A DNA stretch of 64,000 bases from Apostichopus japonicus (Eukaryota; Echinodermata; Holothuroidea; Aspidochirotida; Stichopodidae): assembly GCF_037975245.1 (NCBI RefSeq), contig NC_092562.1, positions 4,084,001 to 4,148,000 of the forward strand, read 5' to 3'. Numbering within the stretch: the stretch's first letter is position 1; each line of letters opens with the position of its first letter. Both the position numbers and the translations under genes were made by a program. The notes below the pieces were generated by a model. It made no database searches. It had not been told where the DNA came from and saw only the letters and a program-made list of their open reading frames with translations. Shown one piece after another: positions 1 to 64,000 of the stretch.

Positions 1-1149
1 TTAGTAGACCAGCCTTTGCCTGATAATGCTTAAAAGATTTCATCTAGATATCTTTGGCCTTGAATTTGTAATGGACAAAGGTCAATTTGCAACCTGGTTG
101 GCAACACAGTTTAGAACTGAAACTAGGCTAGCCTAGTAACAATTGGGCCTAACTAACTTAGGCAATTTTGTGTGAAGCTTGGGAGTTAGCGGCAACCCTG
201 GCCTGGGTTCGTTTTTTAGCCTGGACCATAACCCAAACACACCAGTGACACCACTGCTGCTAGTGCAACCTACTGTAGTTACTTCATGAGACTCAACCAG
301 TTTTAATATTAAATTTGTAACGTTAGACGTTACTTAATTGGCCTATGATAACTTCCTTCCCTTTAAACTTCACATATTTCACTGTAACAGGGTCCAGACA
401 GCGTAGTTATACTCTTGCAAGCAGACTTGCTAATTTTAACTCCTTGACAGAAAACATACCCAACTGTTCGTTTCATTGATGCTGAATGGCATAGAAATGG
501 GGATATTTCAAAGATGATACTGCCCTCAGTATGCACACATTTCTGTATGACTTGGCCAAATATTGCCAAATACTCTTTTAATTAAACTGACCAGTGTGGA
601 ACTACTATGTGGCTCAAGGCAGGTTGCATAGTAACAGTTCTGTTTGTTTACTACTACTACTGTAGGTCAGAAATAAGGTACTTAAAAGCATTCGTCGTTT
701 GTTTCTGTCAAGTGTTTCAAGGATGTTACCAAGGAGATCTGTCAGATTATTAGAAGGATTCTTAATTAACTGGTAATCTTAAGATCAACTCAAACACTAG
801 ATTGATGCATTCCACACATGTACTATGAAGTATGACTGGGATGTTTGTTTTAGGGGTTTTCATGCTGCTACTGTTTGCTGCAGGCCCTGCTGCATATAAT
901 ACAACAAATATTGGCCAAATCCTTATTAGATGTTCGACAGTTGGGAAACAGATAAGACCAAGTATTGTGTTGTTTGTCTCACAAAATTGGAAAATATGTG
1001 AATATATTTATATATGGAGGGGGAAGTCTCCACTGCTGGAATACAGTTAACTGAATCTCAGATACAAAAAGTTTTATAACTGTTACAGTTCTTTCATTTT
1101 ATGTAAAGACTGAATATACTGCACATCAAAATTTTACTTCTAATTTCAG
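1..1149. other. non-coding sequence upstream of the dynein light chain gene
   Basis: No convincing coding exon is visible on either strand. The open frames here are short, have no recognisable motif and do not connect by splice sites to a neighbour. The stretch probably contains the promoter of the downstream Tctex1-type gene, but no core promoter element stands out. Confidence 0.5.
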
Positions 1150-1272
1150 CCAGAGGAAGGATGTGCCACTGATATAGGGACATAACTGGATTTCAAAGGT
1201 TTCATGTGAAAGTACAGCAGTCCTATGACCCAAGAATAGGCCTACATCAAGCAATCAGAGAAACTTAATCAG
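1150..1272 (+). other. candidate 5' untranslated exon of the Tctex1-type gene
   Basis: This 123-base block is preceded by an acceptor-like TAATTTCAG and followed by a donor-like CAG|GTAAAG. It could splice to an acceptor at 2200-2201, placing the ATG at 2214 just inside the next exon. It has no long open frame. The inference rests only on splice-site resemblance. Confidence 0.25.
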
Positions 1273-2213
1273 GTAAAGTATTCAGTGTTAGTACATATCT
1301 TCTTTTGTGCAATACAGTAGATGTTCTCAACATTGATCTTTGGAACCAAAAACTATAATAAAAGGAATATTCTATTGGCTGTAGTTGATTGCTTTCGCAA
1401 AAATGCCGGATGTTTTCTGCATCTTTAGGTCAAACTTACATGCATATTGTATGGCAAAGATGTGAATTTATTGGATAGTTTGTGAATGTACATCTGGCAA
1501 CATCGTAGTGAGCGGTGTTATAATGGCAAATCAGCTAAAAAAGAGAAGTTTTCTTCTTCCTTTTCTTCATCTTCTTCAAATATTTTTGCAAGAAAGTTGC
1601 ATTTTGATGAATCTCTAAATATGGAGAAAATTTAAATACAATAAAACTGTTAGCAAACTGCTTATCCACTAAAGAGCTTGTGTAAGAGATAGTGTATATA
1701 AGTAAGTTGGCCTGAGGTTTCAATCCTAGCAGGATCTTCTTTAGAGCGTCAATGACAAATAACAGTAACAGAAGGGACAAATACACGCACAGAATACAGA
1801 CAGGTTAATGAGCAGAGAATTGATAGCTAAACAAACATTCCATTGATATCACATTTCACATGAAAAATTGAAAAGTAAAGCTTTGTGATTTAGCATTTCT
1901 TCTGTCTGCATCATCTGACCACCTGCTGTGAATCATTCGGTCCTGGAAGATTCAATGGTATATATATATAACCTGTGGCAAATACAGTAGGTTACATTCA
2001 ATTACTGACTGCCATTGGAATACATCCCTACAAGCCATTGTGGCTGTTTTAATTGTTCTAAGGATAAACTAAGGCTGCAAGATCGAGACCTAAGTGCTTA
2101 TGATCCTTTCCAAATCCGCTAATAATTTATTGGTCTCATTCACCACAGCCCCGCTATCAATGTTCATCGTCTCTCAACGATTTCTGAAGATCGAGGATTA
2201 GCCTTCGCTCTGA

Positions 2214-3657
2214 ATGACCACAATGGAGAAGAGGGCGCCACATATCAGTGGGAAGGGAAGCACAATGGCGCATGGAAAATCAAGTCTATTTGACATCCCG
2301 GCTAAACTGGATCCTGTGGGATCAAGCCTTATATCCTTAGCTGTGGCACCTAATCTTGACATGGATTACGTCACCAAGCCGAAAGTGGAATATGAAAATA
2401 CGTACAGGATGGATCCATTGGACAGGTGGGCAGGAGTTTTCTGCTTCTTTACCAAATCTGTGTCCTCAAAATCCTTTGGCACAAGTTTGATTTGTCATTT
2501 CTCAAAGATGAAAATCGTTCTGATAGTAGAAAGTGGCAAGGAAAAACTGACTGTTACTTCATCTAATTGCTAGCTAGCAAAATTTGGAGCAGGTGAAACA
2601 GAGCAGTGGACTGTTATCTGTTCCATACCTAACCATATGTCTGTCTGTGTCACATATATATCTTTTGCATTGTTTTGTGTATATCTTTCGCATCGTTTTT
2701 TGTATAATATCGCAGCTTTTTTAAAACTATTTTACTTGGAAGAAATATCTATTGACTTTACAATTGACAGATTCCTTCCTGAGAGAGTCAAACCAGTGAT
2801 ATATGAGCTTTTAAGCAAGCACCTCAGTAACATGGAGTACGAACCCATCCAGTGCTCGTCTGTAGCCAAAGTCATCGCTCAGGAGCTAAAGGTCAGAGTG
2901 AGAGAAATGAATTTCCACAGGTTCAAGGTAAAATATTCGATTAATGCAGCGATTTATTAGATTCACATCAGTTGGAATACATCTTGATACGGCTATTGCT
3001 TGGCGTAAGCGGTGACCCCGCAAACTCTATAAGTTCCTGATTCAAAGCCTCACCAGGAACCGTATTTTCCATGGACCTACTCTAAACATGCCACTATGCA
3101 GTGTTGTCGAGCAGGTCTACCATTGATCAGTATTTCTGGTCTGCCAATAGGAATCAGGAATGGGTTTTCCAAACGGCTGTGAGACCTTAACTTAAGTTTA
3201 CATATAAAGTAGACAACTTGTGTAAATATCTATGTTGCCCTACCAGGTGTTTTCTTTTCATACTAATAAAAGTTGATATAATATATCATAATTTGAAAGA
3301 AAATAATTTCATGGAGAGGGGAGCTGGCATGGTGTGGGATGGGTGGGTGGGGGGGGGTGGGATTGCATGGAGGAGATTGCAAAAAATACATCCCATCATA
3401 TTTAGCAATGGGAGTTATTTTGTACTTAACGACCAGTAGCTTTATGCAAGTTCTATCATTGTTAATAATATTTGCAACACTTTTCTACTTATGGTTAGAT
3501 TATCTCTCTGGTCAGTGTGGGTGAGAAACGGAGCCAAGATGTCCGCCAAGGGAGCAGATGTCTTTGGGATGCCGAGACAGATAATTTTGCCTCGACTTGT
3601 TATGAGAATCCCCATATCTTTGCCACAGCGACTGTCTATGCAGTGTACTTTGAGTAA
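2214..3657 (+). CDS. Tctex1-domain dynein light chain (DYNLT family), 3 coding exons, 175 aa
   Basis: Coding exons are 2214-2425, 2771-2927 and 3499-3657 (intron phases 2 and 0); all introns are GT-AG. They join into 175 aa, about the length of DYNLT5/TCTEX1D1-type proteins. Residues 1-60 are a variable N-terminus. The Tctex1 domain begins at ENTYRMDP (about 61) and runs to the end. It includes the family hallmarks GSRCLWD and the terminal FATATVYAVYFE. The second and third exons are phase-compatible across the FK|II junction. The start at 2214 is supported by an in-frame TGA immediately upstream (2211-2213) and by length. Proteins of this family bind dynein intermediate chains and act in cytoplasmic or ciliary dynein. 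Which DYNLT subtype this is cannot be settled by eye. Intron 2 contains a G-rich run near 3340-3360. Confidence 0.9.
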
Positions 3658-5359
3658 GAATCATCGCAAAAAGTGTTTCCTCCGAAAGAGAATCTTCACT
3701 TTATCGATCTCGACGACCGTTTGCATTCCTAAAAAGAAGAATTTATTTGGCCTTTTCAGAAAATTTGTTAACGTTAATTTGGTCGTTGCCATTCGTGTTC
3801 GAATTTGTTACTTTCTTGCCATTTAAATTTAACACACATTGTTGAAGGAGAAAACTCTTGTTACTTGCTGGAAGTAGATGAATATCCAGAGGAAATGAAG
3901 TAATGTGGATGTGATATTGGAGACTGAATTCTATTCAAGTTCTGGTTCTGTCCTTTGGAAAAGGTAACTTTTTATATTGACATATCTGGAATTACTGCAA
4001 CAGCAAATTCCCATAAACGGGTTTTACCAAATTTCAAATTCACTCCCATTACGAATTCCACTTGACGGTTCTTTTTTTCATAAACCGCAACAGGTCGCAG
4101 TCGTTTTTTAACGGGGTTATGTTTGCGACTTGGTTTCCTTATAATGTCATGGTATGAACCAAACTTTGCCATGAGAAAGTGGTTACATGAAAGCGGTCCA
4201 CTTATCAGAACTGGGAGAGATTATTTGGCCTCTGTTTCAAAATGGACTGACCCATTTAGTTAAAATGTATTCACTTAGTTTCAGTTGTACTGTGGTTCTT
4301 TCTTGTGAAAATTGAACCAGGCACAAGGTCGGGGAGATGATTTTCCACCGTGTTGCAAAGGTGTGAATTTTGATTCCTCGTTTAATTCAAATTGAGACAG
4401 AACCCTTACTTGGAGATCAACATAGCCAAAAAAAACTTGCTCAAAAGCAATAAATACTCCATGAAAAACATCTGAAAAGCTTGTGAAGAGGTTACGGTAT
4501 GAAATTTAGCCAATTTAATCAGATAGTTGGAGTGGGAGTTTACATGGTTGAACAGAAAGTTCATGGGCATTGTGTGGTCATGGCTTATGTAAATGAAGGA
4601 GTTCAATATTATGTGAAGAGTGTGTATTCGACTTAACATTCTGCTAAAAATAGTTAAGTTTTGTATAAAAAATTTAAAAAAAACTTTAGAAATGCACCAG
4701 CTTGCCATAACAGTGCAATGTCTTTCACTACTGTTCGATTATACATATTAAAGCACAATACACTCATTATTCAATACTATTTTTTTTTGCATATTCTATT
4801 CTATTCATATTTTAACACAAAACAAAAGTTCCCTGCAAAAACTTTACAAAATTCCAAATTGTTGTTCAAAATATTTTTCAGGTACTCAAATCTTTTCTTA
4901 TATTATACATCTCTGTACTTATATACACTTGTATTAATGTGTATATTTGAACATTTGTTTATACTATTTTTTTAATTTTTTTTTAATGAAGCATGTACAC
5001 AAATAAGGGAGACATTGAAACCTTGTAGGACCAGAAACCTTATATTTTAATTTTTTTTCTCATATGTTTATTAAAGGTAGAATGTTAACAGTGTTGAGTT
5101 GACATCAAAGCAAGTGGCACAATTAGGTTGCATAACAAGGTTGAATGCTTTAGAGAACAGCATTTGCATAGCACATCTCCATTACAGGAAATAAACATGA
5201 TATAAAAGAAAGAAGAAAAATGAATTTCTGTTAATACATGTGGCTCAATGATGTCATATTTATACTTGTTCAAGTCTTAAACCTTGTGTGTCCAACATTA
5301 CATCTGTGATATTGCCAAAATGCAATCAGGCTTCTCTTAACTGGTTGTTAACTTGTTTA

Positions 5360-5540
5360 TGACAGGTATCTCTATCACATAGAGTAATGATGATGGTTAG
5401 GTTTGTGTCTCCTGGCTGTGGAGGGTGGAGTCAGAAGGGGGTGGGGGGGGGGGTGGGGTGGGAGGTGTTCATGAACAGGTACCTCTTTCACATAGAGTAA
5501 TGATGATGGGAAGGGTTTGTGCCTTCAAGTTATTGAAAGA
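5360..5540. repeat. dispersed repeat with two local copies, also present inverted at 17.7-17.9 kb
   Basis: The phrase CACATAGAGTAATGATGATGG occurs here near 5378 and again near 5491, separated by a G-rich block (5430-5462). The reverse complement of 17710-17890 carries the same layout: TCTCCTGGCTGTGGAGGG, then a G-rich block, then a CACATAG phrase. This shows a dispersed family rather than a local accident. The type of element is not recognised. Confidence 0.6.
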
Positions 5541-6217
5541 AAGTTCCATTGAGAAGTCAGCATCGGAATAATTTTGTCTTTAAGTCGAAAGCGTTGAAAC
5601 AACGCTCTTTTGATAAGAATTCTGTCTTGCCAGTTTAATAGCTGCAGACCAGTGTCAAAATGATTAGTTATGTTGTTTGACATGGCTACAATACTGTTAG
5701 TATAGTTTCAGAGGACAATTTTGTCAATGTTAAGATTCCACTGTCAGGTATTATGTTATATTTACGCAATCTGTGTACCAATATTGGTGCATAAGTATTA
5801 TTTATATCACTCTTACATTTTTCGGTATGTAAAGATTCTTGAATATCAGCTAACTTTTCAATAGGAATATGTGGATATTTCAAGAAAGTGCGTACATAAA
5901 ACAGAAAATAACGTCATTGGGAGTGAGATATGTTTAACATTAATATAATCATAGTTTACCATCTTTCTCGTGGATTTGCAAGAATGTTGATGGCCTGCTT
6001 TCAGCAAAGTGCCTGGCTTAGTGTCTTGTTCGAAAAGTGTCTTACCATGAATTTAGGTGTCCTATGCAGTACAGTGAAAGCTGCTACTCTAATTAAAGCA
6101 AGAAATTGATTTGGATGTACCAAATAATTAAAACAAAGTAAAAGGTTTGAACTTGCTATTAAAATTTTATGGTGTGTTTGCATATTTCATGTCACTTAAA
6201 GATGAGGCTGGGTGGTG

Positions 6218-6310
6218 CTTGGGGGTGCATGCTGGGTGCTTGGGAGGGGTACATGAGAGGTGCTTGGTGGGGTACAAGAGAGGTGCTTGGTGGGGTACAA
6301 GAGAGGAGGG
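6218..6310. repeat. short tandem repeat, about 28-bp unit
   Basis: Roughly three copies of a unit containing GAGAGGTGCTTGGTGGGGTA sit head to tail, the last degraded. It is a small minisatellite in intergenic DNA. The open frames running through it are repeat artefacts. Confidence 0.6.
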
Positions 6311-8200
6311 GGGAGGAGTCAGGGAGGATGTTTGTTTTGCTGTTTCAGCTATGTTTCAACTTTGTATTTAAATGTGCAGTTCTGATTTTTTTTGTGGCAA
6401 GTTACTTACAACTTGTAGTATTTTATTGAAATTTCATTGTCGGTTGTCAAGAAAGCCAATTTTGCTCAGGTATTGCGTTCAAGATTTTTTGGAGCTAATT
6501 TCATTATTTGCAAGCACCATTTGCTTATAGCTGATTCTTTTTAACTATTTCTTCATGAAAGTTTTTACAACTAACATTTGTTCAGATCGTTTTTGACTTG
6601 TTTCATGAAAGAATATTTTGATGGCTTGCCTGTTTAATTTGTTAGGACTTGTGTAACAGGTAAATATCTTAAATATACTTCAAACTGAAAAGTTGTCTTT
6701 TGACTCCTGTTGGAGTAGACTTGACTTTGAAGAAGGCTTAAGTTTGGTAGTTAATTAGTTTTGAGGTTCACTGAATAGTTGTACCAAACCTGTTGAATAC
6801 CGCTCAAAATAAGATTTTATTTGATCAAGGTAGGACAGTTTTATTAGCTTTTGTTGTCACTTGAATATTAAGTAGCTAATAATCCATTTTTCCAGTATCA
6901 ATTCTGACATTAAATATTGCCAGCCAATTTTCCATAGTATTAAATATGTAGAATTGTTCAGATGTGTGGATTTTCTCACGTTATATGAAGTGGAAATGAA
7001 CTGCATACATTGCTATGGGAAGTTTTGAATCAAAAAGTAAACGGAATCTGAACAACTCCACTCTAAATACTATTTCATGGATCCATTCAAAGGTTTTTTT
7101 ATGCCAAGTAGGGTTCTTCGCTTTGTGACGTATACATCTCTAAATATGTGCTCTGTTGATAAACTGTATTCTTCAGACCTGCCAATATTTGAATAGCCTC
7201 AACTTAGCCGATAACAGAAATTGTACTAAATAGTACTTTATTATGTTTGTTTATCAAACTGCTATTTCTCAAAAATGTATCTATTCATTTCATTCTATTG
7301 TTTATGTTCATTATTATATTCAAATCTTTGTTAATTTCTAATATCACACAATACATGTGCAATTCACTCGAAATGTATATATATGTACAATGTGTTTTGA
7401 TTTCTGTGTGTTTTGTGCCCTTATGAATAATTATACCAAATATGGGGGGTTAGCTTTGTCACTCATTTTTTGTAAAGATTAAAGACATTTTGAAATAAAG
7501 CACAACTAAATATCTAAGTGTGATACAGTACTTAAAGTCTGTGTCCCACAATGACTAAATTTATAGGTCCCTACAATCTCTACTTGATCTGGTCAGAGTT
7601 TTACTCTGCCATACAGTGGTGTTGAGTGGATCTTTCCTGGATTTTTGTGATGGTGCTGCTTGACTTTGGAGATACGGTTGGCTTCAGTCCTTTAAGTCAT
7701 GTAGAAACAATGTCGTGCTCCATGGCAGCACTGGACTGATGTATACATTCCCCATTATCAGAGAAATGTATGGTGGCGTAGGAATCAAACAAAAAATGGT
7801 GGTCGGGTTTGGTAATTGACTCTAGCAGAAGTGTATGGCTTGAAGAAGCTACTGTGGGCAATATAAGACAGCAAATGTTAAAATTTTATCTCAACTAGCC
7901 TTAACTTTAAAGTTCGCTTTTTCAAAGTGAGAGCTATTTACCCTCCCCTCCACCCACCCCTGCTCCTACTCGTATACCTATGTTGTGATACAGGTTTTGT
8001 CCATCTCCAATGGGGTTTTCAATGCAGTGGTTCTGGGAACAGAAAAAGTTACAAATTCTACTATGTTTTTTAATTACGCATAGACAATAAGTATGACACA
8101 TTGCTTATCCACTATCTAAGTGCCCAATTCTCCCTAGTTACTTTTTGGTGTCGCCAGGGAGCTGCAACACAGCTCACTGGTTTCAATACAGTGACCCTGT

Positions 8201-10076
8201 AAGCCTAGGTCTACATGACGTATGTCTCTTCACGACCACCGTACAATTGCCAAGGTCCGAGTGAGCCAGCGCGGGATTTTTCAGATGGTGTACACTGTGT
8301 ACACTACATGCTAACCCGCCGCGCAAATGTACGTGTACAGCACAACCCAGCAAACGTAACTTAGAAGGTGCAGAGCGTGCTTATTAGACCAGGAGTAACA
8401 TTACAACCTACCCACAACTTTATAAGGCCATAAGGTAGACAAAAACATCGTTACAGTTGCCAAATTTTGTTTCTAATACCGGTGAGTAAATAGTAGAGAA
8501 ATTTAAAGATTCTGTATTGTACAAGTGTTTGTTTACTGTTTTACCGTTAATTGTTGGGTTGTTAATTGTTGAGTTGGGCCTAGTAAATGTATTGCTTAGT
8601 ATTATAGCCTATAGGCCTACAAAATACAACGACTAACGTGATGTAGTCTTGTTATTGTATGTGTCATTACTCTGGCCTACCAAAGTTAGTTTAGGTCCAA
8701 AACTTAAAACAATTATAGAGCACAAGTTTATTTTCGTGTGTAGTAGCATTCGCGACACTACCTCCAGTACAAAAAAATAATTCTTCGCCACTATAATTCT
8801 TCCACCATTAATAGGAATAGGGCTAGGCCTAGGCTAATATGATTTCCACACTAGGACTACTGTAGCAGTGTAGGCCTATATCTCCCACCAAAATGTACCC
8901 TGTGTTTCTACTATACATACTAGGAAGATGTTTCGTTCTCAAAAGCTTGATAAAGTAATACATGAAGAATGTGACAGCCACCCCTCCCAAGAGAGAAAAG
9001 GATTTCCTCAGCATGACTCCAGCTTCAATAAGAAAACAAAAATCTTTATTTGTTTTGTCAAGTTTGATTTTGATTGGAATTTTAGAAACTTGTCAGTGTC
9101 AGCATCATCTGTTTTGTTTCGTCCCAATGCTAGGTATATTTCTTTCCAATTTGCTGATAATTCGAAAAAGTGATAGCAAGGCATATAGATCATGCTTGCA
9201 AGATGTAAATGAGAGTTCTGCAAAATTACAACTGTACTGTAGGCTTGGACAGTGCAATTTATTGTGAATTTACAAACAGCATACTTGATTAGTAAGCCTG
9301 AAGGGTAGCTTTTGGGGCAATCCTATGTTTTAGCGGCCTAAATTATTCCCGAGCAAAACCTACTACATTTCAAGGGCCTAAATTATTGCTGATGCAGACT
9401 CATAATCATATGTTTTAGCGGCCTAAATCTCCCAATCAAACCTACTACATGTGAGAGGCCTAAATTATTAAAATGTGTACTCGTATGTTCTAGGGGTTTA
9501 TATTATTGGAGACAAGTTAGAGCGGCAGGACAGTTCGTAGAAAGAGCTTTTTTTGTGGAGTACGGCTGGAAATGGCTTGAACGCCGTTCTGTCAACCCCT
9601 TCCCCTCCCCGTCAGTGGCGTTCGCATGGTTTCAGAGGTGGGGAGACCTGTGATTCCCCCGACTGATATGGAGGAGCATGGCATGGGGGTGCGATTTTCT
9701 GGGAAGTTGAACTCCATATTGATGACCAGTCTCCCGGGGCGGGGTCTGCTAATGGGAGGTGGTGTCCCCTGGGGGTCCAAATTCTGTACATAATTTGGCC
9801 CCTAAAGTGTAGAAGGTTTTGATTGGGAATAATTTAGGCCCATTCAAAGTTGGGGAAATAATTTAGGCTGCTAAAACATAGGATTGCCGTTTTGGGCTAT
9901 TGGTCATTCGGACAAAAGATAGATCTAGCCTATTCTTAAACAACAAAATGATACTTTAATATCAACCCTGATGGATCAAGGCTTAGCAATATTAACAAAA
10001 ACACCTTTTTTGAAAAAAAATGTAATGTCTAGCCTTCAATCAATTCTATTTCTAATTATTTCTTTTTTTTTCCAAG
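8201..10076. other. region upstream of SKP2, possible promoter and 5' UTR
   Basis: A locally GC-richer stretch (about 8230-8340) contains AGCGCGGGATTTTT. This is close to, but not a perfect match for, the E2F site class GCGGGAAA. A donor-like ACCG|GTGAGT ends at 8481, so a non-coding first SKP2 exon could end there and splice to the acceptor at 10075-10076. No coding exon is evident. The 573-bp inverted-repeat element at 9316-9888 lies in this stretch. Confidence 0.3.
9316..9888. mobile_element. MITE-like element with ~34-bp terminal inverted repeats
   Basis: The left end starts GGCAATCCTATGTTTTAGCG and continues with GCCTAAATTATT. The right end (about 9855-9888) is its reverse complement with about one mismatch. 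The flanks share TTTTGGG (left 9311-9317, right 9890-9896), a possible target-site duplication that overlaps the left end. The phrase GGCCTAAAT plus ATT recurs several times inside the left half. No transposase is encoded. The superfamily is not assigned. Confidence 0.75.
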
Positions 10077-10087
10077 GTACAAACATT

Positions 10088-13000
10088 ATGGTTGAAATGG
10101 AGAGGAGTGTGACCCGCTTCGTGTGGGATGTTGATTTGGAGGAAACCAAGATAATTTACCAGGACATTGGTGTTAAAGAACTTGAAACTCTGGTAGAAGA
10201 AAAACTAGCAACAGAAAGAAGACAAGGCCAAAAGGTTTGTAATGGAAATGTATGATTTGTAAAAAAAATTTGTGATAATTGTGATCACAGATCTTGACAA
10301 AAGCAAAATGTCTGAGAGGTTACTGCCTGATTCTCCTCAGTCCTTAGCAGTATTACTTATCAATTATGCTGATCAAGTTTAGCACGATAAAATAGCTGAA
10401 AGTAGTTTTAAATCGTACTTTCATGGAGGTTTGACCCATCTAAGTTTTTCACAGATATGAGTGTCCAGTTTCATATCAAATTTTAATGTCGCACTGGGCG
10501 CAAATGTTAATTGGGTGACTGTTAACACTGTTAACTGTTAACAGTTAACAGTTTGAACATGTGTGACTATAATATAACTTTGTAGCAGATTGGAGGGCCA
10601 ATTGAAGAATATGGTGAGTAGTCAGTACATTGTTCAATCAGGAAGCTTCTAGATATCTGCCTTTTTTAAATTCTTCTTTGAGTACTCTCAACCCACAACC
10701 ATGAGGAAAACCCTGAAAACAATATTTATAATACAGTAAAATCTTTTCAGTTCTTCACTTTCTGACTTGTTTCAATTCGATTGTTGATTCAAATCGGCCG
10801 GGCCATCAATTATGGGGAAGGAATGACGAGCGTTCATTTTAAAGAATTTATTACTTTCATTTTAATAATATGATTTGTGTTTAGAGAAGAGCTACATTTA
10901 CAACCCCAGAGAACCAACAGCAATGTTTGAGAACATCTAGCAGCTCAGAAAAACATGGATGCAAGTGTCAACTCTTCCAACCCTGTTCTGAGAGAAATGA
11001 AATAGGTATGATCCATTTCTTGTGGTTGTGTTGGGGAGAGGGGGGGGTGGGTTGAGGATAAGGGAGGGTCGTTCTATAAGCGTCATGCCCCTCTGTTGAT
11101 TTCCAAAAAAATTGGGTGTTCAAGCAAATCAACTAGTACTTACTGTAGCCTGTCATTTAATGAACAGAATAACTTTTACCTTACATCTTAACGTTCAGAA
11201 TACGCCCGGGTCTACTGTGTTTACAACTCTCCTAAAGTCTCAATGTGTGTTTGCCAAATTTTAACTTTTGACCTTTCCAGCTTACTGCCCTAAAAGCTCA
11301 GTGAAAAATAACACCGTTCTATGCATCGGAAGTTTGTTTTCCGAAATTCTTCAGCAAACACGTATTGAGACTTTAAGGTTGAACAGCTCTGTTGTGACAT
11401 CAATTGGAAGAAACAATAACAAAGGTTGTGATATTTCAAGTTGGTAAACATCTGCAAACATTGCCAGCTGTTATAGAAATCTGAAATTAAATTTTCTATT
11501 CCAGTGTTATTTCACTAATATTAGTGTTGATTTTTTAATTTTTTTTTAAGGTGGTGGTGGGGGAAGGGAGATGGCTTGAAGGTTAATCAGCTTGAAGCAT
11601 ACTCTTCAACCTAGGCCAACCAACCTGTTGTTAACAGCTTTGATACTACTTGGAATTGTTTAATTTTCCAAATTATGGAGGGCCATATGAAATATACAAA
11701 TGGGACAAAAATAAGTAAATGGATTACTTCAGATTGTGAAATGCACCTTCAGTTCCAAGGCCACCACCCTCACCCTCTTAATCCATTAGACTAGCACTGG
11801 TGGGACAATCAAGGCCATGTGATAACAACTTTGAGAAGTTACTTGCCGTAACTTTGGAGTTTTGCATTGACTGGGTACAGATCTTCCCACCCATGACTTT
11901 AATTGTCCCTTGATCCTCTTTTCACACTTTTAGATTCTTTTGAAAGCTTGTCGGATGAAATTATCCTCAGCATCCTGAGATGGCTACCACGGCAACAACT
12001 CGCTAAATGTGCTTGCCTCAGCAAACGGTGGAAAAGACTGTGGTGAGTGTAACACTGTTGTGAGACTAACACTGTTGTTAGACTATAACTGTTGTGAGAC
12101 TGACTGTTGTGAGACTATGAATGTTGTGAGACTAACATTGTTGTGAGACTAACACTGGTGTGTGACTAAAACTGTTGTTAGACTATAACTGTTGTGAGAC
12201 TGACTGTTGTGAGACTATGACTGTTGTGCGACTATGACTGTTGTGAGACCAACACTGTTGTGAGACTAACACTGTTGTGAGACTAGGACTTGTTAGACTG
12301 ACTGTTGTAAGACTGACTATTGTGAGACTATGAATGTTGTGAGACTAACACTGTTGTGAGACTAAATCTGTTGTAAGACTATAACTGTTGTTAGACTGAC
12401 TGTTGTAAGACTGACTATTGTGCGACTATGACTGTTGTGAGACCAACCCTGTTGTGAGACCAACCCTGTTGTGAGACTAACACTGTTGTGAGACTAGGAC
12501 TGTTGTGAGACTAGGACTTGTTAGACTGACTGTTGTAAGACCATGACTATTGTGCGACTATGACTGTTGTGAGACTAACACTGTTGTGAGACTAACACTT
12601 TTGTGAGACTAGGACTGTTGTGAGACTGGGACTGTTGTGAGACTAACACTTTTGTGAGACTAACACTTTTGTGAGACTAGGACTGTTGTTAGACTAGGAC
12701 TGTTGTTAGACTGACTGTTGTAAGACTATGACTATTGTGAGACTATGAATGTTGTGACACTAACACTGTTGTGAGACTAAATCTGTTGTAAGACTATAAC
12801 TGTTGTTAGACTGACTGTTGTAAGACTGACTATTGTGCAACTATGACTGTTGTGAGACCAACACTGTTGTGAGACTAGGACTGTTGTGAGACTAGAACTT
12901 GTTATCTGACTGACTGTTGTAAGACTATGACTATTGTGCGACTATGACTTGTGAGACTAACGCTGTTGTGAGACTAACACTTTTGTGAGACTAGGACTGT

Positions 13001-16000
13001 TGTGAGACTGGGACTGTTGTGAGACTAACTTTTTTGTGAGACTAGGACTGTTGTGAGACTAGGACTGTTGTTAGATTGACTGTTGTAAGACTATGACTAT
13101 TGTGAGACTATGAATGTTGTGAGACTAACACTGTTGTGAGACTAAATCTGTTGTAAGACTAACTGTTGTTAGACTGACTGTTGTAAGACTATGACTATTG
13201 TGTGACTATGAATGTTGTGCGACTATGAATGTTGTGAGACTAACACTGTTGTGAGACTAGGACTGTTGTGAGACTATAACTGTTGTTAGACTGACTGTTG
13301 TGAGACTAGGACTATTGTGAGACTATGACTGTTATGAGACTAGGACTGTTGTGAGACTAACACTGTTGTGAGACTAGGACTGTTGTGAGACTAGGACTGT
13401 CGTTAGACTTTGACTGTTGTTAGACTATAAATTGCTTGCAAAATCTACTGTTTCATTTCATTTATTTGGTTTTAAGGCAACAAAGTGTAGCACTTTAGGT
13501 AAAATGTCCAATTACATATGAACAAACAACACCCTCCTCCCCCCAGGGGGGAGGAGGGTGTCTCCCCAGGGGGGAGAATCAAAAGAAATCATTTAACTTG
13601 ACAAGTTTAGAAGAGAAACCAAATACTCATCAGATGTATCTACTTTTACTTCTCACCCAAACATTTCCTTTTCATTTCCACCAACAGTATGGATGAATTC
13701 CTTTGGAAGAGAATTGATCTCAGTGAAAAGAAGTTTGTATCTGGGACGCTGGGCCCGATCCTCCTTCGAACTGGAATTGCTGCCAAACTTGCCAGAAGTA
13801 CGATAATAGGATCATTATTTGAAAAGTAAGTAACTTAAACACTGTTCTTGTAACATGGTTTATCTTTCTTCTCATTTTTATTAGATGGATTTCTCAGCTG
13901 GTGGCCAGCAGCCTAAATTGTAGCACACCATAGGCCACAATTGGTGGCCAGCAGCCCAAATCTAGCATACCAAAGGTTACAAGGGGGGCCAGATACAGAA
14001 GGTCGGCCCACGGTTCTGCATTAAATCAAGCAAGCACAGGGGATTAATTTATCAAGTACCACATCGCAAAATGCTGTGCATCATATGGGCAAAGTGCTAT
14101 ATATGTACAGCAGTTTTGTACAGAGGGACCGGTAGTATGTTATTAGAGAGACAATTTCAGAATATTCAAAACTGCTACCCAACATTGGCATATTATTAAT
14201 TCCCTGATGCAGCATTGCAGGCCTGAGCATTATACCGTCCTTTCCTTGCACGTTGTCCAAGCTAGGTGAAGTGAAATTCTGGGTCTGTCTGTCCCTTGTT
14301 ATTTTAAATTGAGAAACCCTGGATTTAGATGGAATTTGCCAGTTAATGCTGTCATGTGGTAACATTGTAGAAAACGGTCCTATTTAGTGCAGTTGGCACG
14401 GCGTCAGATAGTACGATATTTTGCCAAACTTTGCACCCTCCTTAGACAATTTGCCGGTATCTCAAACATCTATTTCAGAAGTTAAAGACCTGTGTCTTTT
14501 ATTTAGGTATCTTGCTATGTCGTACTTGTTGTAACCAACGAAGAAAAGATAACTCTGATTTAGGGCAGGTCCAAGCTATTTGAACTGTGACGTACGGGAC
14601 ATTTCAGAGACTTCAATGTGTCTAAAAGTTATAAAAAATCTATTTACCATCAAAATAACTCATGACTCATGAAGATTTCCTACACTTGCTTTAATTAGGT
14701 CCCATCTTAATTAATGTACAGTGTGACGTACGGGACCAGAGAATTTTGTGTTTTTTTTACTAAAGAGCAAAGCTGAAATCCCTCTGAAAGTAGGAGGGCA
14801 GTGATCAAGCTGTTATAACTAGTGAATAGCCTAACCTCCCAAGGGCTAAGCTATAACATATTAGAAAAAAATATGAAGCCATTCCAGTTCAGTGATTACA
14901 CAAATGAAAATTGTCCTGTGACGTACGGGACATGTGACGTACGGGACAATTTGTCCAAATAAAAATTGACTATGAAAACTCATTTTTTTTATTCCTGAAT
15001 ATACCATAACAAGCTGATTTCTACATAAAAACATTAATTTGGATATGCCAGAACAATGACATTGGTAATTTCATGCCATATTTCCTTCTTTCTGGGATCA
15101 AAAAGAGCAGTGACTGTACTTGTGAGATCATTCCACTACATAAGACATGGAATGCGTAAAGTATAAATCTACTCTACACATTCATCAAATACTCATAACA
15201 TCAATTCTAGCTTTGTTAGACCACAAATGATTCAAGATGCAAAGTTTTGATGCAAAACTGTTTTGGTATATAATGTACAACACTGTATCATACTCCCCAC
15301 TATTGACCCTCAAGTTGAAATATGATCCATCCCATTCAAAACATATCAAAATGTCCACAGTAACTTCCACATAATGTCCATCTATGAAACTAGTACAACA
15401 AAGAAAACTCTATAGACCTAATACTGGTTACCAGACCAAATACTCATAACATCAATTCTAGCTTTGTTAGACCACAAATGATTCAAGATGCAAAACTGTT
15501 TCGATGCAAAACTGTTTCGGTATATACTGTACAACACTGTATCATACTCCCAACTATTGACCCTCAAGTTGAAATATGATCCATCCCATTCAAAACATAT
15601 CAAAATGTCCACAGTAACGTCCACATAATGTCCATCTATGAAACTAGTACAACAAAGAAAACTCTATAGACTTAATACTGGTTATTGAACAAACTCATGA
15701 GGGATTGTACGCTGCAAAAATTGGGCGATAGATACACTTGTAACTAAAAATATCAATGTCTACTATCTAAGTTCAGGACACAAGAACATTGTTGCACAGT
15801 CATGATAGTCACACTTCACAATAGGCCTACGAAATGTTGAAATGCAAACTCAACATTCTTGAAGTCGTCCTCATTCGATGTCAATGTTGAATAGCATTTT
15901 AGATGATTCTGTATCCCACACACACGCACACAATTCACTTCCCGATAGTTTATTGAACAACACCTGGGCTGTTGGTGGTCATTGGTCAATGGTTTATTCG

Positions 16001-19000
16001 AAGCCATGATGTGCTCTTCAGGTATGCAGGGATTATAAGTTGCAACTACCATCTTTCAACAAAATAAATTTGTAAGCATTGGAAGGTTTCAAGTAGAGGT
16101 CCCCATTGGAGCCCATGAATGTTTATTATTTATAAATTCAGGGTTTCCCCCACACTATGTCCCGTACGTCACATTTTGTCCTGTACGTCACATTTTAAAT
16201 TTTGATAATTAGATTTGCTGTGAATATTATTTCAATTTTTTGGGGATGGATTTTGTTGAACAATGTTCTTAATTAGAACTTTACAGAATATCAGCAAAAA
16301 AAAATTGTTCCTCCATATCAAAATTTCAAAAAAAGTGCTGAAAATTGTGACGTACGGGACATCAGTATTTGGACACTGGCTAATTAGCATATTTAATTGA
16401 TGAACCCCCCAAACATAATATGTCAAAATTATTGGAAGGAAGGGTGTATCATGTCCCACATAACTTATATTCAATAAGTTCATATTGCTGGCAGGGAAAT
16501 AGGATTCCAAATGTCCCGTACGTCACACTGCAATTTGAATTTATGCAAATTAGCCAGCTGTAATTGTTCGAATAGGCAAATCAATTAAAAAAAATTATGA
16601 AAATCTGAAACTTCAATAATTTAGCTTTAACATGACACCACATTTAGGGTGCTTCAGTAAAGTTTGAAATTTGGCTTCTAGGGATACAATAGCTTGGACC
16701 TGCCCTTTACTCGATTTATTCTGCTCTATTTAAGTGATTTGTCTACGTTATAAGGTGCTGTTTACATCGTGTCTATAGCCTCCAATTGGTGTCCCTCTAC
16801 TCCTTTAATCATAGTACAAATACTACAGTACTAAAACCTATAAAACCTCACGGGTAATGTAATATCTGTCTGAAAGTCAAAACGGATTGGTTGATCTACA
16901 TAATTGCTTGTTTTGCCCCTCCTGCTAGCATATATACAATTATAATAATGAGCAAGACATTTGCACACAAGATGAGCGCACGATACAATTTACATAAATT
17001 TAATAAACCAAATTTCATCATGTTTCCTGCAGTAATTTAAATACTCCAGCAGATTTCAGACATAAGAAATTCTCGTCATCAAGAGACCTGCCGTTTTTAG
17101 AAAGTTTTTATTGGTAGAAATCTGGCAAAAGATTTGAAAGAAAAACATCTGCGATCAATCCTTCTTCTGCCTGAAAAAAGAGCCTGAAATTGTCAGTTTT
17201 AGATTTATGCAGGGTGTGCTCATGCAATATGTCTATAGAGCTTAACTATAAATCTCACCACATCGTTGTTCCAGTGTGGTCACCGTGGTGTAAATGTTAG
17301 AGTAGCTGTAAGAGCACCTCCTCATCACCTGTCTTTTGGCTGTCCTCTCTTTTTGCAGTAATTCCAGTCAGATTCCAGACGAGATTCATCTCACCTTGCA
17401 ATACCTGGATCTGTCTATGTGTAACAGCAGACCGAAACTTCTGCAAGAAATACTGTCCAAGTGTACGAGTCTGAGGAAACTCAGCCTGGAGAGTTGTACG
17501 GTCACCGAGGGAATGCTGACCTCCATCGGTGTGCAGGGAGGACTCGAAGAACTCAACTTGTGTATGTGTCTGGAGATAGATGACACAGAACTCCAATTAT
17601 CTCTCGCGAAATGTCAAAGGTGATTTGATACTGACATCTCTCTCGAAGCAGACCATGACACATTTTCCTTTTCCATGGTTTCATTAGTACATACATACAC
17701 ATCTTATTGATCACCTAAACAAGACACAAACCTGTCCTAATCTTATTACTCTATGTGATAGAGGTATCTGTTTGTGAACACCGACCACCCCCAACCCCGC
17801 GCCCTTCTCACTCAACCCTCCACAGCCAGGAGACACAAACCTAACCTTCATTATTGAACTATGTGAAAGAGATAACTATCACAAACATGTCCCCAAAAAC
17901 AGCTCAGATAAATCTTATCCTGTTAAGGAAATATTTCCGATGTAAATCTCCTTCACACACACAAGGTAGAAGGCTTGATCTTGTCCAAATATGATGTCAT
18001 CGAGCCACTGAGCATAATATTACATATTAACTTGTTTGTTTTAAATCGTATTTCCTAAGTTAATCAAATACAAACTTTCAATCTATATTTTAGATTAAAA
18101 AGTCTCAACTTGGCCTGGTTAAATCTCAGCCGAAAAGTTGTCAGATCTCTGGTCGAAGTCTTACCGCAGAGTTTGGAGAAGCTGAACATCGGTGGATGCA
18201 GAGAGAGTCTACGAGATGAAGGTTAGCAAAAAACTCAAATAAAGATCTTGACTTTTTGAGTTGAAATTGGTGAACGTGTCAGTACTAGTACGTAGTAAAA
18301 TCCCGTAAATAAAGTAGCTCAGTAATTGGTATAGTCAATATTATTTCAGGTATTGAAACAAACGTAATGATGTTTTTTGCAAAATTTGAAATTTATTTTC
18401 ACATGTGTAATAATATACAACTATGAAAAGTGTCTGACAAAAAACACATGTTTGGATGGATTCAAATTCATCAAGTACTCACTCAGGTAAACACATTTGA
18501 TGGAAAAGAAAGATTCAGAAGGATGTATTTGTTTTGTTAATTGCAGTTGTGTTGTAAGAAATAATCACGTTTGGATAAACTTTTTCCTACCAACCTCAAA
18601 AAGCTGCTTTTCATTGTATAACCTCTTATTAGAATAAATTGTAAAAATTTGACCCAGCACAACTTTGTATAGTAAACCTATGGTTGCTACAAGTAATATA
18701 TAACAATATGCAGAAATCCAGAATGTGACTAAATGTGTATATATGGGTTCAACATATGCAAATTTATAGCCCACTGCAATACAGTTTTCAAGATTTAAAT
18801 CTTGCATTAATCCCGCCATGTGACCCTAAACATGATTTCACGCCCCATTAAGCCATCCTTTCCTTTCCCTGCTTGTATTGTAAACTGCATCTGGTGGATT
18901 TGTACAGCTGTCAGTGCCCGTTTTCAAGGTAACGACACATTCTTTGGTAAAATTCTCTGCTGTGATAATGTTCAGAAGCCTCGGTAAATTGCTGACGTTG

Positions 19001-19911
19001 TTGGCATCCATCTGGTGGGACTAACAAATGTTAAAAACTTCCAAAGAAATAACCAATATGTGACTCCTCAAAATAAAAAAACAATGTCGTAAAGAGAACA
19101 CAACATTACTGTATAAGCAATATGTGAACATGATACCTGATGTGGCAAAAAGTATTTGAGTTGATTTTTGTTGAACCTGTGTTCCAGTCAATGTAAAGTT
19201 TCCTTCGTATTTTCCCCTCTTCACAGACATTGAAATATTAGCTGCACGTTGCCAAAGTCTGATCGAGTTAGATCTCAGTGACGGGTCCAGCTTGACCGGC
19301 AGTATTTTTGTTGATCTGGAAACTTTATCGGGCCTTCAACACCTGGCATTGAGCCGGTGCTACAGAATCCCTAATCCTATGCAATTGTGAGTAGAAGTAT
19401 TCAAATCACAGCTTTGAAACTCAACATACATCTGTCATTTACTTCCCAGCAGATCATACACCACAGTTTAAAATTTGTGCTGTACTTTTGATGTTCAAAC
19501 CAGTTGTAGAGAATATCTCTTAGCCAACTGGTAATTTGAACCAGGGAATAGTATTAATATCCTGACAACTGTTATTTTGCCTCTCCAAACTGAAAATCTC
19601 AAGTTAGTTGCAAGCCTGACATGTTTGAAGATCTTACATCAATTCTGTCCTACTTATTCTCTCCCCCAGATTATAAATATATATATATATTTCTTTATTC
19701 TTTCTTTCTTGACAGGATGGATTGTTTGAAGAGACTCAAGGTCTTGAAGGCCGTAGAACTGTTTGGACTGATCACAGAAAAGGACTTGAAAGTAATGTCT
19801 GAAATGCTCAGTCCGGTAAGAATCAACACCCATCCGTTCTCATCTATTTCCCGTCCGACTATGTCGATGAGCAAAAGAAGCTACACGTGGGAGATCAACT
19901 GTAAAGAATGA
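10088..19911 (+). CDS. SKP2: SKP2, F-box/LRR substrate receptor of SCF ubiquitin ligase, 8 coding exons, 419 aa
   Basis: Coding exons: 10088-10234, 10885-11005, 11934-12042, 13688-13825, 17359-17619, 18094-18221, 19227-19386, 19716-19911. All splice phases agree and the product is 419 aa (human SKP2 is 424). The N-terminal segment TRFVWD...GVKELE resembles the SKP2 N-terminus. The F-box spans about residues 90-136 (DSFESLSDEIILSIL, SKRWKRLC, LWKRIDL). Leucine-rich repeats fill about 178-395 (LQYLDLSMC, LRKLSLESC, LEELNLCMC, LKSLNLAW, LIELDLSD, LQHLALSRC). The C-terminal tail HPFSSISRPT...TWEINCKE matches the characteristic SKP2 tail that folds back under the repeats. By family knowledge it recruits cell-cycle inhibitors such as p27 for ubiquitylation through SKP1-CUL1. 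The start at 10088 lies 11 bases inside its exon; an upstream in-frame extension via another exon is possible. Intron 3 starts directly with a minisatellite and intron 4 holds a 2.1-kb transposon. Confidence 0.96.
10527..10552. repeat. perfect 26-bp palindrome in SKP2 intron 1
   Basis: Three overlapping GTTAAC hexamers form a perfect self-complementary 26-mer. The left half is ACTGTTAACTGTT and the right half is its reverse complement. Another GTTAAC sits just upstream at 10521. It could extrude as a hairpin or bind a dimeric factor, but no function is shown. Confidence 0.85.
12043..13432. repeat. 1.4-kb minisatellite at the start of SKP2 intron 3
   Basis: Dozens of head-to-tail, slightly diverged units of about 14-17 bp have the form GTGAGACTAACACTGTT. 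Variants include ACTATGACTGTT, GGACTGTT and a TTAGACTGACTGTT subtype. Higher-order blocks recur, such as units around 12300-12420 resembling 12725-12840. The array begins exactly at the intron's own 5' splice site, whose first 17 bases (GTGAGTGTAACACTGTT) differ from the unit by two bases. Confidence 0.95.
13531..13580. repeat. G/C-rich perfect inverted repeat
   Basis: ACCCTCCTCCCCCC at 13531-13544 faces its exact reverse complement at 13546-13559 across a single base. A second, imperfect copy, CTCCCCAGGGGGGAG, follows. It can fold as a very stable hairpin, and each strand has G/C runs that could instead form quadruplex or i-motif. It lies in SKP2 intron 3, about 110 bases upstream of exon 4. 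Confidence 0.85.
14563..16705. mobile_element. 2.1-kb DNA transposon, 18-bp TIRs, subterminal TGACGTACGGGACA repeats
   Basis: The left end GGGCAGGTCCAAGCTATT (14563-14580) has its exact reverse complement at 16688-16705. Both ends are flanked by TTTA (14559-14562 and 16706-16709), a likely 4-bp target-site duplication. Eight copies of TGTGACGTACGGGACAT or its reverse complement lie near the ends. Forward copies start near 14586, 14722, 14917, 14933 and 16346; reverse copies start near 16157, 16177 and 16511, the second with one change. Such mirrored motifs are typical of transposase-binding subterminal repeats. No recognisable transposase is present, so the copy is probably non-autonomous. 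A TTTA target would fit several 4-bp-duplicating superfamilies; I do not assign one. It lies in SKP2 intron 4. Confidence 0.88.
15186..15683 (-). repeat. tandem duplication (~251-bp period) carrying an in-frame repeated peptide
   Basis: Two near-identical copies (15186-15431 and 15437-15683) lie inside the transposon. On the minus strand both are open for about 61-68 codons and encode closely similar peptides containing FEWDGSYFNLRVNS and SNKARIDVMS. The indel between them leaves the frame intact (SKLCILNH versus SKQFCILNH). The open frames start with non-ATG codons, so these would be internal pieces or exons, not complete genes. A further open minus-strand segment lies at 15816-16052. The peptide family is not recognised. 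The duplication is certain; coding function is a guess. Confidence 0.6.
17710..17890. repeat. inverted copy of the dispersed repeat at 5.36 kb
   Basis: Its reverse complement reproduces the order seen at 5.36-5.54 kb: a CACATAG phrase, GGTTAGGTTTGTGTCTCCTG, GCTGTGGAGGG, then a G-rich block, then a second CACATAG phrase. It sits in SKP2 intron 5. The element class is unknown. Confidence 0.6.
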
Positions 19912-20094
19912 CTCTGCACAGTCGACACATCAAGAAACATTCTGAATCTGTCATTTTGAACTCTAGAGCTTTGTTTTTTCTGCAAATGGTCGTGAAAGAA
20001 AACTTGAACAGAGCATAGCAAATATGGCCACCTGGTGATCAGGTCTGAAGACAATTGAGTTCTGGAATGTCCACTGATATGGGAAAGGTCGATA

Positions 20095-20540
20095 AAGCCT
20101 GGACACAAGATGGTCATTGATATAAAACAGCCATTTTATAAACTGGACTAAGCATGGCCTTCGATTAGATGATTTGCCATGTACAGTTGGACTGTATATG
20201 GTCAATGATAAAAAAAAATACAGCTGTAAACAGCTAGACAGCCATTGATATAAACTATAGTTATGAACTGCTGGACTCAACATGGCCTCTGATACAAAGT
20301 TACAAAGTATAGTTATTAACAGCTGGACACAACTTGCCCATTGATACAAACTATAGTTATGAACAGCTGGACTCGACATGGCCTTTGATACAAACTATAG
20401 TTATTGACAGCTGGACTCTACATGGCTTTTGACAAGAAAGTCATTGACATAAACTACAGCCAATTAACAACTGTACACAACATGTTCATTGACAACAAGT
20501 GTAGCTATGTACAGTTGGACTCAAGATGGCTATTGCTATA
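20095..20540. repeat. degenerate 43-53-bp tandem repeat just after SKP2
   Basis: Units of the form CTATAGTTATGAACAGCTGG, then ACTCAACATGGC and CTTTGATACAAA, recur with starts near 20255, 20308, 20351 and 20395. More degraded units lie on both sides. It begins about 180 bases after the SKP2 stop, so it may be transcribed in the 3' UTR. The 138-codon minus-strand open frame crossing it (19963-20379) is a repeat artefact. Confidence 0.8.
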
Positions 20541-22061
20541 GATAAGAGCATATGGTAGACCAGATTGTGAAATGTTGAAAGACAATTTTTTCGGAATTGC
20601 TGAAGAATGTTAGAGCAGTTCAGAAATGTTAGTTTGTGTTCTGCATGAATTGAAACGAAAATGTTGACAGGACTGGTTGGGTGGTTAGGGCAATATTTTA
20701 ATAGTGTGTTTTAAACAGAGATAGATATATTGTTTTTATACAAAGAGGAAACTGTCAACTGTATTGTTTGCATGGTATATCAAAAGGGACATTTCATAAC
20801 TAGACGTTGAAAGTTCCTGAAGTTTTAGATATTTTTTTTTTTGAGACTGATGACTTGTTGGTCAAATGGAAGCAAATGAAAGTTTTAAATTGGTAAGCTT
20901 ATAGTATATCCAGATCTAATTAATTGATGAGACTTGCAGTATTTCAGCAAAATGTATTGTTTTTATTCAATATTTTGAAAGTCTAAATTCCTCATAAGTT
21001 ATGACATGACAAACAACAAATGTTAACATGGCCGGATTGAGCTAGTGCGGGGCCCTAAGCATTCAGCTAAGGCGCATTCCATTTTTTGTTTTCATCTTTT
21101 CTCCATGGCTAATATCTTTGTATTTATGGGTGTCATATATGTATCACATAGATACTACACTCCCATTAATAACTGTTAAAATAATAACCCCAATTTGAAC
21201 GTGATAATTTGCTAAAATTGCTAACCTTTAACACCCAGTGGTTCATGAAAGCTGAAGGCTGAATAGTACTATAGTAAAAGAGCTAGTGTAGAGTCACTGA
21301 ATCAGATAATGATACAGCCTTGCAAGGATTTAGCACGAGGCCCTTGATTTGCTACTAGGTTTATGCTGGACTGGATGTGTCTTCATGTCCCCTCCAAGTG
21401 CCAGTTGCACAAATTCTCTCTTCCATTGCATTGCTTGATTGATTTATGAGAATCAAATTGAAAATCAAAGAAGCATTTGGCTATTCAGGATTCAAACCAG
21501 GGCCTTCAGAATTAGAAATTGTGAGTTATCCAGCACTTAGTTAGCAATCCCTATGTAGGGTTTGTGATTTCTGGTTATACGGTATGCAATAAATCATGGC
21601 TTTTGGTATTCACCCCTGGTAGAGAAACGGTTATGTAGGGATCACTACCAACTGGTAGCAGCTGGTTATTAGTTGCTCTGGTAGGTTACTGTGCATATTT
21701 CATTCTAGCAACACACACACAAGAAACCTTCTTGCTCATTCCAAATTATCTTTATAAACATATAATTTTTTTATAAACCATCATTAGCTACAGTATCGTT
21801 TGAAAGGTTATGGATATTAACAGTTCTTTTTTTTTTTTTTGCATGACGAAAGTTTTACATCAAAAATTAAACTTTCAGTTTCGTTGGTGAAAATCATCGT
21901 TTTAGAGATCCTTTCAATAGCACAGGCGTGTTTCCTTTATGCTTCCTATTACTTCATGTGTTAATGTAGTTAATTACGCAAACTTTTGCCCTAATGGACA
22001 TTAATACTAACACTCTTATCAGCTTTAGCATATTTACAATTTCACCTTGTGAATCTATGCG

Positions 22062-22700
22062 ATGGTGATGGCATGTGTGTGTGTGACACTTGTTTGTAAA
22101 CACCATAACTCAAATAGTTTATGGTGGATTAACTTCATACATGGTATGTGGATCTGTCTTATTGAGTATGAGAACTCTTTTCATTTCTGTGAAGTGGAAC
22201 GGTCATTTGGGGTCAACAGAGGTCAAAGTCTGAACAATTTGTAAATACTATAACTCAGAAAGTACATCGCTGGTGAATTTCATACTTGGTATGCAAATCC
22301 AGCTTGGTGAGTACAAGAACTATATTGAAATTAGTAGAGGTCAAACGTCACATGAGGTCATCAGGTGTCAAAGTCTGAAAAACCTTTCAAACATGATAAC
22401 CCCAAAATTGAAGCTAGAATTAGTCTTTGAATTCTTCAATGCTATGAGTTTCTTTGGTGAAGATAGTATGGTCAACTTCAGTTTTGTTTTGTGAAGGGTC
22501 CCTATAGGTCTTCAACAGAACATAGTCATATAGGAAATGAAATCTGCTTTAAAGAGATAGTCTTGCATAAAGCACACTCAAGTGGCCCTTATCAGTTTTT
22601 ACCTTCTGAGCTTCAAGAGGTCAATAGGTTATTTCAAATGAGCAATAATTGGCTCATGGGGTCAACATCTCAAATGGTCTCAAACTTGTCCATTTTCTGT
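22062..22700. repeat. AGGTCA-rich interspersed repeat, copy 1
   Basis: About 150-bp units each contain TTGTAAA(C/T)A, TTCATACTTGGTATG, a GTACAAGAAC-like phrase and a run of GGTCA half-sites (for example GGTCATTTGGGGTCAACAG followed by AGGTCAAAG). The same order of phrases occurs at 59.1-59.7 kb and partially at 52.56-52.75 kb. The open frames here are short and fit repeat sequence rather than protein. Confidence 0.75.
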
Positions 22701-23171
22701 GATTTATACTAGATGAATTTTCATTTGGCAGTAGGTTGTGAACAAATTTCACAGTGTATAAAACAATGTCATGTAACTCTCATTCATTAATAACAATAAC
22801 TTAACGGGATGGTTGGTGGCAGAAGTGATTTGCTAGCTCAAACTTCCTAAAAGAAAATATCCTTTTATTCATACATCTATGTGTCTATATATCACATAGG
22901 AAGACTGTTCTTTCTGGATATTGAAACATTTTTTAATAAAAATTCTATACTGTAGAATTTCTTACCAGTGAATTATATGCTTCATGCATACAGGGGAGTG
23001 CTACAAATAAGTGTTGAATCTCTCTTCTTTTCGGGTTCTCACTTAAGTCTTGGAAAAGTTTAAACTTACTTGTTCTTCTTTAGTCAGTTTTTTTTTGGTT
23101 GTGGTTCTGCTCGTTTCCAACTACTGATGTTCATGCATGGTCATAATCACATGGTATGGTCGTATGGATTT

Positions 23172-23683
23172 CTACGGAAGCATTGAAGGGAAATGTCAAT
23201 TGATGTTTTCATGAGATGGCAACAATTCGTCAAAATGACAAGAATCTGAAAATGATACATTTTGTCGACAAATACCAAATCGTTTAAATACCCCCTCCCC
23301 CCCCCAAAAAACCCCCAAAATTTACGTTTTTCTGTGGTGCAGTATCTCTAAAAATGCCAGAAATCAGCCTACCAACTTATGCTTCAACTCGTCAAAATGA
23401 CAAACATGAAACTTTACGTTTTGTTGAAATGTATCAACTCTTCAAAAAGACAACAATTACAAAATTCACATTTTTCAGAATCATGCCAACTCGTCAAAAT
23501 GTCCAAAATCTTTTTTTTTTTTTTTTTTTGTCGAAATGCATCTCGCCAAAAACTTAAAATTTTCAGATTTTGGACATTTTGACGATTTAGAGCATGTCGT
23601 CAATTTTCAACTTCTTGTCATATTGACGAGTTGCTGTATCTCATCATAAGGTCAATTTACATGTCCCTTCTATGCTTCCGTAG
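23172..23683. mobile_element. foldback/MITE-like element with ~65-bp imperfect inverted ends
   Basis: The left end reads CTACGGAAGCATTGAAGGG, continuing through a GAGATGGCAACAATTCGTC stretch. The reverse complement of the right end reads CTACGGAAGCATAGAAGGG and continues into GAGATACAGCAACTCGTC. Between them are several diverged copies of CAACTCGTCAAAATG and a poly-T run. No target-site duplication is obvious and no protein is encoded. It is probably a non-autonomous DNA transposon. Confidence 0.75.
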
Positions 23684-26167
23684 GTCTCCACTTGGTCAAT
23701 GTTTGATGATCAACCCTTCCTTTTCGTATCTAATCATCAAACTGAACTATCTGTCATCTGATGCGCTATATACGGCTGGGATATTCGTTTAATTCGTAAT
23801 TAGCATTTAATAGAAAACACTTTATTAAGTTTAGCTATAAATGCCTCATTGAATATTCTCTGAACTCTGATACCTGTTTCGATGTGTAGTTAATAGTAAC
23901 AATGTAAATGAAAGTAAATCCAGCAAATAATTATTTTCCTCATAAAGAAAAAAAAAAACCCTTGTGTGTGTTTGATAATTTCTATCTACTTTTTATGCCT
24001 TTTTCAAATTAAATGTATTTCGTAGTCTGTCGTTTATATTTGTTACACATAAGAAATTGAATATGCTGAAGGGTTGTATGACATTCAGGAAGCTTATACT
24101 CAGTAGGCCTCATTAATCCAAAGTGAGCCAAAGGTCACTTTGTGAAGAACAAACATCTTCTCAGCTTCCACCTATACAGCAAACCAAAAGATCTTGAAAT
24201 CACTTTATGAGTTGATTTGGATAATTTTACTTATGAATTTCATATCAAATTTGAAAAATTCAAACTCCGAATAATAACAAAACAATTTCTAAATTTCATT
24301 GCTATATAGTGGGAGTGACAACGTGTTGAAGATTAATAGGTTTCGTCAGTTACTGGCTCGCTAGGCTGCAAACTGGTGGTTGCAGGGTGCCAGAGTTGAT
24401 ACTTTGCAATCTCCTTGTTTTTGTGTTTATTTGTTTTTTTGAGTACGACTCTGTAAGGTTGAATGATGCAATAATTCACACGAAGTTCAAATTTAAGCAT
24501 TTAAGTTCTTCAAATAAAAACTTCAAATATTATCATGCTAGAAATTGCTAACAGTTTTATTAACGTACTTTTCGTGGTTATAACGATCTTTAGCTTTTAC
24601 AAATATTGAGGGATCAATCAATTAGTTATATGTCTTTGTGAAGAAGAATATTCTTAAGGGCGACATTTAAATTCCTTTGGAAGTTTGAGAATGAGTGACC
24701 ATTAGTTGGATTGCTAGCATTCTTTGGTGGGTCAATATTGATTACCTTTGACATATCGGCCTTCGATCTACCAAACCACAATGCTAATTTCAACTAACGC
24801 AACAGGTTCGGTAACATTTTGGTAAGTTTTGTTGTTGGGTTCTGGGTTATTGTATAAAATAGTTGCTATTATAATATATAGTAGTGTGTAGAAATGATGC
24901 CTACGAATTTCAAACTTTCAAATCTTGGCAGAGGATTAAAACGTATTTCGTGTTAAGTTGATATATGAAATTATATATAAGTTAAATATTTTAACTGTTG
25001 GCTGCATTTTCGAACAATTTTGGGACTAGAATAGTTTTAGGGTATTTGAATTCTTTAACAGCATTACATTTAAAATGAGGTGACTTTTACCATTCTTTTC
25101 AATGAATAATTCAAAGATTGAGATTTAATCAAATATGGCTTGCATTGACAAGATTAATAAGCTGTATGAAAAGATGGCAATCGTAAAAAAAAAAGAAAAA
25201 AAAGAAGTACTCTTGACAATGCTGATCGTGGTTGATTATTCCATCAACTGACAGTACTTACCTCAGGTGTTTGGTTCATCTTCGTCCTGCAGCATTATCA
25301 AGAATTGTAACCCAACAGGGAATTGAATTGATTGATCAGAATTACCCTATAATATGCTAGATTGTACAATAATGGTCACTTCTTATCACGCTTTTTCTTT
25401 TTGCTCCACCAAGACATAATAATTTTAACAAAAATATTCATATTTTGCTTGTCTACTGTATTGAGCATTCTTACAGCTGTTATTGGTTATTCAATATCAC
25501 CACAATGTTTGGTCATAACTATCTTCTTACGGCACATATTTCTTTGAAAATAAATTACTTATAACAATGCAGTTGTATCCCCTTATTGTTCCGATTACAA
25601 AAGAATGTTAAAGCAACGCAGGAAGCTTCACATGATGTTAATGCTATTACATTTTACCCATGTTATTTTTAGTTTCTCAGTACTAAATTATTTTCCATTA
25701 TCTCATAACGGTAATAAATGAACTTAAAATACTTCTGCTGTATGTTTTTTCCTCCTTTTGTTTTTTCTTTACCTCTTTTTCGATTTTGTATTTTAACGCT
25801 TACCTTACTTTACTGCCTTACTTCCAGTATTGGCTATAACATGGTTTGCAGATAATAATTTTTTTTTAAATCTCAATAGTTACTTCGTAAGAGAAGGCAG
25901 CCATCATATAGGGTTATTAAAACAATGAAAAGCGGGTATAATGAGCGAGTGAAGCGTTTAACATTCAGAGTCTTCTGGTGGTGGAAGATTTACTCTGGCA
26001 GGGGTAGACTGGGTCATAAGTTGTTATCAGTTCAGTGTGATCCAACCGACTTCAATACTAAACGGACTATTTTGCCGCCTCGAACTAAAAAAGCAGCTTT
26101 CACGACCAAGAAGAAATCGGTGGCCCAGTTTCAGCATCTAGCCAATCCCGACCCCATAGTCCCATAT

Positions 26168-27577
26168 CTACTGTACCTCTTTTCTTTGTCTAATTTTGCC
26201 CAATGTGCCTTTTCCTGACCTCCCTTTTCTTCTTTGACTTTCTGCTTCATTCGACTGGGTGAACCCTTCTTTCTTACTCCGAGCAGATCCAAGAAATATA
26301 TCAACGATTTCATCAGCTGTCCTCGACTTCTTACCACTCGCAACGCTGCTTAAACTCGGCCAACTCGACATGGTCTTACCATCTCCGTTAGATCCCCGCA
26401 TCGCATTTTGTCGATGGTCCAACACTTTCTTGTCATCATCTCGTTCCTTGGCGCCTTTCTTCACAATAACCTGCGACAGAGCAACCTCTTGATGTATCGG
26501 AGCGACAGCCGTTTTCCGATAAGAATCGGTTACTTGTAGCTCATATTGACGGAAAATCTGTTTAAAGTCATCCAACCATGGTTGGGAGTTGTAATGTTCC
26601 GGTAATTGGTGCATCTTCAAACCCACTGGTCTCGTTTTCTTTCCAGTGGATATTCCGCCCGGTACTCGATTCGCAGAGATCACCGCATAGTTCAACGGTG
26701 ATGGCTGGTATTTCACTTCTATCGTGTACTTGCTCACCGTTTCAGAAACCCAGTTGCGTTTAATCTTCTCTATCTTAATACTTCTCCTACATTTAAGCAT
26801 TGGTAGTTTTTCTTGACGCGGTTCCGTTGTTGATGATGAACATGATGACGATACCGATGAGGAAAGGCTTACCGAGCGAGTAAACCATGACCCGTCGTTT
26901 GAAGAAAGAGATGAAATTAAAACATCTGTTGGCGAATTCTGCTTTCCTTTGGAGTTCTCCAACCAAGGTTTTTCGTAAAGGCTTCTTTTCCTTTGCCTTG
27001 CCTCGACTTCCCTGTCTCTTTCAGTGGCCCACTTTTGGGCATTCCATCCGAGAATTTTATCGCAAACGGTTTCATCGGAAAGGCCGACATTGCGAAGAAC
27101 AGAACTGCATTCTTTGTGTCCTAGCCTACAAGCTTCCATTAGAGGTGTCATACCCCATTTGTTTGGGATATCCATTGACATCTTGAAATGCTTCAATCTT
27201 TGAACGATTTCGTGCGTAACGACGGCGTCGCCTGCAGATGCCGCATAGAACAGAGCAGAATTGCCGAAACGATCAGTATCATTAATGTTATAATCAACAG
27301 CATTGAGAAACAACCTAACCAATTCGAGGCGCTGGAAAATAGCTGCATACATAAGACCATTTCTCCCAGATTTATCCTTCATCCCGATCAATCCTCCATT
27401 TTGTAGAATCATTCTAGCAATTCCGACCGCCCAATCTTCCTGGCATAGAAATGTACAGGTAATGAGTGGAGTTTTCCCTTCATTGTCTCTTACATTAACA
27501 TCCATACCAGCCGAAACCAACAGACGAATATCGTGAAACTGACCTTTCCGTATTGCAACGTGTAGTTCAGACTCCAT
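26168..27577 (-). CDS. intronless ankyrin-repeat protein, ANKRD34-like layout, 469 aa
   Basis: A single uninterrupted frame starts at the ATG at 27577 (MESELHVAIRKG) and ends at 26168. The frame is open further upstream, to 27646, but that codon is TTG, so the ATG giving 469 aa is preferred. Residues 1 to about 170 contain four to five ankyrin repeats with typical phrases: NEGKTPLI, DKSGRNGLMYAA, DRFGNSALFYAA and NKWGMTPLMEACRLGH. The remainder is basic and Ser-rich (SSLSSN, SLSSSVSSSCSSSTT near 250-275) and probably disordered, with a Lys/Arg-rich C-terminus. One exon and N-terminal ankyrins followed by a long disordered tail recall vertebrate ANKRD34 genes, but I cannot confirm orthology. 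A scaffold role is inferred from the repeats only. No signal peptide or membrane segment is visible. Confidence 0.85.
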   Translation of the reverse strand: MESELHVAIRKGQFHDIRLLVSAGMDVNVRDNEGKTPLITCTFLCQEDWAVGIARMILQNGGLIGMKDKSGRNGLMYAAIFQRLELVRLFLNAVDYNINDTDRFGNSALFYAASAGDAVVTHEIVQRLKHFKMSMDIPNKWGMTPLMEACRLGHKECSSVLRNVGLSDETVCDKILGWNAQKWATERDREVEARQRKRSLYEKPWLENSKGKQNSPTDVLISSLSSNDGSWFTRSVSLSSSVSSSCSSSTTEPRQEKLPMLKCRRSIKIEKIKRNWVSETVSKYTIEVKYQPSPLNYAVISANRVPGGISTGKKTRPVGLKMHQLPEHYNSQPWLDDFKQIFRQYELQVTDSYRKTAVAPIHQEVALSQVIVKKGAKERDDDKKVLDHRQNAMRGSNGDGKTMSSWPSLSSVASGKKSRTADEIVDIFLGSARSKKEGFTQSNEAESQRRKGRSGKGTLGKIRQRKEVQ

Positions 27578-30500
27578 CTTAATCAGTAAATTAGTCAAGT
27601 GAAATTCCGTTTTAATCGAATTTGAAACAATGACAGTTTTATCCAATTTATTAGGCTAAGAGTTACTCTTGATCTGTGTTCAGGTTTTTTTTCCCCATTA
27701 GAATAGACTTTGTTCGGTAAGATTCAGTTGCGCTAAAGTAACGGTCGGGCTTGCCATCCTATAACGAAGTATTTAATCCAAAAACAAATGCCACCATATC
27801 AGCATCATATCAGTTGTCCTAACTTTGATGGAATTTTATTGTTATATGAGGACACACTGCCATTTTTCGTCGACGTTTTACAATCCCTATAAAGATACTC
27901 TTTCTGTTGTTTGGATGGATGCTTCAAACTCTGAGCCAGATACAGTCTATTCGGTTTTGTTATTCATGGTGTTCTATTTAACCACTGTGTTTGTTTCCAA
28001 GTCCCGTTGTTAGGAACGCTTACCAGGTTAGTTATATCTGTTACCGAAAAGTTTGTCAATGTTCTTAACGCACTCTCTGTCATGATAAACTGCTGGTTTA
28101 TCAACATTAATTGTTCGAACGCTCTTGTTTGCTTACCATCCAACTAAACAAACACTAAACTATCTGTAATTAAGATGGAGTTCCTCTTGGAGGGTTTGAT
28201 AGGTTTTTATTGCAACAAGAGAACACTCATAGGATCGTATTTACATTTCGGTTGAAGGATTTCACGAGGTGATGTTAAAGAAGCAACGGTAAATTGAGGA
28301 GGACTATTTTTGGCCTTGGTGAAAAAGGAGTCGGTTAATCAGGTGCGACAATTTCCGGACACGATCAACATTGAATAATTAGTATCCTTGGATGAATAAG
28401 GCGCGGATCCGGGTTGGGATTGGGGAGGCGTAGGTACGAATGCCTTCTAATAAATATTAACATGCAGGTAGAGGCTGGGTGATTGGCAAGAGTGTTCATT
28501 CTGGGGAAAGGAGGGGGGGGGGGGCTGGAGGACCCAAGCTTTAAGGGCAGTGGGGCATATGACTGATGAGGGGGAAAACCAGAAAATTACTTCAAAACTG
28601 ACTTACAATATGGATCTTCCGTGAATTTTGTATCATATATTCCCGTATATGAATACTTTTCAACAAAGGAATTTTCTGAATTGCATGTTTCTTGACTTTC
28701 GACAACATGAGCATTTATTATTTACAACAATATTACCATGTTTTATTTCGAATTCTTACTAAAGAACTCCTCGTAAATAACAACAGGTTCATCGTAATCT
28801 TAATTACAATTGAAACCGGAGCTTGTTCTCTACCAAAAGACGTTTAATAGGAAAAACAAAACTCTGGATGAGGTGCAGTGATCAGGGTTTGTCTTTCTAA
28901 AGTTGAGAGACATTGTTCCCTTGCACTTCAGGTATTTTACAGGCATTCCTATGCAAATGCGGTTGTTTGTCACACGTTCCACAATAAGTGCCAGATGTTA
29001 CCGGGTATTTTCAGCAAGCAGCAGTTTCCATGTACGTTGTATTATAACGAGATGCTACTTTCTCTTCTCCATACAATGGTAACTGAGTTGAGCAGCTTAT
29101 AGGCAATAGCCATATCATGTAAGTCTGTATCTGTAAAACTTCGCATCTCGGTACTTTTCTCCGTCTCATATATTGGTTTTGACAGGTTGCAGGTGTTTAT
29201 TAGTTTTTAATCTTTGTTCCATGTATTCTGTCTTCGTGTTGTCAGCAGTTTTCCGTCAGCGTTCATTGTGTGTAGCTTATACAGATCCTCCGTACCCCGG
29301 GTTCCTCTATATAACTATACCCATATATGCAAGTTGAAATGAGGTATGAAAACTAATCGGGCGGCTAAATTGTCATAATTTTAGCGAATTTTAGGGTTAG
29401 AATACCCACAACTATATCCGTCCATATGACTTACGATTTATTTAAGAATATTTTGAACATTGTTTGTGTTATTTTCATGATCTTAAGCGCTGTCTGAAAT
29501 GTACAGGATTTTCAAAATGAGAAATGATCCACGACCCACCAGACCCCTCCCTACCCCTCAGAATCGAAACGTTTATATAGAAGCATTATTGGTCTGTGTA
29601 TCGGTATGTGTTGTGAATGAGAAATTGGATTTTGTAGTTATAGATAATGTAGGTAAGTTTTAAAAAGAAAACCGGTAAAAAATTATAATGATAAAGGAAA
29701 GGAATCAAGCGACCCATCAAATTGTTTCGCGACCAACCTAAATGTGTTCGAGACCCATATATACTGAGTGACAACCCAAATAGTTTGAGTACCCTCAGTC
29801 TAAAATCTGATATCCGATGTTCAAACTATAGGGAAAGATGAATTTTCTTTTATTTCTCGCTGTTCAAAAGCAAAATTGATACTAACAGATCGTACATGTT
29901 CCATAATAGTCCAATTTTCATAAATTTTGACAGTTTTACACTGATGATTTCATAAAATTAGTTGTGCATTTTCATGTTGGCAACTCACATGCAACTAACT
30001 AAAGCTAAATAGCTAGAAGCAATATCTTTCTCAATACGGTATCGCTAAACCATGGATCCTTACCTCAGATATTTTTTGTTTAATCGTTAGTTTTAACACA
30101 CATTTCCAGCGTAGAAGGTAGTATATGCCAGTTGGGAACTTTACCTATATGCTGTTGCCGTCTTGGCTTTAACGAATGAAGTGTGAAAGTCAGTTTTGTG
30201 ACGTGCCACACCTTCATGTCATCTATACATTAGATCTGAGACTGACAAAAACATTTTAGTCTCTTTGAATTACCTGGAAAGGGGAAAAGGGAAATTGTTT
30301 TTCATACTTTAAATCATCACTTCGTGTAATAACCAGTGACTGTCGAGTCACTTGAAACATAAAATGTTACCAAGGCTTACTTTAGGACTAAAAGAGATTT
30401 AGTAAAATTTTCGAGAATAAATTGTAGAGATGTAGAGTAGTAATTCATGACGCTACTTTCAACAGGAACTAGGAAATGTCCATCATTCATTCATTAATTG

Positions 30501-33269
30501 CTTTCCGGAGTTTGATATTTCGAAACTTCAGACTTTGTTTAGCTTACAAGTAAACGGAAGGATGCGATCTCATTATAAGGTTCACCATGTTTCTTTTTCA
30601 ATGTATTCCCCGATATATGAGAGCGAAAATGGGTGGTATAGTATGCACGGTTTAATTTGTTTCTTTCCCAGAGGTGATTTCCAATGGAAAGTACCGTAAA
30701 TGAAAATAGGATCAGTTTGTAAAAATATTTTTTCTTCTTTTACATTCTTCTCTTTCTTCTCCTTCAGTTTTGATTATTCATTTAATAGGGTCCCTACATC
30801 GGTGGAAAGGGGGGGGGGGGTGCATGGTACCCAAAGTGTTCATATCAATGTTACCACGCAGTTGTAGTGGCGCTATCATAAAGCATAGGACAATTTCAAC
30901 AACACTGAAAGAAGTATATGGATCATGTTACAGGGAACGCAACTTTGCTGGTGCATTGATGACTCTACTTTGCCTTTCATGGCGTACTGTTGACAACGGT
31001 GATCAACGTTGGACTTTTTGTCTATTACTAGTTTTAACAGTGTGGGTGTTACGTGATATTAGTGCGTAGCAAATACTGGTCCGTTGAAACCACTGTAAGA
31101 AGTAAATATTATGATCAACAACTCTTTGAATTCAGTGAAAAAGCGTGAAGCCTATGTGATAGTGTCTAAATATTATATACAAAAGAGTAAGATACTAACA
31201 ACCAAATCGAAAGTTGTCATGTACCCTACGACTTTAACTTGGAAGGCAGTCCTACTTAATTACGTTGTTATCAATTAATAGGCTCTGGTACATCATCTAG
31301 CGTCAACTCATTAGTCGATTACTGATGATAGGCCTATGGGTCAATATTTGGTACTGATATTAGACGCGCGTGCATCTAAAAGACACGACAGCCTCAGTTT
31401 AAAGCCGATCGAACAACAGCTGAATACGACCCGACCGAACTCCACTGCATGCCGTGGTGATCTAGTTTTCGATAGTCTTCCAAATTCATAATCGTGCAAC
31501 TGATCCCCAACACACTGAACAACTGATGTGCGCATACTGAACAACTGCAGTACATGTTCTCCGAATGAAAGGTACTCGCAGTTTAGCTTACGTGAAACAT
31601 GACTTCTCTGTTGTACTGTTCTTAAAATCTGGGCAATTGTATCGTAGACCATCGCACATTGCTGGCTGTAGGTCTTGAAAACTTGACATGTTGAGTTTTA
31701 CCAGACTGTAGCAGACGCCACTTAAACTGGTGAATTCTTGATTAAAGTCATAGTTTTAACCCACACTGCCCGCTATCCATGATTTTGACACGTCGCCGTG
31801 GCTGAGATGAGTCGGGCAGTGTGAGGCTGCCGTATTTAAGAGCTTTTCTTGTGTGTATATTTTGTTATACCCAATTGTAGCAGACGCCACTTAAACTGGT
31901 GAATTCTTGATTAAAGTCATAGTTTTAACCCACACTGCCCGCTATCCATGATTTTGACACGTCGCCGTGATTGAGATGAGTCGGGCAGTGTGAGGCTGCC
32001 GTATTTAAGAGCTTTTCTTGTGTGTATATTTTGTTTGTACTTTACCGTAATTTATTCAAAATGATCCAATTAACACTTGAACCAATGACTTAGACCAAAA
32101 TCAGCAATTGATCACACTCAGATAACCTGCTACAGATTAATAATGATTACATTCGGTTATGAACATTTTGTCGCAGAGACTCTTATTTCATATAAGTATT
32201 AATCACTCGTATATATAAAAAAAATTATAATAATAAACTTTCCAAAAAATCTGTTAAATTTAAAACACTAAATTCATTTAGTTCTTTAAAAAAAAGCAAA
32301 CATTCCAATAGTCAAGCTACCGGCAAAGATCTACGTTGATTTTGAATTTTTAGTACAAAATTACATTGAAAACGTAGTACAACCAACATAAAGGTTTCTC
32401 AAATACTGCGAGATTTGTCATGGTCTCAAATGCGCATGCGCACATCTAAAGCATAAAATCCATGTCGCTCAACAGGAATCGAGTGAGGGTTGTGTAAAAT
32501 TATTGTTTATCTATATCTGTGGTATATTTGGATCTTTAGTAGCCTATATCAAAATCAACTTAAATGCGAATGCGTTATGTTGAAGAACTTGAATATTTTA
32601 TTACGCCTGTATTCAACTGTTGTGTAACTTGGCAATCAGTTATACCTAAGTATCAAAATGACGTTTATTTCAAATATTACTTCTGAGCTGAAATATTTAC
32701 GAGTGAAAAATTCAAGGGGAAAAGGTAAACCTGTTTTTCGTTTGAAAGAGGAAATAGTTTTATGACGAAAGCAAAATTGAAACCCTGCTTGGATATTTAA
32801 CCTATATATATATGCTCTCTATATAACTCTATATGTATCATATCTCTAAGGAAAGGGATGATGTTACATGTCTATTTACTAACAACTTACTATATCGAAT
32901 ATCAGTAAAGAATAAAAGCAAAAATGAAACTTTAGAAGTCGCGTGATGCATTCTAAAGCTTATTTAGACTATATAGTTGGTCTACAATTATATTTTAATG
33001 TAAGGATGTGGTAATATTGAATTGAAGTATTGTGTAATGCTGGAATGAAGTGTACACCAGTAACCCTAGTTGCATCAGCCATACTTACGGCGTCCTGGAC
33101 CCAATAGCTATAGGGAGTGGTCTAATGTCCAATCGACTGTTTTTTAAAAACACCTATACTGAACGTTTTATCCCGACTGGTGATGAAAATGGGGCAGTGC
33201 CGCCCTCCACGGCTTGCGCATACGACTGAAAATGACGTAACACTTATAATCATATCCAAAAGTATCCGC
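27578..33269. other. intergenic DNA between the ankyrin gene and the GPCR cluster
   Basis: No coding exon is recognised in 5.7 kb. The stretch holds two long G runs (about 28506-28522 and 30809-30820) and the duplicated 169-bp unit at 31.7-32.0 kb. Regulatory sequence for the minus-strand ankyrin gene would lie just above 27577, but no core promoter element is evident. Confidence 0.5.
31707..32034. repeat. two tandem copies of a 169-bp unit with a conserved 11-bp stem
   Basis: Copies start at TGTAGCAGACGCC (31707 and 31876) and are nearly identical, differing for example at CGTGGCTGAG versus CGTGATTGAG. Each contains CACACTGCCCG and, about 40 bases on, its exact complement CGGGCAGTGTG, followed by a TATTTAAG box. 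The unit is not a known RNA gene to me. It could be a duplicated regulatory module, a satellite fragment or a structured RNA gene. Confidence 0.85.
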
Positions 33270-36200
33270 TTATTGGTTCTTACAGCATATTTTGCGATAC
33301 AGCCACAAGCAATTTTCTCTGATCGCATTTCGAATTCTTGGATTTAGTAGGGAGTATATCACAGGATCCAACGCTGAGTTTGAATATCCTAACCACATAG
33401 AGAATACACCGATAGCGTGGGCGTAGTCCGTACCTTCTACAATCACGTGGACGAAATAATATGGCGCCCAACAAACCGTGGTAGTCAGGATAAGCAACCC
33501 TCCTGTAAGCAAAACAAAACCCACAAGTGCAAACATATAAACATAATTTTACAGTGATTAATATATAGGAACAACAGTAAATGGTACAGGCCTATATGAA
33601 ATTATGACATTGAAAGAAATAGACATATTTCATATTTTAACTGGATTCCATCAACTCAGATTGATGGTAAACAAATTCCGAAAATTGTAAAAAAATAATT
33701 TTCTTTAAACAAAATAAGAAAAAGCAATCTTAAATGTATTCTATTGGTAAATGATTAAAAGACACAGCCTGTATACCGAATGGCTTAACCGAGGATGCAG
33801 ACTCGTCGCTTCTGGATACTCTACGCGTCATTATAGTTTGTATGCAGTATATACACAGCATTAAAGAACAATACAAGATTTTGGACTTGCGAATGACGTG
33901 GATACGACGCATCTTTATTCCTGAGAAAGATACTTGTTGTTTATTCACAGTGAGTTTGTTGAAAAATGCAACCCAATGGCATATAACATGCTAGTCGATC
34001 GATGAATGAAGTCATTGCCCGGGCCTAGTTTGGCTGATAAGTGCGATCATTTGGTTTAAATGACGGGAATCATCACTTGGGGCCCATGGACATTTGATGG
34101 GGACGGGGAGGGGGGCTGGAGAAGGATATCCTGGATTGAATTTACATTCACTTTTGTTTAATGGTAACCACATAGAACAAAGGAATACCATGAAAATACT
34201 GCAGCCAAACGTGTCACACTTTCAATTGATTTCACATTTATATATGATGTTTGTCGGAATTTGCACTATAGATAACAATTTTGCACTATGAGAATTAACA
34301 ATTGATACAGCTATAATTAACGAAAAATTTAATAAAAATATAGGAAAAAATGTCAATAACATGATTAAAAAATCAAAGTAATCATCATAATAAGTCTCAA
34401 AATAATATTTTCAAAACATGAGAATGAATTTGTAACTACTACAAAGAAAACAAAAATCATCATCAACATTCGGTCAACTTTACCTGTCAATGCAACTCGT
34501 TTGTCCGTGCCCAATTTAGTATTCGTCATACTTCGTCCATGGTTTGTTAAAGAACGGTTGCCGCCATCAACCGTCTTATGCCTATCAATATCTGCAGTTT
34601 CTTCAGCATTGCGGTATAATGTATTTCCCTCAACAACTTTACAGTTCATCGCGATATCCAGACTGGAAATCACGTGGTCGTCTCCCACCGTTTCTGCGAT
34701 GTTACCAATGTTGTCGGATGGACAGTTATCATGTCTTACATCCGCTCTGTCATCTGCGTCGCGTCGGGAGAAGGTGGTTGTCGCGGTTACTATCTTCTTC
34801 GACGATATGTCGTCCACTTGATTGTACTCATTGATGTGAGCATTTGCATCGTCCATACCGGAATCCGCACCATTCATTTGGTCATGGACAGACACTGCAA
34901 TGTGAACCAGTGCGTCATCTCCCCTTTCACTATCTGGACATTGGTTAACTGACCTTGCTCGATTATTTTCGGTTTCTACTTCTAATGTTGGAGTCAGGAT
35001 ACCGCAGTTATTTCCACCTTGCACACGCTTCGGTTCCATACATTTTGTATGCTTAAACTGTTTCACCTGGCCTTCCCTTTTTCTTATTTCTCGAATAATT
35101 AAGATATAACTTACTACCATAACCGGCACCGTGACACCGTACAACAGTACAACACATACAATGTTGAAAATATCGGAACCCTTCCAATCGGGCGAACAGT
35201 GATGTGTATCAAAATTGTACTTGCCCACCGCAGAAAAGTTTGCGTATGTGGTAGGGCCAGCTATCATGGCAGAATACACCCATGAGCAGGTGATCATTAT
35301 GACAGCATGCACCCTTCGAATTCTTATTTTATGTGCGAAGACTATTCCAATACATCGGTTCACAGCAATGAGTGTTACACCGGAAAAGTTCCCGTACAGA
35401 GCGAACAAGGCCATGAAACAATTGAACTAGATTCAGGGAGAAGAAAAAGAGGAAAGCATGAAATTCCATAACCCAATACAAATATAAATGGCACCAAACT
35501 TGATACACGGGAAAAAAGGCAACGTTGGCCACTGTTTTTCTTGCTCTCTGTAAAGTTTAAAACAATTACAAGTAATTTGTATGTGTTTATAGAGGAATGG
35601 ATAAACTTGGCATAATGCCGGATACAATACGGTTTGAAAATATGTAATGGGTATCTAAAAGAACTAAGAATTTAAGAAACCACGAACTTGGCTAGTGATG
35701 TGTACTATTACCTATTACCTTTAAGAAGAGAAGTTCACTCAACTTGCACTGCTGCAAAATTGAGAAGTTACTTTAGAGAGTGTCCTCACTCACCCCCTTC
35801 CTTTCCTACCCTTTCCAACCACAATTCCCTGAATCTGCGCTCCTAGTTTAGTCGAAGTCTGTCTTTGTTTAAGGGTAAAGAATCTAAAGAGGAACCTTCT
35901 TGGACACGGTATGAATGTGAATTTTTCTCTCTGAAGTCAAGAACGTAAAACGCCACATTAGTTCAATGAATTTCATTTTGATACTACTAGTTGACGCACA
36001 ATTCATTACTGTATATTCAGTGTCCCAAAAAATGAAAGTATTTGTCTGTACATGTTGTTATAACTTACCCTACAGAAACCACCGTAGCTCAGCAAATATC
36101 CTTCATGGAATAAATCCGCTAGGCTAAACGACATACTGAAGAAGCATACAACCAGGTCCATAATGCACAAGTTAACCACAAATGCATTGTGCAGATTTTG

Positions 36201-36356
36201 ACGTAGGCTCCGAACACGTAATATGGTTAATATAGTAGTAAAGTTACCAATCAGCGCAAGGGCCATAATCAGGATCAATGAAAGTGCCTCAAAGAAAGCA
36301 GCAACTGCACTGCCTCTGTGTTGAGGATCTGTACCACTTTCATATGCCGAAGACAT
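33270..36356 (-). CDS. rhodopsin-family GPCR A, 3 exons, 487 aa, long ICL3
   Basis: Minus-strand exons: 36356-36069, 35426-34484 and 33502-33270 (phases 0 and 1). The ATG is at 36356. TM1 is about 19-45 (LIGN). TM2 has NLCIMDL with Asp2.50. Exon 1 ends just after the ECL1 Cys (GGFC). TM3 ends in NRC (119-121) instead of DRY. ECL2 contains HCSPDW. TM5 ends near 208. An unusually long, polar ICL3 of about 200 residues follows. TM6 has VCWAPY and TM7 has SALDPVIY in place of NPxxY. TM3 has no Asp3.32 and TM7 has no opsin Lys, so it is neither aminergic nor an opsin. It shares both intron positions with receptors B and C but is clearly the most diverged of the three. Its ligand is unknown. Similarity in style to melatonin/moody-type receptors (NR motif) is weak. 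Confidence 0.88.
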
Positions 36357-38261
36357 TTGGAAATTTTTTGATATACTTGACGATAACGATGAAAACTGAA
36401 CTCACAACAAGCTCACTGTAACAGATGATACATTAGATCTTAAAAATCTAGAAAGTAACTGGTGACACAGTTGCTTCTGTCCATCCATTTTAAGTACACG
36501 AATGCATAACAGAAGCTGAATCACCGTTCAGGAAGACATTAAATGTACCGGCAACTAATGATATCCAAAGAAAGTATAGTCCCGAGTTAGTCCTAGGACA
36601 AAAATAGTGGAAACGTAATTCGTTATTTAACGTAATCCAAAGTCCTGTCAATATTTCGTTAACGGCACCAACAGGAAAAAAAAACAACATCAAATTAAGG
36701 TGAAGTGTTCATGCCAGACTATATACAATATGCATATTTCCTGTTAGAACTATAGTCCAAGCTACATAAAACATATATGTACATGGAAAGCAATTTACAT
36801 TGAAACAAAACCGGTGCATAGTATAAACCACTATTGCATAAATTGCAGCAATTGGAACGTGAAGAGAATTGCAACAGTCAAAATCCGACTAGCCTCAGTC
36901 ATTACTAGATTTCATATTACTTGCAATAATGGGGAAATTGTACCTTTGGAAATTTATCATTGATATTAACAGCTTTACAAATGTACGCCACGGTTAATTA
37001 CATTTGTCAGTGGGCTAGAAACATAATGGAAATTAAATTTTGACACAACTCGATCAAAATATCCTCTATATCCGAGAAACGGCCTAGTGGTGAGGACTTC
37101 ATTAGCGTTTGTGACACTTGAGGTAAGTGGTCTGTGTGTTTTAAAATAAATAAAACCTCTTCAAAAATGCATTAGGTGATTGGAAAAGGTAGGGATCTTT
37201 CCTCTATTAATGAAAATATTATTATTATTATGTTGCTTATTGTAAAGTCTGTTTTTAATCAGCACTGACCTAGCAAATCGATCCATTTCGTTGATTGAGT
37301 GTCTCCTTACATACTTTTTTCCCCTACTAGGTTACTTCTAAGATTTCGGTTTGGTGTTAGATGAGCTTCATATAGTATGCATTGCCTCCTGTTTCATATA
37401 TTTGACACGAACTGTTAGATTAATTCCGTTACTATCTGCTTAGCGAAATTAATGACCAAATGTCAAATTCGATAATTTTTCTACAGATGCCCATAACCGG
37501 TCATCACGAAGTAGAAATATATATTATAGACTACGTGTACATACCATTATTATTTCTTTCATTAACATGACCATACAAACATAAAGGAGGTACAAAGAAA
37601 TACGTTGCATTTGTTGCTCCGTATTCGTAAGTGGAATATAGCTCAGTGAAAACCCCCTCTCTCTGCCCTAAAATTTGCTCTAGATGGTATCGAAACTTAT
37701 CCTGTTTCTATTGCTAAAATAAACACATGGCTACGTCATTTTAGAAAGTTTAGAATGTTACATACAAACATATAATCATAACCAATATTGAACACCAGTT
37801 CCATTTGTTAATCGATTGTTTCGGTTATTATTCCTAGTAAGCATCAGTCCCTTGTAAATAATAGATTTGCAAATGAAATGAAATAAAAGATTAAATTAAT
37901 AATACAAAGCCTCGACATGGCCTACGAAAGTGGAAGGAAGTATACAACGGTATTAGATGTCAATTTAATTCGCTGCACTTTGTATACTTTCTTAGTTTGT
38001 AAAATTCCGTGTACAATTAATTAATGAGGAAATGTTCGTAAAACTTTTAAAGCAAGTGCCTTTATGAGATACTCGATATGCAGCCTGCAGAGTAATCTGT
38101 AAACCGGTAAAATCCATCGCATGTTTCCGATGTTCATGCAGATTTGACGCTTAAACAAAATGCCTTACTGTTCCATCATCAAAGTATTATTGGAGATTTC
38201 CATTAACGCAATGCTCGTGTCGAAAGGCAAAAGTCTGTAAAGCTCTCCCAAGCATGCAATG
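36357..38261. other. spacer between GPCR A and GPCR B
   Basis: About 1.9 kb without a recognised exon. It should include the promoter of GPCR A (right of 36356) and the 3' end of GPCR B (left of 38262). I found no leftover receptor exon that would mark a dead fourth copy. Confidence 0.5.
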
Positions 38262-40849
38262 TCAATGTCCTGTGTTGCAACTGTACCTAATCCTTTCGAA
38301 AATGCATTTGTAGCTTCTGACCAATGCGGTGTGCAAGCCACGGTTAAACATGGAGTAGATAAGCGGATCTATTGCACTGTTAGCATGCGATAGAAAACGG
38401 CAGATGATCCAGACATGATGGCTTGGATTAACTTTATCAGATAAGCACATTGTTATCTTCAATATGTTGTACGGGGTCCAGCATACTAAAGTAGTGATGA
38501 TGACCAAAGCACCTGTGAATAATAAAATAGGAAAAAAAACAACCTCTATATTTGTTTTGGCGTGCAGAGAGCAGAATTTTTTAATTAAGCTTGGGGGGGG
38601 GGGGCTGGGAGGGTTCAATGAAAAGTTTATTAAATAAAGTTGACCAACTAACGTGTAGAAGAAAAAAATGCAAGTAATGTCTCAGTTTTGGAGCAAACCA
38701 TGAACCTTGCTGCTTCATGTTAAGAGGTAAGCCTCCATTCACAAATTGAAGAGATCAAGGAGAACGCTTACCTGCAATTGCCACCAGTTTATCCGCTCCT
38801 AACACTGATCTCAATTTTTGGTCTCTCTTCTGAACAGTGCTCTTACTTTTGACCTTTGACCTCTTGGAAGTGAAACTTGGAGGGTCCATCGTCGACCCAG
38901 CTCTTCGAAGAGTGTAGCAAATCTCTTGGTATTCTTTTTCATATTGATCCCAATTATTGATAAACACTCCTTCACTTTTGTCAGCTGAACTTTCATTTTT
39001 GGGTGCTGCCTTATCCTCTATCTGAAAAACTTGAGAGGATGATATTTCGGGATCCTCTTGAATACCGCGATTGGATTCTCGTCCTGTCAGTCTCCTTATA
39101 CTGCTTCTAACTCTTCGTCGAAAAGTGTCGATTTTGCTTTGTGATTTTCGTATCTCTATTGCAATACTCCCGTAACAATAAATCATTACCGGTACAACGA
39201 TGATGTAAGGGATTAAACTTTTAGCCAGCAGCACATAACAATTTGAATTCTCTGCGGCATTTACCGTACAGCTATAAGTGTTTTCGTCATACACTGGTTT
39301 GGATGACAATGCTACTGTCAGTGAAGTCACTGCTATCGCAGTCGAACATGACACCGCAATCATAACATAGGAGTGCTTGACTGTGATATGTAATCTATTT
39401 GATTGGACGACAAGAAAATACCGATGGACGGCAATCATAATGATGGCGCCAAAATTCCCAATGTAAAATACGCTCGAGAGTAATACAGTGAGCTGTGGGT
39501 TTAACAGATAGTGAAAAGATTAAAAAGAAATCAGTCATTTAGAAATGGAATGAGACTAATAAACATATCAAACTACACACTGATCATGTTATCCTATACT
39601 GAATACATACAGCATTGATTATGGGAGCTAATTCAGTTTCGTTTATCCATGTTCTAAACCGAAGTAATTCAGTTAACTACGTTAGTATTGATGTGTTTGG
39701 AAGAAAGTAAGGTGTACTGAAACCTATATTGATCATCTAAGGACTTTAAATTTCTATGTCTTCCTCTGTAGATATTCTTAAACAGCAAAGACTGATGCAT
39801 GTGCAATACTATTGGTATATCGTACAATGAGTTTATGTATGTTAATTCATATACCCTTGTGAAAGAGGTTTTGTTAGAGAACAGTCGTTGACCTGTGACA
39901 CATTACAAGGTAACAACGCTTATAGTTAAAAGACAGTCTTTGGATTTGTCGCTGACCAAATTTGCATATTTGGATCAACTTTTGCATATCCTCTGAAATT
40001 ACATATACATTTCGACTCTAACCAATTCAGCGAAGAACCGCTAATATTATTTCTCAATTTCACTTGTTCTAATTGATTAGAGGACACTATTACCTGGTAC
40101 TGATTAGAGTTCCTTTATGAAGGAACTCTAGTACTGATACTGAAGAGTATGGCAATCACAGACTCTATGTCTCTACATGTCTAGTGGACCACATGTGTGT
40201 CTAAAGATATACATTGGCCATGATTGGCTCTTAAGTCTATATGTGATTGTGGAGAAATATTTTACGCCATTTTTGGAAGCTATAAATCTATGTTGACACT
40301 ATACATGGCGGAAACATTTTCAGTGGGAAGTTGCAAAACATATGCTATGTCCATGTGTATAATTGATGAGAGACGATTTACAAATACATGAGAGCTTTCA
40401 TTATACTCTTCTCGAATAAGAAATACTCTCGTTTAGTATTGTTGACAAATGAATTTCTATATGTTTTGATCAGATTAGGCAAGAAAAGGGGTACTTACGG
40501 TACAAAGGAAGCTGCTTTCTTGAAGTAAGTGTCCGTTATTGAGAATAGCGAAAAACGTCACCAGTGTGACACATAACGAAGTTCCCAAATCGCACACTGC
40601 TAAATTGAAAATTAACAGATTGTGTCCATTTCGACGGAGACTTTTATCATGCCATATGACGATGATAACTGATAAATTGGCAATTATCGCTGCTAGCATA
40701 ATTACAAATACCGATATTGATTCCAAGGCCTTCAACAACGGCGAATGCAAATCACTCGGCCCTGTGGTACTACTTGAAGCTGTGGCTTCCGTGCTGAACT
40801 GGTTTAATTCCGAAAAAGGAAAATGTGTTGAATTCATTGTTACCGACAT
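38262..40849 (-). CDS. rhodopsin-family GPCR B, 3 exons, 440 aa
   Basis: Minus-strand exons: 40849-40499, 39492-38772 and 38512-38262 (phases 0 and 1). The ATG is at 40849. The extracellular N-terminus (about 45 aa) is Ser/Thr-rich with an NST glycosylation sequon. TM1 has IIANLSVIIVI. TM2 has NLAVCDLGTS with Asp2.50. Exon 1 ends after SSFLCT. TM3 ends in HRY (140-142) instead of DRY, followed by FLVVQSNR. ECL2 has two Cys. ICL3 is about 130 residues and contains EIRKSQSKI, SSIRRLT, WDQYEKEY and CYTLRRAGS (RRxS/T, PKA-type sites). TM6 has VCWTPY and TM7 has SAIDPLIYSMFN. The C-tail is short with Cys residues that could be palmitoylated. It is a close paralogue of GPCR C. The ligand is unknown; position 3.32 is Ser, which argues against an amine receptor. 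Confidence 0.9.
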
Positions 40850-41376
40850 TGTGGTTGGTTATTGATCCTTGTTAATGAACGAAGTATGATTTTTTTCCCT
40901 TAAAATTCACTTCCTTTGTACATATGTACTTCAGTCTACACTTTATTGTGTCCGCATATAATGTCAGACTAGTTACAAAGGTTCATGCTAAATGATATAT
41001 ATTTTCCGTACGAAACGAGGTTTTATTTAAACGCTTGTGATCTGTATATTACAAAACGAGTATGTACAACAAAAACTGATTATTCTATTGTCTATTGACA
41101 GTTTGTTTCTTCTTCACTCGGCGAATGGCTCTCCATATCGAGTATAGTTATAGTTACTTCCTCCTTTTGTTTACAACCTGAAAGTGAAAACAGCTTAAAA
41201 CCCTAAATGATGAATGCGTCGTATCACTACAACACCGAGGTTGATACGAAGAGCATTGTATTTGTTGTCTTAATCATTGAAGAGACAATTTCCTTCAGAA
41301 GCCATTATCATTTTCATTTTCCTTCTTTTACCAGGACTTTCGAGTCGAATGATCAATTACACATTTGTACTGAATT

Positions 41377-41467
<91 letters not shown>

Positions 41468-43878
41468 ATATGCCTTTGATATGTGGCTGGCTACAAATGC
41501 AAGTTAACTGACATTTAATGACCAAGAATATGGTTATTTTGATGTTTCGACGTTACAACAGGCGTTGATATCATGACGAAGCAATCCGATACATTCAAGA
41601 GCAAACACATTATTTAACCTATAGACAACGCACAGAAGTATCAAATCCAGACATAGGCCTGGCATATACCTAGTATGAAGTAAATAGCTTAATATGTATG
41701 TTAATATGTAGCCTAAATTATAGTGTGTATAGTGTACACATAGCCTGTGTACGACTATACTATATAATATATGGCTTTTAGTTTCAAGCTTATTATGTAG
41801 TTCTAGCTTATTATGCAAAAATGGAACGATTTTGCCATGCATTTTCTCTTTAACTGTTGCATCTCCTATACCTTTATTTAACAACCACATGCAACTGCTT
41901 TACGCAGTTTTGTTTAGTTATGTATGATAAAGGTTATGATGCGATTCGATAGAAAAGTCCATAGGTACTGTAATTCATTGGTTTTAATAGTCATGAACTT
42001 ATTCAATATTTTATAATAACGGAGTATGAATCACTGCAAGTTTTTTTTTGGCTCTGGGATTGCAATTGGTTGTGATAAATACTAATACGAACATGTCTGA
42101 GCTACAAAATATTGACAATCAAACTATACACATTGAATACTAACTCATTTACCCACGGTCTTAGTACAATGAATTGTTATCATATATATTGAGGAAGGCT
42201 CTGTCGATTTAATGAAACTTTTAACTGACAGATGCTTTAAAGACAAATATGTTAATTGGAATGGCGGGAAGTATGTCCATGTAGCACTTAACAATAACAA
42301 TTATGTAAATTAAGATAACATTTAAACACAACCGGGAGCATTTCACATATAGCTTTAGTAAAGCTGCTAAGCCTACCGTATGTTATGTAGTATTTTAAAT
42401 ATTTGTTGTTACTCTTAACACATTTACTGTTACAATTACATGTTATGCGTCCGTCGTGCACCTAACACATTAGTAAGTGTCTGAAAGTATCAACAAATTA
42501 AATATTTACCTAACATAGTTTCATTCTATCAGAACTATTGGCCTGCCTAATATATGGCCACAATTCGATGGTAGTTTGTTAGTGACATTATAAGGTAAAT
42601 GGCAAATGGAATTTCGTAAATTAAAAAGATATAATCCTGCATTTTTAAAACAATACTACATGTATAACTAAAGAAACAAACTGTACATGTTGAAGATAGA
42701 CCAACCAACTAATTCTTACATCCTATAAATTGTATAGTTTCATATAAAGTTTAGACTACAGTTTCTCCTTTTAAACATTAAATTTATGTGCGGAAAAATT
42801 AATAACATCGCCTCGGATATGCGAGAGAGTGAAATATTAGTCTGTCATACCATTGTTCTCAACTTCATCAAACAACTCTTTGCATTCTGTGTCCCAACGA
42901 AACTTTCCACTGACAAATTTAATTCTCGGATTGAATATTACCTGACGATGAATACTCCAATAGAGTTATGACTAATTAATAAGTAATGAGTAACTTAAAC
43001 AGAGTTTGCATAATTAACATCTACTGAATATTTAACGTCTCGTGTAATGTCTGATCGACACGGGAGAATCACGGAGCTGGCCTAGAGCCATAATCTCTAT
43101 ATAAAGTAACGTCAAATAGTTCAATAGTCTAAGTTGCTGGTCACGAGGGTTAACGCATGCGTAATGCTACAATGGATTTGCTATGGTATATATGTATATA
43201 AAAAATGATAAATTGTACATCCTGTGCAAAGAATGTTTGGTCCAATTTGAAAATAATATTGAGGTTGTCCCTCGTGGTATTGTCTGTCCATCATTTTTCC
43301 CCAATCATCCCTGCCGGAGGCCCTTTGGTAAGTTGTGACCCTCTGTTACACACCTTTAAACCTTCACTCGGCGGCTGACTCTGGCGTATCTTAACCTTTT
43401 GCGTTTATCAGCCTGATAAAATCCATTTGAATAAGTTGCTAGAATTCTCAGGTCAATTTAGCAATGGACAGAAACAATCGGGTCAGTTTCTCTTTCCCTC
43501 TCGGTTAAGCAGACTTGAAAAAAGTTTGAAATCCGTTCGATATCTCGTTGTTATATTTAATAACTTGTTGTCCGGGGGATTGTATTTTATTGTCACCTTG
43601 TGGCTTGATAGCCTATTTTTTTTTATTGCTTTGGTAACGGGAAAAAAGATATCCAGGTCCTAACAACAATCGAACATATCTATCCGCAACTATAAGAGCC
43701 TTGGCACGTAAATACCTATTTTACTTTGCCTGTCTGCGGTCTAATTCCTCTATCAAAAATACTTAAGTGCCACCTCTTGAATGATCCGTGGCTCCCCTCT
43801 CCCATCCCATCCCATCTAATCCCATCCCTTCCCTCTTGTCGGGATTGCAGTATACGTAAGCAGAAATCATGCTCATTC
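40850..43878. other. spacer between GPCR B and GPCR C
   Basis: Three kilobases of AT-rich DNA without a recognised exon. The only clear structure is the 84-bp AT microsatellite at 41381-41464. The promoter of GPCR B should lie just above 40849. Confidence 0.5.
41381..41464. repeat. (AT)42 microsatellite
   Basis: An uninterrupted dinucleotide AT array of 84 bases, likely polymorphic and cruciform-prone. The open frames through it encode only alternating Ile-Tyr and are artefacts. Confidence 0.97.
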
Positions 43879-46800
43879 TCATGCATGACAACAAGACTTA
43901 ATCCGTTTGAAGAATTGTATGTAACCTCTGACTAGTGCCGTGTGCAAACCACGATTAAAAATGGAGTAAATAAGTGGATTTATTGCAGAGTTAGAATATG
44001 ATAGAAACCGGCAGATGATCCAGATTTGTTGACTAGTGTCAGTTGAGTCACAAAGCTTCACTTTCACGATGCTGTACGGAGTCCAGCATACGAAGGTTGT
44101 CATGACGACCAAAGCACCTAAGAGAACAATGAGAAGGAGGAAACTTTCAAGCTGACCATCTTTTCATCATCATTTTTTTCAGAGCACATCCAAAAATAAT
44201 ATCACCATTAAAGGCATAAGGTATGGAATGCGTCTAGGTGAAAAACGTTTCGTTCTTTCATCAACAGCGTCCTCTAATTTCATTGAGTTATTTAACAAAA
44301 GTGTACAGTGCCGTGAACAAAAGCATCTAGCGCATAGACCCAATACCACTGACGTCATTGGGTCATGTCTTTCATCACTTCAACAAATGTCTGAACCTAA
44401 AGGTCCGCATAAAGTCTATGGGCAACATGCGACAATACTCAACCATGTACGCAAGGGCAAAAAGAAAGTGCTTAACATCCACTTTACTTTACTTTTCCTT
44501 GCATACGTTGCGCTAATTTCAACATATCTAGCATTCTGACGAATTTTGCCGATATCTCAGCACGTTGCATCAAAGTTTACGGCACTGTAATGTTGTATTT
44601 TAATAGCGCGAATTTATTGTCTTTCATTTGTTAATCATTTATAACTTGATAATTTAGCGTAGCATTTTTATATTTGTAAGGCAATTTCAAACGTACCTGC
44701 AATAGCAACGAGTTTGTCGGCTCCTAAAAAGGACCTCAGTTTCATGTCTCTCTTTTGAACGATGCTTTTGCTTGTAAACCTTGACTTCTTGGTCGTCGTC
44801 AACCTCGACGGTTCTAGCATCGACCCAGCCCTTCGAAGAGTGTAGCAAATCTCTTTGTATTCTTTTTCATATTCGTCCCAATCTGAGATGTACAATCCTT
44901 GACGTTTGTCAACTGAACTTTGACTTGTGGGGGTGGCTCCATCCTCCTCAATCCGAACATCTTGGGAGGTTGATATTTCGATATTGTCTTGAATACCAAG
45001 ATTGCGGTCTCGTCTTGTCAGTCTCCTTATGCTGCTTGTAACTCTTTGTCGAAAAGTGTTGATTTTCGCCTGTGATTTTCGAATCTCTAATGCAATGCTC
45101 GTGTAGCAGAAGATCATGAGCGGTATAACCAGTACGTAAGGAAAAAAGATGGCAAAATATGACAGACGACAATTTTCAGACCAGTCTTGACCACAGTGAT
45201 GAAGGAAGTCGATGTATACGACTTCAGTTGTCCATCCCGTCGCAGACGGTACGGTTAAGATTACAGCAACAGCCCAAGATATTGCAATCATGACGTAGGA
45301 GTAAGTGATTGTGACGTTAAATCGATTTGATTGGACGACCAGAAGGTAACGATGGAGAGCAATGGAAATTATGGCGCCAAAACTTCCAAAGTAGCAGACG
45401 ATTGAAACTGACACGTTAAGCTGCGGGTTAACGAAAAATAATACGCAAAATAGTTACATATATTTAGCAGCTAAACAAAAGGACTAGATAATGAAATTTG
45501 TTTTTTTTTTAAATTTCCAAATGATGAAAGACATGTCGAAGAATAGCAGCAACAACAAATACGAAGTTATACGAAATTACTTGCATGTCAGAATGGATTG
45601 GTGAACTATTTTGTAAAGGTGTGACTCGAAAAGCAATTTTTTGGAAAAATGTGCGCAATAAGGTCAGATTACTGTTTGGAATATTTCAATTTGAATTTGG
45701 AACTCCCAAATCTGCGTCGAGAACAGAGGAGGGAACTCAAGGAGAATATGTTTGTAAGGCTCTAGCTGTTACTTTATTGACACTGTTGTCTTGTAATGTC
45801 GTTGTTGGCTCTATAGTGCGTTATGATTTCAATATGTTTCTCTACAAAACCGAAATTTGCAATCAATATAATCAGCATGCACCAACGTACAGCAACAAAG
45901 AATTGATTTTTCTTCATGTGGTGTATAGTATTTTAATGTTCGACATACACATGCATGTGATAGTGATATATGCTTCTATATATTCAAGAGAAGTCATATA
46001 CTTATGGCATATAGGCGGATACATGCTTGCCATATATAAGACATATATGTGACTTTAATAGGTGGGTGGAAGAGAGTAGGAATTTGAATGATAGAATGTC
46101 CAAAAGAGAAAGAAATGTGCAACAGAATGCAACAGATCGCAAACGAGGCAACTGTTAAGTCAATTCAGGTACACGGATGGCATGATAGTTCTGATGAGCA
46201 TGTGTGCATGAACACAAATTTAAAGATACAAACAAAGTAAAAATGTAGCGATAAAGAGTGCTAATATTCTTTCAGATTTATATCTTCACTTACCGTAGGG
46301 TGTTTACATGCAGGAATCAATATTAAAGGGTTATGACCTAGCTAGTTGCGGAACCAGGATTTAAAAAAATGAAGGGATATGGACCTGCATGGACGACTGT
46401 TAAAGCGGTCCCTTTGTGAAGGGAGATGCAGGGTTCTCCCTCAGAACAAAAAGGTAATATTTTTAACATGCAAATGATACATACTGAAGCATATTTGTAT
46501 TTTAATGAGGTTATCATTAGGTCTACACGCAAGGTTGTTCTTCATAAGTAATATAGGCTTTTTAGTGTATAGACACACACACACACACAAACATCCTATA
46601 CTGAATCCGATCAACTAAATCTTTAATAATCCAATATGTCATACGAAACGACAACCGAAATATGAATCAATACGAAATATGAAATATGCATAATACAGAT
46701 AGTCGTATTACCAGCTAGGCTACCACATCGATACAGTACATAGGTATACTGTACCTGTACATATTAACAAAACAATCCATGTGCGTACCAATACTTACTG

Positions 46801-47152
46801 GGGTCGTGTTCAAGTTTGCGGAGCAATATTGAAAGGTAAAGAAGATATGACTCACCGAGCAAGCCCACATATGTTGACTAAGAATCCATCCTCCTTTGAA
46901 ATTAGCTATAAACGAGACCAGCATGGATCCGATTGACGTACCTAGATCGGCGACCGCTAAGTTGAGTATTAATATATTATGGCTATTTCGACGTAAACTT
47001 TCATTTCTTAAGATGACAATTATGACTGATAGATTGGCAACTATCGCAGTAACGATAATTGTCAGAAGTATTGTTGATTGTAAACAATTTAGCTTTGTAT
47101 CCGGATCCATGTCACCAGTATCATTAGTTGTCAATAACGTGGTATTTTCCAT
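43879..47152 (-). CDS. rhodopsin-family GPCR C, 3 exons, 419 aa
   Basis: Minus-strand exons: 47152-46856, 45420-44697 and 44117-43879 (phases 0 and 1). The ATG is at 47152. The N-terminus has NTT and NDT sequons. TM1 has IVANLSVIIVI and TM2 has NLAVADLGTS. Exon 1 ends after WACS, directly following the conserved ECL1 Cys. TM3 ends in HRY (122-124), followed by LLVVQSNR. ECL2 has HCGQDWSENC. ICL3 contains EIRKSQAKI, SSIRRLT, WDEYEKEY and CYTLRRAGS, closely matching GPCR B. TM6 has VCWTPY. TM7 has SAINPLIYSIFN, the canonical NPxxY that A and B lack. The C-tail ends in a Cys pair. Intron 1 (45421-46855) contains a 155-codon open frame on the other strand that I regard as chance. Confidence 0.9.
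46569..46589. repeat. short (AC)n microsatellite
   Basis: About nine AC dinucleotides, inside intron 1 of GPCR C. No other significance is seen. Confidence 0.8.
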
Positions 47153-48337
47153 AGCAACAGGTTTTATCCACGGTTATAAGAAATTATGAATCGTTCGACA
47201 GAGATTCACTGCGGTTAGCCTACAAAGTTGTATAAGCTAGTTTAAAGTTGTTTAAGCTGGTCACATGCACTTCTCACAAGATGATCGAATACTTGTATAA
47301 GGTCCATACACAACTTATACGAAATAAAAAATACAAGGATAGTGTATGCTACGTACACATGTGCCATAAACAGATTAGGCTCTAAGATTTACATGCATGT
47401 GTTGGTATAAACAGCTTAGTCCTCACGAAATACATGCATTGTCAGATATTGCAAACTCGATCTTCGGACATATAGGCCAATCGACAGGACATTACCACGA
47501 TTGTAACTGGTAAAATATATATATTGGTTGCAATCTTGGATGTTGGCACACTAGATTGCAAAAGGTAAATGATATCCATAAGTGAAAGTTACATATTTCC
47601 CCTTTTCTATGCGTCTGTAAAACGCTCAAAGTTGTGGGTTTAGTGCATCAACCGTTAAATCGCTTCCTCTTATGTACGGTAAACTGGAAAGTGAAACTGC
47701 AGCACTGGCCTATGATATTATAAGGTGACGTATCTTTGAACATGGATAAAGGCGTCGTGATATACCGCCGAGCTATAAACATTTGAAGTTTTCAGACATA
47801 AATTCATGTAATAGTGTTTGTATTCCGTTGCTATATATAAGCTTCTGGGAGTTTTAACAGATCATAATAATAGTTTATTTAATAATAAGTTTCAGTTGTT
47901 CAAAGAAAACCGACTCCTTTGCTTTACTTTTTTTTTCTTTACGAGACGAACGATAACATAGGTATACCGTGTATGTAGTAATTAACATATAGAGCCGATA
48001 GTTTTATGTTGTTTTCAAATGTCGCAGCCCCATACAAAAGTTGGCCTCGAGTGGGTATCCACGACGAAATTTGTACGTACGGATATTTCTGTTTGACGGT
48101 GTTATATACTGTATAATTCATCACTCCAATGAAGGGTAGTGAAATGTGATACCGTACCTAAACTTCACACTTCTTGGCATGCAAGATATTCAATCACTGG
48201 AACCAATTAGTGCCATTAGAGCCAAATGATTTCCCCTCCCTTTTCCCGGACTACCCTTCTATGTGTGTTTTCGCTGTACAATAAACATTAATATGTTGGG
48301 CGTTTTGCAGTACATTACTTTCCCTTCCGTGTCGCTG
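47153..48337. other. spacer between GPCR C and the GATATC array
   Basis: About 1.2 kb with no recognised exon. It separates the divergent starts of GPCR C (minus) and TTC4 (plus) and probably holds the GPCR C promoter. Confidence 0.5.
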
Positions 48338-48877
48338 ATATCACCAAATCATTTGTTGATATCATCAAATCATTTGCAAACAAATGGTCGAATTGCTGAT
48401 ATCATCAAATGAATTGCTGATATCATCAAATAAGACATATCTCCATAGGCTATCAATTGGTGATATTATCAAATTATTTGCTGATATCATCAAATCATTT
48501 GTTGATATCATCAAAACATTTGCTGATATCACCAAATCAATTGCTGATATCACCAATTAATGAACGATATGTAGAATTACTGATATCAGCAATTCATTTG
48601 ATGATATCACCAATTCAATTGCTGATATCATCAATTTATTTGATGGTATTATCAAATAATTGGTGATATCATCAAATATATGTTGATATCATCAATTATT
48701 TGATGATATCATCAAATAATTGGTGATATCAGCAAATGAATTGGTGATATCAGCAATTGAGTTGCAGATACCATCAAATAATTAGTGATATCATCAAATA
48801 TATGTTGATATCACTAATATTTTCTGATATCATCAAATTGGTGATATCAGCAATTGAATTGATGATATCATCAAAAA
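48338..48877. repeat. 540-bp cluster of GATATC palindromes upstream of TTC4
   Basis: By hand count there are 21 exact GATATC hexamers plus several one-base variants in 540 bases. Most have the form TTGATATCATCAAAT or CTGATATCAGCAAT, about every 22-30 bases with AT-rich linkers such as AATCATTTG. Each core is itself palindromic (TGATATCA) and many extend to TTTGATGATATCATCAAA. The array ends about 170 bases upstream of the TTC4 ATG. It is a satellite-like repeat. Open frames across it (Ile/Ser-rich on both strands) are artefacts. Confidence 0.93.
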
Positions 48878-49046
48878 CAAAGTAAACACTCAAACGGCTT
48901 TCCATATGGTTGCATTGCGCAATACAGTCTTAGATATGTCTCATGCGTTCGAAAGTATATTACGTGTTGTTATAACAAGTCTTCTGCACCGTGTTGAGAA
49001 GAATGCAACGTTTCCATACAATTTTCTGTCTCTGCCTTCTTCTAAA

Positions 49047-52000
49047 ATGGATTTTGATCTAGATGAACATCTCAGTAGCCTTCCTAAAAAACCGTACACG
49101 GACGGATGGAAAGAAGGCGAATGGGAAAATGTAAAGTAGTTGCGCACTATCACACCAAAAACACATTACTCATTAGGCTTATCCCATTCCTAGCTTAGGA
49201 GTTACGATGGATAACTTAGGCTAGTCTAGTCATATGCCTTGAAATTTTAGGCCTTCCAAGTTAGGCAACTGTTACGATCCAATTCGCGAGAATTAAAAAA
49301 CTTTCAGCTACTCAATTTTATTCGAAATATTCTAGTTGGGAGCAAATTCAATGTGTCGATCTTTACCCTTTACGGTACGAGGTAGCAGTAGTAGTAGCCT
49401 AGAACTATAGTACTAGGCCTACTACTTAATAATACTATAGTATTACTAGCCTAGGCCTAGCCTAAAAGTATTACTAATAGTTCGATAATTGTAGTAACAG
49501 CTATGCTCTCATCCTAGTCAAAACAAGTTGTCTAGCCTTCTGGCTGCAGGCTAACATACACTTCTGTTGATATGCACCCAGTGTTGCGACCGATAGAATT
49601 TCACAAAAACAGGGAAAAAGGAAGTTAAAGTCAGCCAATGTTCCCAACACTACAGTACCGAGACACCAAATACTGTACTTATAAAGTAATTGCAGCAAGA
49701 AGTTTGTTGTACAGTTAGCTTAGGCCTATATTTACCAGTATTACATAGTCAATCATGAATATTAGCCTACAAAGGTGAATGTGAAAACCTAGCTCCCTAC
49801 ATTGGAAGGAGTGCATTTTTTTACATGACTTTGTTAGGTTGTTTCATGCAGTAAATGAACTGGCACTTTTCCAAAAATTCTTATATATGCAAAGTAGATA
49901 AAGACTAGGTAATGCAATCAACCTGGAATAAATTTTATATTACATTACAACCTGGATAATTTTTGCTAACAGAGCATGAAGTTTTTGTCACTTGTAAACA
50001 AACCTCTGCACTCAGAAGTAATCAATTTTTTTACACTGCTCCTGGGAGGCCTAAAGGGGTCTAAAATTGCCTCAATTTACCCATATTTTGCACCACATAC
50101 TCTTCCATCCATGCTCTTCAATATACAAGTCACAAAAACCAGGTCCTGATTGATAACATATCAAAAAAGATGTTCTGCATTTTGGCACTTTTCCTTTTAA
50201 AGGAGAACATCTGGGCAGATTGATATATATATTCCAATAGGAGGTATGCCACCTGAACAACTCATGGTACCTCCAGTCCATGCTACTAAAATTATATCAA
50301 GAGCATGTCAAATTTTGTGGAATTAGATACGACTGATATATAACAGCACCCTCCTCTAGTTTTGTCCACATTGGGAGAGCCCCATTAAAATGCTTTCCCT
50401 GATGAATTAAACCATTGTTGAGTATGTGACATAATATCGAGATGGGAGCTAAGTTGACATTGCAGATTACTTTTCATTACAATTGCAACTTTGCAATGGA
50501 CCAATAAATTGCTCCATATAGCTCCATTTATTTTAAGTACAAGTAAGTGCGAGTTACCTTATATCCTTTGTTGCTTTTGTAGGATTTTGATCAACATGCT
50601 TTGTTCATGACCAAAGAGCCTACGCAGGAGGAAATTGATGCTTCTCCCACACTCTCTGCTATTCAAGCCATCAAGTATGCAGAAAATGATCCAGAAGGTA
50701 GGATATTCTTGGAGCTATTCACTCAAGATTTGAATATTTTGCAATTTATGTATCTTATAAATTACTTGTGGGAGGAATAAAACTTCAATGACAAGTTGTT
50801 TGAATCTAAAACCAAGAACCATGCACTGGGCGAATGTTTGAAAGAGTTCGTCAGTTCAGGATTCCCAGAAGGATGGTTTTCTCCATCTGGACTGGTGAAA
50901 TGTTAAAAATAACTGACAAGGCCCAGTAAATTACTTCAGATGGGAGTGAGTGGGTTATTTGATGACGTTACACACATGAGTGACATACAAAACATGAATC
51001 AAGAGACACTAGCAGAACATGAGAACATTGAAGCCAAAGAGAGAAACGGATAGGTGAAGGAATGAGAGATAAATTGCAAGAGGAAACTGCTGCTGTATAC
51101 AGTCCTCTGAAATGATTTTTTCATTTTTCATAATCTACAATTGCTGAAAAGCTCAAACTTTTTTAGCAGAAAACATACAATTTGTAGGCCTTTGAGGTTC
51201 AATTCTACTGTACTCTTGATCATGCCACTGTACTCACTACTATCTCACTTTTGTACTCATTCCGAGGGGGGATTCTACTTTGTACTTGTACAAAAGCCCC
51301 GCTTGATGGTACTGAGGCTGAATGAAAACTTCCTAACTCAGGTTTATGTCACCAACTCACTTTGTCAACATGTGAACAACAAAGACTATCACAAAATTTG
51401 CAAAAAAAAACATGAACAGTAGATATTCCATATAACTATTTAATATATGCTAACAGGTAGGGATGCACCGGATCCAAATTTTTGGATCCGGCCGGAACCG
51501 GATTTTGCCGGATAGTACATGAAATCCGGCCAGATAAAATTTCATTACACAAAACAAAATCATTAATAAGAAGTAGAAGTATGAAACAAGGAGCAAATCT
51601 TAGGTGAGGTATACGCATAGTATAAAGAAGGTGAAATTAAGACCCCATTTTTGAGATGAAATATGACTTGAAGTGGTGTAATCAACATTCTTTATTAAAA
51701 TAACTACAATATAATTGTTGAGAAGCTTGATACAGTATGTAAATTTGTTTGCTGGAAAAATACTGCATACTACCTATGAAGTTTGTTTTAAAACGGGAAG
51801 CTACATTTCACAAATCTCATACTTTATATGTTAAACCTAATTTTTCCTTACTTTGAATGTTTTTATTAATTTTTGGAAATAGTTTACATTGATTTAAGTT
51901 AATACCAACACCTTTATAAGGAATAATTCAGGCCAGATTTTGAAAAAGATCCGGCCAGATTTTGATAAATATCCGGCCGGAACCGGAACCGGATAATTGC

Positions 52001-55000
52001 CCACTATCCGGCCAGATAGTCCGGCCGGACCGGATATCCGGTGCATCCCTACCAACAGATACTTTCAAGACTTTCAAGCATTATGAAAAGTTTTAGCTTA
52101 CTTTATCAAATGTCTTTGTGGCATTAAATTTACATGTGTGATTGGAGATCAACAGAGCTGTGTTCTAGTGAATGGCATTTAGTTAATCAATCAATTCTCT
52201 TTTGCCTCAGTTGTGATTGGTTGGTTAAGATTCTTGTGTTGTAAATTTTTCACTTTAGAATTAGCTCTAGAGCACAAAGAAGATGGCAACTATCAGTTTA
52301 AGAAGAAAATGTACAGGTTGGCAGTCAAGGCCTACACGGAAGGTATCAAACAAAAATGTGAAAACACTGACTTGAATGCTGTGCTGTACACAAATCGAGC
52401 AGCGGCTCACTTCCACCTCGGTAAGGTATTATTTTATCATGTTGTGCGATAGTGAGATGAGGTTGTGAAATCTAATTTGACTGTCACAGAATTATTTGCA
52501 AACTTAAAGATTACTGAATTTTATTCTCAAATTCTTTCTGTTGTCACTTTTCAAAACTCAAGGGAGGTCACCACAGGTCAAAGTAATAAACTCTTGTGAG
52601 TGTAATACCCCCCCCCCTCCCCAACCCCCGTAAAGTAAAATATATATAAATAAATAAATCTTGGATAAACTTTGTACTTGGTATGTAGATTTGCTTAAAG
52701 ACAGGAAATTCTTTGGGTTTCTGACTTTCTGTTAAAGTCAGTGATCAGAGTACAAAATCCGTGTAAGAAGTTCCTGATGAGTGCAAGAACCTTACTGATC
52801 ACATGAATTCATTAGTAGGCAAAACCTGAAACTTTTTCTGCAGCCCAACAATAAAATGTCTTTATGTGAAAATGTGGCAAGGAATCACTACTTAGCCGTT
52901 TGGCTTTAATACCTGTTCACTTTGCAATAATCACTACAGGCTTAATGACTTTAATGACTGTGTGTATTTTGTGTGTATAAGTGAGTGGAATCAATAAACT
53001 ATTAGGGTATTAAACTCACAAGTTTGTTATTAAGTAAGGGTTTTAGACTGCAAGTTGTATATCTACATTCATGCAGCAATTTAAGTTATTAATTTGTAAC
53101 TTTTATCTGAACTTCTTAAAGTCCTAGTGTAATATTCCTTCATGACATGATGACAATACAGTACTTAGATAATTCTGCATGAGAACTGTGGCCAAAAGTT
53201 TACACACTCCATCGTGCTTGGTGTATTCTCTTGTTCCGATATTACTGTACTCTCATGTTTAAATTTACACAGTGTGAATCTCTGTTTTAGTTTGTTTCAC
53301 ACAAGTTTTCTTTTCATGTAACACAATTCCTTAAAAATCAGGTAAAAGTCTCTATAACTATTAAATTTCAAAGATTGACTCCTTCCCACCATCTCTCCCC
53401 CTAGAAAACTTTTTATCGTCTTTCAACGACGCCAAGCGAGCCCTTAGATTCAAGCCAGACCATATGAAGGCCATCTTTAGATGTGTGGATTGCTGTCTGA
53501 AAATGAGAAATTACGCGGAGGCGCTCCAACACTGTGACTCTGGTTTACAGGTGAGTGTGCAACAGAACACAGTTAATACACCTTATAGTGATGGGCAAGT
53601 TACGCAACAAACAATTAACATTTCTCCTCATTTGCTTACCCTTGAACCAACCCCCCCCCACCTCCATCCCAAATCCCATACCTCCAGCTAAAACCCAAAC
53701 AACTCATACACAGCACAACAAGTACAGCTAGACCTAGAGCTAAATAGTGGGACTGTTTTTGCACCCAAAAGTTTAGTATTGATTAATTGATTCTACAAAC
53801 ATTCATACCAACAACTGGACTTCAGACTGTGGTGAAAACTGTGGTAGTCCTAAAATCTTACAAAAATCTAGAGCAGCAACTGGACTAGGAATCTCTGGTG
53901 AGAGATACCGAAACTATGATTATAAAAAACAAATTATAGTATACTCCTTTCCTCATTCTTGGTGTGATTTGCAATATTTAAGCACAATTATTGAGTTCAA
54001 CATGCAGTGTATGTGGTCTCACTCAAATTCGCTGCGATTCGACCCAAGGCCACGGAAAACCTAAGTTGGCTGTACGACCCACTGACAGAATAGTGTGACA
54101 CTTTACCAAGAATGCATCAACTGATGTGAGGGACTATTTATCATTTCTTTTGACCTTTGAGCATTTACTGACTATGCCAAACGCAGCTTCAATGTAAATG
54201 TTTCACAGCATGTTAACAGTATATTAATAGTCTATACTGTACTTCCCATTGTGTTCCATTGCGGCTAGACCGTACATATCTCGCGACGCGTGCACGCTAT
54301 CTATAGCCCTTTAATTTCCCATTGTTTTTCCTCTGTCTACAGATAGTGCCCAACGAGAAATCTCTATTGGAGAAACGTGCCACTGCAGTTAAGCAAAAGG
54401 TAAGTTTATATTGTGTAACAGTAGAGTTTAAAGGGATATTTCAGTGGCAGAAACTGATTGTTAAGCAAAACTTGTTGTAGATTTTCTGCGACACTATATT
54501 GAAAGGGGAACCACATCCTGACAACACATTGTGTTGTGTGAAGATTTGAAAGTTTTCAGGTAAATTGTCACAAAGTGGAAAACATTGTATTGAGTGGTAT
54601 ATATCTCTAGAGGTAAATCGGCAGGTATATCTGATTCTGAAAGAAAAAGTCAGTAATGTCAACAAAACCTCTGTGCAGTTTTGTTTTCGTTTCTGGTTTA
54701 ATTTTCCTTGTCTCTTGCAAATTCTGGCATTGATTCCAAGTGAGTGACCTCTTGGAAGTGTCATTGAAACTTGAACAAGGATACCTTCAATGTACAACTT
54801 TTATGATCCCTTTGTAAAAACGAAAGCGTCTGATTTGTCTACAGTCGTGAAGCTTGCACAAGAAGAAAAAAAAAAAATGTGTATCTTGCAATCCATGCAT
54901 TGTCCAAAAGTCATATATATCTGAATTCAAGCAGTAAAGTATGTCAGATCATAGCTGTATTGCAGCACAATGTGCTAAATTTAAAACTTGTAAATGGAGT

Positions 55001-58000
55001 TTTCAATTTATGTTCCTTCAAAGGGGGTGAAGAGGTGACTGTGCACTGGAAATGATTCTAGAATTTTTTTTTTTGTAACCATGCCATAAACATTTCTTCC
55101 TATCCTTTGCCTGAGATAATGTTAACCATATATCATCACACCCCCCACCCCCCTTTCTCACCTTCACCCCTCCACTTATGTGAAATTAACAATACTAGGA
55201 AAGGAGGAAAGAAGTACATCTTAGTGGTTGCCATTTATGGTAAAGACAGTCCATATGGAAGGAAGGTTATTATATAAGTAATAATATATAATTATATAAT
55301 TAAAATATTGAAGCTCTGAATATGACCTGTTTCGAAAGGAGGATGCTGAGGGGGGCTGCAGGCAGGCTGCATAGGAGAATCCTTTGTGCTCTGCAGTTAA
55401 ACATAATAGACACTGCAGTTGCAGACAATAGGCATTGTTACCGGGTCTATTGTTTATATTTGATTCATTCTTGCCGAGCAGCATCTTGCAGATGCTGCAG
55501 CTTTTCGTTTTAGACACATTTACCTATCAAAGTTAAAAGAAGTTAGGTTTGTGTCTTCCGTTAATCTTGCCTTTTGCAAAAGAAAGGGGACTCTTTTAGC
55601 CTGGGGTGGGCAACCTACAGCCCGCGGGCCACATGTGGCCCGCCAGTGATTTTTTTGCATCCTGTGAGATGTCTCAAGAAAAAAAGAGAAAAAATCATTT
55701 TATGTTTTACATCATCACAAAACTCGAGCTAGCTGTTAGAATTTATCGGCACTAATGATGTTGTCTGGTAGGCCTATTATCCCCATTAATTATCAACTGA
55801 ACTGTATTGACATTATGTTTTTGTGAATACAGATTAAGTACACACACCTATTGCTTGAAAGTTCTCGGAATCAAAGGTTGAAATCAACAGTAGGTCGTTG
55901 GTTAGGTGCTGCCCAGTCAATTTTTCAATCCTTATATCTGGCCCATTCATTCAATAAGGTTGCCCACCTCTGCTTTAAGCCATCTTTTGCATGCTTTTCA
56001 CGCGTGTGTTAAAATGCTTTATGTCATTCCTTCATCACTTCCTGGCCTGACTTTATAGGACTAATATTTCACTTAGGGCACAAAACATTTGACGTATAAA
56101 TCTCTCCTCTATTAAAAACCATTCCGCGTGGATTCCCAACGTTTTTATGAAAGTGCCTCAGAAACACATCTTGAATGTCGCTGTAAATGCGTCTTTGTAT
56201 TACTACCGTGATCCATTTTTGCAGGAGCTTAATATTCACAAGGTTTCTATGGCCCCCCGGTCATTTAGTGTGATTTTCTTTGGTTTTCATCTCGTTTTCT
56301 AGAAAGCTCAAGAAAGGGACGCAAGGAAGGGAAAGCTGGAAGCAAAAAAAGTCAAAGCTAAACAGGAGAAGCTTTTGCAGGCCATCAAGGTAAGATGAAA
56401 ATAATTTGCAACATTGGCCAAATTTATTGGGAGCTTCCAGTAGAAAGTTTCATTTGTATCACTCCTGCTCAAGAAGTACTGTTGTTTTAAAGATATCAGA
56501 TCAAAAGTTTCATGACCACATGACACACCTAATCTGCATATTAACATACATGCTCTGTGTCACGCTGATACAGTCTATTGAGGATAGTCAAAGCATACCG
56601 AAGGCTGTTTTACTGCACCCAATATATATGGTAGCGATGTCATGGAGAGAACTATTTTATGGTTAATAACATGGGTAATTAAACAAGTGAATTAATGATA
56701 TATTCATAATAAAACAAAGCAATCACAACAATGCCCTGAGAGTTTCGACAAACTTTCATAAAAATTTCTCCTTAAACTTTCATTCAATTTCTTAATTCTC
56801 TTTTACTTTCTCGATTCAGGATAGAAACGTTCAACTCCGAAAGACTGCAACGGGTGAAGACAATCAAACCTCTGTGCATCCCAAGAAACCGACATCCTAC
56901 GAAGATCTCGTGAAGTGCCTGCGGCTAGACGTCATGTCAGAGTTCAACGTCACGCTCAACGAATCCGGAGCCCTGCAGTGGCCGGTCCGTTTCCTTTACC
57001 CGGAACACAATCAGTCGGACGTCATATCAGCTTTTGAAGAGAACACAAGGTAATTAATAAACATTGAGCAACCCAATTAGTCAGTGTCTTCATCTTGTCG
57101 GTCAGAATGTTTGAAATCGACTCTGGATACCTTAGATCTGATTGGTTGTGACCCAATCTCTGTTGCCCTGAACATTCGTTGACTTGCATCATGCAGTGTG
57201 GTACTTACGAGGGGATTAATCGATGGACGGGGAATATTGAAACCCCGCTCCGTATAAAGGTAGAGGTAGTGCCAGAAGTGGCTCTCATAAACACAGACTG
57301 TTCGAAAGAATGTTCTTGTACATCATGATAAGAAAAAATCAAAGCAAATTTATTTCAAGTTTTACAAGCTCATTTGCAGGAGTGTCTGAGTACCTCCGAA
57401 TTCTCTCATACTCAGTGTAAGGACATTTCCTTTAATCCTTCAAGGTTTCTCGTTGATAGAAGAAGTGTCAAAAAAAATGTCTCTTCCCCAAACACTCTCG
57501 GATTGACGTCGTGGCAGAAAGGGGTCACGCATCATGAGAGAAGAATCGCAGTACATTAAGTAGAGTTATCTTTTTCTTCATGCAGATTCATAGATCACTT
57601 TGTGGAGATGTTCAAGCCAGGCGATGAGATTCCGTGGGACAAGGATGGAACCTATACGCTGGATAACATAGAGGTAAGAGAAAACAATACATTCTCGCAT
57701 GGGAGACAATAGCATAATTCCTATGGGCTCGAACTGTGCTGAGCCTGGAGTTGAAACGCCCGGGAAGTGTCTTTTCCGACGATCTAGGAGAAAATTGTGG
57801 GACGCTCCGCGCAAACCGATGGTGGCGCTCCGCTTAGATAGTATCGAGTGGTGTGTTACACCTACATGACCTACTGATTCCCCCGCTCCCTTGTAGACAT
57901 TTCTGCGGAAGCCCTTGCTTGGACCTCCTGATAGGGGGCCCCTTCGGGCCATGGAGCTGGGGGCCCCAGGCTCATCCTTACGCCACTGATCGGAGAAGAT

Positions 58001-61000
58001 TAAAAATGGTTTTAAATTGTTCTTGGTATGATGTGTAGTTGTAAACCAGAGATATCTAAAAATTAGTTTGTGTTTGGTAAACGTCAGCATAAACGTGTGC
58101 TGCATGTAAAGACCAAACATTTAGAGCACAGCATGATAAATCAAACAGTTGTCACTTCCATGGTTAAGTTAGTGTCAGTCCAAACAAGGAGAGGCTATCA
58201 AAGGTGCATGGACTCATGAAATTTAACTGCTTTTACTCTTTCCAAAATAAGTTATTCAATTTACCCTCTCCTTGACAACATGAAGAGAGATGCAATGCAA
58301 TTCTGCACCGTATCAGTAAATGTTGCAATGTTAGTAGTAAATCCTTTTTTAAACTGTTTTTAAAGGTTCTTAACATTGCTTTTTACAGGGTATATCAATG
58401 GAAACATGTTTTTAGGACAACCGAGTTGTGATTCCAGCAGTCGGTTGAAGAGGTCAATCTCGATGAAGTTGACAATCCTCTGTCAAAGATTAGTTTTGAA
58501 AGCCCCATTTACTAACTTGTTATAAACCTTTTCACATTTATGACATACAGGGATAGTAACCTATCGTTCATTGTGGTTTAATAACATAGAAACATTTCTG
58601 AAGTGTCTTCGTTTCGATTGGCCCTTATGAGCGTAACTGATATCGGACTGATATCGTGTCGAAAAGTTTTAGGTTATCCAAAAATGGTTCCTCTTTCCGA
58701 GGTATGCTATGGAAGTTGATTACTGACAGGGATAATTTGGCAAAGGGACAGAGTTACAGACAAGCAACAACATCTAATAAAAGTGTTATTTTCTTTTACT
58801 CACATATTAATGCAACTATGAACAGTTTTCTTCCACGGTGTATGTAATAATACAAGAGGTAAAATGAAGTTCAATATCGTCCCTTGATATTTCTAGCCTT
58901 TCCGGTTCTCTGTTTTGACTGCGACTTATGAAAGTAAGAGTATTTTACTCTTTCAAGAAGTTTCAAGTGTTTGCTCAATTGATCAGCACGTTAGACCTTT
59001 TGGGTGGACTTGGCTCTTCATATTATGATACGATGGTTGTTAATAGAGTGGAACTATGTCAACATTGCTTTTGGTTTCGATGATAATCTTAACCTTTGCA
59101 CTCATGATGGTGTGTGCGTGTGTGCATTTGTGACTGTGTTTGGAACGCCCAGCTTGTAAACACGATATCTGAAGAAGGGAAGGTCGGGCCAATTTCATAC
59201 TTGGTGTGTAGAAGTTCCACATTGAGTACAAGAAGCCTATTGTTTTGGGTGGAGGTCAAAGGTCATTTGGGGTCATCAGAGGTCAAATTGTGAAAACCTT
59301 GTAAACATGATATTGCAAGAAGGAAACCTTGGACAGATCTCATATTTGGTTTGTAGATGTACCATATCAAATTGATGCTTCTGGTGGAGGTCAAAGGTCA
59401 TTTGAAGTCATTTACTTCACTCTCTTCTCACCTGTCTCTCTACACCTTCCTAAACATAATATCGCAAGGGAAGCTTGCATAGATTGCATAATTTGGTATG
59501 TAATTGTACCACATTGAGTACAAGAAGCCTTATGTTGTGGGTGAGGTCAATGGTTGTTTGAGTTCACCAGGGGTCAACTCGTGAAAACCATGTTTTACAC
59601 AATATTTCAACCAGGACAGATGTCATATTTAGTTTGTTGATGTATCACATTTGGTACAAGAAGTGTGTTGTTGAGGTCAATGGTAATTTCAGGACCGTCT
59701 GTGTCAATGTGAATATATTGCTTGTCACATCACCCTATTTTTCACTGTATTATTAAGACCAAGTATGTTGTATGCCCTCACTATACATTATTTCAGACTC
59801 ATGTTACATCGTCGAAACCACAATGCATTTTTGCATTCTGGTGAAGTTTATATAGGCGTGCATGATAAAAGAAATGGGGTTTTTTCCTCTCTGTCAAAAG
59901 ATATTCACACGGTTCTGAAGAGCTGGTATCTCGTAGAATGACTACAGAATTGAAAATAGATCTTTTGAAGAAACAGAAAGTATTGTCTGGAATGGGAATC
60001 TGATATGTTTTAGTTCTGTCAACTGGCCAATTATTTTTTTATTACTATTTCAAAAGTTGTTTCTGACTTCTCTGTCAGTTTTCTCTTTATGACTTACTGA
60101 CATTTGTGCCTGTAAAAAGAAAGATGAGGGGGGGGGGGGGCAAATTTCAGTTTGTATGCATCACTGTCACTAAACTTGTTTACAGTGAAATGGATGATCC
60201 TTGGTTACATGGTGTGCAGAATATCATTACTTCTAATCCTTCGACTAACCTTGTCCACTTCCAACCCACCTATTCAACGCCGCCCTTCCAACACCTCCCT
60301 CTCCCAACAAAGACAAGGTTTGAACCCGTTCCAACCAAAAAAATGTCTCTCTCTCTCTTCCGAATTTTTTTTGATATGGAATAAGAACCTGTGATAGTTA
60401 TATTATGCCACGTTTTTAATAAACGATGCACATATCTACTGGAAGGGCCCACTGTCAATCCACAAACAATTGAGCACACCCGAAAATATCATTTGGTATT
60501 TTTTGTAGCAAAAATGATATAAATGCAAATCGGGCCAATTACTACACAAATGGAATGTTGTGTAGTAGTTTTGTGCACACCGAAACATCGTTATTTCAAT
60601 AGTATTTCAACCAAAATTCAAATATCTCCAGACCACAAGACAAACTGTGAACAAAAATCAATTAAATACCCACCGCATATACACAAAGGTGCTCGTTTTA
60701 TCATCATTGATGCTGTATAAATGGATGCAAACTTCAAAGGCTATCAAAATGTGGTAGCATATTTTGTATGTAGCATTCTGGGCAGGTTGTTATTGACATT
60801 TATATGGGTATCAGTTGAAAGACAATAATGTATTATTGTCTTTTCTTCTTTTGTTTTCAGGTTTACTTTGAAGAATATGACAAAGGCCGACTAGTTACGT
60901 TCAACTCGGAAAATACGCTACAAGAAGTTTTAAGCGACCAAAGGTAAGAGAGCTGTAAGGTCGGTTTTTATACGAAGTAGAAAAAGTTTCTGGGATGAAG

Positions 61001-62518
61001 GTGAGATCACTAAGAGACTATAGAGTGATGTTTGGGCTGTGAGTCAGTTTCTGGGATGATGGTGAGTTTCTCTCTAAAGACTTGTGAGTGATGTTTGGGC
61101 TGTGACCGCTGTATTTTGAATACAAATTCAGTTGAAAGGATTCAAAAGTCATAAATTGGCTGGGCTTCATATGAAAATGTGTCTATATTTTTTTTAGGTT
61201 TGCATTGTGACGTTATTGACATGTACAGACGGTCTAAAAGTACATTTTCCCAAACAGTAATTAAAAACATTTCTTTTTATTCAGCATTTTAGAAAGTCAT
61301 AAAAAGCCTCATCGAAAGTGTCGTTAACACTTCACTAAAGCTAACAGTAGAAGGCAGTATCAACTAATGTAATGATGAATAACTATCATGAACTGTAAGA
61401 GGACAATAGATGATTTTCAAGAGTATGTCATAGCATCTAAGTGACGTTAAAAACTTTCTGTATCGATCAACTCATGTGATGAATGTGGGGGAAGTGCAGT
61501 TATTCATCAGAATTAAAAGTGTATTTCCACTAAATGTTTTTTTTGTTTTTTTTTTTCTGTTGAGGAAATGGCTTGTAAGTCCTCTAGTACTATAGGCTGT
61601 TTTGTTTTGTGTGTGTTTTAGCTTTTTTATTTATTCTGGCATTTTTAATCTATCTATCAATGTCTGTTTCCAGTGTTCTTGTATTAAACATATACTAGCA
61701 AATGTGGACAGTAATGACCTAAAAGTTTGTAATTTTTCGTTTCCCCAACCGACGGGAACTGATTCTCTGGCCCGTGGCGGCGAATCCAGAATTTCTCGAA
61801 AGCGGGTAACTGCGCGGAAGCGAGTCAGTATGGTTGAAGAAATTGCTATGTAAACTGCACTGTGTTTTTGAAAGCGTGGTTTAAATATAAGGAATTCAAA
61901 CGGGTTGAAGCTTGCCAAAAGTGTGCCAATTTATTTATCTTTGTTTTAATAAAAAAACTATTTTTGTAGCTAACTTTAGGTACCAATTTAATGTCAGAAG
62001 GTGGGGGGGGGGGGTGCTTTTGTTATTAGTCTCCTTGCCTTATATTATCAGTGTTCACATGAAGAAGATTTTTATTTTATAGCCATGTCTCCAGTACACA
62101 CAGAGTACACTAGGGGGTGGCGTTTATGTTTGTTAATAAACAATTGAAAAATCTGGTAAGGGAATATTTGTTAAAAACCTAAACACATTTCCGGATGCAC
62201 TGTTAATTTTATAGAAAAGGTATTAAACATGTAGGAGATCATACAAGTAGACAGAGTGACATGGACATGAGAATACTCTCCCAAAGTTTAGAACCCTACA
62301 AGGGAATTTATCTACAAGGCTAGGTTAGGAAAAGATGTGTGTTTGTGTGAATTCGCTACAGGACTGGAAAGGGTATTATGCCATCTATCACGATATTTTA
62401 TGTCATCTCATGATCTCGTTTCAGGTGTCACGTCTACCACGGTCAGCCTAACTTCATCGTACTTTCAAGAGCATCAGATTTCCGCGACGATTATTTGCAT
62501 CAATATGGACAGAAATAA
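49047..62518 (+). CDS. TTC4: TTC4, TPR co-chaperone of HSP70/HSP90, 10 exons, 381 aa
   Basis: Exons: 49047-49130, 50583-50697, 52259-52420, 53405-53550, 54343-54399, 56303-56389, 56820-57049, 57586-57673, 60861-60943 and 62425-62518. All phases agree, giving 381 aa (human TTC4 is about 387). TPRs span about 67-180, with the carboxylate-clamp set K73, N77, N112, K142 and R146 intact, so binding of the HSP70/HSP90 EEVD tail is expected. A Lys/Glu-rich helix covers about 185-220. The C-terminal wheel domain of the TTC4/Cns1 family covers about 240-381 (WPVRFLYPEHNQSD, RFIDHF, VYFEEYDKGRLV, CHVYHGQPNFIVLSR). Yeast Cns1 is essential in the same pathway. The start MDFDLDEHL is chosen by similarity to family N-termini. 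The frame stays open upstream to 48906, so a longer N-terminus is not excluded. Confidence 0.96.
51458..52051. mobile_element. hAT-like MITE, 594 bp, in TTC4 intron 2
   Basis: It begins TAGGGATGCACCGG and ends with the exact complement CCGGTGCATCCCTA. The 8-bp flanks CTAACAGG and CCAACAGA match at 6 of 8 positions, like an aged hAT target-site duplication. The termini are rich in repeated CCGGCCGGAACCGGA-type motifs. The interior is AT-rich and encodes nothing recognisable. Confidence 0.88.
52560..52760. repeat. fragment of the AGGTCA-rich repeat family
   Basis: It contains GGGAGGTCACCACAGGTCAA, followed by the phrase TTTGTACTTGGTATGTAGAT found in the units at 22.1 and 59.2 kb. It lies in TTC4 intron 3 and is more degraded than the other two copies. 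Confidence 0.5.
55601..55972. mobile_element. hAT-type MITE, 372 bp, in TTC4 intron 5
   Basis: The left end CTGGGGTGGGCAACCTACAG and the right end, reverse complement CAGAGGTGGGCAACCTTATT, form inverted termini. The flanks CTTTTAGC and CTTTAAGC match 7 of 8, a good hAT target-site duplication. The left end continues with CCCGCGGGCCACATGTGGCC, a self-complementary motif seen in hAT elements of many animals. No transposase is present. Confidence 0.9.
57755..57850. repeat. dispersed repeat, also inverted at 62.8-62.9 kb
   Basis: CGCCCGGGAAGTGTCTTTTC, CGATCTAGG and GGTGGCGCTCCGCTTAG occur in this order. They are matched by the reverse complement of 62840-62942. It lies in TTC4 intron 8. The class is unknown. 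A 180-codon minus-strand open frame (57578-58120) running over exon 8 and this repeat is an artefact. Confidence 0.65.
59095..59700. repeat. AGGTCA-rich interspersed repeat, copy 2, about four units
   Basis: Units of about 130-150 bp contain CTTGTAAACACGATAT-like, TTTCATACTTGGTGTG-like and GAGTACAAGAAGCC phrases, followed by a half-site run. Two units carry GGAGGTCAAAGGTCATTTG, a perfect direct repeat of AGGTCA with one-base spacing. The units degrade to the right. It lies in TTC4 intron 8. Confidence 0.8.
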
Positions 62519-64000
62519 CCACTCGAAGACAACAGCATTGGGAAGTGCTGAAGGGTAAGACAAAAGAAATTGAATATTGACTTTGCGTGTTATTGGAATT
62601 GGAAGTCAACACTCTGAAATTTTATTTAAAAGATATATATGAAGGTAAGAAACTTTAGCTACTCTGTTGGATATTAATGTAAGCCAGCCTGCAGGAACTC
62701 ATTCAATCTCCTGGCAAGTATGATGAGAGGAGGAGGTCCAGGGTTTAAGTGGTTGGGGGAAAGGGTAGGGTAGGGGGAAACAGTGGCGGAGCTAGGGGTA
62801 TTGGTCAGGAGGGGAGAGAAAGGTCTGTAGGGGCGCTTTTGACACTAAGCGGAGCGCCACCACAGGTTGGCGTGGGGCATAAAGAATATTTTTGCGTAAA
62901 TATACTCCCTAGATCGCCAGAAATGACCCTTTCCGGGCCTGGCTAATTTGCAGATGAAGAATAAATAGGTGTCGCCACTTTGTCAGAAAAATAAACCAAC
63001 AAAATATGACAAATGTCAATAGGTATATGAGAGCGCAATGAAAAAGTCAATAATCGCGAATAAGTAAAAAGTGGTAAAAAGCTGAAAAGGGCGCCAGCAG
63101 TCCATTTGAGTCTGTCAGGGGGGGGCATCCGCCCCCCCTGACTGTATGGATGCTCTGCCACTGGGGTAAAGGGGTTTACACAGCACTTGGGGGGTAGGCA
63201 TCCAGTGGAGATGGGAATACTGGATGAAGAATAATGTATTTGTAGTTTTGTAATATGCTAAGGAAAAATGAAACTGCCAAATGGTCGAAGGGACATACCT
63301 CCCTCCGACCTTTCTTAGACACCACTGACCCCTGTTGACAAAAAAATGCTGCTTACTGTGTTGAAGTGCCTTCGATCAAGTTTGTAGCTAACTTTTAAAA
63401 GGTAAAACAAAACAACTGCATTACGTTACTTTGTCAGTTTCAGTCCCCCTCTCCCCTTTGGCGGTTAAATTTTGGTTTTCAATATAGCAGCTCTTCCAAG
63501 TAAATATTTAGGCATGAGCACACACTATGGTACTGTTGCCATGCCCTGTTTTATTAATGTTATACAGATGCTCACTTAGTCTTACAACTGTCTTTTGGCT
63601 AGGTCGAAAGAATGTCAGCCATTAGCCAAGGTTTAAAACACCTAAGTATGAACTGAATTTGTAAAGCTTTATTGCGTACAATTACAAAGAATAGGGCTAA
63701 AGTCATTTCATAAATTAATGCAAACCTCCGGCTGATTGTACTAACGATAATTAGTTGATACAATTTGTACCAGGCCAATCTGCTAGGTCTGTTCAGTGGA
63801 AGTCTAAGTGTGTGACCATCCTTCTGTTTGTTCGTCTTTCCGTCAGTCCTTGTCGCTCTGTGTACTTAATGACCCCACAAAAGAATGATTAACTACGTGC
63901 AGCCATTTATCGAATCACAATAAGTTCAAGTTGCTTTCACCCTCAGTCACTCATCATCAGCCATTGTAACAGGAAACAGCGAGGGTTAATCGTTGAAAAA
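62519..64000. other. TTC4 3' flank
   Basis: This holds the TTC4 3' UTR and downstream sequence. No coding exon is recognised. It includes the inverted dispersed repeat copy at 62840-62942 and a G/C run pair near 63117-63140 (GGGGGGG and CCCCCCC facing each other). The 3' end of the transcript is not determined. Confidence 0.5.
62840..62942. repeat. second copy of the dispersed repeat at 57.76 kb, inverted
   Basis: CTAAGCGGAGCGCCACCACA followed by CTAGATCGCCAGAAATGACC and TTTCCGGGCCTGG is the reverse complement of the order seen at 57.76-57.85 kb. It lies just downstream of TTC4. Confidence 0.65.

Follow-up and report, generated by a model that had tools for sequence, protein, structure and literature searches.

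A three-exon family of class A receptor genes with a putatively altered activation core in the sea cucumber Apostichopus japonicus

Introduction

Ballesteros-Weinstein numbering and the roles of the PIF and DRY motifs are well established for class A G-protein-coupled receptors (GPCRs). Accessible parts of two papers lend partial support to these roles (PMC8786939, PMC5566548), and one of them links alteration of the acidic DRY residue to constitutive activity (PMC5566548). Among receptors of solved structure, those closest to the genes described here include the melatonin-related receptor GPR50, a member of the class A alpha group; GPR50 and MT1 resemble these genes in a non-acidic 3.49 (Asn in both). 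In vertebrates, an intron of melatonin receptor genes lies in intracellular loop 1 (ICL1), according to the available portion of PMC7541902. Aminergic receptors (5-HT1, D3/D4, alpha2) also score highly against the family. Echinoderms possess surreal-GPCRs and odorant-like receptors, which likewise belong to class A and show lineage expansions and some tandem arrays (PMC7042368, PMC5442662; both in part).

We analyzed a stretch of 64,000 nucleotides of the A. japonicus genome (hereafter the window; C2:4084001-4148000 of an assembly of 671,581,487 bases in 35 contigs) that carries three receptor genes, and searched the whole assembly for their relatives. The three share two introns and several unusual residues with genes that lie mostly elsewhere on the same chromosome.

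Results

Three intact class A receptor genes, here called A, B and C, lie head to tail within 14 kb on the minus strand of the window and encode proteins of 487, 440 and 419 aa from three exons each. When the models were rebuilt from the minus-strand sequence alone, all introns were GT-AG and no internal stops were found; an initial annotation of this DNA was thus right in the number, strand, ends and lengths of these genes. Receptor A (36356-33270) consists of exon 1 (36069..36356), an open reading frame that runs from the N-terminus to residue 3.26 and ends at the donor TGTAGG/gtaagt (a slash marks the splice site), exon 2 (34484..35426; acceptor ctag/TTC, phase 1 donor ACAG/gtaaag), which covers TM3 to ICL3 and the start of TM6, and exon 3 (33270..33502; acceptor acag/GA, stop TAA), which encodes TM6, TM7 and the tail. 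Receptor B (40849-38262, minus strand) has exons at 40499..40849 (donor TGTACC/gtaagt), 38772..39492 (acceptor cacag/CTC, donor GCAG/gtaagc) and 38262..38512 (acceptor cacag/GT, stop TGA). Those of receptor C (47152-43879, minus strand) lie at 46856..47152 (donor TGCTCG/gtgagt), 44697..45420 (acceptor cgcag/CTT, donor GCAG/gtacgt) and 43879..44117 (acceptor cttag/GT, stop TGA).

Pfam 7tm_1 is the sole Pfam family that the three proteins match at E 0.01; their scores, from lowest to highest, are 122, 124 and 136 bits, well over the cut-off of 30.5. The class A hallmarks N1.50, D2.50, R3.50, W6.48 and P7.50 are present in each. Receptor A is far diverged, as the initial annotation had said, with about 26% identity to B and C, and the latter two are close (55% identity). 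B and C are under constraint (dN 0.32, dS 0.90; dN/dS about 0.35), and their similarity is confined to exons, with none found in introns by blastn at E 1e-2.

Other features of the window were also mapped. On the plus strand, a SKP2-like F-box/LRR gene has exons at 17312-17623, 19175-19390 and 19594-19911, the joined pieces of which match SKP2 chains in the PDB with 79-83 bits. Also on the plus strand are tetratricopeptide repeat (TPR) exons and a C-terminal exon (together at 52183-52452, 53365-53691 and 56796-57053), the latter of which matches a solved domain of Tetratricopeptide repeat protein 4 (6hfo) with 31 bits; the best overall matches are other TPR proteins, and the gene at 52183-57053 is probably TTC4. 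A long single ORF of 495 aa with ankyrin repeats (26168-27655, minus strand) is possibly an intronless gene, and a Tctex-1 domain exon lies at 2574-2960 (plus strand). Repeats comprise a minisatellite of about 84 copies of a 17-bp unit (12034-13427), a 254-bp duplication (15186-15684) and a GATATCATC-rich array (48334-48875).

Alignment with MAFFT placed both introns of A, B and C in identical columns and phases (columns 117 and 435; phases 0 and 1). Intron 1 follows residue 3.26, with CR, CT and CS immediately before it in A, B and C, and intron 2 falls within codon 6.37. The shared positions and phases agree with those first proposed, except that intron 1 lies one codon past Cys3.25 of extracellular loop 1 (ECL1) and not directly after it. 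By our own arithmetic, if an intron is equally likely to fall at any of about 1,250 coding positions, the chance that two introns coincide between two genes is about one in a million. GPCR genes can gain introns in parallel at favoured sites, as the part of PMC3151243 available to us describes. Intron 2 lies at a CAG/G site in A, B and C; intron 1 of B and C is not at an AG/G site, which disfavours parallel gain there.

The two introns are not peculiar to this locus. The genome yielded at least 149 scored matches to Pfam 7tm_1, and searches with A, C and the later members G and L recovered at least eight further intact genes with both introns; this is a lower bound, since the best candidates were scored in each search and more members may exist. 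Six lie on C2, the 32.6 Mb chromosome that contains the window (D, E, F, G, I and J, at loci L047, L048, L049, L050, L052 and L053), one on C22 (K, L054) and one on C9 (L, L055). Both introns occur at the same place and phase in all 11 intact models, with lengths of 201-4610 bp. The initial annotation had read the intron map as the mark of a local cluster; it is instead a feature of a whole family, whose intact genes number at least 11 and lie mostly elsewhere on the chromosome. When 84 matches to C were compared by eye, each match starting near residue 99 of C was a family locus, 47 non-family matches spanned the intron 1 site and six others lay wholly in TM6-TM7, a comparison that is biased towards genes without an intron at that site.

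The class A family to which A, B and C belong thus comprises at least 11 intact three-exon genes, nine of them on C2, and two broken copies, H (L051) and G2, both on C2. The family has undergone birth and death: E and F are tandem near-copies, G2 is a second copy beside G with frame breaks, and H is broken too. In A and six relatives (D-G, I and J), the second extracellular loop (ECL2) carries the fixed motif H-H-C-[ST]-P-x-W. We scanned the genome with a DNA pattern for HHC-P-W and obtained 14 exact matches, against none for the reversed control. Seven of the 14 correspond one to one to A, D, E, F, G, I and J; the other seven lie on C12 and C13, at none of the family loci, and include two 21-mers that each occur three times. 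Searches of viral contigs and of genome contigs returned no relatives, as expected for an animal gene.

Class A frames were also seen at L074 (C2:4264500-4269600), about 130 kb from the trio, and at L075, L076 and L077. Each covers TM1-TM5 on one open frame that runs to ICL3 or just past it, and NR(Y/F) replaces DRY in all four. No TM6-TM7 frame was found in the stretches examined at these loci, where the second intron position was not located, and L078 had no frame that passed the filter.

We compared the family with other receptors in a tree of ten family rows, 29 local class A receptors and four human receptors. Of the near-copies E and F, only E was included, and J was represented by exons 2-3. 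Of 31 local receptors chosen by longest open frame, L059 (at 299 aa too short for the length filter) and L037 were dropped; because all 29 that remained lie on a single frame, the tree may lack near relatives with several exons. The ten family rows formed one clade (support 100/99), which was present in all 200 bootstrap trees examined. Together with the shared introns, this clade bears out the common descent of A, B and C.

The three receptors fit none of the types tested. Searches of the PDB gave top matches that score low and are of several kinds, namely GPR50, 5-HT2C and D3 for B (up to 59 bits, for GPR50), 5-HT1A for C (77 bits), and QRFPR and MT2 for A (66 bits at most). By comparison, A matches C with 154 bits and B with 128 bits, which places the three closer together than any of them is to a receptor of solved structure. 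The earlier view that they belong to no class that could be named held up, as did the residues given for it (Ala/Ser/Ser at 3.32, Tyr/His/Tyr at 7.43 and NRC/HRY/HRY at the DRY site in A/B/C). Aminergic receptors can be set aside, as Asp3.32 is absent from the trio and from the other eight members (Ala, Ser, Gly or Val) and the single human aminergic receptor in the tree and the local receptors with Asp3.32 fall outside the family clade; the family also differs from them in lacking the PIF Phe. Opsins can likewise be rejected, since Lys7.43 is absent in A, B and C and replaced by Tyr or Phe in the other eight.

It is conceivable that these genes already figure in the published receptor counts of A. 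japonicus, under the rhodopsin-type labels "melatonin", "opsin", "amine" or "unclassified", in which case only their structure and signature would be new. We give this somewhat less than an even chance, and it is compatible with the other readings. The published survey counts 231 rhodopsin-type genes in this species, 20 of them unclassified, but the accessible part of it describes neither a three-exon family nor a shifted proline nor an alternative last exon (PMC7042368). Nor was the family found in the literature on echinoderm and ambulacrarian GPCRs, surreal-GPCRs, intron position and HRY/DRY, as far as those sources were available in part. A search on sea urchin moody/Tre1 receptors found no literature, and none of the terms GPCR, melatonin and rhodopsin turned up in the H. 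glaberrima genome preprint (PMC13228809).

A further reading, which we consider rather doubtful, is that the genes encode divergent melatonin-like or other neuromodulator receptors for one internal small ligand or peptide, with the expansion reflecting tissue specialisation. GPR50 is the top PDB match to a ten-member profile (132 bits) as well as to B; the accessible text of the survey reports 14 melatonin-cluster receptors in the genome (PMC7042368), and conservation of the ECL2 signature in seven members would suit a single ligand. However, the lead of GPR50 is narrow, with NPFFR2 at 127 bits and D3 and D4 following, and NPFFR2 comes first with a three-member profile (106 against 96 bits for GPR50); PDB fusion chains with a TM5-TM6 insert probably score higher partly from whole-chain alignment. 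The MT1 pocket residues Asn4.60 and His5.46 are absent from A, B and C, which have T/T/S at 4.60 and, at 5.46, G/I/V if the TM5 proline is taken as 5.50 or L/P/P if the TM5 tyrosine is taken as 5.58. NAxxY is also absent, with D/NPxxY in its place, and exon 1 spans TM1-TM2 uninterrupted, so that the vertebrate ICL1 intron has no counterpart. Compared with MT1, MT2 and GPR50, the family further has the TM5 proline at 5.52 and Thr or Ser at 6.44. Both human members compared, GPR50 and MT1, fall outside the family clade in this tree and in a second one described below.

The family members appear to have an altered activation core. All 11 are gap-free across columns 5.47-5.58, with Tyr5.47, Pro5.52 and Tyr5.58. 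Pro is found at 5.52 in 11 of 11 family rows and in none of the 33 others (29 local and four human; one has a gap there), 30 of which have, by eye, a Pro two residues earlier. Position 6.44 is Thr or Ser throughout the family and Phe in 30 of the 33 others; 3.49 is Asn, His, Tyr or Phe in all 11 members and Asp or Glu in 29 of the 33. Asp7.49 occurs in ten members, and C has Asn. Two residues of the PIF switch, Pro5.50 and Phe6.44, which are common in class A without being required for membership, thus appear to be absent across the family. The TM5 register was first anchored on the Pro as 5.50, and the family alignment favours Tyr5.58 as the anchor. AlphaFold, run on C with A and B supplying the alignment, gave a poor model (pLDDT 44.7, pTM 0.39) that was not trusted; the register is taken from the family alignment.

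A separate substitution affects TM4. Cys replaces the conserved Trp4.50 in B (exon 39492-38772) and in J, and the other eight rows of the ten-member alignment keep Trp.

Two members carry candidate alternative last exons. Behind a single exon 1 and exon 2, E and F each have two intact third exons (2971-3182 and 5227-5438 of L048 for E; 3197-3408 and 5912-6123 of L049 for F). Each of the four has an AG acceptor in phase 1, ends in a stop and encodes TM6-TM7 and the tail. The two differ with dN 0.197 and dS 0.869 in E and dN 0.181 and dS 0.875 in F; with dN/dS well below 1, both would appear to be under constraint. The second third-exon is identical between E and F over 70 codons, within an aligned block of 697 bases that is 91.7% identical. 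We infer that the paired exons are used alternatively, although the second could instead be the remnant of a decayed extra gene of which only the last exon is left. Between the paired exons, family matches at E 0.1 are limited to short stretches near where exon 3 begins; some of these extend by a few residues into the last part of exon 2, and nothing else of exons 1 or 2 was detected.

The tree also bears on the origin of the trio. B and C form a pair (100/100), and A groups with D, E, G, I and J (96/76); K branches next, then B/C, and L is deepest. A second tree, with J complete and ten outgroup rows, gave the same order with weaker support for the place of A (80/49). B and C are clearly a local tandem pair, as had been proposed for all three genes, and A is probably an older, separate branch. 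That A, B and C arose as one local tandem series, with the other members as later exports, is unlikely: the head-to-tail order within 14 kb and the identical intron map speak for it and an A+B+C clade survives the AU test (p 0.072), but A groups with distant members that share its HHC[ST]PxW motif, and holding the three together lowers lnL by 8.2. A single tandem origin of the trio is thus disfavoured, not rejected.

Discussion

Our best explanation as a whole is that A, B and C belong to a re-wired three-exon receptor family in which A is an older branch and the ligands are small cues, a reading that we hold tentatively and give close to an even chance. In this model, the receptors would be seven-helix proteins that couple to G proteins, an expectation drawn from their retention of Arg3.50, the CWxP toggle and (N/D)PxxY. 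The triggering core would be re-wired, with the TM5 proline at 5.52 for 5.50, Thr or Ser for Phe6.44 and a non-acidic 3.49. Such a core is predicted to raise basal activity, which may follow from the lack of an acidic 3.49, or to alter the activation route. As ligands we would expect small chemical cues, of outside origin or released by other individuals, that are held beneath a lid formed by ECL2 and its fixed motif; family turnover and the paired candidate TM6-TM7 exons of two members may widen the range of cues.

A chemosensing role is possible, at somewhat under even likelihood. The accessible part of PMC7042368 states that the sea cucumber lacks vision and relies on chemical sensing. Against this role, none of the three window proteins contains the surreal-GPCR/OR-like motif LxxPxYxxxxxLxxxDxxxxxxxxP, and published sea cucumber odorant-like receptors are mostly single-exon, in contrast to the three exons here; the same partial source reports that the motif is only partly kept in echinoderm clades (PMC7042368). 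Surreal-GPCR or ApOR sequences may be among the 29 local comparison rows, and it is by motif and exon count that the family is set apart from them. Conservation of the ECL2 signature in A, D-G, I and J would fit one internal ligand as well as it fits chemosensing.

More specifically, a subfamily expanded in this lineage may have dropped the PIF switch, by the move of Pro to 5.52 and the loss of Phe6.44, along with the acidic DRY residue, while at least two members splice either of two TM6-TM7 exons; we regard this combined proposal as doubtful. If true, one gene would give two receptors that differ in the inner pocket and the G-protein face. The Drosophila receptor OAMB is a known parallel for alternative last exons (PMC2650798, in part). 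OAMB is an octopamine receptor, and the split in the sea cucumber family lies at 6.37 and is known from genes alone.

If the altered core is real, the family would show, as a natural experiment, how class A receptors activate when the usual PIF triad and the acidic residue of DRY are missing. The intron map is a clean marker by which the family could be followed in echinoderms and related animals. For a chemically sensing animal, this undescribed receptor set would be a candidate for the detection of cues or pheromones.
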